Source: Gemmatimonadota bacterium (GTDB lineage Bacteria > Gemmatimonadota > Gemmatimonadetes > Gemmatimonadales > GWC2-71-9). From it: DNA of 64,000 nt. The notes beneath the pieces were generated by a model, which saw nothing but the letters and a program-made list of their open reading frames with translations, had not been told where the DNA came from and did not search any database. A program made the position numbers and the translations under genes. Positions 1 through 64,000 of the stretch are shown in pieces. Location of the stretch: NCBI GenBank assembly GCA_022710485.1, contig JAKLGU010000007.1, positions 1 to 64,000 of the forward strand, given 5' to 3'. How positions within the stretch are numbered: the first letter of the stretch is position 1; every line of letters starts with the position of its first letter.

Positions 1-1080
1 ACCTCCATCCGCGCCGGGCTCTCCATGGCGCAGATCGGCGAGTTCTCGTTCATCATCGCCGGCCTCGGCGTCGCGAGCGGCGCGACCGACTCCTTCCTCG
101 CGCCGGTGGCCGTCTTCGTGTCGGTAGTGACCGCCCTCCTCACCCCCGTGCTGCTCAGCCGCTCGACGGAGGTGGCCAACCTGGTCGATGCGAGGCTCCC
201 TCACTCCCTGCAGACTTACGCGACGCTCTACGGCTCCTGGGTGGAATCGGCCAGGACCGCCTCCGCGTCGAAGACCCCGGCCGCCCGCATCCGGCGTCTG
301 GCGAGGATCATCGTGTTCGACACGATCCTCCTCGCCACCATCCTGATCGGCGCGTCGCTGGCCCTCCGGACCGGCACGGCGCTGTTGGCCGCCTGGCTGG
401 GCCTGCCGGCGACGACGGTGCAGGGCGGGGCGCTGCTGCTGGCCCTCGCCGCGCTCTTTCCGCTGCTCTATGCCATCGTGCGCGCCGCCCGCTCGCTCGG
501 CGACACCATCTCGTTCCAGGCCATGCCCGCCGCGCGCGCCGGAAGCCCCGATTTCGGCGCCGCGCCGCGCCGTGCACTCCGGCTCACCGTCCAGATCGGC
601 GTGGTGCTGATCATCGGCGTGCCCACGGTGGCCGTGACGCTCCCGTTCCTCCCCGCCTACGGTGGCCCGCTCTTCGTCGCGATGCTGCTGGTCCTGCTGG
701 GCATCGCCTTCTGGCGCTCCGCCAGCAACCTCCAGGGGCACGTGCAGGCCGGCGCCAACATGATCGTCGAGGCGCTCGCCATGACCATGGAGCACCCGGC
801 CGCCGCCGGCAGCATCCTCGAGGAAGCGCGGCAGATGCTGCCCGGGATCGGCGAGCTGACCCAGGTGATCGTGGGCTCCCATGACGCGGCGGCCGGACGC
901 ACCCTCATGGAACTCAACCTGCGGGGACTGACCGGCGCTTCGGTGGTGGCGCTCTGTCGCGGGGAGGAACGGAAGGTGTTGCCGGCGGGGCACGAGGAGT
1001 TGCGGGCGGGGGACGTGCTGGCGCTCACCGGCTCCCAGGAGTCGATCGACGCCGCGACCGCCGTGATTCAGGGCGCCTGA
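1..1080 (+). CDS. CPA2-family cation:proton antiporter, C-terminal part (5' end outside window)
   Basis: The reading frame is open from base 1, and the first visible residues (TSIRAGLSMAQIGEFSFI) match the conserved KefB/CPA2 membrane helix GLxLAQIGEFSF, so the true start lies upstream of the window. Several hydrophobic helices follow (visible residues about 10-50, 105-160 and 195-235). The last 80 or so residues form a TrkA-C/RCK-C-like cytoplasmic domain. The family exchanges K+ or Na+ for H+ across the inner membrane, and TrkA-C domains usually bind regulatory ligands. I see no TrkA-N domain in the visible part. Its 3' end overlaps the convergent glycosylase gene by 13 bp. The ion is not predictable. 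Confidence 0.8.
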   Translation, partial: TSIRAGLSMAQIGEFSFIIAGLGVASGATDSFLAPVAVFVSVVTALLTPVLLSRSTEVANLVDARLPHSLQTYATLYGSWVESARTASASKTPAARIRRLARIIVFDTILLATILIGASLALRTGTALLAAWLGLPATTVQGGALLLALAALFPLLYAIVRAARSLGDTISFQAMPAARAGSPDFGAAPRRALRLTVQIGVVLIIGVPTVAVTLPFLPAYGGPLFVAMLLVLLGIAFWRSASNLQGHVQAGANMIVEALAMTMEHPAAAGSILEEARQMLPGIGELTQVIVGSHDAAAGRTLMELNLRGLTGASVVALCRGEERKVLPAGHEELRAGDVLALTGSQESIDAATAVIQGA

Positions 1081-1697
1081 TCGGTCGCCCGCCAGAGGTA
1101 CCACGACGCGACCGAGCGGAAGGGACGCCACCGCTCCCCGTGTCGCTCGATGCGGGACGGCTTCGGCCACTGCCGCGTTTCGTATGTGCGCTGGAATCCC
1201 TTCTGGATCCCGAGGTCGTGAATCGGCAGCACGTCGGGCCGGCCGAGCCGGAAGATCAACAACATCTGCACCGTCCACATGCCCACACCCCGCACCGCCG
1301 TCAATCGCGCGATGATCTCCTCGTCCGGCATCCGCCGCAGCGCGGCCGCGGTGGGCACTACCCCCTCCAGCGTCTTGGCCGCCAGGTCCCGCGCCGCGGC
1401 AAGCTTGGCGCGGGAAAGCCCCGCGCCGCGCAGCGCCTCTTCCGGCGCGTCGAGCAGCGCCTGGGGCGCGAGCGCCCGCCGCGCCGGGAAGAGCGCGCGC
1501 ACCCGCCCGTAGATGGTGGCGGCGGCCCTGCCGCTCAGCTGCTGGTAGACGATGGACTCCAGGAGCTCCTCGAAAGGGGAATGGCGCAGGCGCGGCTCGA
1601 GTTCGCACGGCCCCGACGTGCGGATGACGGCGGCCAGCGCCGGGTCGGCGTTCCGCAGGTGCCGGACGGCGGCGCGCGCGTCGAACGGCGCGATCAC
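1068..1697 (-). CDS. DNA-3-methyladenine glycosylase II (AlkA-like, HhH-GPD family)
   Basis: The product is 209 residues. The helix-hairpin-helix (VRGVGMWTVQMLL, near residue 135) is followed by LPIHDLGIQKG, which holds the expected catalytic Asp of HhH-GPD glycosylases. The early motif SIVYQQLSGRAA is also typical. It would excise alkylated bases and leave abasic sites for an AP endonuclease such as Nfo (17238-18152). The GTG start overlaps the uvrA stop (GTGA, 1694-1697), so it is probably translated with uvrA as a DNA-repair pair. It is shorter than E. coli AlkA and resembles the compact MAG1-like forms. Confidence 0.85.
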   Translation of the reverse strand: MIAPFDARAAVRHLRNADPALAAVIRTSGPCELEPRLRHSPFEELLESIVYQQLSGRAAATIYGRVRALFPARRALAPQALLDAPEEALRGAGLSRAKLAAARDLAAKTLEGVVPTAAALRRMPDEEIIARLTAVRGVGMWTVQMLLIFRLGRPDVLPIHDLGIQKGFQRTYETRQWPKPSRIERHGERWRPFRSVASWYLWRATDQAP

Positions 1698-4495
1698 GCC
1701 GGAACCTTGCTGAGCGCGCGCTCGAGGTACGGCTGCAGGTACCGGCCGGTGAGCGACTCCGCGCAGGCCGCCACCGTCTCGGGCGTGCCCTCCACCACCA
1801 GTCGCCCGCCGTCGTCCCCCGCCTCGGGCCCCAGGTCGATGATCCAGTCCGCCCGCTTGATCACGTCCAGATGGTGCTCGATGACGAGCACCGTGTTCCC
1901 GGCGTCCACCAGCCGGTCGAGCACCTGGAGCAGCACCCGCACGTCGTCGAGGTGCAGGCCCGTCGTCGGCTCGTCGAGGATATAGAGCTTCCGGGCGCCC
2001 TTCTTCTTCGCGCCGGCCAGCTCCCGGGCGATCTTGAGCCGCTGCGCCTCGCCGCCGGAGAGCGTGGTGGCCGGCTGTCCGAGGCGAAGATAGCCGAGCC
2101 CCACCTGGTGGAGGTGCCAGAGGGCCGCGCCGAGCTTCGGCTGGTGCCGGAAGCGGGTGATGGCCTCCTCGACCGTCCACTGCAGCACGTCGTCGATGGA
2201 CGCACCCTGGATCCTGACGTCGAGCAGCTCGCGCTTGAAGCGGCTGCCTCCGCAGACGTCGCACGGAACGAAGACGTCCGCGAGGAACACCATTTCCACC
2301 TGCACGTGCCCCGCTCCCTCGCACGCCTCGCACCGCCCGCCCGGCAGGTTGAACGAGAAGGTGGACGGGGTGTAGCCGCGCGCCAGCGACAGCGGCTGGC
2401 CCGCGAACAGCTCGCGGATGTCGTCGAAGCCCTTCACGTACGTGACCGGATTGGACCTCGGGGTACGGCCGATCGGCGACTGGTCCACGAGGAGCACGTC
2501 GGACACCAGTTCGGACCCCGAGAGCTCGGCCACCGCGCCGACCCGCTCGCCGAGATGGGACTTGGCCGAATGCCCGCCGTGCAGGCGACGCTCGAGCTCC
2601 CGGTAGATGATGTCGTGGACGAGGCTGCTCTTGCCCGACCCGGACACGCCGGTGACGACGGTGAGGGTGCCGAGGGGGATGTTGACGTCCACCCCCTTGA
2701 GGTTGTGGAGCGTGGCGCCGCGGACGCGAAGCCAGAGCGGTCCGGCGCTCCGGCGCGCGCTCGGCACCGCGATGCACTTGGTGCCCGAGAGGTACTGGCC
2801 GGTGAGGGTGGCGACCGCCTCGAGCGGTGGCCCGGCGTGCATGACCATGCCGCCCTTCTCGCCGGCGCCGGGGCCGAGCTCGAGCATGAAGTCGGCCTCG
2901 CGCACGGCGGCCAGGTCGTGCTCCACCACCAGCACGGTGTTGCCGAGATCCCGGAGCCGGTGCAGCAGCGCCAGCAGCCGGTCGGTGTCCCGCGGGTGGA
3001 GGCCGATGGAGGGCTCGTCGAGGACGTACATCGCGTCCACCAACTGGGAGCCGAGGGCGTTGGCCAAAGAGATGCGCTGCGCCTCGCCGCCCGAGAGGGT
3101 GCGCGCCTGCCGATCGAGTGTGAGGTACCCGAGCCCGACGTCGTCGAGGTACCGGAGCCGAGCGTCGAGCTGGTCGAGGATCAGTTGCGCGACCTGCTGC
3201 CGCGCCGGGCTCAACACCAGGCCCCGCAGCCATCCCCGCAGCTCGCCGACCGGGCGGGCGGTGACGTCCGCGATGGTGTCGCGGCCCACGCGCACCGCCA
3301 GCGCGTGCTCGTTGAGGCGGGTGCCCATGCAGTCGGGACAGGTGAGCGCGAGCTGGTACTGCCGCAGGAAGACGCGGATGTACTGCTTGTAGCGCTTTGG
3401 TTCGAGGCCGCGGAGGAACGGGATGATGCCGAGGAAGCGTCCCGACTTGCCGGTGAGCAGCAGGGCGCGGTCGGCCGCCTTGAGCCGCGCCCAGGGGCGG
3501 TTGGGGTCGATTCCGTGCTTCTTCGCGGTGTCGAGCAGGAGCCGCCGGCGCGCCTCGTACCGGGGCTTGGTCCAGGGGTCGATGGCCCCGTCCGACAGCG
3601 CCAGCGTCGCGTCCGGCACGATGAGCGACTCGTCGTATTCCAGCACGGCGCCGAACCCGTTGCACGCGGCGCAGGCGCCGCGGGGGTTGTTGAACGAGAA
3701 GAGCGCCGGCGTCGGCGCGCGCGCGGGCGTGTCGCACTGGCTGCAGCTCGGGTGTTCCGTGAACCGGAGGCGGCCGGCGTCGTGCACCACGACCGCGATC
3801 CCTTCCCCCTCCTGGAAGGCGGTGGTGATCGCCTCGACCAGCCGGTTCGGCGCGCCCCGGCCCGCCTCCAGCCGGTCCACCACGATAAGGAGGTCGGGCA
3901 CCGCCGTGAGGTCGGGGTAGGCCTCGAGGGCTTCGAGATGCACCGGCTCCCCGCCCGCCAGCAGCCGAAGGAAGCCAAGGGCCCGCAGGTTCTCCACGAT
4001 GGCCGCGTGACTGTTCCGGGCCGAGGCCGGGAGGGGGAAGCAGACCTGGAGGCGGCCGGCGCCGAGCGCCTCGACCGCCGCCGCGGCCCCCTGGGGCGTG
4101 TCCTGTCGGACGGTGCCGCCGCAATTCCGGCAGTAGGTGGTGCCCGCCCGGGCCCACAGGAGTCGGAGGTAGTCGTACACCTCGGTGGCCGTCCCCACGG
4201 TCGACCGGCTGGACACCGCGGGGTTGTGCTGCTGGATGGCCACGGCGGGGGCGATGCCGTCGAGCCGGTCCACCAGCGGCTTCGGCATCCGGTCGAGGAA
4301 CTGCTTCGCGTAGGTGGACAGCGATTCCGCGTAGCGGCGCTGCCCCTCGGCGTACAGGGTGTCGAACGCCAGCGAACTCTTCCCGGAGCCGGATGGACCG
4401 GTGACGACGATCAGCGCCCGGCGCGGAAGGTCGACGGTCACACCCTTGAGGTTGTGCTGGCGGGCATTCACGATTCGGATGACGTCCTGCGGCAT
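1694..4495 (-). CDS. uvrA: UvrABC excinuclease subunit A
   Basis: The 933-residue protein has two ABC ATPase halves. Walker A motifs are GPSGSGKSS (about residue 32) and GVSGSGKSS; Walker B motifs are YVLDEPSIGLHPRD and YILDEPTTGLHLDD; both signature motifs LSGGEAQR are present. Zinc-ligand cysteines appear in CSQC/CAAC, CPDC and the C-terminal CEAC/CDVC modules. UvrA dimers find DNA lesions and load UvrB for nucleotide excision repair, and Mfd (36696-39968) is its transcription-coupled partner. ATG at 4495 was chosen because homology starts there (MPQDVIRIVNARQHNLKG) and a TATCTT -10 box lies 5 nt upstream; an in-frame ATG at 4558 would add a nonconserved basic stretch. Confidence 0.96.
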   Translation of the reverse strand: MPQDVIRIVNARQHNLKGVTVDLPRRALIVVTGPSGSGKSSLAFDTLYAEGQRRYAESLSTYAKQFLDRMPKPLVDRLDGIAPAVAIQQHNPAVSSRSTVGTATEVYDYLRLLWARAGTTYCRNCGGTVRQDTPQGAAAAVEALGAGRLQVCFPLPASARNSHAAIVENLRALGFLRLLAGGEPVHLEALEAYPDLTAVPDLLIVVDRLEAGRGAPNRLVEAITTAFQEGEGIAVVVHDAGRLRFTEHPSCSQCDTPARAPTPALFSFNNPRGACAACNGFGAVLEYDESLIVPDATLALSDGAIDPWTKPRYEARRRLLLDTAKKHGIDPNRPWARLKAADRALLLTGKSGRFLGIIPFLRGLEPKRYKQYIRVFLRQYQLALTCPDCMGTRLNEHALAVRVGRDTIADVTARPVGELRGWLRGLVLSPARQQVAQLILDQLDARLRYLDDVGLGYLTLDRQARTLSGGEAQRISLANALGSQLVDAMYVLDEPSIGLHPRDTDRLLALLHRLRDLGNTVLVVEHDLAAVREADFMLELGPGAGEKGGMVMHAGPPLEAVATLTGQYLSGTKCIAVPSARRSAGPLWLRVRGATLHNLKGVDVNIPLGTLTVVTGVSGSGKSSLVHDIIYRELERRLHGGHSAKSHLGERVGAVAELSGSELVSDVLLVDQSPIGRTPRSNPVTYVKGFDDIRELFAGQPLSLARGYTPSTFSFNLPGGRCEACEGAGHVQVEMVFLADVFVPCDVCGGSRFKRELLDVRIQGASIDDVLQWTVEEAITRFRHQPKLGAALWHLHQVGLGYLRLGQPATTLSGGEAQRLKIARELAGAKKKGARKLYILDEPTTGLHLDDVRVLLQVLDRLVDAGNTVLVIEHHLDVIKRADWIIDLGPEAGDDGGRLVVEGTPETVAACAESLTGRYLQPYLERALSKVPA

Positions 4496-4545
4496 GCCAA
4501 AAGATAGTTGACCCCGCCTCCGCCGACCCGTACGTTTCCGCACCC
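4496..4545. promoter_or_regulatory. Divergent promoter region between uvrA and the flippase-like gene
   Basis: On the plus strand TTGACC (4508-4513), a 17-bp spacer and TACGTT (4531-4536) form a near-consensus sigma70 promoter, with the -10 box 9 nt before ATG 4546. On the minus strand TATCTT (4506-4501) lies 5 nt before the uvrA ATG; its -35 is weak. Both transcripts would start at or very near the initiation codon, and neither gene has an obvious Shine-Dalgarno sequence. Confidence 0.65.
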
Positions 4546-5646
4546 ATGGCCAACCCACTCTCCCCGAAACTGCTCCTCCGCGGGTTCGAGATCTTCGTCG
4601 GGATCTCCCTCGTGGGGTACGTCGCGGTGCTGTTCTACGGGGACAATCTCCCGGCCTTCTTGCACGGGCTCACCCAGCTGCACTGGGGATGGGTGCTGGT
4701 GGGACTGGCCCTGGCCTCTATGGACTGGATCGGCGGCGGGCTCCGGATCTGGGTGGTGGCGCGGGAGCTCCACCCCAACCCGCCGCTCAAGGGGATGCTG
4801 CTGGCCGGGGGGATGAGCGCCTGGGCTGCCTATCTCACGCCGCTGCAGTCGGGGGCGGCGCCGATGATGATCTACACCATGCGTCGGTACGGGGTCAGCG
4901 TGCCGGTGGGCATGACTACCGCGCTGGTCACCTTCATCGCCACCATCCTCTTCTTCGGCATCGCCGGCCCGCTGGCCATCTTCCTCGGCGCAGGGCAGTC
5001 GCTCGGCTCGAAGGGCGACCTGATGGGGCTCTCCCTCTACGATCTCTTCCTCGGGACGCTCGGCGTATTCGCCACGATCGGGATCCTGCTCGTGGTGGTG
5101 GTCGTCTTCCCGCAGGTGGCCCGGAACGGCATCCATCGCCTGGCGGTCTGGGTGGGCCGCCGGAGCCGCCGCGTCGAGGCCCGCCTGGAGAAGCTGCTCG
5201 TCGGCATCGACGAAGCGCACGTGAGCGTCGCCAAGTTCAACACCCCCCGCGGGTGGCTCTCGCTCTTCTGGGCCACCCTGCTCTCCGGGCCGTCGCACGC
5301 CAACAAGTTGCTGGCCGGGTACGTGGCGCTGCGCGTCATCGGGATCGAGGCCCACTTCGTGGACGTGCTCCTCGTCCAGACGCTCATCGCGTTCCTCCTC
5401 TACTTCGCGCCGACGCCGGGAGCCAGCGGCATCGCCGAGGTCCTGTCCGCCGTCGTGATGACCGCCTACGTCCCGGCGGCGATGACCCCCCTCTACACCC
5501 TCGCCTGGCGCACCATCCTCAGCTACTTCACCATCGCATTCGGCTTCCTGGTGTTCTCGCACTGGGTGCGCCAGGGGATCAAGGGGCTCGAAGAGCTGGG
5601 TGACGTACCCGCGCCGGCGGCCGCCGGCCCGGCCCACTCCGGATGA
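4546..5646 (+). CDS. Lysylphosphatidylglycerol synthase TM-region/UPF0104 flippase-like membrane protein
   Basis: This 366-residue integral membrane protein has about eight hydrophobic segments and matches the architecture of the MprF flippase-domain family (UPF0104/LPG_synthase_TM). The PTPGASGIAEVL segment near residue 290 is the family hallmark. No aminoacyl-transferase domain is attached, so a lipid-translocation role is possible but unproven. Its stop overlaps the start of the ABC exporter (ATGA at 5643-5646), which suggests shared involvement in lipid or envelope transport. Start ATG 4546 is supported by the well-formed promoter immediately upstream. Confidence 0.75.
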   Translation: MANPLSPKLLLRGFEIFVGISLVGYVAVLFYGDNLPAFLHGLTQLHWGWVLVGLALASMDWIGGGLRIWVVARELHPNPPLKGMLLAGGMSAWAAYLTPLQSGAAPMMIYTMRRYGVSVPVGMTTALVTFIATILFFGIAGPLAIFLGAGQSLGSKGDLMGLSLYDLFLGTLGVFATIGILLVVVVVFPQVARNGIHRLAVWVGRRSRRVEARLEKLLVGIDEAHVSVAKFNTPRGWLSLFWATLLSGPSHANKLLAGYVALRVIGIEAHFVDVLLVQTLIAFLLYFAPTPGASGIAEVLSAVVMTAYVPAAMTPLYTLAWRTILSYFTIAFGFLVFSHWVRQGIKGLEELGDVPAPAAAGPAHSG

Positions 5647-7442
5647 CCTCGCAGGAAGACGCCCTCGGCCGGTCCTACGACGCGGGACTGATGCGGAGGA
5701 TGCTCGGGTACCTGCGCCCCCGGCGCGGCTTGGTGGCCGTGGCGGTGGCGCTGCTCATCGTCAACGCCCTGCTGGCCCTGGTCGGCCCCGTCCTGACCCG
5801 GCAGGCGCTGGACGTCGCGGTGCCGGCGCGCGACCTCGGACTTCTCGGCACGCTCACGGGGCTCTACCTCGCCGCGCTCCTGCTGGAATTCGGAACCGAG
5901 TACGCGCAGGGGCTCCTGACGACGCACATCGGCCAGGGGGTGATGCACGACCTCCGGATGGAGATCTTCGGCCGCCTGCAGCGCCTGAGCGTCCCCTACT
6001 TCGACCGGCACCCGGTGGGTCGGCTCATGACCCGCGTCACCTCCGACGTCGAGACGCTGAACGAGCTCTTCTCCTCCGGCGTCGTGGCGATCTTCGGCGA
6101 CCTCTTCACCCTCCTCGCCATCATGGCGCTGATGACGTGGACGGACTGGCGCCTGGCGCTGGTGGCGTTCGCGGTCATCCCGCTGGTGTGGCTCACGGCG
6201 TATCTCTTCCGGCGGCAGGTGCGCGAGGCGTTCCGGGACATCCGGGTCCGCCTGGCCCGGCTGAACAGCTTCCTGCAGGAACATCTGTCGGGGATGCGGG
6301 TCGTCCAGCTCTTCGGCCGGGAGCGCGCCGCCGGCGACGAGTTCGCGGCGGTCAATCGTTCGCACCTCGACGCCCACCTTCGCTCCATCACCGTCTACGC
6401 CGTGTTCTTTCCCATCATCGAGGTGCTGGGCTCGGTGGCGGTGGCGCTCCTGCTCTGGTACGGCGGGGTGCGCTACGCCGACCAGACCCTCACCGTGGGG
6501 ACCCTCGCCGCGTTCATCCAGCTCACGCGTCGTTTTTTCCAGCCGCTGCAGGACCTGTCCGAAAAGTTCAACATCCTGCAGAGCGCCATGGCCTCCTCCG
6601 AGCGCATTTTCGGCCTGCTCGACGCCCCAATCACCGTCCCCGAACCGGTCACCCCCGCCACGCTGCCGCGTCCGGTCCGGGGCGAGGTGCGCTTCGAGGG
6701 CGTGTGGTTCCGGTACCGGCCGGAGGGGGCCTGGGTGTTGCGCGACGTCTCGTTTACCGCGTCGCCGGGGCAGACGGTCGCGCTGGTCGGGCAGACCGGG
6801 GCGGGGAAGACGACGGTCATCAGCCTCCTGCTCCGGTTCTACGATCCGGAACGGGGCCGGATCACGCTGGACGGAGTGGACATCCGGGACCTTCCCACCG
6901 CCGAGCTGCGCCGGTTCATCGGATTCGTGCAGCAGGACCTCTTTCTCTTCTCCGGAGACCTCCTCCACAACCTCCGCCTCGACGCACCGGTGCCGGAGGA
7001 GGCGGCCCGCGCCGCCGCCCGCCGGGTGGGCGCCGACCGGTTCATCGAGCGGCTGCCCGCCGGGTACGCCCACGTGCTGGGCGAACGGGGCAAGTCCCTG
7101 AGCGTAGGGGAGCGGCAGCTGCTCAGTTTTGCCCGGGCCCTGACGCTCGACCCCCGGATTCTGGTGCTCGACGAGGCCACCAGCTCGGTGGACACCGAGG
7201 CGGAGGCCCAGATCCAGCAGGCCATCGGCGAGCTGATGGCGGGGCGGACGAGCATCGTCGTGGCCCACCGCCTGAGCACGATTCTCCACGCCGACGAGAT
7301 CCTGGTCTTCCATCACGGAGAGATCCGGGAACGGGGCGGGCACCGGGCGCTGCTGGAGCGCCGAGGACTGTACGAGCGGCTCTACCGCCTGCAGCTGGCA
7401 GCACAGGACGCTTCCTTGCCTTCCCGGGCGGCGGAGGGGTAG
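5643..7442 (+). CDS. ABC exporter, fused permease and ATPase (MsbA-like)
   Basis: The 599-residue protein has an N-terminal six-helix ABC-exporter transmembrane domain (about 20-310) and a C-terminal nucleotide-binding domain. It shows Walker A GQTGAGKTT, signature LSVGERQL (the usual GG is VG here), Walker B ILVLDEATSSVD and H-loop VAHRLSTI. This half-transporter type works as a dimer and exports lipids, peptides or drugs from the inner membrane. It is translationally coupled to the upstream flippase-like gene. The substrate cannot be told from sequence. Confidence 0.9.
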   Translation: MTSQEDALGRSYDAGLMRRMLGYLRPRRGLVAVAVALLIVNALLALVGPVLTRQALDVAVPARDLGLLGTLTGLYLAALLLEFGTEYAQGLLTTHIGQGVMHDLRMEIFGRLQRLSVPYFDRHPVGRLMTRVTSDVETLNELFSSGVVAIFGDLFTLLAIMALMTWTDWRLALVAFAVIPLVWLTAYLFRRQVREAFRDIRVRLARLNSFLQEHLSGMRVVQLFGRERAAGDEFAAVNRSHLDAHLRSITVYAVFFPIIEVLGSVAVALLLWYGGVRYADQTLTVGTLAAFIQLTRRFFQPLQDLSEKFNILQSAMASSERIFGLLDAPITVPEPVTPATLPRPVRGEVRFEGVWFRYRPEGAWVLRDVSFTASPGQTVALVGQTGAGKTTVISLLLRFYDPERGRITLDGVDIRDLPTAELRRFIGFVQQDLFLFSGDLLHNLRLDAPVPEEAARAAARRVGADRFIERLPAGYAHVLGERGKSLSVGERQLLSFARALTLDPRILVLDEATSSVDTEAEAQIQQAIGELMAGRTSIVVAHRLSTILHADEILVFHHGEIRERGGHRALLERRGLYERLYRLQLAAQDASLPSRAAEG

Positions 7443-7446
7443 GTTT

Positions 7447-8748
7447 TTGAAGATGATTCAGCTCGAGCTCGGCGGAGAACGCTGGCCGCTCGCCACAGGA
7501 GAAACCGTCATCGGTTCGTCGCCCGCGGCGGCGGTACGCCTCGAGCATGCCGGCGTGCTGCCGCGCCATGCACTGGTGCACGCTTCCGCCGCCGGCGCGG
7601 CCATCCGACGGGCCGGAGACGACGCTGTGGTCTCGGTCAACGGGGTGCGCCTCGGCACCGATCCGGTGCCCCTGCTGCACGGCGACAAGATCCAGGTGGG
7701 CGTCGTCGAGCTGGCGGTCGTGGACGAACGGAAGGCCGGGGCGACGCGCATGGCCGATGCCACCGCGCTCCGGGCGGCCACCACGAGCCCCGCCCCCGCT
7801 TCCGCGCCTGCCGCCGGGCCGATGACAGGAGGGCGGCTCGTCAGCCAGAGCGACGGGCGGGAATACCAGCTGGGCAAGGCTTCGACGGTCTTCGGACGAG
7901 ACGCCACCTGCGACATCGTGATCGAGTCCACCGAAGTTTCCCGGCGCCACGCGACCATCGCGAACGGGCCGGAGGGGTTCGTATTCGAGGACGCGAGCGC
8001 CAACGGCGTGCTGGTGAACGGTGAGCGGGTCGCCGGGCGGCGCAACCTGGTCCGGGGCGACATCCTGCAGGTCGGGCCCGCCTCGTTCCGGTTCTACGCC
8101 GAGACCACGCCTGCGGCCGCCGCCCCGCCGCCCGGGGCGGCGCACCGTCTCTTCGACACGGTGCACGGGATCCCGGCCATGGTGCCGGCGTTTCCGTCGC
8201 GGCCGACCGCCCCGCCGCCGCTCGCCACCGTGCTGGTGCGGACCGGTGGGCTCCGCGGCCAGCGCCTGCCGATCCGGACGCCCGTGGTCAACATCGGACG
8301 GGCGGATTACAACGACCTGGTGTTCGGCGAGGAGAGCGTCAGCGCTTCCCACGCCAAGCTGCAGCGGCGCGAGGAGGTCTGGGTTCTGACCGACCTCGAC
8401 TCCACCAACGGGACCTTCGTGGACGGCGAGCAGGTCCACGGCGAGGTCCCGTTGATGCCGGGTTCTACAGTGCGTTTCGGCGACTTGACGGTGCTGTTCG
8501 ATCCGACCGACCTCCGCGGACCGCAACCGATGGGTGGCGGCACCAAGGTGGTCGGGGCCATCTCCATACCGGAAACCCCGCGCATGCCGGCGGCCCGGCC
8601 CGATCCGGTCCCCACGGCTGTCCAGCGTGGCAGGGTTCGGACCCGCGTCCCCTCCCGTAGGCCGGGGCTCCGGCGCGGGGTGCTCGTCCTGGTTGTGGCG
8701 CTCGCCGTCATCGCGGCCGTGGCCGCCTTCTACTTCTTCGGTCGTTGA
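7447..8748 (+). CDS. Membrane-anchored protein with three FHA domains
   Basis: The 433-residue product has a degenerate FHA-like repeat (about 1-90), two convincing FHA domains (about 125-210, with FGRDATCDIVI, SRRHA and NGVLVNG; about 265-350, with IGRADYNDLVF, SASHA and STNGTFVDG), an Ala/Pro linker and one C-terminal transmembrane helix (about 408-430) ending almost at the terminus. FHA domains bind phosphothreonine peptides, so this is probably a tail-anchored phospho-reader. It sits just before a PP2C phosphatase, the usual partner in Ser/Thr signalling; no kinase is in the window. TTG 7447 has the better spacing to GGAGGGG (7433-7439); ATG 7453, two codons later, is an alternative. Confidence 0.85.
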   Translation: MKMIQLELGGERWPLATGETVIGSSPAAAVRLEHAGVLPRHALVHASAAGAAIRRAGDDAVVSVNGVRLGTDPVPLLHGDKIQVGVVELAVVDERKAGATRMADATALRAATTSPAPASAPAAGPMTGGRLVSQSDGREYQLGKASTVFGRDATCDIVIESTEVSRRHATIANGPEGFVFEDASANGVLVNGERVAGRRNLVRGDILQVGPASFRFYAETTPAAAAPPPGAAHRLFDTVHGIPAMVPAFPSRPTAPPPLATVLVRTGGLRGQRLPIRTPVVNIGRADYNDLVFGEESVSASHAKLQRREEVWVLTDLDSTNGTFVDGEQVHGEVPLMPGSTVRFGDLTVLFDPTDLRGPQPMGGGTKVVGAISIPETPRMPAARPDPVPTAVQRGRVRTRVPSRRPGLRRGVLVLVVALAVIAAVAAFYFFGR

Positions 8749-8757
8749 CGAGGCTCC

Positions 8758-9492
8758 GTGCATTTTACCTGCGCCGCCCGAACTGACGTCGGTATTGTCC
8801 GCTCCGGCAACGAAGACAGCTACCTCATGCTGGCCGAGCGGGGTGTGTTCATCGTGGCGGACGGGATGGGGGGCCACGCCGCGGGCGAGGTGGCGAGCGA
8901 AATGGCCGTGCGGATCATCTCCCGCGAAATCGGCTCCCTGCGCGGCGTCCCCGACGCCGAGGCCTCGGAGCGGATCGCGCGGTCCATGGTCACCGCGAAC
9001 GAGGCCATCTTCGAGCGCACCCTGTCCGAGCACGACAAGCGCGGCATGGGCACCACCGCCACCGCGCTGGTGCTGCTGCCCGGCCGCTACTTCATCGGGC
9101 AGGTGGGCGACAGCCGGGCCTACCTCCTCCGCGACGGCGAGTTCCTCCAGATCACCCGCGACCACTCCTATGTCCAGGAACAGGTGGACGCCGGGCTGCT
9201 CACGCCGGAGCAGGCGCGGGTGCACCCCTACAGCAACGTCATCACCCGCTGCGTGGGGGCCGGCAGCGACGTGGTTCCCGACGTCTACTTCGGCGATCTC
9301 CGCGCCGGAGACGTCCTCCTCCTCGCGTCGGACGGGCTGACCGGGATGCTGGAGGACGAGCAACTGGTCAAGATCCTGGCCGACCCGCAGGGGCCCCAGG
9401 CCTGGGTGGACCGGATGATCACCGAGGCCAACCGCCGGGGCGGGCTCGACAACATCACGACCATCGTGGTCAAGATCGAATCACTGGACTGA
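8758..9492 (+). CDS. PP2C-family Ser/Thr protein phosphatase (Stp/PrpC type)
   Basis: The 244-residue single-domain protein carries the canonical metal-binding motifs: RSGNEDS near the start, ADGMGGHAAGE, GTTATAL, VGDSRAYLLRDG, ASDGLTGML and the C-terminal GGLDNITTIVV. The Asp residues in these motifs coordinate Mn/Mg for phosphomonoester hydrolysis. It would dephosphorylate Ser/Thr-phosphorylated proteins in the cytoplasm, probably including clients of the adjacent FHA protein, 9 bp upstream. The start is GTG 8758 because homology begins directly at HFTCAARTDVG and no earlier start is possible without entering the FHA gene. Confidence 0.93.
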   Translation: MHFTCAARTDVGIVRSGNEDSYLMLAERGVFIVADGMGGHAAGEVASEMAVRIISREIGSLRGVPDAEASERIARSMVTANEAIFERTLSEHDKRGMGTTATALVLLPGRYFIGQVGDSRAYLLRDGEFLQITRDHSYVQEQVDAGLLTPEQARVHPYSNVITRCVGAGSDVVPDVYFGDLRAGDVLLLASDGLTGMLEDEQLVKILADPQGPQAWVDRMITEANRRGGLDNITTIVVKIESLD

Positions 9493-9546
9493 TGGCCGAC
9501 GCCCCAAGTTGAAACGCGGGACCCCCTTCGCGCGTAGGGGCGCCCC

Positions 9547-10776
9547 ATGATCTCCTCGCTCTCCATCGCGCTCGGCACCCTCCGGGCGAACCCCCTCCGC
9601 ACCGTCCTTTCCACCCTCGGCATCGTCATCGGCGCCGCCGCACTCGTGGCCGTGCTGACCCTCGGCGACGGGATGGAGCGGTTCGGCCGCCAGCAGCTGG
9701 CCACTACCACCGACCTGCAGTCCGTCGTGCTGGAGCCTCGGACAGCGGAAATCATCGACAACCAGGCGTACCCGCTCGATGATTACCTCGTACTCACCAG
9801 GGCGGACGCCGAGTCCATCATGGCGTCGATCCCCGAGGTCTCCGCGGGATTGCTGACGCTCACCGGTTCGGCGGTGGTCGAGCTTGCCGCGGGCCTGACC
9901 GACACGGCGGAGGTCCTGGGCACCCTCCCCTCGCAGGCCGCGGTGCTCCGGCGGGACTTCGCCGCGGGACGCTACTTCACGTCCGAGGAGGCGACGCGGT
10001 CGTCACCGGTGGCGGTCCTGTCATTCGGGCTGGGGACGGTGCTGGGCGGTGGGGATCCTGCCGGCGCGGTGGGGAAGCAGGTACGGATCCGTGGGAATGA
10101 CTACGAGGTCGTCGGCGTGCTGGCCTCTGCCGGCCCGGAGCGCATCCCGAGCGTCTACGTGCCGATCGAGCTGGCCGGGGCGGCGCTTGCCCCGACGCCG
10201 CGCCCGAGGGCGCCCACGCTCGTGCTGCAGGCGGAGCGGGTCGAGGACGTGCGGACTGTCCGGTCAGGGGTCGAAGCGTGGCTCACGGCGCGGCTCGGGA
10301 CCGACTGGGCCCGCAAGGCGAGAGTGCAGACCAACATGGCGCGGGTCGTCCAGACCGAGCGCGGCATCCTGGTGTTCAAGCTCTTCCTTGGCGCCATCAC
10401 CGGCATCGCGCTCATCGTGGGCGGGATCGGCATCATGAACGTGCTCCTCGCGTCGGTGACCGAGCGGACGAGAGAGATCGGCGTGCGGAAGGCGATCGGT
10501 GCCCGCCGCCGCGACCTGCTCGCGCAGTTCCTGCTCGAGTCGGTCACGATCGCAGGGCTCGGATCGGTGCTGGGGACGCTGCTGGGCTTCGCGGGGGCGT
10601 TTGGCGTGACGGCGCTCATGCGGCAGCGGTTCGACGCACCGGTCTACGCCGCGTTCAGCTGGGGCACGCTGGCGGTGTCTGCGGGGGCGGCGGTGGTGGT
10701 GGGGGTGGTGTTCGGGATCTACCCGGCGCTGCGGGCGGCGCGCCTCTCGCCGATCGAGGCGATACGGCACGAATAG
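9547..10776 (+). CDS. MacB/FtsX-like ABC transporter permease
   Basis: The 409-residue protein has an N-terminal helix (RTVLSTLGIVIGAAALVAV), a periplasmic MacB_PCD-like domain (about 50-260) and three C-terminal FtsX-type helices. The first of these contains GGIGIMNVLLASVTERTREIG, the hallmark loop TERTREIGVRKAIGARR, and the end is YPALRAARLSPIEAIRHE. These permeases couple a cytosolic ATPase to mechanotransmission in export of toxins, lipoproteins or peptides. No ATPase or adaptor partner is adjacent, so its partner must be elsewhere. It ends one base before the convergent HD-hydrolase stop. Confidence 0.88.
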   Translation: MISSLSIALGTLRANPLRTVLSTLGIVIGAAALVAVLTLGDGMERFGRQQLATTTDLQSVVLEPRTAEIIDNQAYPLDDYLVLTRADAESIMASIPEVSAGLLTLTGSAVVELAAGLTDTAEVLGTLPSQAAVLRRDFAAGRYFTSEEATRSSPVAVLSFGLGTVLGGGDPAGAVGKQVRIRGNDYEVVGVLASAGPERIPSVYVPIELAGAALAPTPRPRAPTLVLQAERVEDVRTVRSGVEAWLTARLGTDWARKARVQTNMARVVQTERGILVFKLFLGAITGIALIVGGIGIMNVLLASVTERTREIGVRKAIGARRRDLLAQFLLESVTIAGLGSVLGTLLGFAGAFGVTALMRQRFDAPVYAAFSWGTLAVSAGAAVVVGVVFGIYPALRAARLSPIEAIRHE

Positions 10777-12057
10777 TCAGCGCAGCAGCGGCGCCTTCGC
10801 GTCCAGCCGTTGCCGGACCTCCTCGGCCGGCATCACGACCAGCCCCATCAACCCGTCCAGCCTGGCCGACGCACGCCCTTCCGTGAACACCCGGAGCCGG
10901 CGCGCGCTTTCGTAGAGGGCGTCGGCCACGCGCGGCAGCCCGAGCTGGCCGGCGCGGCCGGCGTCGGTCAGCCGCTCCACCCCGCCTGAACGCGTGCGGA
11001 GCGGGAGATCCACCGACAGCATCGAGGTGCGGGCTGGGAAGTCGAGCAGCAGGAGCCCGGGCGCGAGGCCCGACTCCACCGCGAGCGCGTCCTCCACCCG
11101 CTCGAGCAGGTCGGGGTCGTCAGAGAGCCAGTCCTGTGCGTCGTGCGGCACGTCGCTGGCGGGCAAGTCCAGCGCCCGCTTGAAGAGCCGGCGCTCCTGC
11201 ACCCGCGCCGCGAGGCCGGTCGGGTCGGCCGCGAGGAGCGCGGTCATGAGGCTGCCGTCGGTGGCCTCCGCGATGGTCGGCGCGGCCAGCACCCTGTCGG
11301 CCACGGCGCGGCGCACCGCGCGCTTGAACATGCAGGTTGCGCTGCGCACGGCATGGTGCCAGTACACGTTCCGGTACATCTGGTACTTGGCGAAGAGCAG
11401 CGACTCAAGCGCGCTGATCCCCTTTTCATGCACGCCGATTTCCCAGCGCCCAGCGCCGCCGTCGACCAGCGTGAGCGAGGCGAGGAGGCGGTCCACGTCC
11501 ACCGCGCCGTACGGCACCCCGCACATCCGGGCGTCTCGGCTCAGGTACTCGATCTTGTCGAGGTCCAGGGAGCCGCTGATGAGCCCGCCGAGTGGGCTCG
11601 CGCTCCGGCCGCGGATCAGGTCGCCGATGCGGCCCGCGAGGGAGGGCCCTCCGATCGAGACAAGCACCTCGCCCAGCTCCCCCCGCGTCAGCTTGGCGAC
11701 GCCGAGCGACTCGTGGTGGAGGAAGCCGGCTTCCTCGAGGCTGTGCGAAAACGGATAGTGGCCGATGTCGTGCAGGAGGGCGGCCAGCCGGGCGGCCAGC
11801 CGGTCGTCCTCGTTCGCCGGGTCGAGCTCGCCCCGTTCGGCGAGCGCGGTCAGGGCGGACTTGGTGAGGTGGTAGGCGCCGAGCGCGTGCTCGAAGCGGG
11901 AGTGGGTGGCGCCGGGATAGACCAGGAAGGCGTGGCCCAGCTGGCGGACGTAACGCAGGCGCTGCACGGCGGGTGTGTCGAGCACGCGCAGCGCCGATCC
12001 GTCCAGACGGATGTTGTCCCAGAGCGGGTCGCGGACGACCTCGAACCGGTCAGGCAG
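10777..12057 (-). CDS. HD-domain phosphohydrolase (SAMHD1/YdhJ-like)
   Basis: The sequence shows the HD-domain set: [14 protein letters not shown], a His in [25 protein letters not shown] with the HD pair, and a later [13 protein letters not shown]. The family includes dNTP triphosphohydrolases and other nucleotide phosphohydrolases; the substrate is not predictable here. The conserved N-terminal segment ([19 protein letters not shown]) lies upstream of the first GTG (11985), and the frame back to the stop at 12076-12078 has no ATG, GTG or TTG. I therefore place the start at CTG 12057, overlapping the pckA stop by 8 bp; GTG 11985 would remove the conserved segment. The fold is sure, the start is not. 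Confidence 0.85.
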
Positions 12058-13612
12058 TGAGGGGCCCCGCCGCGGCTACGTCGGTGTCCACGCCGGCCGC
12101 AAAGGTCGCGAAATTGTCGCGGAACATCCGGGCGAGCTTGGCGGCCTGCGCGTCGTACGCCGCCGGATCGGGCCACGTGCTGCGGGGGTCGAGGATGCCG
12201 GCTGGCACGTCGGGCACTTCAGTGGGGACATCGAACCCGAAGACCGGATCCTTGCGAAAGGCCGCGCCGTCGAGCGCCCCGGCCAGCGCCGCCCGCACCA
12301 TGGACCGGGTGTGCGCCAGCTTCATGCGGGAGCCGGTACCGTAGGCCCCGCCGGTCCAGCCGGTGTTGACGAGCCAGACGTTGGCGCCGTGCGTGGCGAG
12401 TTTCTCGCCAAGCATCTTGGCGTAGACGCCGGGGTGCCTCGGCAGGAAGGGCGCCCCGAAGCAGGCGGAGAATGTGGCGGTCGGCTCGGTGACGCCTCGC
12501 TCGGTGCCGGCCACCTTGGCCGTGTACCCGGAGAGGAAATGGTACATCGCCTGGCGCGGCGTGAGCCGCGCGATCGGAGGGAGCACGCCGAAGGCGTCGG
12601 CGGTGAGGAACACCACCGTCTTCGGGTGCCCGCCGGTGCCGCCCGACTCGTGGTTCGGGATGTACTCGATGGGGTAGCTCGCGCGGGTGTTTTCCGTGAT
12701 GGTGTCTTCGTCGAACATCGGGGAGCGGTCATCGTTGTCGAGCACCACGTTTTCGAGCACCGTCCCGAACATCTGGGTGGCGGCGTGAATTTCGGGCTCG
12801 CCGGCCGCGCTCAGCCGGATGACTTTCGCGTAGCAGCCCCCCTCGAAATTGAAGACGCCCCGGTCGCTCCACCCGTGCTCGTCGTCGCCGATGAGGCGGC
12901 GGGTGGGATCGGCCGAGAGGGTCGTCTTGCCGGTGCCCGACAGCCCGAAGAAGATGGCGGCGTCGCCGGCGGCACCGATGTTGGCGGAGCAGTGCATCGG
13001 GAAGACGTTTCGCTCCGGCAACAGCCAGTTGAGGACGGTGAAGATGGACTTCTTGAGCTCCCCCGCGTAGCGGGTGCCGCCGATGAGCACGGTCCGTTTT
13101 GCGAAGTTGAGCGCGATGAAGGTCCCCGTGGCCGTGCCGTGTCGCACGGGGTCGGCTTGGAACTCCGGCGCATGCAACACCCGGAATACCGGGAGGAACG
13201 AGGCCAGCTCCGCCGACGTGGGCCGGATGAACATGTTCCGGACGAAGAGCATATGCCAGGCGTTGGGGCTCTGGAATCGCACCGGGAGCCGGTACTTCGG
13301 GTCCGCGCCGGCGAACAGGTCCTGCTGGAAGAGGTCATGGCCGGCGAGATGCGCCTCGACATCGGCCTGCAGCGTCTCGAAGTGCGCGGGGGACATCCTG
13401 GCGTTCTTGTCCCACCACACGCCGGCGGCGGTCATGCCATCGTCCACGACGAACTTGTCCTTGGGCGAACGGCCGGTATGTGGCACGGTGACGGCGGTGA
13501 AGGCTCCACGGTCGGTCAGGTGGCCTTCGCCTCTCCGGATGGCGTACTCGACGAGCTTCGCCGGGCCGAGGTTGGCGAGGATGCGGGTGGCGACGGGTGC
13601 GCTGGTGGTCAT
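12050..13612 (-). CDS. pckA: Phosphoenolpyruvate carboxykinase (ATP)
   Basis: The 520-residue length is typical of the ATP-dependent family. It contains the PEPCK P-loop [13 protein letters not shown] (about residues 220-232), followed by the metal-site [20 protein letters not shown], the substrate motif GRSPKDKF and the lysine-containing [10 protein letters not shown]. It converts oxaloacetate and ATP to PEP, CO2 and ADP in gluconeogenesis. It is 43 bp downstream of malic enzyme in the same direction, so the pair forms a C4-to-C3 module linking the TCA cycle to PEP and pyruvate. The start MTTSAPV at 13612 fits the family N-terminus. Confidence 0.97.
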
Positions 13613-13655
13613 GTGGGGTGCGGGCGCCGCGGGCGCCTCTCCTTGAAGAATGAAG

Positions 13656-15944
13656 TCAGGATGCCGTTGGCGCCGCACCGGCGCGCGTGCGGGCGAGGCG
13701 GCCCCGCTCCTGCGCATCGACGGCGGCGATGACGGTAAGGTTGACGATGGCGTCCACGTCGGATCCGCGCTGCAACACGTGCACCGGGGCGGCCATGCCG
13801 ACGAGGATCGGGCCGATGGCCTGGGCGCCGCCCAGCTGGCTCAGCAACTTGTAGCAGATGTTTGCGCCGCTCAACTCCGGGAAAATCAGGACGTTTGCCT
13901 TCCCGCCCAGCCGGCTCCCGGGGTAGTACCGGGTCAGGATGGCCTCGACGAGCGCGGTGTCGGCCTGCATTTCGCCGTCCACCGCGAGCTGCGGGTACTC
14001 CGCGTGCAGCATCGCCACCGCCTCCCACACCTTCTTCGACGCCGGGTGCTTCACCGAGCCGAAATTCGAGAAGGAGAGCATCGCGATGCGCGGCTCGATG
14101 CCGAGGTTGCGGACGAAGGTGCCGGTGGCGAGCGCGATCTGCTTCAGCCGCTGGCTGTCGGGGTCGATGTTGACGGTGCAGTCGGCCAGGAAGATCGTCT
14201 CCCCCTGGAACACCATCATGTAGATCCCCGCTACCGCCTTGCCCGGCTCCGCGCCGATGACCCGCATGGCGGGCTTGATGGCGTCGGGATAGTGCTGATT
14301 TTCTCCGACCACGAGGGCGTCAGCGTCGCCGGCCGCCACCATGCCGGCGCCGAAGTACGCCGGGATCTTCATGCGGCGGTTGGCCTCGCCCTCGGTAATG
14401 CCCCGGCGCCGCCGGCGGGCCCACAGCCGTTTCGCGTACGCGGGGCGGAGGGGGGAAGTGTCCGGGTCCACGATGTCCATCCCGTCGAGGGACATCCCGA
14501 GGGTCGCAGCGGTCTCGGCGATGTCGGAAGCGTGCCCGACCAGGATCGGCCGGGCCGAACCCTCGTCGCGGACGATGCGGGCGGCGCGCAGCACCCGCGG
14601 GTCCTCCGCGTCGGTCATCGCCACACGCTGCACTTCCATCGAGGCCCGGTTGCTCAAGCCGCGCATGACGGCGCGCCCGCGGCTCTGGCGGCTCTCGAGC
14701 TTCTGCCGGTACTCGTCGAGGTCGAGCGCCTCGGTCGCGACGCCGCTCGAGATGGCGGCCCACGCCACGGCCGGCGCCACCCAGAGCAGGACGCGCGGGT
14801 CGAACGGCTTCGGGATCAGGTAGTCGCGCCCGAAGTGCATCTGGTCCACGCCGTAGGCGCGCAGCACCACCTCGGGGACGTCCTCCCGCGCCAGCGCCGC
14901 CAGCGCACGGGTGGCGGCCATCTTCATCTCCTCGTTGATGGCGCGGGCCCGCACGTCGAGCGCGCCGCGGAAGATGAAGGGGAAGCCGAGGACGTTGTTC
15001 ACCTGGTTTGGGTAGTCGGTGCGCCCGGTGGCGATGACCGCGTCGGGTCGGACGGCGCGCACTTCCTCGGGCGTGACTTCGGGGTCCGGGTTGGCCAGCG
15101 CAAAGACGAGCGGGTCCCGCGCCATCCCCGCCAGCTCGGCGGCCGGCAGGGCGTGCGCGGCGCTCAGCCCGACGAAAACGTCGGCCCCTTTCAGCGCCTC
15201 GGCCCGGGAGCGGGGCGCCGGGTCGTGGACGAAGCGCTGCTTATAGGGATCGAGGTCGGTCCGCCCGGAGTGGACGACCCCGTCCTTGTCGATGAGCGTG
15301 ATCAGCTCGCGCCGAACGCCGAGGCGCACGTAGTGCTCCGCCGTGGCGATGGCCGCCGCCCCGGCGCCGAGGAAGACGCAGCGGACCTCCTCGATCTTCT
15401 TCCCGACCACGTCCAGCCCGTTGAGCAGCGCGGCGCCGCTGATGATGGCGGTGCCGTGTTGGTCGTCGTGGAACACCGGGATGCACATCGTGGCGCGGAG
15501 CCGCTCCTCGATGTGGAAGCAGTCCGGGCTCTTGATGTCCTCGAGGTTGATACCGCCGACGGTGGGTTCCAGCGCCTGGCAGAAGCGGATGACGTCCTCG
15601 GGGTCGGGCGCGTCGATTTCGAGGTCGAAGACGTCGATGTCCGCGAACGTCTTGAAGAGGACGCCCTTGCCTTCCATGACCGGCTTCCCGGCAAGCGGCC
15701 CGATGTCGCCCAGTCCGAGCACCGCGGTGCCGTTGGAGACGACGGCCACGAGGTTGCCGCGGGCAGTGTACCGATACGCGTCCTCGGGCCGCTCGGCGAT
15801 GGCCAGGCAGGGGATGGCCACCCCTGGCGTGTAGGCCAGGGAGAGGTCGCGCTGGTTGTCGGTCGGTTTGGTGGGGACGACCTGGATCTTGCCCGGTCGG
15901 CCCTCCTCGTGGTACCGGAGGGCGTCCTGATTCCGGTCGGTCAT
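13656..15944 (-). CDS. maeB: NADP-dependent malic enzyme with phosphotransacetylase-like C-domain (MaeB type)
   Basis: The 762-residue length matches MaeB. The N-terminal malic domain shows [32 protein letters not shown] and the NAD(P)-binding stretch [10 protein letters not shown]. From about residue 440 a PTA-like domain follows; in MaeB proteins it is noncatalytic and binds acetyl-CoA as an allosteric regulator. It decarboxylates malate to pyruvate with NADP reduction. ATG 15944 overlaps the stop of the upstream metalloprotease gene (ATGA), and the product enters homology directly ([19 protein letters not shown]). It lies next to pckA, giving malate/oxaloacetate to C3 conversion in one run. 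Confidence 0.95.
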
Positions 15945-16600
15945 CGAGTGGGGATCAGGTTCGCGGGCCAGTGGGCCACGAGTTGCGCCGTGTTGATGTC
16001 GCGGGCGCTCAGCCCCTCCGCCTCCGGGTTCCCGTACATGATGTCGCGGCTGTCGCTCGTGTGCTGGAACAGCCCGAGGGAGTGCCCGAGTTCGTGCCGG
16101 GCGGTGACCCGGAAGCACTCCGTCAGGTCCGTCGTGGCGGGGTCGTAGCGAGGGGCGACGTACATTCGCACTGGCAGCCGCAGCTCGTACTGCGTAGCGA
16201 TGAATTCGATGTCGAGGTCAGTGGCCCCTTCACACCCTGGGAGGAGGGTGTTCAGGCGGTTCACGGTCGCGATCGCCTTGGGGGGCGGGGTCACCACGCG
16301 CACCACCACGTCCGCGCTCGACGAGTCGGACACCAGCACCGCGGCGTACTCCCCGTAGAGGAACGCCCCCTGCCAGTCGTCCACCCCTTCCTGCACCCGC
16401 GCCGGCATGTCGAGGCTGTCCTCCACCCAGATCTTGACCGGGAGCATGTCCTCCGGCCAGTGGAAGCTCAGGGTGTCGAGGCCGCCCTCCCAGACCAGTC
16501 GCCATTCGTAGTTGGGCACCCGGCTCGGCGAGGTGGCCTCTGCGCAGGAAAGCGCGCCGGCTAGGAGGAGCGCGAGTGGGAGGGTGTGGCGAGCGGTCAT
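15941..16600 (-). CDS. Secreted metzincin-type zinc metalloprotease, probable lipoprotein
   Basis: The 219-residue protein starts with a hydrophobic signal segment and a plausible lipobox (GALSC, Cys19). Near residue 170 it carries the full metzincin zinc motif HELGHSLGLFQH (HExxHxxGxxH), followed by a Met-turn-like RDIMYG. This is the pattern of matrixin-like proteases. The catalytic domain is small (about 150 residues). Substrate is unknown. It is coupled on both sides by ATGA overlaps, upstream to a beta-barrel-like protein and downstream to malic enzyme; no functional link to central metabolism is evident. Confidence 0.75.
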   Translation of the reverse strand: MTARHTLPLALLLAGALSCAEATSPSRVPNYEWRLVWEGGLDTLSFHWPEDMLPVKIWVEDSLDMPARVQEGVDDWQGAFLYGEYAAVLVSDSSSADVVVRVVTPPPKAIATVNRLNTLLPGCEGATDLDIEFIATQYELRLPVRMYVAPRYDPATTDLTECFRVTARHELGHSLGLFQHTSDSRDIMYGNPEAEGLSARDINTAQLVAHWPANLIPTR

Positions 16601-17205
16601 TGGAAGTCCCAGGCGGCGCCGATGGCCAGTCCGACTCGCGAGACCTGCTGCGATCCGGAGAAGCCGGCGGCCTCGAGGGTGGGCGTGGTGAAGAGGTGGA
16701 AGTCGTACCGGACGCCGGCCACGCCGGACCAGCGTTCCGACAGGGGCTGCCGCCAATCGAGCCCGGCCCCGAAGAGTCCGGCCACCGGCACGCCGTCGCT
16801 GAAGAGCCCGGTCTCCTCCGACGGCAGGTACTCGATGACGCCGAGGCTCAGGCGCCAGGAGAGCCGGGACACGAGCGGGCCCTCGAGCGCCACCGCGGCG
16901 GTCAGGACCCCGATGCTCCCGAGGTCGGATGCGTCTTGGCCGCTCTCCGTCAGGTCGGCGCTGCTGCTGCCGTAACTGAGGTCGAGGCTGGCGCGGAGCC
17001 GCGTGGCGACCGGGAGGGAGGCGCTGAGGAAGAAAGTGGGCGCCAGCGCCGGCTTGAGCTCGATATCCTCGAAGATCTGGTCGGTGACGAGGGCGGAACT
17101 GCCGGTGACTCCCACCATGGCCGTCAGGCGGACCTGCCCCGCCGCAGGCGCCGCGGGGGCCAGGGCAAGGGCCGCGGCGAGAGGGAAGGCGTATGGAATC
17201 CGCAT
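16597..17205 (-). CDS. Exported protein, probable small outer-membrane beta-barrel
   Basis: The 202-residue product has a clear signal peptide (MRIPYAFPLAAALALA, cleavage near AAGQ) and then alternating hydrophobic/polar strands separated by short turns, ending in the aromatic C-terminus AWDFQ typical of outer-membrane barrels. I recognise no named family. It precedes the metzincin lipoprotein with an ATGA overlap, so the two may act together at the envelope. Start ATG 17205 directly precedes the signal peptide; 32 bp separate it from nfo upstream. Confidence 0.6.
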   Translation of the reverse strand: MRIPYAFPLAAALALAPAAPAAGQVRLTAMVGVTGSSALVTDQIFEDIELKPALAPTFFLSASLPVATRLRASLDLSYGSSSADLTESGQDASDLGSIGVLTAAVALEGPLVSRLSWRLSLGVIEYLPSEETGLFSDGVPVAGLFGAGLDWRQPLSERWSGVAGVRYDFHLFTTPTLEAAGFSGSQQVSRVGLAIGAAWDFQ

Positions 17206-17237
17206 CCCCCAAAAATGGCCTGCCGGAGGGGCCTGAG

Positions 17238-18152
17238 TCAACGAACCCGCTTGGGGGCCCCCCGCCCGTACGACCGGAGCCGGCGGAGCATCCGCCGGTC
17301 GTTGGTCACCATATCGTCTCCCTTGGGCGTTTCGAGTACCTTGATGACATCCGCGAACCGCGGGTCCCGCATGATCCGGCGGAACGGCTCGGGGCCCAGC
17401 GACCCTTCCGCGATCAGTTCGTGGCGGTCCTTGCGGGACGCGAACGGGGTCTTGGAGTCGTTCAGGTGAAAGCAGTGGAGGTGCTCGATCCCGATCAGGC
17501 GCTCCCACTCTTCCCAGACCGCGTCGTAGGCGTTCACCAGGTCGTAGCCGGCGGAATAGAGGTGGCAGGTATCCGCGCAGAAGCCGAATCGGTGGCGGAA
17601 CTCGACAGGGATGAGCGAGCGGAGCTCGGCCAGCTCCTCGAAGCGGCTGCCGAGGGAGGTGCCGGTGCCCGCGGTGGTCTCGAGGAGAACCATCACCTCG
17701 CCGGGGGCGGCACGCAGCGCCTCGGCGTAGGCCCGCGCGTTCCGCTTGAGCCCGGCCTCGCGCTCGTCGAGGTAGTTGCCGGGGTGCGACACGACGGCCG
17801 GGATGCCGAGCTGGTGGCACCGCGTCAGTTCCGCCGCGAACGACGTGATCGAGCGTTCGGTGAGCGCCGGGTCGGGCGAGGCCAGGTTGATGAGGTACGA
17901 GTCGTGCGACACCACGCCGTTCAGCCCGCTCGCTTCGTACGCCTCCCGGAACGCGGCGATCGTGCCCGGCTCGAGCGCCGGCTCCCGCCACTGGTTGGGC
18001 GTCTTGGTGAAGAGCTGGATGGCGGTGGCGCCGATCTCCACACCCCGGCCCGGCGCCGTCTGCACGCCGCCCTGGGTGGAGACGTGGGCACCGAGGCGTT
18101 CGTGGGTCCGGGCCGGCTGGCTTTTCTTCGTGGATGGATGGGGCTGATGCAT
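17238..18152 (-). CDS. nfo: Endonuclease IV (AP endonuclease)
   Basis: The 304-residue TIM-barrel protein begins its homology at LGAHVSTQGGVQTAP and contains Nfo metal-site motifs: VSHPGNYL, LLETTAGTGTSLG, FCADTCHLYSAGYD, FHLNDSKTPFASRKDRHELI and VLETPKGDD. It cleaves DNA 5' to abasic sites, acting after glycosylases such as the AlkA-like enzyme at 1068-1697. The start ATG 18152 leaves a short basic N-terminal extension (MHQPHPSTKKSQ). It is the first gene of a minus-strand run (nfo, barrel, metzincin, maeB, pckA, HD) and is divergent from the GGDEF gene. Confidence 0.95.
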   Translation of the reverse strand: MHQPHPSTKKSQPARTHERLGAHVSTQGGVQTAPGRGVEIGATAIQLFTKTPNQWREPALEPGTIAAFREAYEASGLNGVVSHDSYLINLASPDPALTERSITSFAAELTRCHQLGIPAVVSHPGNYLDEREAGLKRNARAYAEALRAAPGEVMVLLETTAGTGTSLGSRFEELAELRSLIPVEFRHRFGFCADTCHLYSAGYDLVNAYDAVWEEWERLIGIEHLHCFHLNDSKTPFASRKDRHELIAEGSLGPEPFRRIMRDPRFADVIKVLETPKGDDMVTNDRRMLRRLRSYGRGAPKRVR

Positions 18153-18169
18153 GGATCGACCGACTCTCC

Positions 18170-19624
18170 GTGACTGAACGCGCTCCGGGTGGCGCCCTCG
18201 CGCACCCACGAGTCCTGCTGCTCGGCGACCCGACGCTCCGGCCCGACGGGCTGGAGCGCGCGCTGGTGCGCGGCGGCTTCCAGGTGCTCGAGTCCGACCG
18301 CCTGCCGGAAGATCCGCCGACCGGCTCGCTGCCCGATCTCGTGCTGCTCACCGTGCCCGACGCCGGGCCGGTGCTCGCGGCTGAGCTCGACCACCTCCGA
18401 ACCGGAGTCTGGGGCGAGGTCCCGGCCTTTGCCGTCCTGGCCGCAGAGCAGCCCGACGGCGTGCTCGCGGCGCTGCGGCTCGGCGCCTCGGAGGCGCTCG
18501 CCGCTCCGGTGAACCTGGCCGAACTCTGCGCCCGCGTCGAGGCGCGACTCCGGGGGCGGTCCAGCCTCGAGGCGCAACGGCGGGAACGCCGCGTGAGCGG
18601 GCTCATGTTCGACATCTTCGCCGAGGTCTCCACCGCGATCCGCCCCGACGAGATCATCCAGACGCTCGTCCGGCGGGTCGGCTCCGCCCTCGAACTCGCC
18701 CACTGCTCGTTCCTGCTCACGCCGCCGGGCGAGCCGCTGGGCCGGGTCGTGGCGGTCCACGAGAGTGCGGCGGTGCGGGACCTCACGGTGGACCTGGCGC
18801 GCTACCCGGAGGTCCAGGAGGCGGTCCGGACCGGCCGGCCCGTGTTCGTGGCTGATGTGCACACTCACCCGCTCTTCGCCGAGGTCCGCGCCAAATGGAC
18901 CGAGCAGCACCTGCGGGTGCAGGTCCGCAGCGTGCTGGCGATCCCGGTGGCGCTGCAGGGGCACGTCGCGGGGGTGTTCCTCCTCCGGACCCGGCGCTCC
19001 GACGCGCCGCTCACGCCGGAACAGGTGGCGTTCGCCGAGACGATCACCACCGCGGCCGCCCGCGTCCTCGAGACCGAGGAGCGCCGCTCGACCATGTACC
19101 GCCGCCTGGCCGGTGTGTCGGCACACGATCCGCTCACCGGGTGCGGCACTCTCGATGCGCTCGATCGGCGGATCCGCGAGGAATTCGAGCGGGCGCGGCG
19201 CTACGCGCTGAGCTTCAGCCTGATCCTGCTGGACGTGGACCAGCTGCGGGGACTCAACGAGCGGCTGGGCCAGGAGGGCGGCGACCGGGTGCTCGCGGAA
19301 CTCGGGCGCCTGCTGCAGCGCCAGCTCCGCGCCCCCGACTTCGTGTCGCGCTATGGCGGCGACGAGTTCGCCCTGATCCTTCCCGAGACCGATCTCGAGG
19401 GCGCGCGGCGGTCGGTGTGGCGGGTCCGGGAGCAGATCCTCTCCGCGCCCTTCGCCGATCTGGCCGCCGCCGACCGGCCGCGGCTCAGCGCCGGCATCGT
19501 GACCTTCCCCCACCCGGCCGCCGTGCAGACGGAGGACCTCTTCGCGCTCGTCGAGGCGGCGCTCCTTCGGGGCAAGGCGCAGGCCGACGAGCACATCGGC
19601 ACCGCCGACTCCGTGGCGGCCTGA
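18170..19624 (+). CDS. Diguanylate cyclase with degenerate receiver and GAF domains
   Basis: From GTG 18170 the protein is 484 residues: receiver-like fold (about 8-125), GAF domain (about 155-300), GGDEF domain (about 320-475). The GGDEF motif is intact (RYGGDEF, 396-400 for GGDEF) with an inhibitory I-site RAPD (387-390), so it should make c-di-GMP and be product-inhibited. In the receiver the phospho-acceptor position is Thr (PDLVLLTVPD) rather than Asp, so it is probably not phosphorylated. Signal input is more likely through GAF. ATG 18134 is an alternative start but would overlap the divergent nfo gene. Confidence 0.85.
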   Translation: MTERAPGGALAHPRVLLLGDPTLRPDGLERALVRGGFQVLESDRLPEDPPTGSLPDLVLLTVPDAGPVLAAELDHLRTGVWGEVPAFAVLAAEQPDGVLAALRLGASEALAAPVNLAELCARVEARLRGRSSLEAQRRERRVSGLMFDIFAEVSTAIRPDEIIQTLVRRVGSALELAHCSFLLTPPGEPLGRVVAVHESAAVRDLTVDLARYPEVQEAVRTGRPVFVADVHTHPLFAEVRAKWTEQHLRVQVRSVLAIPVALQGHVAGVFLLRTRRSDAPLTPEQVAFAETITTAAARVLETEERRSTMYRRLAGVSAHDPLTGCGTLDALDRRIREEFERARRYALSFSLILLDVDQLRGLNERLGQEGGDRVLAELGRLLQRQLRAPDFVSRYGGDEFALILPETDLEGARRSVWRVREQILSAPFADLAAADRPRLSAGIVTFPHPAAVQTEDLFALVEAALLRGKAQADEHIGTADSVAA

Positions 19625-19630
19625 GGCCGG

Positions 19631-20890
19631 CTAACGCCGGCGCCGCAGCCAATCCGCGGGGTCGAGCGCGATCGAGTTCTCCCCGCGAATCTCGAAGTGC
19701 AGGTGGGGGCCCTGTTCCGAGTTGGCCCCGCCCACCGTTCCGATCACCTGCCCCCGCGTCACGTCCTGCCCGACGGCCACGCTCGCGTTCTGCAGCTGCA
19801 TGTAGAGCGACCGGTACCCATTGCCGTGCTGCACCACCACCGTCAAACCGTAGGTCCCCAGCCGCTGCACGAGTTCCACCCGGCCCGCTTCCACTGCCTT
19901 GACCGGGGTGCCTTCCGCGGCGCCGATGCCGATTCCGTTCCAGCGGACCACGCCCCCGCTCGGCAGCGTGGTCCGGCCGAAGTTGTACACCACCCGCCCG
20001 TTCACCGGCCAGTCGAGCTTGCCGATGTCCTCGGTCGTCATGCCGCCCGGGACCGGCGCCGTGCTGGTGGCGGTCGCGTTGCGGCGGGCCCGTTCGAGGG
20101 CGGCGAGCAGCTCGTTCAGGCGCGCTTCGTCGCGCTCCAGCTCGCTCAGCCGCTCCCCGGTGGCCTGGCCGGAGCGCTGGAGCTGCGCCAGCCGGCGCGC
20201 CCGCGCGGTGGCGAGGTCAGCGTAGCGCTTCAGCTCGCGTTCGCGGTCCTCCCGCGTGCTGCCGAGGGTCGTGCGGATGCCGAGCAGGTCGTTGCGCTGC
20301 CGCCGGACCCGGGCGCTGAGCGCCTCGACGTCGTGGACCAGGGCGCGGTCCTGGCGGCTGGTGAGGTAGAGGTACTTGTAGCGGGCGAGGAGGTCGCCGA
20401 ACGACTCGGCGGCCAGCAGGGCCTGGAAGGTGTACATCCGGCCGCGCTTGTAGATGTCGATGAGCCGGCGCTCCAGCACCGCCCGCTTCTCGTCGAGGTT
20501 GTCCTCCGCCAGGGCCAGCTCGCCGCTGACCCGGCCCAGCTCGTTGTTGAGGCCGGCGAGCTGGGACTCGATCTCGTTGACGATGCGGTTGGTGGTCTCG
20601 CGCTGGCGCTCGATGTTGCGGAGGTCGGCGTTCACGTCGCGGACCTGCCCCTGCAGGCGCTCCTGCTGGGCTTCGAGGCGCTGGCGCTCGACCCGGATGG
20701 AGTCGAGCCGGCGGCGGCTCCGCTCGAGCTCGGTGGTGGTGCGGTCCTGCGCGTGGAGCGGTGCCACCGCGAGGAGCGTGACGGCGCTAAGCAGGAGAGG
20801 TATGAGTTTCAGGAAGACTGCTTCGCGGCCCTGCTGCCCCGCTGCCCCGCTGTCCAGTCGCCCCGCGTCCCCGCCCGCCACCCTAGACAT
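19631..20890 (-). CDS. EnvC-like murein hydrolase activator (coiled coil plus degenerate LytM/M23)
   Basis: The 419-residue product has a signal segment (about 26-48, ending LHAQ), a long coiled coil rich in Arg/Glu/Leu (about 50-270) and a C-terminal LytM domain ending in GPHLHFEIRG. The usual first zinc ligands are missing (NGIGIGAAEGTPV instead of GxHxxxD-type; LYMQL instead of YxHL), as in noncatalytic EnvC. With FtsEX upstream, this is the classic system in which FtsEX recruits EnvC to activate septal amidases. ATG 20890 overlaps the ftsX stop by 8 bp and adds an unusual 25-residue Gly/Ala-rich extension before the signal, encoded by an octamer-repeat tract. Confidence 0.88.
   Translation of the reverse strand: MSRVAGGDAGRLDSGAAGQQGREAVFLKLIPLLLSAVTLLAVAPLHAQDRTTTELERSRRRLDSIRVERQRLEAQQERLQGQVRDVNADLRNIERQRETTNRIVNEIESQLAGLNNELGRVSGELALAEDNLDEKRAVLERRLIDIYKRGRMYTFQALLAAESFGDLLARYKYLYLTSRQDRALVHDVEALSARVRRQRNDLLGIRTTLGSTREDRERELKRYADLATARARRLAQLQRSGQATGERLSELERDEARLNELLAALERARRNATATSTAPVPGGMTTEDIGKLDWPVNGRVVYNFGRTTLPSGGVVRWNGIGIGAAEGTPVKAVEAGRVELVQRLGTYGLTVVVQHGNGYRSLYMQLQNASVAVGQDVTRGQVIGTVGGANSEQGPHLHFEIRGENSIALDPADWLRRRR
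20820..20876 (-). repeat. Degenerate octamer (GCGGGGCA-type) tandem repeat at the start of envC
   Basis: Read on the minus strand, the first codons of the EnvC-like gene are built from about seven consecutive 8-mers: GCGGGGAC, GCGGGGCG, ACTGGACA, GCGGGGCA, GCGGGGCA, GCAGGGCC, GCGAAGCA. An octamer period shifts frame by two each unit, giving the Gly/Ala/Gln-rich extension. A second, shorter copy of GCGGGGCAGCGGGGCAG lies at 30227-30243. Confidence 0.6.
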
Positions 20891-21752
20891 TTCTGAGATG
20901 CCGCCCGACGCTGACGAGGCTGCCGCCGAGCCCGATGGCGACCCCGAACAGGATCCCGAGGGCGAGGTGCTTCGGCTCGAAGAAGAGCAGGGTGTGGAGG
21001 CCGGTGGTGCTGTTGCGGCGGAAGAGCTCGAAGGCCGCCCGGCTGAGCAGGATGGCGAGGAGGCCGCCGAGGAGCCCCTTGAGGGCGCCGTCGAGCAGGA
21101 AGGGGCCGCGGATGAAGGCGTCGGTGGCGCCCACCAGCCGCATGATGGAAATCTCGCGCGCCCGCTGCAGCACCGTCATCCGGATCGTGACGCCGATGAT
21201 GACCACCGCGACGGCGGCGAACGCCAGCCCGATGACCAGGCCGACGAACCCCGCCAGGTTCCGGAGCCGGTCCAGACGTTCGATCCATTCCTGCCCGAAG
21301 CGGACGTCGTCCACGAAGGAGAAGCCCTCGATCCGCCGGGCCACCGCGGCGGCGCTGGCCGCGTCGCGATACTCCTCCTTGAGCGTCACCTGGAGGGAGG
21401 CGGGGAGCGGGTTTACCTGGAGGTCGCGGTAGGCGTCCTTGAACTCCACCAGCTCCTGCTGCGCCCGCTGCAGGGCCTGGTCCTCGTCCACGTACACCAC
21501 CGCCTCCACCTCGGGGAACGCCGCGATGTCCTGCGAGGCGAGGGTGATCGTCTCAGGCGGCGTGCCCCGGAGGAGGAAGGCCTCGATCTGCACCCGGGTG
21601 CTGATGCCCCGGAGCGCCTCGCGCATGTTCACCGCCACCAGCCCGAACAGCCCGACGGTGAACAGCGAAAAGGCGATCGTGGTGATCGAGAGAGCGGACA
21701 GCATCGGCGCCCGGCGGAAGGACCGGATCGTCTCGCGCGTCAGCAGGCTCAT
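20883..21752 (-). CDS. ftsX: Cell-division ABC permease FtsX
   Basis: The 289-residue protein has the FtsX plan: N-terminal cytoplasmic segment, first helix (about 17-40), a periplasmic loop domain (about 55-165) and three C-terminal helices (about 175-205, 222-250, 255-280). Conserved features include the PASLQVTLKEEY stretch and MRLVGATDAFIRGPFLLDGALKG. FtsX transmits ATPase movements of FtsE to periplasmic EnvC. It overlaps ftsE by ATGA (21749-21752) and envC by 8 bp, so the three genes form a translationally coupled operon. Confidence 0.95.
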   Translation of the reverse strand: MSLLTRETIRSFRRAPMLSALSITTIAFSLFTVGLFGLVAVNMREALRGISTRVQIEAFLLRGTPPETITLASQDIAAFPEVEAVVYVDEDQALQRAQQELVEFKDAYRDLQVNPLPASLQVTLKEEYRDAASAAAVARRIEGFSFVDDVRFGQEWIERLDRLRNLAGFVGLVIGLAFAAVAVVIIGVTIRMTVLQRAREISIMRLVGATDAFIRGPFLLDGALKGLLGGLLAILLSRAAFELFRRNSTTGLHTLLFFEPKHLALGILFGVAIGLGGSLVSVGRHLRNV

Positions 21753-22441
21753 GACACGCCCTCGGTGGCGATTCGCTCTTCCGCGCTGTCGAATACCAGC
21801 GAGCCCTCGCGCATTTCCAGCACCCGGTATTGCGTCTGGCGCACCAGCGCGAGTTCGTGGGTGGCCATCACGACGCAGGTGCCGCCGGCGTTGATATCGC
21901 GCAGCAGCTGGAAGACGCCGCGGGAGGACCGCTCGTCGAGGTTGCCGGTCGGTTCATCCGCCAGGAGGATGGGCGGGTCGTTCACCAGGGCGCGCGCGAT
22001 GCCCACGCGCTGCTGCTCACCGCCGGAGAGTTCCGTCGGGTACGCACGGCCTCGGGAGGCCAGCCCCACCTGCGTCAGGACCCGGTGCACCCGCGTCGGA
22101 ATCGTGTCCGGCCGCGCGCCGGTCACCTCGAGCGCGAACGCCACGTTTTCCTCGGCGGTGCGGTCCTGGAGGAGCCGGAAATCCTGGAAGACGATGCCCA
22201 GCCGGCGCCGGAGCTTCGGCACCTCGCGCGCCGTGAGCTCGCCGATCGAGAAGCCCGACACGCGCAGCTCCCCGTGGGTCGGGCGCAAGTCGGCGGAGAT
22301 GAGCTTGAGGATGGTGGACTTCCCGGCCCCGGAGTGGCCGGTCAGAAAGACGAACTCCCCCTTCGCCACGCGGAAGGAGAGGTCTTTCACGGCCATCCCG
22401 CCGCGCGGGTAGGCCATCGAAACCTGCGTAAATCGAATCAC
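21749..22441 (-). CDS. ftsE: Cell-division ABC ATPase FtsE
   Basis: The 230-residue ATPase has Walker A GHSGAGKST, signature LSGGEQQR, Walker B ILLADEPTGNLD and H-loop MATHELALV. The N-terminus (MIRFTQVSMAYPRGG) is typical of FtsE. It powers FtsX to control septal peptidoglycan hydrolysis at division. The GTG start at 22441 is only 6 nt from a TATCTT -10 box and there is no Shine-Dalgarno, so the mRNA is probably leaderless. The upstream trans-sulfuration gene ends 13 bp away, so this operon may also receive read-through. Confidence 0.96.
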   Translation of the reverse strand: MIRFTQVSMAYPRGGMAVKDLSFRVAKGEFVFLTGHSGAGKSTILKLISADLRPTHGELRVSGFSIGELTAREVPKLRRRLGIVFQDFRLLQDRTAEENVAFALEVTGARPDTIPTRVHRVLTQVGLASRGRAYPTELSGGEQQRVGIARALVNDPPILLADEPTGNLDERSSRGVFQLLRDINAGGTCVVMATHELALVRQTQYRVLEMREGSLVFDSAEERIATEGVS

Positions 22442-22453
22442 GGGTGGAAGATA
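22442..22453 (-). promoter_or_regulatory. Putative leaderless promoter of ftsE
   Basis: On the minus strand TATCTT (22453-22448) lies 6 nt before the GTG start of ftsE. No good -35 hexamer is visible at 16-18 bp; the upstream gene occupies that sequence. The placement matches other -10 boxes in this window. Confidence 0.5.
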
Positions 22454-22454
22454 A

Positions 22455-23609
22455 CTACCTTCCCAGCGCCTGCTCCAGATCGCCGATGATGTCCGCGGCG
22501 TCCTCGATGCCGCAGCTCAGCCGGAGGAAGCCGTCGGGGATGCCGATCCGGGTGCGCTCCTCGGCGGTGAGCCCCTTGTGCGAGGTCAGCCGCGGCTCGG
22601 AGATCAGGCTCTCCACCCCCGCGAGGCTCGGGGCATGGGCGATCATCTTCAGCTTCTTGAGGAACCGCTCCGCCGCGCGCACCCCGCCCTTGAGCTGCAA
22701 GCCGACCATGCCGCCGAATCCCTGCAGCGCCTCGCGCGCGTAGGCGTGCTCGGGGTGCGCGGGCAGGCCAGGATAGTGCACCGCGGCGAATTCCGCTTGC
22801 GCCTCGGCCCACCGGGCCACCGCCAGGCCGTTGGCGTTGTGTCGCTCCATGCGAACCGCGAGCGTCCGGAGCCCGCGCTCCACCAGCCAGGCCGCGTGCG
22901 GGTCGATCGACTGGCCCCACAGGCGCATCAGGCGGGTTACCTCCTCGATGAACGACGCCGACCCCGCCACCGCCCCGGCGATGACGTCGCTGTGGCCGTT
23001 CAGGTATTTCGTGGCGCTGGTGATGACCACGTCGGCGCCGTGCTCGATGGGCCGGAGGTTGATCGGGCTCGCGAAGGTGGCGTCGACCAGCAGGGCCAGG
23101 CCGAACTCCTTGGTGACCTGTGCGATCGGGGCGAGGTCGATGATGCGGAGCGTCGGGTTGGTGGGCGTCTCGATGAAGATGGCCCGCGTGGACTTCCGCA
23201 CCGATTTCCGCCAGAGCCGGTGCTGGGTCGGGTCGACGTACGAGACCTCGATGCCGAACCGGCCCAGTTCGTCATCGAAGAGCCGACGCGTGCCACCATA
23301 GATCCACTCGCTGGCCAGGAGGTGGTCTCCCGGCCGGAGCACGGCCAAGTGCGCGAGCGCAGTGGCGCCCATTCCGCTCGACAGGAAGACGGCAGCCTCC
23401 GCCCCCTCGAGGAGGGCGTACTTCCGGGCCAGGTCCACCTGGTTCGGGTTGTTGCCGTACCGCGTGTAGAGCACCTCCTCGCTCGAACCCACCGGGTTCA
23501 CGAAGGTGCTGCTCTGGAACACCGGGCCGACCACGGGCGTCCAGTCGGCGCGCCGGTGGGGAAGGCCGTGGATGGACAGCGTCGAGAGGCCGGGGCGGCG
23601 AGGGGTCAT
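22455..23609 (-). CDS. PLP-dependent trans-sulfuration enzyme (cystathionine gamma-synthase / beta- or gamma-lyase family)
   Basis: The 384-residue fold-type I PLP enzyme has the cofactor lysine in SATKYLNGHSD, plus LARKYALLEGAEAAVFLSSGM and IFIETPTNPTLRIIDL. The active-site tyrosine region VLYTRYGNNPNQ and C-terminal LSCGIEDAADIIGDL are canonical. Such enzymes make or break cystathionine in methionine/cysteine metabolism; family members are hard to separate by sequence, so MetB, MetC and MetZ remain possible. Its start overlaps the end of the STAS-like gene (23606-23609). It is the last gene of the lepA-led run. Confidence 0.9.
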   Translation of the reverse strand: MTPRRPGLSTLSIHGLPHRRADWTPVVGPVFQSSTFVNPVGSSEEVLYTRYGNNPNQVDLARKYALLEGAEAAVFLSSGMGATALAHLAVLRPGDHLLASEWIYGGTRRLFDDELGRFGIEVSYVDPTQHRLWRKSVRKSTRAIFIETPTNPTLRIIDLAPIAQVTKEFGLALLVDATFASPINLRPIEHGADVVITSATKYLNGHSDVIAGAVAGSASFIEEVTRLMRLWGQSIDPHAAWLVERGLRTLAVRMERHNANGLAVARWAEAQAEFAAVHYPGLPAHPEHAYAREALQGFGGMVGLQLKGGVRAAERFLKKLKMIAHAPSLAGVESLISEPRLTSHKGLTAEERTRIGIPDGFLRLSCGIEDAADIIGDLEQALGR

Positions 23610-24145
23610 CGGGGGAGGGGGTGGAAGGTGCCCGCCTCTGCGCGCAGCAGCCGCAGGAGCGACAAGGTGAGCAGGGCGTCGGCCGCCCGCTCGAGGGTCC
23701 AGCCGAGCACGTCGGCAATGCTCCCGGCGTCGCCCGGCCCCAGTCGGAAGACGCAGTGGAAGACGCGCTGGAGCTCGGGGGTGACCCGCCCCAGCAGCTG
23801 CGGCGGCTCGTCGGGCGACGTGACCACGGCGATCGCGAGGGCGTGGTGGTTGAGCACGTGATCGATCGCCTCGGTGTGGTCCTCCCGCGTCCCCAGCAGC
23901 ATCACGTACCGGTCGGTGCCGGGGTCGGTGTCGAGCAGGAGCTTGGCGACGATTTCGTCGGCGCAGCTGAAGTCGAGGAGCCCGACCTCGGTAAAGTCGA
24001 GCATGGTCGTCGGCGCCTCGGACCCGGCGATGGCCTTCTGGATGTAGCCGCGGACCGCCGCGCCGGTGGGGCGGGTGACGAGGTCGCAGTAGGGCGTGGC
24101 CACCGTCTCCTTGAGGACGCGGCCGAGGGGGATGGTCTGGATCAT
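23606..24145 (-). CDS. STAS-like (DUF4325-type) small regulatory protein
   Basis: The 179-residue cytoplasmic protein starts at ATG 24145, which overlaps the upstream HATPase stop (ATGA). Its middle part (TTMLDFTEVGLLDFSCADEI, about residues 47-66) resembles the strand-helix core of STAS or STAS-like DUF4325 domains, in which a conserved Asp/Ser region binds an anti-sigma-type kinase. The C-terminal 90 residues look like an additional helical region with a winged-helix flavour (LLGRVTPELQRVFHCVF, then a leucine-rich end). The exact family is an inference. Gene pairing with a HATPase suggests a partner-switching module. Confidence 0.55.
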   Translation of the reverse strand: MIQTIPLGRVLKETVATPYCDLVTRPTGAAVRGYIQKAIAGSEAPTTMLDFTEVGLLDFSCADEIVAKLLLDTDPGTDRYVMLLGTREDHTEAIDHVLNHHALAIAVVTSPDEPPQLLGRVTPELQRVFHCVFRLGPGDAGSIADVLGWTLERAADALLTLSLLRLLRAEAGTFHPLPR

Positions 24146-25044
24146 CGGGCGCCTCCTTCCTGGGCCGGGATGACCACCTGGACCTGGGAGCCGGGGAAGA
24201 ACGGGAGGTTCTCGGCCAGGGGGACGTCGTCGTCCCACTTCGGCACGATCGAGAGCCGCGCCGTGCCGCTCCGGATGGAAATCTTGCCGTCCCACCGGCT
24301 GAGATACCGCTTGATGCCCGCCAGCCCCTGCCCGCGGCCCGGGTCCCGGAACCGGCTCACGCCCTGGATCAGCGCCGCCTCGAGCGCGGAGGCGTCGCCC
24401 CAGCGGTCGCCGAACCGCTTGGCCTGCGTGGCCTCGAGCGAGCGGCGGAAGCCGAGCCCAGCGTCGCTCACCGCGATCACGATGACCCGGCGCCCGAGTC
24501 GCTTGCGGAAGTTATACAGGTGGACCGCGACCCACCCGGAGGTGCCCGCGTGCTCCACAATATTCTGACATGCCTCCGAAAGCGCCATCGCGAATCCCAT
24601 CGTGGCCTTCGCCTCGAGCCCGAGCTCGTGGCTCAGCATCCGGGCGGCCCGCTCCTGGATGCGGCCGACCACCTGGTGCACGTCCTCCGACGCCCCGACC
24701 GGCGTGATGTCGAGCAGGTGGTCCGAATCCTCGGTGGCCGGGGTGCGCGGCACCTTGCCGTGAATCTCGAAGAGGTCGGCGGCGTGGCGGAAGAACCCTG
24801 TCTTGGCCCAGTAGCGCCGGACCTCGTCGCTGGCGGGCACGGTGAACAGGGGCTTTTCCCGGTGGGCCTCACGGAGCGCCTGCGCGGCGGTCAGGAGCCC
24901 GACGAGTCCGTAGGGCGACGCCCAGGTGGCGGTGCGCGCGTCCACCAGGACGCGCTCCTCGGGCGGCCAGGCGCCGAAGCCCTGCGCGAACTGGTCGAAC
25001 GACCGGTCGTCGAAATAGGCCGGCACCTCCACGATCCGTGTCAC
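24142..25044 (-). CDS. GHKL/HATPase domain protein with N-terminal STAS-like domain
   Basis: The 300-residue protein has an N-terminal STAS/MlaB-like domain (about 1-95; LVDARTATWASPYGLVGLL) and a C-terminal GHKL ATPase (about 140-295) with N-box ALSEACQNIVEHAG, G1 box VSDAGLGF and G2 box GRGQGLAGI. No histidine phosphorylation motif or membrane helix is visible, so it resembles anti-sigma-factor or serine-kinase ATPases rather than a sensor kinase. GTG 25044 overlaps the PfkB stop (GTGA) and its own stop overlaps the STAS-like gene, so the two regulators are made together inside a metabolic operon. Target unknown. Confidence 0.72.
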   Translation of the reverse strand: MTRIVEVPAYFDDRSFDQFAQGFGAWPPEERVLVDARTATWASPYGLVGLLTAAQALREAHREKPLFTVPASDEVRRYWAKTGFFRHAADLFEIHGKVPRTPATEDSDHLLDITPVGASEDVHQVVGRIQERAARMLSHELGLEAKATMGFAMALSEACQNIVEHAGTSGWVAVHLYNFRKRLGRRVIVIAVSDAGLGFRRSLEATQAKRFGDRWGDASALEAALIQGVSRFRDPGRGQGLAGIKRYLSRWDGKISIRSGTARLSIVPKWDDDVPLAENLPFFPGSQVQVVIPAQEGGAR

Positions 25045-25991
25045 GGTGCGACGAGCTCCCCGCGCAGATGGCGCCCCAGGCCGCTCGCGCCGCGGAAGGC
25101 GGCGTTGCGGGCGGCCAGGGCGTTGGCCTCGCCGATGGCCTGCGGCACCGGGGCGCCCGCCAGCAGGCGGGCGCAGCACGCCGCCCCGAACACGTCCCCG
25201 CAGCCGGTCGGGTCGAGGGCGTCCACCGCAGGGGCGGCGACCAGCGCGGTGCGGACCGGCTGTGCGGCCGCGGAGTCGATGTCACGACCCCATCCATCGA
25301 ACCCGGGCGCGGCCACGTAGACGGTGCCGCGCGGACCGAGCGTCACGAGCATGAGTGATACGCCCGCCCCGAGCGCCGCGGCGGCCAGTCCCATCGGGTC
25401 GGCTGATAGCTGGTGCATCTCGTCCTCGTTGACCTGGATGGCGTCGAAGCAGCCGAACCAGGAAGGCGCGTCCGGCAGCGGCTGGAGGGTGCGTACCCCG
25501 TCGCGCTGCATGCCGAGAAAGAGGCTGTGGAGGTCCGCATAGATGGGGCCCTGGAAGCCGCGGCGCAATGCCTGCGCAGTGCCGAGGCACATCTCGAATC
25601 CGGAGATGAAGTTGACGTAGAGGGCGTCGAGGTCGGCCACGAGGGGACCGAGCTCCGGCCAGGTCCACCCCGGCACGCCGCCCTGCATCCGCTCGCACCG
25701 CCGCTCCGCCGACTGGTACCGCAACACCACCCGGTTGTTGGGCGCCGGGACCTCGATGCATCGCGCCCCGGGCGCGAGGTGGGTGAGCCCGCGCAGGAAC
25801 TCGGCGGCCTGGGGCGCCAGGTCCCGGCCGACCCGGATCAGGGGCACGATCTCCCACCCGTCGTCGAGCGCGGCGTCCATGCCGGCCAGCGCGTAGGCGA
25901 TGCCCCCCCACTCCTCGGTCGGCGGACCGACCGGGTCGCGCCCGTGGATGACATCCCACACCATGGTGCCGACCACGCCGACGCGACGCAC
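25041..25991 (-). CDS. PfkB-family carbohydrate/nucleoside kinase
   Basis: The 316-residue ribokinase-fold protein carries an N-terminal WGGIAYALAGMDAALDD glycine-rich segment and the C-terminal catalytic signature DPTGCGDVFGAACCARLLAG, with the catalytic Asp in GCGD. PfkB kinases phosphorylate sugars or nucleosides with ATP; the substrate cannot be read from these motifs. It sits 3 bp after a ROK-family kinase and upstream of the HATPase/STAS pair, so sugar phosphorylation and the regulators are co-expressed. Confidence 0.85.
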   Translation of the reverse strand: MRRVGVVGTMVWDVIHGRDPVGPPTEEWGGIAYALAGMDAALDDGWEIVPLIRVGRDLAPQAAEFLRGLTHLAPGARCIEVPAPNNRVVLRYQSAERRCERMQGGVPGWTWPELGPLVADLDALYVNFISGFEMCLGTAQALRRGFQGPIYADLHSLFLGMQRDGVRTLQPLPDAPSWFGCFDAIQVNEDEMHQLSADPMGLAAAALGAGVSLMLVTLGPRGTVYVAAPGFDGWGRDIDSAAAQPVRTALVAAPAVDALDPTGCGDVFGAACCARLLAGAPVPQAIGEANALAARNAAFRGASGLGRHLRGELVAP

Positions 25992-25994
25992 GGC

Positions 25995-26966
25995 TCAGCC
26001 GTCCCGGCTGTCGAGGAAGGAGCGCGCGGCGCCGTAGACGCCGGCGGAGCCCGTCAGCGCCCCGGGGACGATCCGGCACACCTCTACCGCCGGGCGGAAG
26101 GCGCGGCGCGTCACCTCGCGCCGGAGCGGCGCGAAGAGGCTCTCGCCGGCGAGCGTGACGCCGCCGCACACGACCACCACCTCGGGGTTGAACACGTTCA
26201 CCAGGTTGGCGATAGCTGCGCCGAGGATGCGGGCCGTGTCCTGCACCACTTCCCGCGCGAGGGCGTCTCCCGCCGTGGCGGCCTCGTACACGACCTGTGC
26301 CGTGATGGACGCGGGGTCCGTGTCCATGAGCGCGCGCAGCGAGCTCTCGGCGCCCCGTTCGACCGCCTCCACCGCGCGCCGCGCGATCGCGGGCCCGGAG
26401 GCATAGGCCTCGAGGCAGCCGTAGTTGCCGCAGGCGCAGCGGCGCCCGTTCATCTCGATGGTGGTGTGGCCGATCTCGCCGGCGCAGTCCGAGGCGCCGT
26501 GGTAGAGCTGGCCGTCGAGGATGATGCCGCCGCCGATGCCGGTCCCGATGGTGATGCCGATCGCCTGGCGGGTGCCGCGCGCCGCGCCGCGCCAGTGTTC
26601 GCCGAGCACCGCGCAGTTGGCGTCGTTGTCGAGCGAGGCGGGCAGGCCGAGACCGTCCGACACCCGGCCTCGGAGCGGAAAGTCCACCCAGCCCAGGTTC
26701 GGCGTCAGGAGCACGATCCCCTGCCGGGTGTCGAGCGGCCCGGGGGAGCCGACGCCGACGCCGGCCACCTTCGCGCCCGGCACCGCGGCCGCGAGCGCGT
26801 CCATTGAGCGGCGTGCCAGGGCGAGCATGCGGGCCACCACGCCGTCGGCCCCTTCCTCGGCCCGGGTGGGCTCGGTCAGCAGTCCTTCGAGGCGCGAGCC
26901 GTCCTCGGAAACACAACCGGCGACGAGATTGGTCCCGCCGACGTCGATGCCGAGGACGTAGGTCAT
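25995..26966 (-). CDS. ROK-family sugar kinase (glucokinase-like)
   Basis: The 323-residue protein begins with the ATP-binding LGIDVGGTNLVAG and has the DNDANCAVLGE substrate motif, GIGGGIILDG, EIGHTTIE and the ROK zinc site CACGNYGCLEAY. These features indicate a functional kinase rather than a ROK repressor, since no DNA-binding domain precedes it. It probably phosphorylates glucose or a similar hexose. It is separated by one base from the upstream heptosyltransferase stop and 3 bp from the downstream PfkB gene. Confidence 0.92.
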   Translation of the reverse strand: MTYVLGIDVGGTNLVAGCVSEDGSRLEGLLTEPTRAEEGADGVVARMLALARRSMDALAAAVPGAKVAGVGVGSPGPLDTRQGIVLLTPNLGWVDFPLRGRVSDGLGLPASLDNDANCAVLGEHWRGAARGTRQAIGITIGTGIGGGIILDGQLYHGASDCAGEIGHTTIEMNGRRCACGNYGCLEAYASGPAIARRAVEAVERGAESSLRALMDTDPASITAQVVYEAATAGDALAREVVQDTARILGAAIANLVNVFNPEVVVVCGGVTLAGESLFAPLRREVTRRAFRPAVEVCRIVPGALTGSAGVYGAARSFLDSRDG

Positions 26967-26967
26967 G

Positions 26968-27987
26968 TCAGTGCGCCGCGGCGGACGTCGGGAGGGCAGT
27001 CACCGCCTTCAGCACCAGGTCCACGCCGATGGACTGCATGCAGGCGTGATGGCCGAGGGGGCAGGTCGCGGGGCCGTGAGGCGAGCAGGGGCGGCACCAG
27101 AGCCCGGCTTCCTGGACGACGCGGCTCGACACGCCGAGCGGGCCGAATCCCTGCGACGGCGTCGTCGGGCCGAACACCGCCACGACCGGCGTGCCGACGC
27201 CCGTCGCGAGGTGGAGCGGGGCCGAGTCGTTGGTGACGAGGAGGCTGGCGCGCTCGATGAGGGCGGCGGACTCCCGGAGCGAGAGCGCGCCGGCGGCGGA
27301 ATGCGCCCGTCCGGGTGCGGCGCCCGCCACCTGCGCCGCCAGCTCGCCGTCGGCGGTGCTGCCGAGGACGACCACCGGCTGCTGCAGGCGCGACACGAGT
27401 GCGGCGTAGCCGGGCCACCGCTTCGTGCCCCAGATGGATCCGGGCGCCACCGCCACGAACGGAGTGGCGATGCGCCGTTCGGCGAGCCACGCGCTCGCGG
27501 CCGCGCGGTCGGCATCGGTCAGCACCAGCGACACCTTCGGCGGCGGGGCCGCGATGCGGCGATCGTCGGCCAGCGCCAGCAGCCGGGCGCTCTCGTGGCC
27601 GCCGCGCGGACGCGCGACGCGCCGGGTGTAGAGGATGGCGGCGGGGCTGTCGGCGAACCCGGTGCGGTCGGGAACGTGGGCGGCGAAGGCCAGCGCCGCG
27701 GAGCGCCACGAGCGATGCGGCAGGAAAGCGGCCGAGTACCGGGTGCCGGCCAGCCGCTCCGCCAGGCGACGAAAGCCGCCGATGCCCCGGTCCGCCCCGC
27801 GCTTGTCGTAGCGGATGACCTGGTGCACCGCCGGATGCGTCTCGATCAGCTCGGCGGCGGCGGGCGTGGTGACGACGTCCACCGGCCCGAACCGCGCCGC
27901 GAGCCGCGCGAGCAGCGGGGTGGTGAGGACGACATCGCCGAGAAACGCGGTCTGGATGACGAGCACGGGTCCGGGGCGCATGGGCAT
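26968..27987 (-). CDS. waaF: Glycosyltransferase family 9 (ADP-heptose:LPS heptosyltransferase II type)
   Basis: The 339-residue GT9 protein starts RPGPVLVIQTAFLGDVVLTTPLL, with the donor-site GSIWGTKRWPGYA, acceptor-side DRTGFADSPAAILYTRRV and ITNDSAPLHLAT-like TNDSAPLHLATGVGTPVVAVFG. The C-terminal PLGHHACMQSIGVD is typical of heptosyltransferase II. It would add L-glycero-D-manno-heptose to the LPS inner core on the cytoplasmic face of the inner membrane, supporting a diderm LPS-producing host. Two ATGs (27987, 27981) are possible. The gap to lepA upstream is 15 bp. Confidence 0.85.
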   Translation of the reverse strand: MPMRPGPVLVIQTAFLGDVVLTTPLLARLAARFGPVDVVTTPAAAELIETHPAVHQVIRYDKRGADRGIGGFRRLAERLAGTRYSAAFLPHRSWRSAALAFAAHVPDRTGFADSPAAILYTRRVARPRGGHESARLLALADDRRIAAPPPKVSLVLTDADRAAASAWLAERRIATPFVAVAPGSIWGTKRWPGYAALVSRLQQPVVVLGSTADGELAAQVAGAAPGRAHSAAGALSLRESAALIERASLLVTNDSAPLHLATGVGTPVVAVFGPTTPSQGFGPLGVSSRVVQEAGLWCRPCSPHGPATCPLGHHACMQSIGVDLVLKAVTALPTSAAAH

Positions 27988-28002
27988 CTGTGGGTGAGGG
28001 GG

Positions 28003-29802
<1,800 letters not shown>

Positions 29803-29815
29803 GGGCGCAAATATA
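29803..29815 (-). promoter_or_regulatory. Putative leaderless promoter of lepA
   Basis: On the minus strand TATATT (29815-29810) is 7 nt before the lepA ATG. The hexamer is one of the most AT-rich spots in the region; no strong -35 is visible. The predicted transcription start falls at or next to the initiation codon. Confidence 0.55.
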
Positions 29816-29827
29816 ACGGAGCCCGGG

Positions 29828-30187
29828 TCACGCCGAGCCGGCGAGTTCCTCCAGTCGCGCCATGGCCCGGCGGAGGTGCGGAATCACGATGCTGCCGCCC
29901 ACGATCAGCGCCACGCTGAAGATCTCGAGGAACTCCTCCTGCGTGACGCCCTCCTCCCGGCACCGGACGATGTGGTAGGTGATGCAGTCGTCGCAGCGGA
30001 GGACCATGCTCGACACCAGCCCGAGCATTTCCTTCGTCTTGACCCCGAGCGCTCCGGCCTCGTAGGCCCGCCCGTCGAGCGCGAAAAATCGGTTGATGGT
30101 CAGGTTGCCCGCGCCCAGGATCGAGGCGTTCATCTGCTCGCGGAAGGCGCGGAACTCGGCAAGGGAGCCAGGGGCGGCGTCGGACAT
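29828..30187 (-). CDS. Carboxymuconolactone decarboxylase/AhpD-like family protein
   Basis: The 119-residue protein fits the CMD/AhpD helical family and contains the redox-type CDDC motif (about residue 62) followed by [17 protein letters not shown], where the His three residues after the second Cys matches AhpD-like proteins. Members act as alkylhydroperoxidase partners or peroxidase-like thiol proteins; the specific substrate is unknown. It lies 25 bp upstream of lepA in the same direction but lepA has its own promoter. A terminator (30257-30285) separates it from the M28 pair. Confidence 0.82.
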
Positions 30188-30226
30188 GAGAAGCTCGGCG
30201 TGGCAGGGAGCGAATGCGGCGGGGCC

Positions 30227-30243
30227 GCGGGGCAGCGGGGCAG
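30227..30243. repeat. Short copy of the GCGGGGCA octamer repeat
   Basis: GCGGGGCAGCGGGGCAG occurs here, in the leader region of the AhpD-like gene. The same 17-nt string, on the opposite strand, is part of the repeat at the start of the EnvC-like gene (within 20820-20876). Two copies in this window suggest a dispersed octamer family. Confidence 0.5.
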
Positions 30244-30255
30244 GTTGGCAGAAAC

Positions 30256-30285
30256 GATTCAGGAGGCCAGCCGCGCCTCCTGAAT
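30256..30285 (-). terminator. Rho-independent terminator of the M28 peptidase pair
   Basis: A perfect 11-bp stem, ATTCAGGAGGC / GCCTCCTGAAT (30257-30267 and 30275-30285), encloses a 7-nt loop. On the minus strand it lies 28 bp after the M28 stop and is followed by CGTTTCTG. It is the strongest hairpin I found in the window. Confidence 0.75.
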
Positions 30286-30313
30286 GGTAACAAGTCCCAT
30301 CGAATTGAACTGG

Positions 30314-31852
30314 CTAGCGGGCCTGGCGCACCTGCTCCAGGGCGCCCGGGTTCCAGGTCGGCTTCGTGGCGGCGTTGCCGACCGCCTGGCCGGTCCAGAA
30401 CACGAGCTGCAACAGCCGTGATTCCTTCTCCGCGTTGATCTTGTCCGGCGAGTCGCTCGGCTCGTGATAGTCGGGATGGTGCCCGCTCGTGAAGTAGAGG
30501 ATCGGGACGCCGGCCCGCGCGAAGTTGTAGTGGTCCGAGCGGAACAGGCGGCGTTCCTGTGGCGCGAGGTCGTTGACCGGGGTCATGCCGAGGTCGCGAT
30601 GCGCCGCCGCCACGGAATCGAGGGTGGGCCCGAGGCTCGAAAAGGTCATGCCGATGGTCTCGACGGTGTCGGGCCAGTTCCGCCCGATCATGTCCATGTT
30701 CAGGTTCGCCACGACCTGGTCGATGGGCACCGGTGGATGGGCGGTGAAATACGCGCTGCCCCAGAGCCCCTTCTCCTCGCCGCTCACGGTCAGGAAGATG
30801 AGCGACCGCCTGGTGGCGGCGCGCTTCCGGGTGAAGGCCTCCGCCAGCTCGAGGATCCCGACCGTGCCGGAGCCGTCGTCGTCGGCGCCGTTGTTGATGC
30901 TGTCGGGCTTCCCCGGGCTGATCCCGATATGGTCCATGTGGGCCGAGAACACCACGTATTCGTGCTTCAGGGTCGGGTCGGTGCCCTCCAGGATGCCCAC
31001 CACGTTCGGCGCGGTGGCGGTGCCCAGGACGGTGTCCGACGCCATCACGGTCGCTTCCCAGCCGCTCATGGGGAGCACCGTCATTTCGCCCGCGCCGTTG
31101 AGCTGGTCGAAGACGCCCTGCGCCTGCGGGAACCGGGCAATGATCGCGGCCTGGGGAACTTCCACCACGAGCGGTATGCCCCCCGTCCGGGCGGCCGCCT
31201 CGTCGCGCGACACCTGGACACGACCCGCCTGACCGGCCAGGGCGGCGATGACCGTCGTGTCGCGGTCGCTGAGGGCGATGATCCCCGCCGCGCCCGCGGC
31301 CACCGCCTTGAGCACAATGGCGTTCGCGAACTGCGGCACCTCGGACCACTTGACCACCCAGACGAGGAGTTTTCCGGTGACGACGCTGTCGGCGGGAAAC
31401 CGGTCCGGATTCGGGGGGCCGCCGAGCAGCAGGATCGGGGCGCTGATCGGCTTGCCGTCCTGCTCCCCGGCGTGTTGCACCACCGAGGTGGCGTATGGCA
31501 GGAGGATGCTTCCCTGGCCGTTCAGCTCGGTGAACTCCACGTAGGAGCGATCCACCTGCAACTGCCGGAGGACCAGCGGGAAACGCTGGAGGTAGGTGCC
31601 GCTGTCGCCTGCGGGGCGGAGGCCGAAGGACTTGAACTGGGCCGCGATATACGCGGCCGCTGTTTCGAGGCCAGGGCTCGGCGTGTCGCGCCCCATCATC
31701 GAGTCATCGGCGATGAGGTGGATGCGCCGGGAGACATCCTTGGCGGTGATCGAGGCCGCGGCCTTCGTCACGTCACGGGCCTGGGCGGCGAGCGGGGTGC
31801 CCGCCGCCAGGCCCGCCAGCGCGACGAGCGCGCTGGCGAGCTTCAGCCTCAC
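30314..31852 (-). CDS. Secreted M28-family aminopeptidase, copy A
   Basis: The 512-residue protein has a signal peptide (cleavage near PLAAQA), a PA-like insert (about 130-250) and an M28 zinc peptidase domain. The dizinc ligands are visible: His in HMDHIG, bridging Asp in NGADDDGSG, catalytic Glu-Glu in SGEEKG, Asp in NLNMDMIG and His in GHHPDYHEPSD. It would cleave N-terminal residues from peptides in the periplasm or outside. GTG 31852 overlaps the upstream M28 stop (GTGA). It is a tandem paralogue of the next gene, sharing blocks such as RIHLIADDSMMGRDTPSPGLE almost unchanged. Confidence 0.92.
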   Translation of the reverse strand: MRLKLASALVALAGLAAGTPLAAQARDVTKAAASITAKDVSRRIHLIADDSMMGRDTPSPGLETAAAYIAAQFKSFGLRPAGDSGTYLQRFPLVLRQLQVDRSYVEFTELNGQGSILLPYATSVVQHAGEQDGKPISAPILLLGGPPNPDRFPADSVVTGKLLVWVVKWSEVPQFANAIVLKAVAAGAAGIIALSDRDTTVIAALAGQAGRVQVSRDEAAARTGGIPLVVEVPQAAIIARFPQAQGVFDQLNGAGEMTVLPMSGWEATVMASDTVLGTATAPNVVGILEGTDPTLKHEYVVFSAHMDHIGISPGKPDSINNGADDDGSGTVGILELAEAFTRKRAATRRSLIFLTVSGEEKGLWGSAYFTAHPPVPIDQVVANLNMDMIGRNWPDTVETIGMTFSSLGPTLDSVAAAHRDLGMTPVNDLAPQERRLFRSDHYNFARAGVPILYFTSGHHPDYHEPSDSPDKINAEKESRLLQLVFWTGQAVGNAATKPTWNPGALEQVRQAR

Positions 31853-33393
31853 GACGCCGGCTTCGGCGGCTGGACGATCTTGGCGTAGCTGTCCGGATTC
31901 CACTGCGGGCGCTGCGGATTGTTCGCCACCGCCTGCCCGAGGTAGAACAGGAGCTGGAGGATCCGGGACTCCTTGTCGGCGTTGATCTTGTCCGGGGAGT
32001 CCGACACCTGGTGGTAGTCGGCGTGCACGCCGTTGAAGAAGAAGAGGATCGGCACGCCGTTCTTCGCGAAGTTGTAGTGGTCCGACCGGCCGTAGAAGTT
32101 CTCTTCCGGCCAGCGGTCGTCGATGGCGGCCATGCCGAGTTCGGGATGCTGCGCGTTGACCGCCTCGAGCGTCTTGCCGAGGTCCGAGTGCTCGCGGCCG
32201 ATCGCGACGATCGTGTCCGGCCAGTTGCGGCCGATCATGTCGAGGTTGATGTCGGCCACCATGTCCTTGAGGGGCACCGTCGGGTGGTTGACGAAGTAGT
32301 TGCTCCCCCACAACCCCTTCTCCTCGCCGCTCACCGTGATGAACAGGATGGAGCGCTTCGGGCGCGCGCCGGGCCGGCTGAACGCCTCGGCGAGCTCGAC
32401 CACGCCTACCGTGCCGGAGGCGTCGTCGTCGGCGCCGTTGTGGATGCTGTCCGGCTTGCCGCTCGCGATGCCCACGTGGTCCATGTGCGCCGAGTACACC
32501 AGGTATTCGTGCTTGAGCTTGGGGTCGGTGCCCTCCAGGATGCCGATGGTGTTCGGCGCGGAGCTCTTCTTGAGCACCGTCTCCTTGAGGTCGATCATCA
32601 CCTTGAGGCCCGGGTCGGCCAGGATCACCATGGAAGTGTCGGCCCGGATCTTCGCGACGTCCACGCCGCCGGCCGCGAGGACCGCGGCGAGGGCCGCGTC
32701 GTTGACCTCGACGACCGGGGGGCGGCCTTCGGCGCCGGCGAGGCGGATGCCCGGCCGGTATGGGGCCTTCATCCGGTTGGCCCAGCCGGCCGAGTCACGG
32801 TTCGAGAGGATCACCACGCCGAGCGGGTGGAGCGCGTAGACGGCGCCGATCATCTGGCCCATGCCGCCCGCCGTCGGTCCCTTGCTGTAGTCCATGACGA
32901 CCACGACCACCTTGCCGGTGGCGTCCATGCCCGCGAGGGCGTCCCGGTTTGGCTTGCCTCCGAGGACCACGACCGGGCCGCCGATCTCCTTGTCGGGCGT
33001 GGTGCCGCCCATGAAGCGCGCATCGGTGGTGAATTCGGCGTGGACGTGCTTCCCGCCCGCCATGAACCCGACGTGGGATTCGGCGGCGTCGAACTGGACC
33101 TGCAGAATGTCGTACCGCTGGAACCAGGTGCCGTTCTCGCCACCGGGCTTGAGCCCGAAGGACTTGAACTGGTCGGCGACGTACTGCGCCGTCATTTCCA
33201 GGCCCGGGCTGGGCGTGTCGCGCCCCATCATCGAGTCGTCGGCGATGATGTTGACCCGGCGCGCCACGTCCGGGGCGGTGATGGTCGCGGCCGCCTTCTT
33301 CACCGCCGAAGACGGCGGCGGGACGACGGCGGCGGGCGCCTGCGCGGCGAGCGGAGAGGCGGCGAAGAGGGCGAGCGTGAGCAGGTGTCGCAT
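31849..33393 (-). CDS. Secreted M28-family aminopeptidase, copy B
   Basis: The 514-residue product has a signal peptide (MRHLLTLALFAASPLAAQ), a PA-like insert and an M28 domain with ligands in HMDHVG, NGADDDASG, SGEEKG, DINLDMIG and GVHADYHQVSD. It differs from copy A mainly in the PA-like insert, which may alter substrate access. Copy B comes first in the operon and copy A follows with a 4-bp overlap. ATG 33393 directly precedes the signal peptide, so upstream in-frame ATGs were rejected. Confidence 0.92.
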   Translation of the reverse strand: MRHLLTLALFAASPLAAQAPAAVVPPPSSAVKKAAATITAPDVARRVNIIADDSMMGRDTPSPGLEMTAQYVADQFKSFGLKPGGENGTWFQRYDILQVQFDAAESHVGFMAGGKHVHAEFTTDARFMGGTTPDKEIGGPVVVLGGKPNRDALAGMDATGKVVVVVMDYSKGPTAGGMGQMIGAVYALHPLGVVILSNRDSAGWANRMKAPYRPGIRLAGAEGRPPVVEVNDAALAAVLAAGGVDVAKIRADTSMVILADPGLKVMIDLKETVLKKSSAPNTIGILEGTDPKLKHEYLVYSAHMDHVGIASGKPDSIHNGADDDASGTVGVVELAEAFSRPGARPKRSILFITVSGEEKGLWGSNYFVNHPTVPLKDMVADINLDMIGRNWPDTIVAIGREHSDLGKTLEAVNAQHPELGMAAIDDRWPEENFYGRSDHYNFAKNGVPILFFFNGVHADYHQVSDSPDKINADKESRILQLLFYLGQAVANNPQRPQWNPDSYAKIVQPPKPAS

Positions 33394-33430
33394 GCGTGGT
33401 CTCGGTCTGGGTGAGTCAGGGGAACGGGAC

Positions 33431-33461
33431 GGCCCGGCAGGCAAACTAGGCATGCCGGGCC
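33431..33461. other. Inverted repeat between the small proline-rich gene and the M28 pair
   Basis: A 9-bp perfect stem, GGCCCGGCA / TGCCGGGCC, encloses a 13-nt loop. It could end the upstream minus-strand transcript, but no T-run follows, and the loop contains a possible -10 (TAGTTT on the minus strand) for the M28 genes. Function is uncertain. Confidence 0.4.
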
Positions 33462-33494
33462 CGGAGTCGCTACGGCGGGATGGAACGGAGAGTT

Positions 33495-33797
33495 TCAGGA
33501 GCCGCGGCGTTTCAGCTTGGGCTCGCCGGTGGCTTTGGGGGCCGACCCGGACCTGCCGGGGCTGGGGCGGGAACCGCCGCCCTGAGGTCCGGCGGAGCCT
33601 GCACTCGGTCGGCTGGGGGCGGCACGGCTCGGGGCTGGAGGCTTGTCAGCCTTCCGGCCCTGTTGCGGGGTGGTTTTCGGCGCCGGCTTGGCCGGATCCT
33701 GCTTGCTCTCCTGCACCGCACGCGGGGCCTCGACCTCCGGCTTCGGAGCCGGGAGCTGGACCGTTGTGAGCGAGAGAATCAAGAAGGGATACAGCAC
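33495..33797 (-). CDS. Small membrane-anchored or exported Pro/Ala/Lys-rich protein
   Basis: A GTG at 33797 is preceded by a perfect Shine-Dalgarno (AGGAGG, spacing 5) and a good promoter (33875-33903), which decide this start over longer in-frame options. The 100-residue product begins with a short hydrophobic helix (VLYPFLILSLTTVQL) and continues as a low-complexity Pro/Ala/Lys/Ser tail with no Cys and a basic end (KLKRRGS). I recognise no family. Its composition suggests a disordered, positively charged extension into the periplasm, perhaps touching peptidoglycan or DNA. Confidence 0.6.
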   Translation of the reverse strand: MLYPFLILSLTTVQLPAPKPEVEAPRAVQESKQDPAKPAPKTTPQQGRKADKPPAPSRAAPSRPSAGSAGPQGGGSRPSPGRSGSAPKATGEPKLKRRGS

Positions 33798-33874
33798 GAA
33801 ACCTCCTGGAGGACAACCACGTCGAGACCTGTACCGACTAGCAGGCCTCGTGCCACCCATCGATTGGCTCATAA

Positions 33875-33903
33875 TACTATCCTGCACAAGCATTTGCGTC
33901 ACC
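33875..33903 (-). promoter_or_regulatory. Promoter of the small proline-rich gene
   Basis: On the minus strand GTGACG (33903-33898), a 17-bp spacer and TAGTAT (33880-33875) form a sigma70-like promoter. The transcript would have a leader of about 70 nt and a strong Shine-Dalgarno, in contrast to the leaderless style of the divergent DUF58 promoter in the same 203-bp gap. Confidence 0.6.
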
Positions 33904-33961
33904 TGCGGACCCGCCCTCGAGTGGTCCGGATGTCCCCCCCGGGGTACAGACGGGCTCCGCG

Positions 33962-33991
33962 TTGACTTCGCGCGTCACTCCCCGGTACGTT
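33962..33991 (+). promoter_or_regulatory. Promoter of the DUF58-mfd-pdxA run
   Basis: TTGACT (33962-33967), an 18-bp spacer and TACGTT (33986-33991) precede ATG 34001 by 9 nt. The -10 hexamer and its distance to the ATG are identical to those of the flippase-like gene at 4546. No Shine-Dalgarno is visible, consistent with leaderless initiation. Confidence 0.65.
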
Positions 33992-34000
33992 GCCGCCCGC

Positions 34001-34918
34001 ATGGCCACCACCCACGGCGCCGCCCGGCTCGACCTGCTCGATCCCTTCGAGGTATCCCGCCTCGGCGGCTTGGAGGTCGTGACCGAAGGCCTCGTCGAGG
34101 GATTCCTGGCCGGGCTCCACCGCTCGCCACGCCGCGGATTCTCGGTCGAATTCGCAGAGCACCGGATGTACCAGCCGGGCGACGAGCCCCGATACGTGGA
34201 CTGGAAGCTCCTCGGCCGCAAGGACCGGCTCTACGTGAAGCAGTTCGAGGAAGAGACCAACCTCCGCGCGATGGTGGTCCTCGACTCCAGCCGCTCGATG
34301 GATTGGTCCGGACTTCCCGAGGCCCGGCTGACCAAGTTCGACTACGCGCGCCGCCTGACGGCGGCCCTCGCGCTGGTGCTCCTCCGTCAGCGGGACGCTA
34401 CCGGGCTCGTGGTGTTCGACGACACCGTCCGGGCCGCGCTCCCGCCGCGGGTGAGCCGCGCCCACTGGATGCGGATTGCCGCCACGCTCGGCAATGCCAC
34501 GCCAGGTCGCACGACCGCGGCCGCCCCGGCCCTTCAGGGCGTGGTCGAACGGTTGCGGCGCCGAGGCCTCGTCGTCTTCATATCCGACCTACTGCTCGAC
34601 CAGTCTCCCGCCCTGCATGCCCTCAAGTTCCTCAGGCACCGCGGCCACTCGGTGCTCGTCCTGCACGTGCTCGACCCGGCGGAGCTCGAGCTCGACGGTC
34701 CCGCCGAGGTGCGGTTCGAGGATCCCGAGTCGAGCGCCGCGGTGGTGCTCCGCCCGAGGGATTGGGCCGAGGTGTACCGCAAGACCGTGGGAGACGTAGT
34801 GGCCGGGTGGCGCCTCGCCCTGCGCCGCGAGGGGATCCGGTACCACCCCGTGCGGACCGATCTCCCCTTCGGCCGCGCGCTGCGTGAGGCGCTGGTTCGG
34901 CCGGGCGGCATCGCGTGA
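34001..34918 (+). CDS. DUF58 domain protein (MoxR-associated)
   Basis: The 305-residue protein has the DUF58 signature GFSVEFAEHRMYQPGDEPRYVDWKLLGRKDRLYVKQFEEETN region around residues 45-90 and a VWA-like core with LDSSRSMDW as a MIDAS-type DxSxS. Such proteins usually work with a MoxR AAA+ ATPase and Bat proteins in envelope maturation or stress; no MoxR gene is in this window. Start ATG 34001 is fixed by the promoter. Its stop overlaps the BatA-like start (GTGA). Confidence 0.88.
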   Translation: MATTHGAARLDLLDPFEVSRLGGLEVVTEGLVEGFLAGLHRSPRRGFSVEFAEHRMYQPGDEPRYVDWKLLGRKDRLYVKQFEEETNLRAMVVLDSSRSMDWSGLPEARLTKFDYARRLTAALALVLLRQRDATGLVVFDDTVRAALPPRVSRAHWMRIAATLGNATPGRTTAAAPALQGVVERLRRRGLVVFISDLLLDQSPALHALKFLRHRGHSVLVLHVLDPAELELDGPAEVRFEDPESSAAVVLRPRDWAEVYRKTVGDVVAGWRLALRREGIRYHPVRTDLPFGRALREALVRPGGIA

Positions 34919-36699
34919 GCGGCTTCCTCAACCCCCTTTGGCTCTGGGCGCTGCCCGCCGCCGCGCTTCCCTTGATCCTGCACCTCGTGGCCCGGCGGCA
35001 GCCGCCCACGGTGGCGTTTCCCGCCGTCCGATACCTGCAGCAGGTCACCCGCGACCACCAGCGCCGCCTCAAGCTGCAGCACTGGCTGCTTCTCCTGGTC
35101 CGCACCCTCCTGGTGCTGGCGCTGATCCTCGCCGCGGCCGGTCCGACCGTGGCCCGCGACGGCCTCGCCAGCCACGCCCCCGCCGCGCTGGTCCTGATCC
35201 TCGACAACTCGCCAAGCAGCGGTGCGGTCTCCGGCGGGACGCCGGTGCTCGACCGTCTGCGCTCGGCGACCCGCACCGTCCTCGACAAGGCGACTCCGGA
35301 GGACGCCGTCTGGCTCATCACCTCCGACGGGCTGGCACGTCGCGCCCCGGTTGAGCGGCTGCGCGCGGCGATCGACTCGCTCCATCCGTCGGAAATCCGG
35401 CTCGACCTGGGCGTGGCGCTGGCGCAGGCCGGCGACCTGCTGACCAACGCTGACCGCCCCGGCGAAATCGTCCTGCTCTCCGACCTGCAACGGAGCGCCC
35501 TGTCTGCGGTGCGCCTGACGGTGCCGGTGCTGGTCGGCATGCCGGACCTCATCCCTCCCCCCAACCTCGGCGTCGCCACACTCGAACCAGGTCCGCAGCC
35601 GTGGTCTCCCGGGGAGAATCGGGTGCGGGTCCGGCTCGCGGGGGACTCGGGACGCACATCGCCGCTGTCGGTCCAGCTCGGCGACCGCACGGGTCGCCCC
35701 CAGCTGGCCGGCGTGGGTACAACCGTGGAAGTACTCCTGCCTGCCGTCGCTTCGGGGTGGTGGTCCCTTACGGCGGATCTCGATCCTGATGAATTCCGGG
35801 CGGACGATCGCCGCCGAACCCTCTTTCGGGTGCTGCCGGTGGCACGGGCGCAGTGGGACCCGGCGGACCTGTACCTCTCCGCGGCGGCGATGACGCTCCT
35901 CGAAGGTGGGCGGCTCCAGCAGGGGAGCCAGGTGACGCTGGGCTGGCTCGGCCCCGCGGCGTCCGTGGTGGCGCCGCCCCAGGATCTCGCGTCGCTGGGC
36001 TCGCTCAACCGGGCGCTCGAACGCCGCGGGATTCCCTGGCGGTTCGCGGGGCCGGTGGTGCAGCCGCAGGCGAGCGACAGCGGACCGCTCGGCCCACCGG
36101 CCCGGGTTTCCCGGCGCCTCCGCCTGACGTACGTCGGCGGCGCGCCGCGGGGCATCGCGGCGACGGTAGGCGGCGAGCCGTGGATCGTCCACGCGGGCGA
36201 CGTCGTGCTGCTCGGCAGCCGACTCGATCCGGCGTGGACCGACCTGCCCACCTCCGCCGGGTTTGTGCCGCTGGTGGACGCACTGGCCAACCGGCTGGTA
36301 CGGGGAGAACAGGCTCTCCTGTCGGGATTTCCCGGCACTCCGGTCCGGCTTCCCGACGATGTCGAGCAGGTGACGGACAGCGTCCGCGCCTGGCGCGTCG
36401 AGGGCGGAGCGTCGTGGCGACCGCCGGCCACTGGCATCTATCTCCTCCGGTCGGGCGCCGACACCCTCGGCGCGGTCGCAGTCAACCTCGACCCGAGGGA
36501 ATCGGAGCTGTCGGCAGCGAACCGGACGGATCTCGAGGCGCTCTGGCCCGGGGTTCGTGCTGTTCCGCTCGCGCGGGTCGGCGAGGCGGCGTTCGCTTCG
36601 GGCGCGCAGGGCCACCTCCGCGGGCCCCTGCTGTGGCTCGCGCTCCTGCTCGGTCTCGTCGAGGTGGCGCTGGCGAGCGCCCGGCGGCGGGCCGCATGA
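34915..36699 (+). CDS. BatA-like membrane protein
   Basis: The 594-residue protein begins with the BatA N-terminal pattern FLNPLWLWALPAAALPLILHLVARRQPP, followed by a second helix (LLLLVRTLLVLALILAAAGP) and a VWA-like domain with LILDNSPSS. A long periplasmic region precedes a C-terminal helix (about 568-588). It pairs with DUF58 proteins, probably in envelope homeostasis. GTG 34915 overlaps the DUF58 stop, and its own stop overlaps mfd (ATGA). The linkage to mfd is positional only. Confidence 0.82.
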   Translation: MSGFLNPLWLWALPAAALPLILHLVARRQPPTVAFPAVRYLQQVTRDHQRRLKLQHWLLLLVRTLLVLALILAAAGPTVARDGLASHAPAALVLILDNSPSSGAVSGGTPVLDRLRSATRTVLDKATPEDAVWLITSDGLARRAPVERLRAAIDSLHPSEIRLDLGVALAQAGDLLTNADRPGEIVLLSDLQRSALSAVRLTVPVLVGMPDLIPPPNLGVATLEPGPQPWSPGENRVRVRLAGDSGRTSPLSVQLGDRTGRPQLAGVGTTVEVLLPAVASGWWSLTADLDPDEFRADDRRRTLFRVLPVARAQWDPADLYLSAAAMTLLEGGRLQQGSQVTLGWLGPAASVVAPPQDLASLGSLNRALERRGIPWRFAGPVVQPQASDSGPLGPPARVSRRLRLTYVGGAPRGIAATVGGEPWIVHAGDVVLLGSRLDPAWTDLPTSAGFVPLVDALANRLVRGEQALLSGFPGTPVRLPDDVEQVTDSVRAWRVEGGASWRPPATGIYLLRSGADTLGAVAVNLDPRESELSAANRTDLEALWPGVRAVPLARVGEAAFASGAQGHLRGPLLWLALLLGLVEVALASARRRAA

Positions 36700-39600
36700 C
36701 CCTCTCGCTCATCCTCGACACGCTGGACCGGACGCCGACGGCGCTCGACGTGGCCGCGCGCCTCCCGGCGCGCGGGAGTCGACTCGCGCTCGGTGGCCTG
36801 CCCGGCTCGAGCGGCGCCGCCCTCGTGGCGTGGCTGGCGCGTCGCTTTCCCGACCGGCTGTTCGCCGTCATGGCCACGACGCCGGCCGAGGCCGAGCGCT
36901 GGCTCAGCGACCTGCAACGACTCACCGATGTCGCCACCGCGCTCTATCCCCAGCGCGAGGGCCTCGGCGAGGAGGAGCCGCATCACGAAATTGCCGGGGA
37001 GCGGGTGGAGACGCTGCAGGCGCTGGTCGAGGGGCGGATCCGGATCCTGGTGACGACGGCGCGCGCCTCGGTGGAGCGCACCGGTGTGCCGGCGTGGCTC
37101 CGCGCCGCCACCCTCCGGCTCCGCCCGGGAGGGACCGACACAGCGGGCCTCAGCGCGGTGGTGGCGGCGCTCGAGTCGATGGGGTACCGCCGGGTGCCGA
37201 CGGTGACCGAGGTGGCGGAGTTCAGCGTCCGCGGCGGCATCGTGGACGTGTACGGCTTCGGCATGAGCACGCCGGCGCGCTGCGAATGGTGGGGCGACGT
37301 CCTCGCGTCACTCCGCGGCTTCGACCTCACCACGCAGCGATCGCTCGAGGAACTGGACGAGGTGACGGTGCTGCCGGTCGGTGGCGCGCCGCGCGGCACC
37401 GCCGCGCCGGAGGGCGGGGCGCCCGTCCGGAGCTCGCTCCTCGAGTTGCTCGCCGCCGACACCCTCCTGGTGGAGGAGGCGGAGGGCCCTGACGCCGACG
37501 AAGTGGACCGGGCGTGGGCGGAGGCCGAGCACCACCTCGAGCTCTCCCGGCGGATGGGGGAGGATGTCCCGGGCCGCGGCGAGCTGTACGAATCGCCGGC
37601 GCGGTGGCGGGAGCGCCGGGCCGCGTTTGCGCGGATCCTCCTTCGCGAGGAGGCGGTGGATCTCCAGGTGGGCTTCCTGCCGCCGGAGCGGATCGACCGC
37701 GAGATCCCGCGGCTCCGCGCCCTGCTCGCGGGCGGGCAGCCGACCCTTCTCCTCTGCGACAACGAGGGGCAGTTGGAGCGGCTCGAGGAACTGCTCAGCG
37801 AGGGGCACCGGGGGCCGCACGCCTCCATGGCGGTCGGCGCGCTCGACGGCGGGTTCGTCATGCCGGCGCTCCGCGTCCTGACCGATCACGAAATCTTCCG
37901 GCGCGCGCGCCGCCTCCGGCGGCCTCGTCGCTACCGTCAGGCGGCGCCCACCGCGGCCACCGGCGCGCTCGCTGCAGGCGACTACGTGGTGCACCTCGAC
38001 CACGGTATCGGCATCTACCGCGGCATCGACACCATCACCGTCGGGGGCGGGCTCCTCGAGGTGGCCGTGGTGGAGTACGAGGGGGGCGACCGGCTGAACG
38101 TGCCGCTCTACCGGCTCGACCAGCTGGAGCGCTACCGATCCGCGGGGGAAGACGGCGACCGGCCGCCGCCCAAGCTGCACCGCCTCGGCGGGCCGGCCTG
38201 GAAGCGGACCCGTGAAAAGACTCGGCAGGCGATCCGCCAGATGGCGGCGGAACTGCTCGACCTCTACGCGCGCCGGACGGTGCAGGCGGGGTACGCCTTC
38301 CCGCCCGACACCAAGTGGCAGCGCGAGCTCGAGGCGAGCTTCCTGTACGAGGACACGCCGGACCAGAAGAAGGCGATCGAGGAGGTGCGCCGCGACATGG
38401 AGCAGCCGGTCCCGATGGACCGGCTGCTCGTCGGGGACGTCGGCTACGGCAAGACCGAGGTCGCGGTCCGCGCCGCGTTCAAGGCGGTGCAGGGAGGGAA
38501 GCAGGTGGCGGTGCTCGTCCCGACCACCATTCTCGCCGAGCAACACGGACGGACGTTCACGGAGCGGCTGGCCGATTTTCCGGTCAAGGTGGAAGTCCTG
38601 TCGCGGTTCCGGAGCGCACGGGAGCAGAAGGCGGCGCTCGCCAGGCTGGCCTCGGGGGAGACCGACGTGGTCATCGGCACGCACCGGCTGTTGTCGCCCG
38701 ACGTGACGTTCAAGGACATCGGGCTGCTCATCGTGGACGAGGAGCATCGGTTCGGCGTCAAGCACAAGGAGCGCCTGAAGGCGCTCCGGCTCGCGGTGGA
38801 CGTCCTCACGATGAGCGCGACGCCGATCCCGCGCACCCTGCACCTCTCGCTCTCCGGGATGCGGGACCTGACCCAGATCGAGACGCCGCCGCGCGACCGC
38901 TCGCCGATCCTCACCTTCGTCGAGCCGTGGGACGACGCCCTGCTCGAGGAGGCCTTTGCGCGGGAACTGGACCGCGGCGGCCAGGTCTTCATGGTGCACA
39001 ACCGGATCGAGACGATCGACACCTACGCGGCGCGGGTCCGCGCGCTGGCGCCCCGGGCCCGGGTGGGAGTGGCGCACGGCCAGATGCCGGCGGACGAGCT
39101 CGAGTCGGTGATGCAGAAGTTCGTGGCGGGGGAGCTCGACATCCTCGTCTCCACGATGATCGTGGAGTCGGGGCTCGACGTGCCCAACGCGAACACCATG
39201 GTGGTGCACGACGCGCACCGCTTCGGGCTGGCGCAGCTCTACCAGCTGCGCGGCCGGGTGGGGCGGAGCCACCGGCGGGCCTACTGCTACCTCCTTGCTC
39301 CCGACGAGGTGGACCTCCTGGCCGAGGAGCGGCTCAAGGTCCTGGAGCACAACAGCGACCTTGGGGCCGGTTACCGCATCGCACTCAAGGACATGGAACT
39401 GCGCGGGGCGGGGAACCTCCTGGGCGCCGAGCAGTCCGGCCACGCGCACGCCGTGGGGTTCGACCTGTACATGCGGTGGCTGGAGGAGACGGTGCAGTCC
39501 CTCCGTGGCAAGGGGGGTGTGGAGGATCCTGTTCCTCCCGAGGTGGTGCTCGACAGCCCGGCACGCCTGCCGGACTCCTACGTGGCCGACGACGAATCCA

Positions 39601-39968
39601 AGCTGGACATCTATCGCCGACTGGCGCGGGCGGGGTCATCTGGCGACATTCAGGGGCTTGGCGTGGAACTGCGGGAACGCTTCGGGCCGTTGCCGCCGGA
39701 GGCGGAAACCTTGCTGAACCTGAGCCGGTTGCGCGCGGTTGGCGCCCGGTTGGGGTTGCAGCACGTGGTGGCCCGTGGCGACGAGGCGCGACTCACCTTT
39801 CGCGCCGGGACCGCGCCCCGCATGGCCGGCCTGGCGGCGGCGCTCGATGACGTGCAGCTCGCCGCCGACGTGCGGCGGACGGTGCCGCTCTCCCTGCGCC
39901 TGACCCGCCTCGGCGGCGAAGCGTTGCTCCCCGCGCTGGTGCGCGCGCTCGAAATGGTCCGGGCCTAG
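36696..39968 (+). CDS. mfd: Transcription-repair coupling factor
   Basis: The 1090-residue protein shows the Mfd order: UvrB-homology N-terminal modules (about 1-330), the RNA-polymerase-interacting CarD-like domain (AGDYVVHLDHGIGIYRG, about 425-500), a SF2 translocase (Walker A GDVGYGKTE, DEEH box, TPIPRTLHL, GRVGRSHRRAYCYLL) and the C-terminal TRCF domain. Mfd displaces RNA polymerase stalled at lesions and recruits UvrA (gene at 1694-4495). ATG 36696 overlaps the BatA-like stop. The N-terminal part is slightly compact compared with E. coli Mfd (1148 residues). Confidence 0.97.
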   Translation: MTLSLILDTLDRTPTALDVAARLPARGSRLALGGLPGSSGAALVAWLARRFPDRLFAVMATTPAEAERWLSDLQRLTDVATALYPQREGLGEEEPHHEIAGERVETLQALVEGRIRILVTTARASVERTGVPAWLRAATLRLRPGGTDTAGLSAVVAALESMGYRRVPTVTEVAEFSVRGGIVDVYGFGMSTPARCEWWGDVLASLRGFDLTTQRSLEELDEVTVLPVGGAPRGTAAPEGGAPVRSSLLELLAADTLLVEEAEGPDADEVDRAWAEAEHHLELSRRMGEDVPGRGELYESPARWRERRAAFARILLREEAVDLQVGFLPPERIDREIPRLRALLAGGQPTLLLCDNEGQLERLEELLSEGHRGPHASMAVGALDGGFVMPALRVLTDHEIFRRARRLRRPRRYRQAAPTAATGALAAGDYVVHLDHGIGIYRGIDTITVGGGLLEVAVVEYEGGDRLNVPLYRLDQLERYRSAGEDGDRPPPKLHRLGGPAWKRTREKTRQAIRQMAAELLDLYARRTVQAGYAFPPDTKWQRELEASFLYEDTPDQKKAIEEVRRDMEQPVPMDRLLVGDVGYGKTEVAVRAAFKAVQGGKQVAVLVPTTILAEQHGRTFTERLADFPVKVEVLSRFRSAREQKAALARLASGETDVVIGTHRLLSPDVTFKDIGLLIVDEEHRFGVKHKERLKALRLAVDVLTMSATPIPRTLHLSLSGMRDLTQIETPPRDRSPILTFVEPWDDALLEEAFARELDRGGQVFMVHNRIETIDTYAARVRALAPRARVGVAHGQMPADELESVMQKFVAGELDILVSTMIVESGLDVPNANTMVVHDAHRFGLAQLYQLRGRVGRSHRRAYCYLLAPDEVDLLAEERLKVLEHNSDLGAGYRIALKDMELRGAGNLLGAEQSGHAHAVGFDLYMRWLEETVQSLRGKGGVEDPVPPEVVLDSPARLPDSYVADDESKLDIYRRLARAGSSGDIQGLGVELRERFGPLPPEAETLLNLSRLRAVGARLGLQHVVARGDEARLTFRAGTAPRMAGLAAALDDVQLAADVRRTVPLSLRLTRLGGEALLPALVRALEMVRA

Positions 39969-40000
39969 GGCCCGTGGTGAACTTCCAAACTGGAGAAATC

Positions 40001-41467
40001 ATGCGCAGGATCGTACTGGCAGCCAGCGTGCTCGTCCTCGCCGGCTGTTCGAACTTCGGCGACCTCTTCTCGGCGCACGCCGACGTGGCCGCCACCGCCG
40101 CCGGCCAGTCCCTCTCCGCCGAGCAGCTGGCGGCCATGATGGGCAAGGCCAAGGGCGCCCAGATGAACGCGGAAACCGCCGAGTTCATCGCCGGCGTCTG
40201 GAGCGACTACACGCTCTTCGCGCAGTCGGTCGCGCGGGGCACCCTCAAGACCGACTCGGCGACGGTGGCCACGGTCCTCTGGCCGCAGGTGGCCGAGGCG
40301 AAGGGCGCCATCTGGTACGACACCCTCGCCGCCCGGCGCGAGCAGGCGTCCCCGGCGTCGGCCGACAGTTCGTTCCTCGCGGACACGGTGCGCGCGCTGC
40401 AGCACATTCTCGTCAGCGTCCAGGCGACCGCCTCCCCCGAGGAGCGCGCCGCCGCCCGCAAGAAGGCGCAGCTCGCGCTGGCCCAGCTCCAGCAGGGCGC
40501 CAACTTCGAGCTGCTGGCCTCCCAGCTCTCCGACGACGCAGGCAGCAAGGTGAACGGCGGCTGGCTGCCGCCCGCCAAGCCCGGCGCCTACGTGACCGCG
40601 TTCGACTCGGCGGCGTGGCGGTTGGCCCCGGGGCAGATGACCGGCCTGGTCGAGACGCCCTTCGGCTACCACATCATCCGCCGTCCCACGATGACCGAGT
40701 CTCGCGACCGGGTGCTGGCCTACCTGACCCAGGACGCCGCGCGCCGCCTCGACAGCATCTACATGGACAGCCTGGCCATCCAGTACGACCTCGAGGTCTC
40801 CGCGGACGCCCCGGCCCTGATGCGCGCCGGCCTGGCCGACAAGAGCGGGATGCGCAAGTCCAAGAAGGCGATCTCCAAGTACACGGGCGGCAAGTTCACC
40901 GTCGGCGAATATCTCCGGTGGCTCAGCGCCCTGCCCCCGCAGTTCGGGGCTCAGGTCAAGGAAGCCAGCGACGAGCAGCTGACCCAGTTCGCCAGGGCGC
41001 TCTCGACCAACCAGCTCCTGCTGGCCCAGGCCGACTCCGCCGGCATCGTGCTGCCCGCCGACCAGTGGGCGGCCATGCAGGCGAGCTACGCCGGCGTGAT
41101 CGACACGCTCAAGCTCACCATCGGGCTCGGACCCGAGGTCACTGATTCCGCCGTGGCTCTCGCCGAGCGGGAGAAGGTGGCGCAGCTCCGCGTGGATGAC
41201 TTCTTCAACCAGGTGTTCGCCCAGACGGCGCGGCTCCGGCCGCTCCCCGGCGCGCTCGGGCAGGTGCTGCGGGACCAGGAAGGCGGCAAGATCATCCAGC
41301 CCGGGATTACGCGGGCGGTTGAAATGGCCGCGGCTGCCGCGGCGCTCAACGCACCGGGTGGTCCGGGTGGTCCGGGTGCCGGTGGCCCGCAGGGTGGACC
41401 TCCGCAGGGCGTGAGCCCGGCCGCCGGCCCACCGCCGGTAAGCGCGCCGCCGTCCAGCCAGCCGTAA
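40001..41467 (+). CDS. PpiC-type peptidyl-prolyl isomerase lipoprotein
   Basis: The 488-residue product starts with a clear lipoprotein signal (RRIVLAASVLVLAGC, Cys18 or so) and contains a parvulin domain (about 130-235) with ILVSVQATASPEER, NFELLASQLSDDAG, GGWLPP and TPFGYHIIRR. It would fold outer-membrane or exported proteins while tethered to a membrane. The C-terminal 35 residues are low-complexity Gly/Pro. ATG 40001 has GGAG 6 nt upstream; an in-frame GTG at 39974 would put nine residues before the signal. It is 32 bp downstream of mfd and overlaps surA at its stop (TAATG). Confidence 0.87.
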   Translation: MRRIVLAASVLVLAGCSNFGDLFSAHADVAATAAGQSLSAEQLAAMMGKAKGAQMNAETAEFIAGVWSDYTLFAQSVARGTLKTDSATVATVLWPQVAEAKGAIWYDTLAARREQASPASADSSFLADTVRALQHILVSVQATASPEERAAARKKAQLALAQLQQGANFELLASQLSDDAGSKVNGGWLPPAKPGAYVTAFDSAAWRLAPGQMTGLVETPFGYHIIRRPTMTESRDRVLAYLTQDAARRLDSIYMDSLAIQYDLEVSADAPALMRAGLADKSGMRKSKKAISKYTGGKFTVGEYLRWLSALPPQFGAQVKEASDEQLTQFARALSTNQLLLAQADSAGIVLPADQWAAMQASYAGVIDTLKLTIGLGPEVTDSAVALAEREKVAQLRVDDFFNQVFAQTARLRPLPGALGQVLRDQEGGKIIQPGITRAVEMAAAAAALNAPGGPGGPGAGGPQGGPPQGVSPAAGPPPVSAPPSSQP

Positions 41468-42780
41468 TGCGCGTCCCGTTCCTCCTCGCCGGGCTCACCC
41501 TCCTGGCGGCTGCCCCGGCAGCCGCACAGGGGCAGTCCGTCGTGGTGGACCGGGTCGTGGCGGTGGTCGGCAACAAGCCGTTGCTGGCCTCGCAGGTCGA
41601 CGAGGATCTCTTTGCCCGCCAGGCGCAGGGCGTCAAGCTGCCGGAGGGGGATTCCGCGGCCATGCACGCCCTCCGCATGGAGGTGTTGAACGACCTGATC
41701 AACCAGGAACTCCTGGTGCAGGAGGCGCTCCGGGACACCGCCATCAAGGTGACCGACCAGGAGGTGGCGGCGCGGGTCGAGCAGCAGGTCAAGCGGGTTC
41801 GCGCGGGGTTCACGAGCGAGGTGGACTACCGGAACGAGCTCAAGAAGGCGGGATTCGGCAGCCCCGAGGAATACCGGCGCTGGCTGACCGACCAGCAGCG
41901 GCGGCTCGCGCTGCAGGAGGCCCTGAAGACCGCCCTCCGAGACCAGGAAAAGCTCAAGCCCGTGGCGCCGACCGAACAGCAGATGAAGGACTTTTACGAG
42001 GCCCGGAAGGCGAGCCTCGGCAAGCGCCCGGCCACCATCTCCTTCCAGCAGATCGTCGTGGCGCCGAAGGCGGACTCCGCCTCGAAGGCACGGGCCTACG
42101 CCCTGGCGGACTCGATCGCAGTGGCGCTGCGCGAGGGGGCCGACTTCGCGACCGCCGCACGGCGGTTCTCCCAGGATCCCGGCTCCCGCGAGCAGGGCGG
42201 TGACCTCGGCTGGCTGCGACGCGGCCCGCCCCTCGCGCCGGAATTCGAGAAGGTGGCATTCCAGCTCAAGCCCGGAGTCATCTCCAATCCGGTGGAATCG
42301 CCGTTCGGCTTCCACATCATCCAGGTGAAGCGCGCCCAGCCCGCCGAAATCGACGTCCGGCACATCCTCATCATGCCGGCCATCACCGCCGCCGACGCCC
42401 AGGCGGCCCGTGACCTGGCCGACCAGGTGGCCATGGAGGCGCGGAACGGCGCGCCCTTCGATTCCCTCCAACGTGTGTACCACGACCAGGCGGAGGAGCG
42501 GGAGGCCAAGCAGGTGTCCCTCGCGCAGCTCCCGCCGGCGTACCAGCAGGGTCTCGCCACCGCCGATTCGGGCACCGTGGTGCCGGTCTTCGCCCTCGAG
42601 GCCCCCAACAACCGCAGCAAGTACGTGGTGGCGTATGTCACCGCACGGGTGGCGGAAGGGGAGATGGCCTACGAGGATGTCCGCGAGGCCATCCGCAACC
42701 TCTTGAGCACGCAGCTCGCGGAGGCCAGGTACGTCCAGCAGCTTCGCCGGTCGGCGCACGTCGAGGTGCGCGAACAGTGA
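41467..42780 (+). CDS. surA: SurA-like periplasmic chaperone/peptidyl-prolyl isomerase
   Basis: The 437-residue protein has a signal peptide (ending AAAQG), a SurA N-terminal chaperone region (VDRVVAVVGNKPLLASQVDEDL; about 25-175) and two parvulin domains, the first with SFQQIVVAPKAD and GGDLGWLRRG, the second with DVRHILIMPAI. SurA escorts outer-membrane proteins through the periplasm. It directly follows another parvulin lipoprotein and overlaps pdxA by 4 bp. A surA-pdxA neighbourhood is also found in Proteobacteria, which supports both calls. Confidence 0.92.
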   Translation: MRVPFLLAGLTLLAAAPAAAQGQSVVVDRVVAVVGNKPLLASQVDEDLFARQAQGVKLPEGDSAAMHALRMEVLNDLINQELLVQEALRDTAIKVTDQEVAARVEQQVKRVRAGFTSEVDYRNELKKAGFGSPEEYRRWLTDQQRRLALQEALKTALRDQEKLKPVAPTEQQMKDFYEARKASLGKRPATISFQQIVVAPKADSASKARAYALADSIAVALREGADFATAARRFSQDPGSREQGGDLGWLRRGPPLAPEFEKVAFQLKPGVISNPVESPFGFHIIQVKRAQPAEIDVRHILIMPAITAADAQAARDLADQVAMEARNGAPFDSLQRVYHDQAEEREAKQVSLAQLPPAYQQGLATADSGTVVPVFALEAPNNRSKYVVAYVTARVAEGEMAYEDVREAIRNLLSTQLAEARYVQQLRRSAHVEVREQ

Positions 42781-43730
42781 GGCCGCGGATCGCCGTCACC
42801 CTCGGCGATCCTCGCGGGATCGGGCCCGAAGTCGTCGCCCGCGCCCTCGATACTCCCGTCGACGCCGAGGTGACGATTCTCGGTGCGGACGACCAGGTCG
42901 GGGCGGTGCGGGCCGACCATCACATCGGGCTGGGCACGTGGGGCCTGGGCTCGGGGGAAAACCTCCCCGCGAGCCCGGGCCCTTCGCGCATGGTGCGGGC
43001 CGGGCGGATCGCCGGGCACGCGATCGAGCGGGCGGCCGCGCTCGCCATGGCCGGTGAGGTGGACGCCATCGTGACCGGACCGGTCCACAAGCACGCCCTC
43101 CACCAGGCGGGGTTTCCCTGGCCGGGTCACACCGAGTGGCTCGCCGAGCTCGCGGGCGGCGTCGATGTGGCCATGATGCTCGCCTCCGAGCGGCTCCGGG
43201 TGGTACTGGTCACCACCCACGTCGCGCTCCGGGACGTGCCCTCGCTCGTCACGCAGGAGCGCGTGCTCCGCGCGGGGCGGATCACGCAGCGGGCGCTGCG
43301 GGAGTGGTTCGGGGTGGCCGAGCCGCGGCTGGCGGTCTGCGCCCTGAACCCGCATGCGGGGGAGGGGGGGCTCTTCGGCGACGAGGAGGAGCGGGTGCTG
43401 CGGCCGGCGGCGAAGGCGCTCGGCGCCGTGGGGCCGCTGCCGGCGGACACGGTGTTCGTGCGCGCCATGCGGGGGGAGTTCGACGCCGTCCTGGCCCCGT
43501 ATCACGACGTGGGGATGACGGCCATCAAGGTGGCGTCGTTCGGCAGCGCGGTGAACGTCACGCTCGGCCTGCCCTTTCCCCGCACCAGTCCCGACCATGG
43601 CACCGCGCTGGACATTGCGGGGACGGGGCGGGCGGACCCGGCGAGCATGCGGGCGGCGATCGAACTGGCGGTCCAACTTGCCAGGAAAGCAGTCCTCAGT
43701 CCTTCTTCTTCTCCTCCACCGTCATCCTGA
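42777..43730 (+). CDS. pdxA: 4-hydroxythreonine-4-phosphate dehydrogenase
   Basis: The 317-residue protein begins RIAVTLGDPRGIGPEV and has the metal and substrate motifs TGPVHKHALHQAGFPWPGHTEWLAEL, YHDVGMTAIKV and VNVTLGLPFPRTSPDHGTALDIAG. It oxidises 4-hydroxythreonine-4-phosphate in the DXP-dependent pathway to pyridoxal phosphate. GTG 42777 overlaps the surA stop. Its 3' end overlaps the convergent CNNM-type gene by 35 bp, so the C-terminus may be slightly longer than homologues. Confidence 0.96.
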   Translation: MRPRIAVTLGDPRGIGPEVVARALDTPVDAEVTILGADDQVGAVRADHHIGLGTWGLGSGENLPASPGPSRMVRAGRIAGHAIERAAALAMAGEVDAIVTGPVHKHALHQAGFPWPGHTEWLAELAGGVDVAMMLASERLRVVLVTTHVALRDVPSLVTQERVLRAGRITQRALREWFGVAEPRLAVCALNPHAGEGGLFGDEEERVLRPAAKALGAVGPLPADTVFVRAMRGEFDAVLAPYHDVGMTAIKVASFGSAVNVTLGLPFPRTSPDHGTALDIAGTGRADPASMRAAIELAVQLARKAVLSPSSSPPPSS

Positions 43731-45018
43731 CCTCGCTGACCCTCCGCCCCTCCATCGACACGATCTCGAAGGTCCTCGGCCCCACCACGATCCGGTCGCC
43801 CACCCGGGGCAGGCGCCCCAGCTCGCCGAAGAGGAAGCCGCCCAGCGTCGTGTAGTTGCGGTCGTCGAGGTCGGCGTCCCAGGTGGCGTTGAACTCGGAC
43901 AGGGTCATGGCCCCGTCGAGGAGCGGCGCGCCGCCGCCGGCGGGCGCCGCCTCCTCCGGCACGTCGTGCTCGTCGAAGATCTCGCCGACGATCTCCTCCA
44001 GCAGGTCCTCCATCGTCACCAACCCCGCCGTGCCGCCGTACTCGTCGAGCACCACCGCCAGGTGGGTCTTGAGCCGCTTCATGTCGGTCAGCACGTCCTC
44101 GACCTCTCGCGTGCCGGGGACGAAGAGCGGGTCCCGGCGAATGCTCGCCACCGTGGCGGACGGATCGGCCCGAAGGGCACGCAGCACGTCCTTGGCCAGC
44201 ACGACGCCGACGATCTCGTCGAGGCTCGTCACGTACACCGGGTAGCGGGAGCGCCCCGCCTCCGCAATGACGTCGGCGGCCTCGGTGACGGGCAGGTCGG
44301 CGGCGAGTGCAACGATCTGGGTGCGGGGCGTCATCACTTCCTCGGCGGTCTTCTCGCTGAATTCGAAGACTCCCTCGAGGAGGCGGGCGTCCTGGGTCTC
44401 CATCGAGCCGCCGCTCTGGCTCTGCTCGACGAGCATCCGGATTTCCTCGGTCGAGTGGAGGCGCTCGTGGTCGCCCCGCGGCTTGATCTTGGCCAGGCCG
44501 AGCAGCCAGTTGGCGGTGCCATTGAGGAGGGAGATGGGGCCGGCCATGAGCCAGCTGAACCCGATGAGGGGGCCGGCCACCCAGCGGCTGACGTCCTCGG
44601 GGTAGAGCAGGGCCAGGGACTTCGGCACCAGCTCGCCCAAAACGATATGGAGCGCGGTGATGATGGCGAAGGCGGTGGCGGCCGAGACGGCGTGGGTGGT
44701 CCAGACCGCGGCCGTCTCGGGGAGGAAGGCGAAGAGCCCGTCCAGGAGGCCCGCCAGGGCAGGCTTCCCGATCCAGCCCAGCCCGAGCGAGGCCAGGGTG
44801 ATCCCGAGCTGGGTGGCCGAGATGTAGCGGTCGAGGGACCGGACCGCCCGGCGGGCCAGGACGGCCTTCCGGTCGCCGGCCAGCGCCATTTCGTCGAGCC
44901 GGGTGCGCCGGGCGCCGACGAGGGCAAATTCGGCGGCGACGAAGTAGGCGTTGGCCAGGACGAGGAGCACCACGGCCAGGAGGCCGGTGCCGATCGACGG
45001 GGAGGAGGTCGGGTCCAT
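43696..45018 (-). CDS. CNNM/CorC-HlyC family membrane protein with CBS pair
   Basis: The 440-residue protein has an N-terminal CNNM (DUF21) domain with about four helices (residues 10-200; NAYFVAAEFALVGARRTRL is the hallmark), a CBS pair (about 220-345; MTPRTQIVAL, TRYPVY-like SRYPVYV, KDVLRAL) and a C-terminal CorC_HlyC domain (GGTAGLVTMEDLLEEIVGEI). The family mediates Mg/Co homeostasis. ATG 45018 lies 6 nt after a TACCTT -10 box. It is divergent from typA and convergent with pdxA. Confidence 0.92.
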   Translation of the reverse strand: MDPTSSPSIGTGLLAVVLLVLANAYFVAAEFALVGARRTRLDEMALAGDRKAVLARRAVRSLDRYISATQLGITLASLGLGWIGKPALAGLLDGLFAFLPETAAVWTTHAVSAATAFAIITALHIVLGELVPKSLALLYPEDVSRWVAGPLIGFSWLMAGPISLLNGTANWLLGLAKIKPRGDHERLHSTEEIRMLVEQSQSGGSMETQDARLLEGVFEFSEKTAEEVMTPRTQIVALAADLPVTEAADVIAEAGRSRYPVYVTSLDEIVGVVLAKDVLRALRADPSATVASIRRDPLFVPGTREVEDVLTDMKRLKTHLAVVLDEYGGTAGLVTMEDLLEEIVGEIFDEHDVPEEAAPAGGGAPLLDGAMTLSEFNATWDADLDDRNYTTLGGFLFGELGRLPRVGDRIVVGPRTFEIVSMEGRRVSEVRMTVEEKKKD

Positions 45019-45030
45019 GGGGACAAGGTA
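45019..45030 (-). promoter_or_regulatory. Putative leaderless promoter of the CNNM gene
   Basis: On the minus strand TACCTT (45030-45025) is 6 nt before ATG 45018. The same hexamer at the same distance precedes the small exported protein at 47609. No good -35 is visible. Confidence 0.5.
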
Positions 45031-45086
45031 GTGGCGCTCCCGGTGCCCCGCGAGGTTTCCGGGCCCCTGCGGGGGTGTCCGGACCA

Positions 45087-45115
45087 TTGCTCCTGCCCCG
45101 GGACTCCACTATATA
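45087..45115 (+). promoter_or_regulatory. Promoter of typA
   Basis: TTGCTC (45087-45092), a 17-bp spacer and TATATA (45110-45115) form a good sigma70-type promoter. The leader would be about 55 nt and contains purine-rich ribosome-binding sequences (GAGGTG and AGGGG) before ATG 45177. Confidence 0.65.
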
Positions 45116-45176
45116 TGCCGCCGAAGGCAGGGGGGGGTGAGGTCGAGTGGGAGTCATGCGAGAGGTGCAGGGGCCA

Positions 45177-47039
45177 ATGGCAGGTACAGAGCAGATCCGG
45201 AACATCGCAATTATCGCGCACGTCGACCACGGCAAGACGACGTTGGTGGACAAGATGCTTCGCCAGGCTGGTGCCTTCCGGGCCAACCAGCAGGTGGATG
45301 AGCGCGTCATGGACTCGAACCCGCTCGAGCGGGAGCGGGGCATCACCATCCTGGCCAAGAACACGGCCGTGCGGTGGAAGGGCGTCAAGATCAACATCGT
45401 GGACACCCCCGGCCACGCCGATTTCGGCGGCGAAGTCGAGCGGATCCTGCGGATGGTAGACGGCGTCCTGATCCTTGTGGACGCCGCCGAGGGGCCGATG
45501 CCGCAGACGCGGTTCGTGACCCGGAAGGCGCTGGCGCTCGGGCTCCGGCCCATCGTGGCCATCAACAAGATCGACCGGCCCGACGCCGAGCCGATGCGGG
45601 TGCACGACGAAGTCCTGGGGCTGTTCATCGACCTCGAGGCGAGCCACGAGCAGCTCGACGCGCCGTTCCTGTACACGTCGAGCCGGCACGGCACAGCCAC
45701 GACGGAGCTCGACCAGCCAGGCCCCGACCTGGCCCCGCTCTTCGACGCGATCCTGGCCCACGTGCCGCCGCCGAAGAGCGACGCGAGCGGGCCGTTCCAG
45801 ATGCTCATCTCCACCCTCGACTTCACCACCTTCCTGGGGCGAATGGGGATCGGGCGGATCGAGCGGGGGACGCTGAAGGTGGGCGACCAGGTGGCGCTCC
45901 TCCCGATCGGTGCGCCGGGCATGGTCGGGCCGGAGGAGGGGATCGAGCGGAGCCGGATCACCAAGCTCTACACGTTCGACGGGCTCCACCGGGTGGAGGT
46001 CCAGGAGGCGGTGGCAGGCGACATCGTGGTGCTGGCCGGGCTCGAGGGGATCGAGATCGGCCGCACGGTCACCGCGATGGACGTTCCGGAGCGGATGGAG
46101 GGGATCGCGGTCGAGGAGCCCACCATCTCGGTGGACTTCATCGTCAACAACAGCCCCTTCGCCGGCCGGGAGGGGAAGTTCGTCACCAGCAGGCAGGTTC
46201 GGGACCGGCTCTTCAAGGAGCTGGAGCGGAACGTGGCGCTCAAGGTGGAGCCGACGGAGAGCCCGGACACGCACACGGTGTCGGGCCGCGGGGAGCTCCA
46301 CCTGGCCATCCTGATGGAGACGATGCGGCGCGAGGGGTTCGAGTTCCAGGTGTCGCGGCCGCGGGTCATCACCAAGATCGGCCCCAACGGGGAGCGGCTG
46401 GAGCCGTACGAGGAGTTGATGATCGATGTGCCCGAGGACTACATGGGCGCGGTCATCGAGAAGCTCGGCCCCCGGCGCAGCGAAATGACCGAGATGAAGA
46501 ACCCGGGGCAGGGCATGGTGCGGATGGTGTTCCGGATCCCGGCGCGCGGCCTCTTCGGCTACCGCTCGGAGTTCCTGACCGACACCCGCGGCACCGGCCT
46601 GATCCACCACCGGTTCCTCGACTACGGGCCCTGGGCGGGACCGCTGGCGGGCCGGAAGCGCGGTGTGCTGGTGGCGGACCGTGAGGGGAGCGTGGTGGCC
46701 TTTGCCCTCGGCAACCTGCAGGAGCGGGCGCAGATGTTCGTGGCCCCCGGAGACCACGTGTACGAGGGGATGATCGCGGGCGAGAACAGCCGCCCGGGAG
46801 ACCTCGACGTGAACGTCACGAAGGAGAAGAAGCTCTCGAACATGCGGACGACGGCCACCGACGACAACATCGCCCTGGAGCCGCCGCGGGACATCACGCT
46901 GGAGTACGGCCTCGAGTACATCGAGGAGGACGAACTGATCGAAGTCACGCCGAAGACGATCCGGCTCCGGAAGCGGGCGCTCTCGGCCATCGACCGCAAG
47001 CGCGCCAGCCGGGCCAGTCGCGTCGCGGACGCATCCTGA
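45177..47039 (+). CDS. typA: Ribosome-associated GTPase TypA/BipA
   Basis: The 620-residue translational GTPase has G1 AHVDHGKTT, RGITILAKNTAV, G3 DTPGHADFGGE and G4 NKIDRPDA, domain II, EF-G-like domains III and V and the TypA-specific C-terminal domain (GPWAGPLAGRKRGVLVADREG, VRTT-like SNMRTTATDDN). BipA assists 50S assembly and stress or cold adaptation. Three in-frame starts exist (GTG 45147, ATG 45156, ATG 45177); 45177 has ribosome-binding purines at good spacing and enters homology at once (MAGTEQIRNIAIIAHVD). Confidence 0.96.
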   Translation: MAGTEQIRNIAIIAHVDHGKTTLVDKMLRQAGAFRANQQVDERVMDSNPLERERGITILAKNTAVRWKGVKINIVDTPGHADFGGEVERILRMVDGVLILVDAAEGPMPQTRFVTRKALALGLRPIVAINKIDRPDAEPMRVHDEVLGLFIDLEASHEQLDAPFLYTSSRHGTATTELDQPGPDLAPLFDAILAHVPPPKSDASGPFQMLISTLDFTTFLGRMGIGRIERGTLKVGDQVALLPIGAPGMVGPEEGIERSRITKLYTFDGLHRVEVQEAVAGDIVVLAGLEGIEIGRTVTAMDVPERMEGIAVEEPTISVDFIVNNSPFAGREGKFVTSRQVRDRLFKELERNVALKVEPTESPDTHTVSGRGELHLAILMETMRREGFEFQVSRPRVITKIGPNGERLEPYEELMIDVPEDYMGAVIEKLGPRRSEMTEMKNPGQGMVRMVFRIPARGLFGYRSEFLTDTRGTGLIHHRFLDYGPWAGPLAGRKRGVLVADREGSVVAFALGNLQERAQMFVAPGDHVYEGMIAGENSRPGDLDVNVTKEKKLSNMRTTATDDNIALEPPRDITLEYGLEYIEEDELIEVTPKTIRLRKRALSAIDRKRASRASRVADAS

Positions 47040-47082
47040 GCGTAGCGCCATGCCAGACAGTCACTTTTCGCCGGAGGAAACC

Positions 47083-47325
47083 ATGTGGGCCTGGGAGACG
47101 TCGACCGCGGCCGTGACGATGCGGCGGCGATTTGATGAGGACGCCGACGAGTTCGAGGATGATGGCTTCAGTTTTGAGGAAGAGGAAGACGAGGACGAGC
47201 TCGACGACGAGGATCTCGACGGCGAGGAGAAGGACGAGGACGACATCGACGACGAGGAGTTCGACATCGATGAAGACGAGGACGCCCGCCCGCGGCGCAA
47301 GCGCGGCGCGGAATGGGACGAATAG
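47083..47325 (+). CDS. Small hyperacidic protein
   Basis: An ATG at 47083 with a strong Shine-Dalgarno (GGAGG at 47073-47077, 5-nt spacing) begins an 80-residue protein: a short aromatic N-terminus (MWAWETSTAAV), then about 50 residues almost wholly Asp/Glu, ending in a basic patch (RPRRKRGAEWDE). I know no family with this exact plan; RpoE (delta) of Firmicutes and other DNA-mimic-like acidic tails are only compositional analogues. It lies 43 bp downstream of typA and may be co-transcribed. An in-frame ATG at 47050 gives a longer form but lacks a good binding site. Confidence 0.6.
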   Translation: MWAWETSTAAVTMRRRFDEDADEFEDDGFSFEEEEDEDELDDEDLDGEEKDEDDIDDEEFDIDEDEDARPRRKRGAEWDE

Positions 47326-47345
47326 CGCCCCGGGGTCCGAAAACG

Positions 47346-47374
47346 TTGCGCCGGCCCTGAGGGGCCGTTATCCT
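47346..47374 (+). promoter_or_regulatory. Promoter of tRNA-Ile
   Basis: TTGCGC (47346-47351), a 17-bp spacer and TATCCT (47369-47374) lie about 38 bp before the mature tRNA 5' end. The GC-rich hairpin GGCCCTGAGGGGCC falls within the spacer. Confidence 0.6.
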
Positions 47375-47411
47375 ACCGCCTCCCCGGGCCGGCCGAAGTG
47401 GCTGCCTGCGA

Positions 47412-47485
<74 letters not shown>

Positions 47486-47501
47486 CTATCGAGAACCAGT
47501 G

Positions 47502-47537
47502 ACCCCGCAACAGCTTAGGTGCTGAAGCGGGGTTTCT
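47502..47537 (+). terminator. Rho-independent terminator after tRNA-Ile
   Basis: Stem ACCCCGC (47502-47508) pairs with GCGGGGT (47527-47533), with an inner CAGC/GCTG stem, followed by TTCTGTG. It lies 16 bp after the tRNA and separates it from the metal-efflux operon. Confidence 0.75.
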
Positions 47538-47596
47538 GTGTGCAGAGTCCTTAGATCTTCACCGGGGCTTCACTGGCAGTTCACGGTCCCTCGACC

Positions 47597-47602
47597 TACC
47601 TT
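47597..47602 (+). promoter_or_regulatory. -10 box of the first metal-efflux operon
   Basis: TACCTT lies 6 nt before ATG 47609; TGGCAG (47574-47579) is a weak -35 at 17 bp. No dyad typical of MerR-type metal promoters is evident. Confidence 0.5.
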
Positions 47603-47608
47603 CCACAC

Positions 47609-47977
47609 ATGATCTGGCGCAGGTTGGTCTCCGGAGTCCTCACGCTGATCGCGGTCCAGTACGCCGCGGTCGGCGCGGGAGCTTCCTGTACCGCAGACCA
47701 CTCCCGCGTCACTCCCGATTCGCCCACCCACGCGGAGCATGCGGGCACCAGTTCCTCCGTTCCCGCGGCCCCATGCTCGCCTGACGCACAGCTTCCCGCC
47801 CACCAGCATTCTCCAACAGGCTGCATGGCCATGATCGGGTGCTCGGCGATCGGGGTGGCCGCCGTCGTCAGCTCTCCACTTTCCGTGGCGCCGTTCACCA
47901 CAGTGGCGCCGGTTCGGACCATCTCGACCCTTCATTCAGTACGCACTCCGCCGGACACACCCCCTCCCATAGCCTGA
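47609..47977 (+). CDS. Small exported Cys/His-containing protein heading the Cu/Ag efflux operon
   Basis: The 122-residue product has an N-terminal hydrophobic export signal (VSGVLTLIAVQYAAVGAGA), then Cys and His residues likely to face the periplasm (SCTADHS, PCSPDAQ, AHQHS, GCMAMIGC) and a proline-rich C-terminus ending PPPIA. I recognise no named family with confidence; DUF2946-like small proteins of copper operons are a functional analogue. Its position ahead of channel, adaptor, RND pump and Cu-type ATPase suggests a periplasmic metal-binding or sensing role. Its stop region carries a 16-nt string also found at 57994-58009. Confidence 0.6.
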   Translation: MIWRRLVSGVLTLIAVQYAAVGAGASCTADHSRVTPDSPTHAEHAGTSSSVPAAPCSPDAQLPAHQHSPTGCMAMIGCSAIGVAAVVSSPLSVAPFTTVAPVRTISTLHSVRTPPDTPPPIA

Positions 47978-47978
47978 T
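47963..47978 (+). repeat. Shared 16-nt element, copy 1
   Basis: CCTCCCATAGCCTGAT spans the last codons (Pro-Pro-Ile-Ala) and stop of the small exported protein. It is identical to copy 2 at 57994-58009. Ile is encoded by ATA in both, an infrequent codon in this GC-rich window. Confidence 0.65.
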
Positions 47979-48048
47979 CCGCCGTCGTTGGTGAATTCGC
48001 CGAGTGCCCCCGATGGGTACGCGGCACCACACGAACCAGGATCAGGTG
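47978..48048 (+). other. Spacer between small exported protein 1 and its TolC-type gene
   Basis: About 70 bp, containing GAATTCGCC (47994-48002), which also occurs in the equivalent spacer of the second operon (58130-58138). No promoter or terminator is clear. Confidence 0.3.
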
Positions 48049-49413
48049 ATGAACAACCGAACGCCCTCCACGGGGCATCGCGCCGCATGGTCTTCTGTTG
48101 CCATGCGATGCCTGCTCCCGATCATCCTCGCCAGCGCGGTCCTGGCGGCGCCCGTTGCTGGACAGGGATCCGATGGCCGGCTGACCCTCGACGCGCTGTA
48201 TCGCTCGGTGGACAGCCTCAGCCCGAGAGTCGCCGGGGCCCGTGCCTCTGCGGTCGCCGCGCTCGCTCGCGTTCCCGGGAACCGACGCCTCCCCGATCCA
48301 CGCCTGCAGTTGGCGACAATGAACCGGCAACTGCCCGGGTTCGACCTACAGCAGCCACTCGGGATGAACCAGATCCAGCTGACCCAGATGTTTCCGATTC
48401 CGGGGACGGGAAAGCTGGGCCTGGCGGAAGACGTGGCCCGGTCGCTCGCCGACGCCGGGCAGGCCCAGGTGGGCGAATCGATTTGGGATCAGCGTGCCCG
48501 GGCGGCCATGGCGTTCTACGACCTGTATCAGGCCGAGGGCACCCTGACGATCATGCGCGAGACGCTCCGGCTCCTGGAGGCGGTGTCGTCCAGCGTGAAT
48601 GGGATGTACGCCGTGGGGGAGGCCAAGCAGGCGGATGTGCTCCGCGCGCAGCTCGAAATCGGCCGGATGACCGGGCAGGTGGCCGACATGGAAGCGATGC
48701 GCCGGACCATGGCCGCACGCCTCAACACGGTGCTCAACCGCCCCCCGGGCGTGCCAACCGGCAGCCCGCAGTTGCCAGTCTTTCCCGACACCCTGCCAGC
48801 GACCGATTCGGTGATCGCCACTGCCCTGGCCTCTCGGGGGATGCTACAGGCCGGGGCGGACCAGATCCGCGCCGCCGCCGCGGCCGAGCAGCTGGCGCGC
48901 CGAGAGATCTGGCCCGACCTGGAAGTCGGCGTGATCTACGGGTGGCAGCCGATGTCGGGGGGTGGCACCGACCAGATGCTGAGCCTCATGGTCGGCGCGT
49001 CGGTCCCGATCTGGGCCGGAAGTCGACAGCTCAAGATGCGGGACGAGACGGCGGCGATGCGCCAGATGGCGGTGGCTGACCTCACCGCGATGCAGAGTGA
49101 CACCAGAGGGCGCGTGGCCGAACTGGTGGCCGAGTTCGAGCGGACCCGCAACCTCCACATCCTCTACGGCCAGACCCTCCTGCCCCAGGCCGAGGCGACG
49201 GCCAGCTCGGCACGCGCCGCCTACCAGGTGGGGGGCGTCGATTTCATGACCTACCTCGACGCCATCATGACCGTGTACGGCTACCGCAGCCAGGTGGTTC
49301 GGCTCGATGCGGAGCAGGGTCAGGCTCTGGCCGAGCTGGAAATGGTCACGGCGAAACCACTGGTCGTCTTGACGCCCGAGCCAGCCCTCACCGCGCCAGG
49401 AGGCGCCCCATGA
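48049..49413 (+). CDS. TolC-family outer-membrane channel of the Cu/Ag efflux system (CusC-like)
   Basis: The 454-residue protein has an export signal (CLLPIILASAVLAAPVAGQ) and two TolC/OEP-type repeats of long helices and strands (QLTQMFPIPGTGKLGLAEDVARS and the second half from about residue 290). No lipobox is seen, unlike many CusC/CzcC proteins. It would form the trimeric outer-membrane exit duct for the following adaptor and RND pump. ATG 48049 is chosen; ATG 48103, immediately before the signal, is an alternative. The stop overlaps the adaptor start (ATGA). Confidence 0.87.
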   Translation: MNNRTPSTGHRAAWSSVAMRCLLPIILASAVLAAPVAGQGSDGRLTLDALYRSVDSLSPRVAGARASAVAALARVPGNRRLPDPRLQLATMNRQLPGFDLQQPLGMNQIQLTQMFPIPGTGKLGLAEDVARSLADAGQAQVGESIWDQRARAAMAFYDLYQAEGTLTIMRETLRLLEAVSSSVNGMYAVGEAKQADVLRAQLEIGRMTGQVADMEAMRRTMAARLNTVLNRPPGVPTGSPQLPVFPDTLPATDSVIATALASRGMLQAGADQIRAAAAAEQLARREIWPDLEVGVIYGWQPMSGGGTDQMLSLMVGASVPIWAGSRQLKMRDETAAMRQMAVADLTAMQSDTRGRVAELVAEFERTRNLHILYGQTLLPQAEATASSARAAYQVGGVDFMTYLDAIMTVYGYRSQVVRLDAEQGQALAELEMVTAKPLVVLTPEPALTAPGGAP

Positions 49414-50717
49414 CAAGTTCCCCGTTCGCCGCCCGCCGGAGTTCGCCCGGGCGGCGGCGTGTGATGGCAGGGTTTGCCGTCGGAGCCCTGCTGGTGACCG
49501 CGGCGACCGTCTACCTGGTCACCCGGGCCCCCACGCCGAGCGCCTCGGAGGCGCACGATCACACGGCCGCGGCCTCCACCGACACCGCGCAGCGTGTCAT
49601 GCTCTCTGCTGAAGACGCTGCCCGCATCGGGGTGACGTTCGCGGTGGCGACGATGGGACCCATGCAGCGGGAAGTTCGCACCGTGGCCCAGGTGTCCTAT
49701 GACGAGACCCGGGTCGCCAGCGTGGCCATCAAGGTCGACGGCTGGGTGGAACAGCTGGATGTGAACACGACGGGACAGGCGGTCCGGAAGGGCGAGCCAC
49801 TGCTGGAGCTGTATTCGCCGATGCTGGTCGCCGCCCAGCAGGAATTGCTGGTCGCGCACCGGCTCGTGGCCGAGGTGAGAACTGGCACTTCCTCGGCCCA
49901 GGAGGGCGCGGCAAATCTTCTCCAGGCGGCCCGTCAACGGCTGGCGTACTGGGATGTTCCCCCGCAGCTGATCGCGGCCGTCGAGCAGAGCGGGCAAGCG
50001 GAGAAGAACGTGCCCTTCCCAAGTCCCGTCAGCGGCATTGTGGTAGAGAAGCCGGTGCTGGTCGGGCAGCGCATCATGGCCGGGGAGGTCCTCTTCAAGA
50101 TTGCCGACCTTAGCCGGGTCTGGCTGGAGGGCGAGGTCTTCGAGCCCGACCTTCCCGCGGCCCGGCCCGGACTGGAAGTAACGGCGGAATTCCCGGCACT
50201 GCCAGGCGAGCAGCGCATCGGCCGAATCAGCTACGTCTATCCAACTCTCGATCCGGAGACCCGCACCGGCCGGATTCGGGTGGAACTCGCCAATCTCGAC
50301 CTCGCCCTCAAGCCGGGCATGTATGCCACCATCCGCTTCCGCGCACCGGTCCGCGAGGCGCTGAGCGTGCCGCGGTCGGCTGTGCTCGCCACCGGCGAGC
50401 GGACCTTTGTCTTCGTGGCAGACTCGGACGGGATGTTCACTCCGCGAAACGTCAGCGTCGGCGCCGCGATGGATGAGCGGATCGAGATCCTGAGCGGGCT
50501 CGCTCCCGGCGAGCGGGTGGTCGCCTCCGGCACCTTCCTCCTGGATGCGGAGTCGAACCTCGGCGCCATCATGGGCGGGATGGGCAACATGCCGGGCATG
50601 GACGTGAAGGCGCCGAGCACGACCGGCGCCGTCCGCGACACCGCCAAGTCGAAGATACCGGGCATGGACATGCCGGCCGAGTCTGCGGGAGGGGCTGATG
50701 CTCACACGAATCATTGA
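49410..50717 (+). CDS. RND efflux periplasmic adaptor with Met/His-rich tail (CusB-like)
   Basis: The 435-residue membrane-fusion protein has an N-terminal anchor helix (GFAVGALLVTAATVYLV), barrel-sandwich/lipoyl parts (VKVDGWVEQLDVNTTGQAVRKGEPLLELYSP and IVVEKPVLVGQRIMAGE), a helical hairpin and a beta-barrel (LEGEVFEPDLP to SYVYPTLDPETRTGRIRVEL). From residue 387 a tail holds GGMGNMPGMD, PGMDMP and ADAHTNH, suggesting soft-metal binding. CusB captures Cu(I)/Ag(I) with N-terminal methionines; here the Met cluster is at the C-terminus. It overlaps the channel gene by 4 bp and the RND gene by 20 bp. Confidence 0.9.
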   Translation: MTSSPFAARRSSPGRRRVMAGFAVGALLVTAATVYLVTRAPTPSASEAHDHTAAASTDTAQRVMLSAEDAARIGVTFAVATMGPMQREVRTVAQVSYDETRVASVAIKVDGWVEQLDVNTTGQAVRKGEPLLELYSPMLVAAQQELLVAHRLVAEVRTGTSSAQEGAANLLQAARQRLAYWDVPPQLIAAVEQSGQAEKNVPFPSPVSGIVVEKPVLVGQRIMAGEVLFKIADLSRVWLEGEVFEPDLPAARPGLEVTAEFPALPGEQRIGRISYVYPTLDPETRTGRIRVELANLDLALKPGMYATIRFRAPVREALSVPRSAVLATGERTFVFVADSDGMFTPRNVSVGAAMDERIEILSGLAPGERVVASGTFLLDAESNLGAIMGGMGNMPGMDVKAPSTTGAVRDTAKSKIPGMDMPAESAGGADAHTNH

Positions 50718-53700
50718 TTGGTCGCTGCGGAACCGCGCGCTCGTCCTGCTGTTCACGGCCGCAGGCATCCTGACCGGTATTTGGGCCGTCCGCGCGACAC
50801 CGCTGGAGGCCCTTCCCGACTTGAGCGACGTGCAGGTCATCGTCCAGGCCGAGTTCAACGAGCAGGCGCCGCGCATCGTCGAGGACCAGGTCACCTATCC
50901 CATCGCCGCCGAGATGCTGAAGGTGCCGGGCGCCCGGGTGGTTCGAGGGTATTCGTTCTTCGGCATCTCGTTCGTGTACGTGATCTTCGAGGACGGCACC
51001 GATCTCTACTGGGCCCGGTCCCGCGTGCTGGAGTACCTCAGCGGGCTGAAGGGCAAGCTCCCGGAGACCGTCACCCCCGTTCTCGGGCCCGACGCCACGG
51101 GCCTGGGCTGGGTCTTCCAGTACAGCCTCGAAGACACGACGGGCCGGAAGTCCCTCGCCGAACTGCGCAGTATCCAGGACTGGCAGCTGCGGTACGCGCT
51201 GACGGCGGTGCCGGGCGTGTCCGAGGTGGCGACCATCGGGGGATTCGAAAGGCAGTACCAGGTGGACCTCGATCCGGCTCGCCTGCTGGCGTACCGGGTG
51301 CCGATCACGGCTGTGATGACCGCCATCCAGAACGCCAATTCGGACGTTGGCGCCATGGTCGTCGAGTTGACGGAGCGCGAGTACATGGTCCGCGGACTCG
51401 GTTACCTCAAGAGTCTGAGCGACATCGAGAATGTCGTGGTGGGCGCCACCCAGAGCGGCACGCCGATCCGGGTGGCGGAGCTCGGGCGGGTCAGCGTCGG
51501 GCCGGCGGTCCGGCGAGGGATCGCGGAGCTGGATGGGCGGGGCGATGCGGTGGGCGGAATCGTCATCATGCGGTACGGGCAGAATGCGCTCACCACGATT
51601 CAGCGCGTCAAGGCCCGGCTGGCCGAGGTGCAGCCGAGTCTCCCGCCAGGTGTCATCGTGCGGCCGGTGTATGACCGCAGCGAGCTCATCGAGCGCGCCA
51701 TCGCGACCCTGCGCGACAAGCTGCTGGAGGAGAGCCTGATCGTCGCGTTGGTGTGCGTCGTCTTCCTGCTCCATGCCCGGTCGGCCCTCGTCGCCATTTT
51801 GACGCTCCCCGTCGGTATCCTGATGGCATTCATCGCCCTTCGGTGGGTAGGTGTCGGGGCCGACATCATGAGCCTTGGCGGCATCGCCATTGCTATCGGA
51901 GCCATGATCGACGCCGCCATCGTGATGATCGAGAACTTGCACAAGCACCTGGAGCGCGCCGTCGATGCGAAGCTGCAGGCCACTGGAGGCCCGGTGGCCG
52001 GAGCGTCGTACGACACTGGTGTCCTCTCGGTCGCGGAACGCTGGAGCTTGGTGGGGGTGTCCGCCAGGGAGGTGGGGCCGGCATTGTTCTTCTCCCTGTT
52101 GATCATCACCGTGTCGTTTATTCCGGTCTTTACCCTGGAGGGCCAGGAGGGGCGGCTCTTCCACCCGCTGGCCTACACCAAGACCTTCGCGATGGCAGCG
52201 GCGAGCCTGCTGGCCGTCTCGCTGGTCCCGGTCACCATGGGCCTGTTGATTCGCGGGCGCCTGTACCGGGAAGCCGCAAACCCGGTCAATCGCGTGCTCA
52301 TCCGGATGTACCGGCCGCTGATCGCGCTTGTGTTGCGCCACCGGTGGGGCGTCGTGACGGCGGCGGGGATGGCGGTGCTTTTGAGCTGGATTCCGTGGAG
52401 GCTGGTGGGAAGCGAGTTCATGCCGCCACTCTACGAGGGCACCATCCTGTACATGCCGACGACCCTGCCCGGGATCAGCGTCGCAAGAGCGAAAGAGTTG
52501 TTGCGGATCCAGGACCGCATCCTCAAGAGCTTCCCGGAGGTCGAGCATGTGTGGGGCAAGGCGGGTCGCGCCAACACGGCCACCGACCCTGCAGGGCTCG
52601 ACATGGTCGAGACGACCATCACGCTCAAGCCGGAATCCGAGTGGCGACCGGGGATGACCTACGAGCGACTGATCGCGGATATGGACTCGGCGGTCCGCCT
52701 CCCGGGAACCACCAATGCGTGGACCATGCCAATCAAGGGGCGCATCGACATGCTGGCCACCGGCATCCGCACGCCGGTCGGCGTCAAGATCTTCGGGCCT
52801 GACCTGGGTGAGCTCGAACGCCTTGGCCGGGAGGTCGAGGACGTTGTCCGACAGGTTCCGGGCACCCGGAGCGCGTTCGCCGAGCGCGCGGTGTCGGGCT
52901 ACTATCTGGACATCGACATCGACCGGGCAGCCGCGGCTCGCCACGGGCTCAACGTGGGCGATGTGCAGACGGTGATCGCGACCGCCGTCGGTGGCATGAC
53001 GGTGACCAGGACCGTGGAGGGGCGGGAACGGTACGGGGTCCGGATCCGATATCCCCAAGAGCTGCGGGACTCCCCGGAGCGACTGGCCTCCGTGCTGATC
53101 CCGGTGAGTCATGGCCTTGGGGGGGCGGATGCGTCGGCGATGGGCGGGGGGATGGGCGTCACCAAGCCCGCCGGGCCTGCTTCGGCAAGCGAGTCGTTCA
53201 TCCCGCTCGGGCAGATTGCCACCATCCGCCAGGAGTCCGGACCAATGGTGGTGCGCACGGAGGGCGCACAGCCTACGGCCTGGGTCTTCGTGGACGTCAG
53301 GGACCGGGACATCGGGAGGTACGTCGCCGATGCACGCAAGGCGGTCGGGCAAGCGGTGGTGCTGCCCGCCGGGTACTCCATCGTTTGGAGTGGCGAGTAC
53401 GAGTACATGCAGCGTGCCGCCGCCAAGCTACAGGTGGTCGTCCCGGCGACGCTGGCCATCATCTTCCTCTTGCTCTACCTCAACTTCGGGAACTTCGGGG
53501 AAACCGCCATGGTGATGCTCTCGCTCCCCTTTGCCCTGGTGGGCGGGCTCTGGTTCATTTGGCTGCTGGGCTACAACTGGTCGGTGGCGGTGGCGATCGG
53601 GTTCGTGGCACTTTCCGGTGTGGCGGCGGAGACCGGGGTGATCATGCTCATCTACCTCGACCATGCCTGGCAGGCGAAGCGAACGGCGGGAGAGCCGCCA

Positions 53701-53943
53701 TCCCTCCGCGACTTGTACGACGCCGTGATGGAAGGTGCCGTGGAACGGGTGCGGCCCAAGTTGATGACCGTCACCGCCATCATGGCCGGCCTGTTGCCGA
53801 TCCTCTGGGGTACGGGCGCCGGTGCCAGCGTCATGAAGCGCATCGCCGCGCCGATGGTCGGTGGTATGATCAGCAGCACCGTGCTGACTCTGCTGGTGAT
53901 TCCGGCGGTTTACTCGTTGTGGAAGGAGCGGGAGGTCTCATGA
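50698..53943 (+). CDS. cusA: Heavy-metal RND pump, Cu(I)/Ag(I) type (CusA-like)
   Basis: The 1081-residue inner-membrane RND protein has the full two-half architecture with twelve helices. The fourth-helix motif GAMIDAAIVMIEN (D405, E412) is the monovalent-metal HME4 form, not the DxGxxVDG form of CzcA. All three CusA metal-binding methionines align: M586 (LLYM-type LYMPTTLPG), M636 (GLDMVETT) and M685 (RIDMLATG), equivalent to E. coli M573, M623 and M672. It would export Cu(I)/Ag(I) through adaptor and channel using proton influx. ATG 50698 has GGGAGGGG just upstream. Confidence 0.95.
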   Translation: MLTRIIDWSLRNRALVLLFTAAGILTGIWAVRATPLEALPDLSDVQVIVQAEFNEQAPRIVEDQVTYPIAAEMLKVPGARVVRGYSFFGISFVYVIFEDGTDLYWARSRVLEYLSGLKGKLPETVTPVLGPDATGLGWVFQYSLEDTTGRKSLAELRSIQDWQLRYALTAVPGVSEVATIGGFERQYQVDLDPARLLAYRVPITAVMTAIQNANSDVGAMVVELTEREYMVRGLGYLKSLSDIENVVVGATQSGTPIRVAELGRVSVGPAVRRGIAELDGRGDAVGGIVIMRYGQNALTTIQRVKARLAEVQPSLPPGVIVRPVYDRSELIERAIATLRDKLLEESLIVALVCVVFLLHARSALVAILTLPVGILMAFIALRWVGVGADIMSLGGIAIAIGAMIDAAIVMIENLHKHLERAVDAKLQATGGPVAGASYDTGVLSVAERWSLVGVSAREVGPALFFSLLIITVSFIPVFTLEGQEGRLFHPLAYTKTFAMAAASLLAVSLVPVTMGLLIRGRLYREAANPVNRVLIRMYRPLIALVLRHRWGVVTAAGMAVLLSWIPWRLVGSEFMPPLYEGTILYMPTTLPGISVARAKELLRIQDRILKSFPEVEHVWGKAGRANTATDPAGLDMVETTITLKPESEWRPGMTYERLIADMDSAVRLPGTTNAWTMPIKGRIDMLATGIRTPVGVKIFGPDLGELERLGREVEDVVRQVPGTRSAFAERAVSGYYLDIDIDRAAAARHGLNVGDVQTVIATAVGGMTVTRTVEGRERYGVRIRYPQELRDSPERLASVLIPVSHGLGGADASAMGGGMGVTKPAGPASASESFIPLGQIATIRQESGPMVVRTEGAQPTAWVFVDVRDRDIGRYVADARKAVGQAVVLPAGYSIVWSGEYEYMQRAAAKLQVVVPATLAIIFLLLYLNFGNFGETAMVMLSLPFALVGGLWFIWLLGYNWSVAVAIGFVALSGVAAETGVIMLIYLDHAWQAKRTAGEPPSLRDLYDAVMEGAVERVRPKLMTVTAIMAGLLPILWGTGAGASVMKRIAAPMVGGMISSTVLTLLVIPAVYSLWKEREVS

Positions 53944-55994
53944 CCGGGCACGGCTCGCACACTGGCCATCGTCACCACGTCGAGGCGCCCGCCAAGGGCC
54001 ATCACGAGCACGAGTCCATGATGGCAGACCCCGCGATGGTCGTCACGATGGAGCGGGATATGCGGCGCCGGTTCTTGGTCGCGCTGGCCTTCACCATTCC
54101 CGTGACGCTGTTGGCCGGTCACATCCCCGGCGTGGGCATGCCGGTGCCGATGCCGCTCGCGAGCTGGCTGCAATTGGGGTTGTCGTTGCCCGTGGTCTGG
54201 TGGGCCGGCTGGATCTTCATCGGCGGGAGCTACCACGCGCTTCGGAATCTCAAGTTGGACATGTCGGTGCTGATCGCCACCGGCGTCCTCGCAGCGTGGC
54301 TCTCGAGCGTGTACCTCACCCTGATCGGCTATCCGACGGCCTACTACGAGGCCGCCTGCATGCTGGTGACCTTCGTGCTGTTCGGGCACTGGATGGAGGT
54401 GAAGTCCCGCCGGGGCACTTCCGACGCGCTGCGCGCCCTGTTCGACCTGGTGCCCCCGATGGCACGGGTGCTCCGGGGCGGCAGGGAGCTCGACCTGCCG
54501 ACGAGCGCGGTCGTGGTGGGCGACCTCCTCCGTCTCCGCCCGGGCGATAAGATCCCGGTGGACGGGGAGCTCACGGAGGGGAGCACCGACGTCGATGAGG
54601 CGCTCGTCACCGGTGAGAGTCGACCAGTCAAGCGCGGACCCCACGATCCGGTCGTCGGAGGTTCCATCAACGTGAGCGGTGCCGTGACCATGCGGGCGAC
54701 CCGGGTCGGCACGGACACGGTCCTTGCCCAGATCGCGGCGCTGGTGGCCGAGGCCCAGAACTCGAAGGCGCCACGGCAGCGACTGGCCGACCGGGCCGCG
54801 GCGGTGCTCGTCGTCGTCGCGGTCGGCGCCGGCATCCTCACCTTTCTTGGGTGGACCGTACTGGCCGACGCCCCGTTCCTGACGGCGTTGACGTTCTCGA
54901 TTTCCGCCGTGGTCATCGCCTGTCCCGATGCGCTGGGCCTGGCCACCCCTACCGCGGTGGCGGTCGGGACAGGCCTCGGCGCCCGGCACAATATCCTGAT
55001 CAAGGACGCCGCGACCCTCGAAGGGCTGAGCCGCATCCAGACCGTCGTGCTGGACAAGACCGGCACCATCACCGAGGGGAGGCCCAGCGTGACGGACATC
55101 CGGACTTCGCCGGGCGTCGATCCGGACATCGCTCTCGCCCGAGCGGCCGCACTCGCGGGGCAGTCCACCCACCCACTCTCGCAGGCCATCGCCGCGGCGG
55201 CGGTCAGCAGGCGGCTCCCGATCCCCGGGCCGGTCACCGGCGTGGCCGACCACCCCGGCCAAGGCGTTGCGGGCCTCGTCGCGGGCGGGCGCACCCTGCT
55301 CGGCAACGCAGCACTGCTGCAGGGTGCGGGCGTTGAGCTTGGCGACCTCGCCACTACCGCGGCGGAGCTGGCCGGACAGGGTCAGTCCGTGACCTTCATT
55401 GCCGGGGACGGGCGGGTGCTCGGCGTCATCGGCATCACCGACGCAATCAGGCCGACCTCGGCCGCGGCGATCCGTGAACTCAAGGCCATGAGCATCCAGC
55501 CCGTGCTCCTGAGTGGTGACCGCCGAGAGACGGCCGAGCAGGTTGCTCATGCCGTCGGCATCGATCGGGTCCTGGCCGAGGTGCGCCCTGAACAGAAGGC
55601 TGAGCGGGTGGCGGCGTTGCAGCGGGAGGGACAATTCGTGGCGATGGTGGGCGATGGCATCAATGACGCGCCCGCGCTGGCACAGGCCGACATCGGCATT
55701 GCCATCGGGGCCGGCACGGACGTGGCGATCGAGGCGGCGCAGGTGGTACTGATGCGTTCGGACCCGGCCGATATTGCACGGGCCATTCGGCTGAGCAAGG
55801 CCACCGTGCGCAAGATGAAACAGAATCTGGTGTGGGCGAGCGTTTACAATGTGCTTGCGATTCCCGTCGCGGCCGGGGCGTTCTATTCGTCCCTGGGCTG
55901 GTCCATTCGGCCGGAAGTGTCGGCCCTCTTGATGTCGGCGTCATCGATCATCGTGGCGGTGAATGCCGTGTCGCTGAGGCGGGCGCAGATCTAG
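53940..55994 (+). CDS. P1B-type heavy-metal ATPase with CPD motif (copper-type)
   Basis: The 684-residue protein has a His-rich N-terminus (HGSHTGHRHH, HHEHES) instead of a CxxC domain, A-domain TGES, P-domain DKTGT (D372), N-domain STHPLS and hinge GDGINDAPAL. The sixth-helix metal motif is CPD (328-330), not the common CPC of Cu(I) pumps or CPH of CopB. Last helices NLVWASVYNVLAIP and MSASSIIVAVNA match Cu(I)-type P1B ATPases. It likely exports copper from cytoplasm to periplasm, feeding the RND pump, whose gene it overlaps (ATGA). Metal identity is inferred from helices and context. Confidence 0.9.
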   Translation: MTGHGSHTGHRHHVEAPAKGHHEHESMMADPAMVVTMERDMRRRFLVALAFTIPVTLLAGHIPGVGMPVPMPLASWLQLGLSLPVVWWAGWIFIGGSYHALRNLKLDMSVLIATGVLAAWLSSVYLTLIGYPTAYYEAACMLVTFVLFGHWMEVKSRRGTSDALRALFDLVPPMARVLRGGRELDLPTSAVVVGDLLRLRPGDKIPVDGELTEGSTDVDEALVTGESRPVKRGPHDPVVGGSINVSGAVTMRATRVGTDTVLAQIAALVAEAQNSKAPRQRLADRAAAVLVVVAVGAGILTFLGWTVLADAPFLTALTFSISAVVIACPDALGLATPTAVAVGTGLGARHNILIKDAATLEGLSRIQTVVLDKTGTITEGRPSVTDIRTSPGVDPDIALARAAALAGQSTHPLSQAIAAAAVSRRLPIPGPVTGVADHPGQGVAGLVAGGRTLLGNAALLQGAGVELGDLATTAAELAGQGQSVTFIAGDGRVLGVIGITDAIRPTSAAAIRELKAMSIQPVLLSGDRRETAEQVAHAVGIDRVLAEVRPEQKAERVAALQREGQFVAMVGDGINDAPALAQADIGIAIGAGTDVAIEAAQVVLMRSDPADIARAIRLSKATVRKMKQNLVWASVYNVLAIPVAAGAFYSSLGWSIRPEVSALLMSASSIIVAVNAVSLRRAQI

Positions 55995-56042
55995 CCGGCG
56001 CGAGACCAGGGCTCCGAACGCATGGTGCGGACGACGCGCCGG
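55995..56042. terminator. Possible bidirectional terminator hairpin
   Basis: CCGGCGCG (55995-56002) pairs with CGCGCCGG (56035-56042), with possible inner ACCA/TGGT pairing. It lies between the convergent ATPase and Met-rich lipoprotein genes. No T-run is present, so intrinsic termination is doubtful. Confidence 0.35.
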
Positions 56043-56057
56043 AGTCCCGGAGGTATT

Positions 56058-56585
56058 TCAGGCGGTTGTAAACGTAAACATCATGCCATAGCTGCCGTTG
56101 GCCCCCATCCAGCCCGTCCCCATCGACCCCATGGGCTGGCCAGCGTGCATCCCACCCATCATTCCCGACGTCAGCCATACACCGCCCATCTGGGCCATCA
56201 TGTAGCCCATGCCGACTGGCTGGCCATCGGCATCCATCATGCCGCCGCCGACGTGCATGGTATACATGGCTCCGTTCGCAAAGGCGGCGTGGGTGCAGGT
56301 GACGGTGGTGCGATCGGCCGACCAGGTACAGGTCATCGGCATGGTACCGGCTGCGGCCGTGCCCATGTGGAGGTCCATAAGCGCCTCCATGCCGCTCCCC
56401 ATGGCTCCGCTGAACGTGAGTACGATGGGGGCACTGATGTCGACGTCCGCCGCGCCGCCGGCAGGGGACACCGACGTCAATGTGGTCGTGGGGTTGGCTG
56501 GGTCGGTTCCGCTGTCGCCGCAGGCGGCGGCAACAAGGAGGACACCACAACCCAGCAGTGCGGGGAAGGACCTTGTCATGAACAT
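56058..56585 (-). CDS. Met-rich Ig-like (Big_5/SbsA type) lipoprotein
   Basis: The 175-residue product has a lipoprotein signal with lipobox AAACG. The next region (TLTSVSPAGGAADVDISAPI) matches the start of bacterial Ig-like Big_5 domains. The rest is unusually rich in Met (about 24 residues in total), in patterns such as GGGMMDADG, GYMMAQMGG, SGMMGGMHAG and SYGMMF, plus CTW and CTH cysteines. Met-rich periplasmic proteins often bind Cu(I)/Ag(I), and the gene sits between a copper-type ATPase and a CDF exporter. A metal-buffering role is inferred. An AGAGG ribosome-binding site supports ATG 56585. Confidence 0.7.
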   Translation of the reverse strand: MFMTRSFPALLGCGVLLVAAACGDSGTDPANPTTTLTSVSPAGGAADVDISAPIVLTFSGAMGSGMEALMDLHMGTAAAGTMPMTCTWSADRTTVTCTHAAFANGAMYTMHVGGGMMDADGQPVGMGYMMAQMGGVWLTSGMMGGMHAGQPMGSMGTGWMGANGSYGMMFTFTTA

Positions 56586-56730
56586 CGCTCTGTCCTCTCG
56601 CGTCGGCCGTGCATACCCAGCGGGAAGTCGATCTTGTCCCCGAATAATGCCCGACGGTGGTGCCCGGCGAATGAGGTTTTCGTGAAGGTGTCCTTAGGAA
56701 GTGATACCCTCGCGACCCGAGGCATGGCGA

Positions 56731-57633
56731 CTAGACGACTCCAGCCGGTGCCTGGCCGCAAGTTGCCGCGGCCTCATCCCGTTCAATCTGCAGCGTCGCG
56801 TGTTCGATCCCGAACCGGTCGTGCAGTTCGCCACAGGTCGCGGCGAGGAGTTGATCCTCGTTCGTGATCTCCGGCTTGACCAGGTGCGCCGTCAGCGCCA
56901 CGTGGGTCGTGCTCATCCCCCAGATGTGCAAGTCGTGCACGGCGACGACTCCTGGCAACCCTTCCAGGAAGGTCTTCACTTCCTCGGGTTCGATCCCTTC
57001 CGGCACGGCGTCGAGCGCCAAGTTCACCGAATCCCGCAGCAGGCCCCAGGTGCCGATCGTGATCACGGCCGCAATGGCGAGGCTGACCGCCGGATCCAGC
57101 CAGAGCCAGCCGGTGCTCTGCATCAGCAAGGCAGCCACCGCGACTCCCGCCGAGACGGCAGCGTCCGCGGCCATGTGCGTGAACGCGCCGCGGACGTTGA
57201 GATCCTGCTTCCGGCCCCGCAAGAACAGCAGCGCAGTGCCGGCGTTGATCCCGATGCCGAACAGTGCCACGACGATCACAACCCCGGAGGCGACGGGGAC
57301 CGGCCGCTGCAATCTCCCGACCGCCTCCCACGCAATGGCCCCCACCGCGAGGAGGAGCAAGATGGCGTTCGCGAGCGCGGCCAGAATGGACGTCCGACGA
57401 AATCCGTAGGTCCTGCGTGGGGAAGGGCGTCGCGATCCGAGCGCGGCGGCCCCCCAGGCTAGCAGCAACCCGAGGACGTCGCCGAGGTTGTGGCCAGCAT
57501 CCGCCACCAACGCGAGCGAATGGGCCCGCAGCCCGAACACCGCCTCGACAAGCACGAAGGCCAGATTGAGGCTGACGCCCAGCCCGAACGCCCGGTTCAG
57601 GCTGACGAGGCCGTGGTCGTGATCATGTCCCAT
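56731..57633 (-). CDS. Cation diffusion facilitator (CzcD/ZitB-like zinc exporter)
   Basis: The 300-residue CDF protein starts MGHDHDHG and has six helices; the zinc site is formed by ADAGHNLGD in helix 2 (H and D) and HMAADAAVS in helix 5 (H and D), the usual Zn/Cd-type HD-HD set. A cytoplasmic C-terminal domain (VHDLHIWGMSTTHVALTAHLV) completes the family plan. It would export Zn(II), perhaps also Co or Cd, to the periplasm for the CzcCBA-type pump encoded divergently. Only 18 bp separate its ATG from the next gene's ATG. Confidence 0.94.
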   Translation of the reverse strand: MGHDHDHGLVSLNRAFGLGVSLNLAFVLVEAVFGLRAHSLALVADAGHNLGDVLGLLLAWGAAALGSRRPSPRRTYGFRRTSILAALANAILLLLAVGAIAWEAVGRLQRPVPVASGVVIVVALFGIGINAGTALLFLRGRKQDLNVRGAFTHMAADAAVSAGVAVAALLMQSTGWLWLDPAVSLAIAAVITIGTWGLLRDSVNLALDAVPEGIEPEEVKTFLEGLPGVVAVHDLHIWGMSTTHVALTAHLVKPEITNEDQLLAATCGELHDRFGIEHATLQIERDEAAATCGQAPAGVV

Positions 57634-57651
57634 GGTGTTATATTTGTACCC
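57634..57651. promoter_or_regulatory. 18-bp bidirectional promoter between the CDF gene and the second small exported protein
   Basis: The whole divergent spacer is 18 bp. On the plus strand TATATT (57639-57644) lies 7 nt before ATG 57652. The same AT-rich core read on the minus strand (AATATA) lies 5 nt before ATG 57633. The -35 regions would sit inside the opposite coding sequences; none is strong. Both transcripts must be leaderless or nearly so. Confidence 0.55.
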
Positions 57652-58008
57652 ATGATTGCCGCATTGCGCCACCTGACCCGCACCGTTTGCGCCCTGCTGA
57701 TCGTGATCAGCTTGGGGATCTCGATGGTGGAGACCGCGTTGTGCGACGTCCCGGCGGGCGACGGGTTGGTCTATGGCGTTGATGCCGGCGCGACCCCGAC
57801 GGCCGGTGCGTCGACTGATCCATCGGTTCCGGTGCCGCCCGCGGGCGGTACTGGCTACTGTTGCTGCATTCACACCTTCCCGGATCGCGCATCGGGAAAC
57901 TCCGCCGTGATCGCGGTGATCGCCTCGTTTCCAGTGCTCACCCCACACGCAGCCCAATTCCTCACCAGCCATTCCGCTGCACCGCTCGTTCCACCTCCCA
58001 TAGCCTGA
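57652..58008 (+). CDS. Small exported Cys-rich protein heading the divalent-cation efflux operon
   Basis: The 118-residue product has a hydrophobic export segment (VCALLIVISLGISMVETALC), a Gly/Pro-rich middle, a CCC cluster with His (GYCCCIHTF), further His residues (TPHAAQF, TSHSAA) and the C-terminus PPPIA, shared with the 122-residue protein at 47609. I recognise no named family. Position at the head of a CzcCBA-type operon parallels the first small protein, suggesting a common periplasmic metal-binding, capture or sensing role. Starts upstream of ATG 57652 would read through the CDF gene's N-terminus and were rejected. Confidence 0.6.
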   Translation: MIAALRHLTRTVCALLIVISLGISMVETALCDVPAGDGLVYGVDAGATPTAGASTDPSVPVPPAGGTGYCCCIHTFPDRASGNSAVIAVIASFPVLTPHAAQFLTSHSAAPLVPPPIA

Positions 58009-58009
58009 T
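57994..58009 (+). repeat. Shared 16-nt element, copy 2
   Basis: CCTCCCATAGCCTGAT spans the Pro-Pro-Ile-Ala codons and stop of the second small exported protein, identical to 47963-47978. It is followed by about 150 bp without a gene before the TolC-type start. Confidence 0.65.
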
Positions 58010-58161
58010 TTTCCCCCGGCCCGCGTAGGGGCTGGTCGCACCGCTCCCATCCTGACGGGATCGGCTGCGCCATTGTTCCCATGTCGCCGGGTGCTCGCCC
58101 CTTTTCCGGCGGCAGAGCGACCCAACGACCGAATTCGCCATCGCACCCAAACGAGAGTGCC
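58010..58161 (+). other. Spacer between small exported protein 2 and its TolC-type gene
   Basis: About 150 bp without a convincing gene. It starts with a T-rich run (TTTTCCCCC) directly after the shared 16-nt element and contains GAATTCGCC near its 3' end. A leader RNA or attenuator is possible, but I see no strong hairpin. Confidence 0.3.
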
Positions 58162-59502
58162 ATGACCCGACAGCACATACGAATCCGGCTTACCGCGGCG
58201 CTGGTGATGCTCGGCATCGGCTTCCCGGCGAGCCTGCCGGCGCAGGAAGCAGCCCTTCGAGACTCCCTTGAGTCCGCCCTGCTTCGCCTGGTGTTCTCAC
58301 GGCAGCCCGAATTGGTGGTCCGTCGAGCCGCGACCGCGACCGCGGAAGCACGGCTCCGCGCCGCGGGGCCGGTCGCTCCGCCGGTCCTGGGCGCGGAAAT
58401 CGAGAACATCCCGGACTGGGTGAACCTGGCCGATGCCGGCCAGATCCGGCTCGTGATTGAACGCGAGTTTCTCACCGGGTCGCGCCGAGCGGCGGACCGG
58501 GCCGTGGAGCAGGCGGCGTGGGAGGCGGCTGCCCTGCGGCTCGAGCTGGCGGAGAGAAGCGTGGGGGTGGACGTCCGGGCCAGGCTTGCCAAATGGCTCG
58601 GCTGGCGCGAAATCGCCGCCCGGCTCGCCACCGAGGATGCCATGCTCCAGAACGCGGAGGCCGGACTTCAAGCGCGCTTCGCCACCGGGGAGGCTCGGTA
58701 TGTGGACGTCCTGCGGCTCCGCACCGAACGGCTCCGAGTTCGATCCGACCGCGCCGAAGCCATCCTGACCGCCCAGGCTGTGAGGCGACGACTCGAAGGC
58801 ATGATCACCCCGAACGATTCACTGGTACCGGCGCTGCGGGTACTGCTCGACACCCTTGCTGCGTTGCCGGCGCCGGTGGCGGATCTGGTGCTTCCGCCCG
58901 CCCCCGACCCGGACAGCCTCCTCACGGCTCTCGGCGCGCTCCGCTTCGGCGACCTCCGGGTAGCGAGCGCCCGCGCGCGGGCCGAGGAGACCGCCGCGTC
59001 GCGGAGTGCCTTGCTGGTCGGCGGCATCGGCGTCCAGCGCTTCGGCGATCCGGGCGGCGGATTCACGGTCGGCCCGTCGCTCCGTGCCGCCATCACGCTC
59101 CCGTTTACAGTGGGAGGATCGACGCGGGCCTTGAACCAGGCGGCCGAGCTCGCGGTCGAGGAGGCCCAGGACCAACGGACGGCAGGGGAAAACCAGCTGC
59201 GGACCGCTCTCCTCACCGCACGGGACCGATACGTGGTGGCGCTGGAGCAGGATCGAGTCTACCGCGACGCGATGCTGGTCGGCGCGCGAGAAGAGCGGGA
59301 GGCGGCAGTCGGTGCCTACCGGGCAGGCGAACTCTCCCTGATCGAGCTCCTGGACTTCGAGCGGGCCCTGTCTCGGGCGGAGATTGCCCGGATTCGGGTC
59401 GCCATCGACGTGCAGGTCGCATACGCCCAGCTGATCCTGACGGCGGCGGGCTTCCGCTCGCCGGGTATCACCGTCTTTGATTCCGAGGCTGAGAATGACT
59501 GA
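58162..59502 (+). CDS. TolC-family outer-membrane channel of the CzcCBA-type system
   Basis: The 446-residue protein has an export signal (RLTAALVMLGIGFPASLPAQ) and two OEP helical repeats (REFLTGSRRAADRAVEQAA; second from about residue 260, with GPSLRAAITLPFTVGG and the late AYRAGELSLIELLDFERALSRAE). It would be the outer-membrane duct for the CzcB/CzcA-like pair that follows. ATG 58162 was chosen over ATG 58081 because the signal begins just after it. Its stop overlaps the adaptor start by 8 bp. Confidence 0.87.
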   Translation: MTRQHIRIRLTAALVMLGIGFPASLPAQEAALRDSLESALLRLVFSRQPELVVRRAATATAEARLRAAGPVAPPVLGAEIENIPDWVNLADAGQIRLVIEREFLTGSRRAADRAVEQAAWEAAALRLELAERSVGVDVRARLAKWLGWREIAARLATEDAMLQNAEAGLQARFATGEARYVDVLRLRTERLRVRSDRAEAILTAQAVRRRLEGMITPNDSLVPALRVLLDTLAALPAPVADLVLPPAPDPDSLLTALGALRFGDLRVASARARAEETAASRSALLVGGIGVQRFGDPGGGFTVGPSLRAAITLPFTVGGSTRALNQAAELAVEEAQDQRTAGENQLRTALLTARDRYVVALEQDRVYRDAMLVGAREEREAAVGAYRAGELSLIELLDFERALSRAEIARIRVAIDVQVAYAQLILTAAGFRSPGITVFDSEAEND

Positions 59503-60700
59503 GCATGCCCTCCACATCTGGCCGCGCAGGACCCTCATGCTCCTCGCCGCTGTGGCCCTACTTGTCGCGTGCGGTGGACCTCGGGAGGTACCCGGCGACG
59601 CCGCGGAGCGCGGCTCGCCCTCAGTGGAGGTGGGCGTGGAGCCCGATTCCGTGCCGACTCGCGTCGTCCTGACCGAGGCTGCAGCCGTTTCGGCGGGCAT
59701 CAGGACGGAGGAAGCCCGGCGTGCGGATGGCGCGTCGGAAGGCATGCTCGTCGAGGCGCCGGGCCAGGTCGAGGCCGATCCGTCGCGCACGGCCTTCATT
59801 TCTCCCCGTGCCGCCGGCCGGTTGGAGCGGCTCACCGCGGTCGTGGGTGACCGCGTCGCGGCGGACCAGGTGGTGGCGTGGGTGATGAGCCCCGCTTTCA
59901 CGACGGCGCAGACGGACTACCGGCTGGCCATCCGGCGGGCCACCCTGCTCGCCGACACGCCCGATTCGGCGGGCGCGCAAGCCCTCACGCGAGCCGCCGG
60001 GAGTCGACTCCGGATGTTCGGACTCTCGGACGCCCAACTGGCCCAATTGGCGGGCGGCGGGGAGCCCTCGGCGATGCTCCCGGTCACCGCCCCGTTCGAG
60101 GGGAGCCTGGTGGAGGGCATGACACTGGCCGGAGCGTCCGTCGAGCCGGGCACGCCGATCTTCCGGATCATCGACCTCAGCGAACTGGACGTGGTGGCTG
60201 ACGTTCCGGAGCGGTTCCTGGCTGACCTCCACGTCGGGCAGGGGGCCGTCGTGTCTCTCGCGGCGTACCCGGGCTTGCGCCTCCACGGCCGGGTGGAGCG
60301 CATCAGGGACGAGTTGGACCCCACCACGCGGACCATCGAAGCCATCGTCCACGTGGCGAACCGGGACCGGGCGCTCCGCCCGGGAATGTTCGCCAAGGTG
60401 CAGCTCCAGGTGCGAGCCGGTGGCGCTTCCCGGGCGGCCGTGGCCGAGGCGCCCCTGGTCATCCCGGCGGCGGCCGTCGTGAGCGACGTAGACCAGCGCT
60501 ACGTGTTCGTCGAGACGGCTCCCTACACCTTCGAACGTCGGCTCATCGAACTCGCGAGCAACGACGCCCGCTTCGGTGGCGTAGGTGTCAAGGAGGTCGT
60601 GGTGCACGGAGGAATACGGTCCGGGGAACGCGTCGTGGTCGAAGGGGCCTTCACCCTCAAATCGGAGCTGGCCAAGGCCGGCTTCGCCGAGGAGGAGTGA
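59495..60700 (+). CDS. RND efflux periplasmic adaptor lipoprotein (CzcB-like)
   Basis: The 401-residue membrane-fusion protein has a lipoprotein signal (MLLAAVALLVACGG; Cys about 27), a lipoyl half (FISPRAAGRLERLTAVVGDRVAADQ), a helical hairpin, the second lipoyl half (VTAPFEGSLVEGMTLAGASVEPG) and a beta-barrel with LDPTTRTIEAIVHV. It lacks the Met-rich tail of the first adaptor, in line with divalent-metal use. It overlaps the channel gene and ends 4 bp before the RND gene. Confidence 0.9.
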   Translation: MTEHALHIWPRRTLMLLAAVALLVACGGPREVPGDAAERGSPSVEVGVEPDSVPTRVVLTEAAAVSAGIRTEEARRADGASEGMLVEAPGQVEADPSRTAFISPRAAGRLERLTAVVGDRVAADQVVAWVMSPAFTTAQTDYRLAIRRATLLADTPDSAGAQALTRAAGSRLRMFGLSDAQLAQLAGGGEPSAMLPVTAPFEGSLVEGMTLAGASVEPGTPIFRIIDLSELDVVADVPERFLADLHVGQGAVVSLAAYPGLRLHGRVERIRDELDPTTRTIEAIVHVANRDRALRPGMFAKVQLQVRAGGASRAAVAEAPLVIPAAAVVSDVDQRYVFVETAPYTFERRLIELASNDARFGGVGVKEVVVHGGIRSGERVVVEGAFTLKSELAKAGFAEEE

Positions 60701-60704
60701 GCCC

Positions 60705-63700
60705 ATGATCGAGCGCGTGGTCGCCTGGGCCATCAAGAATGCCGGCGCCGTCTTCCTCGGGGTGCTTCTGGTCGTGGCCGGCGGATCCTGGGCCCTGGTT
60801 CACCTTCGGGTGGACGCTTTTCCCGACCTGACCGACGTCCAGGTCCAGGTGCTCGTCGACGCCCCCGGGCTCTCGCCACTTGAGGTCGAACGCCTGATCT
60901 CGTTTCCCATCGAGGTGGCGCTGAACGGACTGCCTCGGGTGGTGCAGGTGCGGTCGGTGAGCAAGTATGCCTTCGCCGGGGTCACCGTGGTGTTCGAGGA
61001 CGGGGTGGACCTGTATTTCGCCCGGACGCTGGTGTCCGAACGACTGCAAAGCGTGCGTGACGGCCTCCCGCCCGGTGCGGACGCATCACTCGGCCCGCTT
61101 TCGGGCGCCACCAGCGAGATCTACCTCTACACCATCGAGGGCGGCGGTCTCGAGCAGACTCGCCTGCGAACCCTGCAGGACCGGATCGTCCGGCCCCAAC
61201 TCCGGACCGTGCCCGGCGTCACCGAGATCAATACCTTCGGCGGACTGGTGCGGCAGGTCCAGATCGTGGTGCAACCCGACCGGCTGGTGAGCTATGGGCT
61301 CACGCTGCACGACGTGGTGGAGACGGTCCAGGCCAACAACAGCATCGCCGCTGGTGGCTATCTGGAGCACCGGGACGAGCAGTACATCCTGCGCGGGCTG
61401 GGACAGGCGACAGGCCTTGAAGATCTGCGCCACACGGTGATCCGGTCCAACACCCACGGCGTCCCCGTGATGTTGAGTGATGTGGCGGAGGTGACGTTTG
61501 GCGCCCAGGTGCGGCAAGGCGCGGTGTCGCGGGACGGCCGGGGTGAAGTGGTCACCGGGATCGTGATGATGCTCCGGGGCGAGAACAGCCGCGAAGTGGT
61601 TCGGCGAGTTCGGGAACGGGTGGACGCGATCAATGCCGCGCTCCCGGCCGGGGTGGCCGTCACCCCTTATTACGACCAGACGGACCTGGTTGAAGGGACG
61701 CTCCACACGGTCCGGAACAACCTGCTCGTGGGTGGGTTTCTCGTGGTGGCGATCCTGCTCGTCTTCCTGGGAAATATTCGCGCCGCGCTGGTGGTCGCAG
61801 CCACGATTCCGCTCTCCCTGCTGGTCGCCGTGCTGGGTATGCGTTGGTTGGGGTTGTCGGCCAACCTCATGAGCCTTGGGGCGATCGACTTCGGGATGAT
61901 CGTGGACGGGGCTGTCGTGATGATCGAACAGTTCGTGCGGCGGCTGCACGCGGATGAGGAACAAGGGCGCTTCCCGCGTGATCGCGTGAGCTTCCTCTCC
62001 CGACTCACCGATCTGGCGCGGGATGTCGGGCGGCCGATCGCCTTCGGCGTCCTCATCATCCTGCTGGTCTATCTCCCCGTGCTGACGCTGGAGGGGCTTG
62101 AGGGCCGGATGTTCCGGCCTATGGCCATCACCGTGGCGATGGCGCTGTTCGGGAGCCTGGTGCTGGCCCTCGTCTTCGTGCCCGCGGCGGCGACCCTCGT
62201 ATTCCGGCGAGGCGCGCCGGAGTCAAAGTCGGCACTGCGGTTGGCCGCGTGGCTCGACCGGCGCTACACCCCGGTTCTTCGGGCCACCATCGCCAGGCCG
62301 ATCCGAACCGTCGGGATCGCCCTGGTTCTATTCGCCCTGAGCCTGGCGCTCGTGCCGCGGCTGGGCACCGAATTCCTTCCCGAACTGGATGAGGGGTCCA
62401 TCCTGATTGAAGCGGTCCGCGACCCCAGTGTGTCCCTCACCAAGTCGGTGGCGATGCAGGCCGAGATGGAGCGGACGCTCTTGGAATTCCCCGAGGTTAC
62501 CACCGTTGTGAGCCGTGTCGGCCGGCCCGATATCGGCAGCGATCCGATGGGCATCAACCAGGCGGACGTGTTCGTGATGCTCAAGCCGAGGTCCGGGTGG
62601 CGCCCTGGCCTGACCAAGCCGGCGCTCGAGGCCGCGATGGAGGAGCGCCTCGGCGCGCGTGTGGCTGGGATCGCCTTCGGGTTCACCCAACCGGTCGCCA
62701 TGCGCCTGGATGAGCTGATCAGCGGGGTGCGGGCGGACCTGGCCGTGAAGGTATTCGGGGATGACCCAATCGAAAACCGCAGAGTGGCCGAGCAAATCGC
62801 GGCCGTCGTGAACGCGGTGCCGGGTGCCAGCCAGGTACAGATCGAGGCGACCGAGGGCCAGGGTTACCTGAATGTCAGGATGAACCGGGATGCCATGGCG
62901 CGGTTCGGAATCCCGATGCAGGAAGTACAAGAAGCGCTGGAGACGGCAGTCGGAGGGCGGCCGGTGTCGCAGATCATCGAGGGTAGCTTCCCTGTGGACG
63001 TGACGGTGCAGTACCCGCACGAATTGAAGGGCTCACCGGAGGCGATCGGGGAGATCACCATCCCTACTCCCTCCGGGGCACGGATCGCGTTGGCCCAGTT
63101 GGCTGACATCCGGTTGGAGACTGGGCCGGTGCAGGTAAGTCGAGAGCGGGCCCAGCGGCTAGTGGTGGTCCAGGCGAATGTCTCGGGCCGGGACCTCGGC
63201 GGCTTTGTCGCCGACACCCGCGACGCCATTGCGGCCCGGGTGCAGGTACCGGCCGGTGTATTCCTGGTGTACGGTGGCCAATTCGAGAATCAGGAACGCG
63301 CCATGGCGCGACTTAGGCTGGTGCTGCCGATCGCGATCTTGCTGATCGGGGTCCTCCTGTACGCCTCGCTCCGGTCCTGGATGCTCGCCGGGCTGGTCTT
63401 CGTGAATCTCCCGTTCGCCGCCGTGGGTGGCATCGCCGCGCTCTGGCTTCGCGGATTGCACCTGAGCGTGTCCGCCTCGATCGGCTTCATTGCGCTGTTC
63501 GGTGTCGCGGTGCTGAATGGGCTGGTGCTGTTATCGACGATCCAGCGGCAGCGGGAGGAGGGGCTGGACGCCGCCAGCGCGGCGGAATCAGGATCGCGCG
63601 AACGGCTGCGGCCGGTCCTGATGACGGCAATGGTGGCGAGCATCGGCTTCCTCCCGGTTGCGTACTCCACCGGGACTGGAGCCGAAGTCCAGCGCCCGCT

Positions 63701-63806
63701 CGCCACGGTGGTGATTGGAGGACTGGTGACGTCAACGCTGCTTACGCTATTCGTCCTGCCATCGGTGTATGTCTGGTTAAGAAAGCGAACCGTCTCCGAT
63801 TCCTAG
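60705..63806 (+). CDS. czcA: Heavy-metal RND pump, divalent cation type (CzcA-like)
   Basis: The 1033-residue pump has the twelve-helix RND plan. Its fourth-helix motif is DFGMIVDGAVVMIE with D395, D401 and E408 at the spacing of CzcA D402, D408 and E415, which are needed for proton-driven transport. At the positions of the CusA methionines it has SILIEAVRD and GINQADVFV, so it is not a Cu(I) pump. It would move Zn/Co/Cd/Ni-type ions to the channel protein. ATG 60705 has GGAGGAG 8 nt upstream. It ends at the convergent flavoprotein gene with a 4-bp overlap. Confidence 0.94.
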   Translation: MIERVVAWAIKNAGAVFLGVLLVVAGGSWALVHLRVDAFPDLTDVQVQVLVDAPGLSPLEVERLISFPIEVALNGLPRVVQVRSVSKYAFAGVTVVFEDGVDLYFARTLVSERLQSVRDGLPPGADASLGPLSGATSEIYLYTIEGGGLEQTRLRTLQDRIVRPQLRTVPGVTEINTFGGLVRQVQIVVQPDRLVSYGLTLHDVVETVQANNSIAAGGYLEHRDEQYILRGLGQATGLEDLRHTVIRSNTHGVPVMLSDVAEVTFGAQVRQGAVSRDGRGEVVTGIVMMLRGENSREVVRRVRERVDAINAALPAGVAVTPYYDQTDLVEGTLHTVRNNLLVGGFLVVAILLVFLGNIRAALVVAATIPLSLLVAVLGMRWLGLSANLMSLGAIDFGMIVDGAVVMIEQFVRRLHADEEQGRFPRDRVSFLSRLTDLARDVGRPIAFGVLIILLVYLPVLTLEGLEGRMFRPMAITVAMALFGSLVLALVFVPAAATLVFRRGAPESKSALRLAAWLDRRYTPVLRATIARPIRTVGIALVLFALSLALVPRLGTEFLPELDEGSILIEAVRDPSVSLTKSVAMQAEMERTLLEFPEVTTVVSRVGRPDIGSDPMGINQADVFVMLKPRSGWRPGLTKPALEAAMEERLGARVAGIAFGFTQPVAMRLDELISGVRADLAVKVFGDDPIENRRVAEQIAAVVNAVPGASQVQIEATEGQGYLNVRMNRDAMARFGIPMQEVQEALETAVGGRPVSQIIEGSFPVDVTVQYPHELKGSPEAIGEITIPTPSGARIALAQLADIRLETGPVQVSRERAQRLVVVQANVSGRDLGGFVADTRDAIAARVQVPAGVFLVYGGQFENQERAMARLRLVLPIAILLIGVLLYASLRSWMLAGLVFVNLPFAAVGGIAALWLRGLHLSVSASIGFIALFGVAVLNGLVLLSTIQRQREEGLDAASAAESGSRERLRPVLMTAMVASIGFLPVAYSTGTGAEVQRPLATVVIGGLVTSTLLTLFVLPSVYVWLRKRTVSDS

Positions 63807-64000
63807 ATCCAGCCCGACAGCCACTTCCACTCGAAGGCAACTTTGCCCCAATGCCAGAGGCGGCTCGGTGCCTTCAGGGCGATCTGGGGCGTCGGTTCGG
63901 CATAGAAATTCCCGGCGCCGAACCCAGCCCGTCCATCGCCGGTTTCGAGGAAACACTCGCCGTGCCCGTCAAATTGGCGGCGCACGGTGGAATCGGACCA
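63803..64000 (-). CDS. C-terminal fragment of a probable FAD-dependent oxidoreductase (SQR-like)
   Basis: The frame is open to the window edge, so the start lies beyond base 64000. The visible 65 residues include FDGHGECFLETGDGRAGFG and NFYAEPTPQIAL, followed by an aromatic, Trp-rich end (LWHWGKVAFEWKWLSGWI). This resembles the C-terminal membrane-association region of sulfide:quinone-reductase-like pyridine-nucleotide disulfide oxidoreductases, from memory of the family; no FAD motif is visible here. GTG 63985 is unlikely to be the true start. Confidence 0.5.
   Translation of the reverse strand, partial: WSDSTVRRQFDGHGECFLETGDGRAGFGAGNFYAEPTPQIALKAPSRLWHWGKVAFEWKWLSGWI

Follow-up and report, generated by a model that had tools for sequence, protein, structure and literature searches.

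In phyla other than the one considered here, leaderless genes are marked by a TAnnnT hexamer near the start codon together with the absence of a Shine-Dalgarno sequence, according to the available text of two reports (PMC3160421; PMC12340547). Divergent genes can also share a single -10 element. For five such promoters in Escherichia coli, the accessible part of one study describes basal transcription as too low for polymerases to compete, and repression of the partner gene as occurring only when one direction is strongly activated (PMC12825309). Metal-related genes, finally, can be preceded by CutF-like proteins, which the portion of the literature at hand describes as small and exported, carrying a Cys motif and a C-terminus rich in Pro (PMC9973294). 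In the same text, CutF is described as sensing copper while it is being exported and as thereby controlling how the following gene is translated; CzcI is counted by the authors among the CutF-like proteins (PMC9973294; mBio 2023).

We analyzed a tight divergent gene pair from a bacterium of the Gemmatimonadota, in which a CDF exporter faces a small Cys-containing protein, given the working label cysP, that heads a czcCBA operon. The window, by which we mean the whole stretch of DNA analyzed, comprises 64,000 nucleotides and forms part of contig C42 in a genome of 2.53 Mb with ~70% G+C. Judged from its sequence, the spacer between the two genes is probably a one-way leaderless promoter for cysP and czcCBA, and a tight divergent gap then need not contain two promoters, provided that leaderless messages are allowed. 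Of greater interest than the spacer itself are leaderless promoters across the order, for which we give sequence evidence as a normal class in this part of the Gemmatimonadota.

Arrangement of the locus

The ATG codons of CDF (57631–57633, minus strand) and cysP (57652–57654, plus strand) are separated by 18 bp, and the divergent arrangement described in an earlier note on this DNA proved exact in both sequence and coordinates (Table 1). The 24-mer made up of the spacer and both ATG codons is single-copy in the genome, and the spacer provides a Shine-Dalgarno sequence for neither gene. Within the window, TTATATTTGnnCCCATG is found twice against an expectation of 0.12, the second copy lying at the start of lepA. 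This gene looks leaderless as well and is located only 25 bp behind its same-strand upstream gene.

CDF, which matches Cation_efflux at 3e-36 and ZT_dimer at 1e-11, likely starts at MGHDHDHG; the alternative is an in-frame GTG 39 bases upstream (57670–57672). The cysP start is backed by relatives that begin similarly (MIAALRH compared with MLRALRR and the like). A second RND-type metal operon, which includes a P-type ATPase, is found just upstream (48319–55994), and its position beside the czc genes makes the region a metal-export island.

Genes were called with a simple codon model in an 864-kb sample (G000), which yielded 806 genes with approximate starts. Gaps of 17 bp or less occur in only three of the 62 divergent pairs called; the cysP–CDF pair stands outside these 62 because cysP was missed by the simple gene caller. 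Elsewhere in the window (4493–4548), two divergent genes 50 bp apart each have a separate leaderless -10, TATCTT at -11 on the minus strand and TACGTT at -15 on the plus strand. Pairs of this kind, with two -10 elements of their own, are the usual compact layout here, from which the 18-bp spacer departs.

Table 1. Features of the divergent locus and the lepA comparison site; scores refer to the own-genome matrix.
Feature	Position	Strand	Remarks
Spacer GGTGTTATATTTGTACCC	57634..57651	.	Between both ATG codons
CDF cation exporter, 300 aa	56731..57633	minus	Pfam PF01545, PF16916; TIGR01297
cysP, small exported-looking Cys protein, 118 aa	57652..58008	plus	First gene of czcCBA operon
czcC-like outer membrane factor	58162..59502	plus	Pfam OEP 3.7e-19
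czcB-like adaptor	59495..60700	plus	Pfam HlyD_D23 2.4e-50
czcA/cusA-like RND pump	60705..63806	plus	TIGR00914, 1158 bits
-10 hexamer TATATT, predicted leaderless promoter of cysP	57639..57644	plus	First base -13; score 11.54
AAATAT, weak candidate for CDF	57640..57645	minus	First base -12 from CDF; score -4.83
Place for plus-strand -35	57615..57622	plus	Inside CDF codons; no recognisable -35
Comparison site TTATATTTGCGCCCATG, lepA start	29800..29816	minus	Copy of TTATATTTGnnCCCATG as in the spacer

Probable leaderless promoters in the genome and the order

In the 864-kb sample, TAnnnT has its first base at -15 to -11 before 18 of the 127 divergent starts. Among same-strand starts, it does so in 19 of 276 where the gap is at least 20 bp and in 8 of 398 where the gap is shorter. 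The background further upstream, per five positions, is 5.8 for the divergent starts and 6.2 for the same-strand starts with a gap of at least 20 bp, and at -10 to -8 the hexamer is found in none of the three groups. A Shine-Dalgarno sequence is present in just one of the 45 genes with TAnnnT at -15 to -11, compared with 307 of the 750 others. Owing to this enrichment and the near-absence of Shine-Dalgarno sequences, we read the class as leaderless promoters. The central positions of the hexamer show a bias: position 3 favours T or G, and position 5 favours T (31 of the 45, against 28% of 338 control hexamers further upstream). Across the order, TTGAC-N18-TAnnnT-N6-ATG is present in 251 of 288 genomes, and its reversed control, counted by hand, in 27 of 288.

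The -10 matrix used for scoring was fitted by expectation-maximisation with both cysP and CDF left out, and is based on ~30 strong sites. Its consensus is TA[T/G]nTT. In 110 of 200 bootstraps the fit converged to a -10; the remaining 90 settled elsewhere, for the most part on the Shine-Dalgarno sequence, and were set aside. The Bacteroidetes-type consensus TAnnTTTG was rejected as a separate motif: TANNTTTG-N5-ATG gave 4 matches versus 0 in the own genome, and the wider TAnnnT class accounts for it.

The spacer read towards cysP

The hexamer TATATT on the plus strand fits the genome's leaderless class. Just 5 of 798 gene starts, and none of 5695 internal ATGs, attain its matrix score, and in the converged bootstraps (110) a median of 1.2% of starts score as high. 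The element lies within the ~10–15 bases before the start at which TAnnnT is placed in leaderless genes, cysP has no Shine-Dalgarno sequence, and TATATT recurs at equal spacing before lepA. It also matches the plain E. coli consensus at five of six positions. The plus strand offers at most three of six matches to TTGACA at spacings of 16–18, and a promoter scan of 3.7 kb around the spacer returned no sigma-70-type site.

We infer that transcription of cysP starts at the A of its ATG, and the direction and strength of the promoter are inferred likewise. A sigma-70-type polymerase would recognise TATATT on the plus strand and begin transcription at or next to that A (position 57652), so that the czc operon mRNA would carry no 5′ leader and a ribosome could start directly on the 5′ AUG. 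CDF would by chance begin just upstream of the cysP promoter, and could be transcribed from a start inside cysP or, weakly, from the core read backwards.

Of the 15 other loci found, 12 have a relative of cysP in front of czcC (L176–L183, L185, L187–L189; no recognised relative at L184, L186 and L190), giving 13 aligned rows including the window, and the family evolves fast. A leaderless-type hexamer precedes only 2 of these 12 relatives, which counts against the one-way reading; the two in question, L176 (TATCAT at -13) and L177 (TAGGTT at -16), are the best czcC matches among the relatives' loci.

The spacer read towards CDF

On the minus strand, AAATAT is the only hexamer with A2 and T6 at a leaderless distance from CDF, and the best-scoring hexamer at -15 to -11, AATATA, reaches -0.25. 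Of the 400 training starts, 82 reach this value; the corresponding counts are 130 among 798 starts and 624 among 5695 internal ATGs. Among the converged bootstraps (110), 10–31% of starts match the minus score (median 17.9%), and the score itself is at least 3 in 17 of the 110. Measured against the plain E. coli consensus, the contrast between the strands is milder than with the own-genome matrix, with four of six TATAAT matches on the minus strand at -15, albeit without T6, and at least four matches in 36 of 400 starts. A minus-strand -35 has at most two of six matches.

The AT core was proposed in the earlier note as a -10 in both directions, which holds towards cysP, where it scores 11.54 at leaderless distance, and gives way to background towards CDF. 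The companion claim, that both -35 regions fall inside the opposite gene, is right as to the would-be positions, although no -35-like hexamer is found in either direction. Nor does it follow that the spacer must hold both promoters, since the CDF transcript could start inside cysP. The search for a separate CDF promoter gave nothing convincing. Within 100 nt upstream, no hexamer scores above 2.62, a value that exceeds those of 17 of 101 divergent genes lacking a leaderless -10 and of 447 of 794 coding controls. Further out, a hexamer at -269 scores 7.22, which is ordinary for a 400-nt coding stretch (75th percentile 7.19). Because CDF has no Shine-Dalgarno sequence and no convincing separate promoter, the core stays a candidate start for it; the lack of a Shine-Dalgarno sequence is also true of 443 of 750 non-leaderless genes.

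The position of CDF could be an accident, the gene having moved beside a ready-made cysP promoter while its own promoter is poor or the gene barely expressed. We consider this possible, if short of probable, and it is compatible with a one-way promoter rather than opposed to it. CDF is found opposite cysP in none of the 12 cysP relatives and, as judged by eye, all 13 related CDF loci in the phylum lack a cysP-like gene opposite CDF. Of these 13 loci, 12 are distinct, and six of the 12 (L011, L012, L026, L114, L117 and L118) have a leaderless-type hexamer of their own, scoring at least 6.8 at some candidate start, which CDF here does not have. Against such a junction speaks the intact reading frame of CDF, with its conserved domains.

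It is unlikely that the core at 57639–57645 instead acts as overlapping -10s on both strands, with both messages leaderless from the two ATGs, and its minimal form, a single 7-bp core from which both messages would begin at their AUGs, is if anything more doubtful. The geometry would suit a bidirectional promoter, for which spacings of ~10, 18 or 23 bp between the starts are expected, only if both messages begin at the ATGs: these are 19 positions apart, separated by 18 bp, and the available text gives 18 bp as the most frequent spacing of divergent starts in bidirectional promoters of E. coli (PMC12825309). The missing Shine-Dalgarno sequences of both genes, the A2 and T6 of the reverse hexamer at -12 and the four of six E. 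coli consensus matches at -15 point the same way. However, a usable -10 was found in the core on the plus strand (11.54) and not on the minus strand (-0.25, a background score). Furthermore, the genome's TA[T/G]nTT, in which T replaces A at position 5, is much less symmetric than TATAAT, and for this reason shared -10 elements should be rarer in this group. As a class, perfect symmetric cores of the form CAT-N5-TANNNTA-N6-ATG do not exceed the reversed control in the order (67 of 288 genomes against ~86 of 288, counted by hand) or in the own genome (5 against 3+5 with one mismatch). One perfect symmetric CAT/ATG core, CATGAGCGTAAATTAATCCGCATG, is found in four genomes of one genus (G060, G093, G102 and G236) and would be a better candidate for a doubly leaderless bidirectional promoter than the window spacer. 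If such a promoter were real, the 18 bp separating the start codons would themselves be the promoter geometry, leaving no untranslated or regulatory DNA between the genes.

Opposite cysP in the relatives, the genes tested belong to the ArsR family in six of six cases (HTH_5, E 2e-16 to 3e-18). An ArsR/CadC-like repressor faces the Cys gene in L178, L180, L181, L183, L185 and L187 and is missing from the window; these repressors carry a CEVxCVDxxKV-like motif before the HTH. No CadC-like repressor was found near the spacer, the four own-genome matches all lying on other contigs. A Zur-like half site, TGTTATA, was also considered. A regulated divergent switch, in which polymerase occupancy blocks the other direction or the spacer is a binding site for a metal regulator, is very unlikely. 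In its favour, the repressors in relatives suggest that the ancestral region was probably metal-regulated, and 7 ArsR-family matches were found in the own genome. Against it, the spacer has no regulator gene next to it (the closest ArsR match of this contig is at C42:80251), and the accessible text on the five E. coli promoters reports little measurable competition at basal activity (PMC12825309). Mutual exclusion of the two genes, expected in the earlier note, is unsupported from geometry alone given such low basal transcription (PMC12825309), and is conditional at best.

The cysP protein

The cysP family, which was found via czcC, consists of small Cys/His proteins ahead of czcC in the order, mostly with an HxCHCxHxH motif and a C-terminal RPPxA. 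A six-member alignment has ten invariant columns, among them C70, C72, H74, P115, P116 and A118. With its N-terminal signal (assigned by eye), Cys motif, Pro-rich C-terminus and place upstream of metal genes, cysP has the layout of CutF-like proteins and, placed in front of czcCBA, resembles a leader of the CutF type. By analogy, it may be a nascent-chain metal sensor. A search of 61 genomes with the protein itself as query gave only weak matches outside the own genome, a PDB search with the cysP profile returned nothing, and cysP has no Pfam match. DUF2946 (PF11162) is matched by only two of six family members, at best with E 0.014 and 16.6 bits, below the cut-off of 23.7. A stem-loop hiding the ribosome site between cysP and czcC was sought as well, and no significant excess of structure was found in 57960–58185 (z = -1.28; 18 of 200 shuffles equally stable).

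Comparison with described systems

The leaderless class described here resembles that in the available text of Zheng 2011 (PMC3160421) and Zhong 2025 (PMC12340547, Deinococcus-Thermus), in that TAnnnT lies ~12 bases before the start, the Shine-Dalgarno sequence is absent and the genomes are high in G+C. It differs from the leaderless genes of those reports in the biased middle of the hexamer, where position 3 tends to be T or G and position 5 tends to be T. In the portions of the literature covered by our search, we found no account of leaderless promoters in Gemmatimonadota.

With the promoters of Warman et al. 2026 (PMC12825309), as far as the available text describes them, the spacer shares divergent, functionally related genes, ~18 bp between possible starts and a central AT core. 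Unlike in those promoters, the reverse -10 here misfits the local consensus; furthermore, both transcripts have been demonstrated in the five E. coli cases, whereas the spacer is known from its sequence.

Although cysP falls below the DUF2946 cut-off, unlike the CutF/DUF2946 leaders, it resembles these proteins and CzcI, as portrayed in the accessible part of PMC9973294, in its N-terminal hydrophobic segment, its Cys motif, its Pro-rich C-terminus and the metal-efflux genes downstream.
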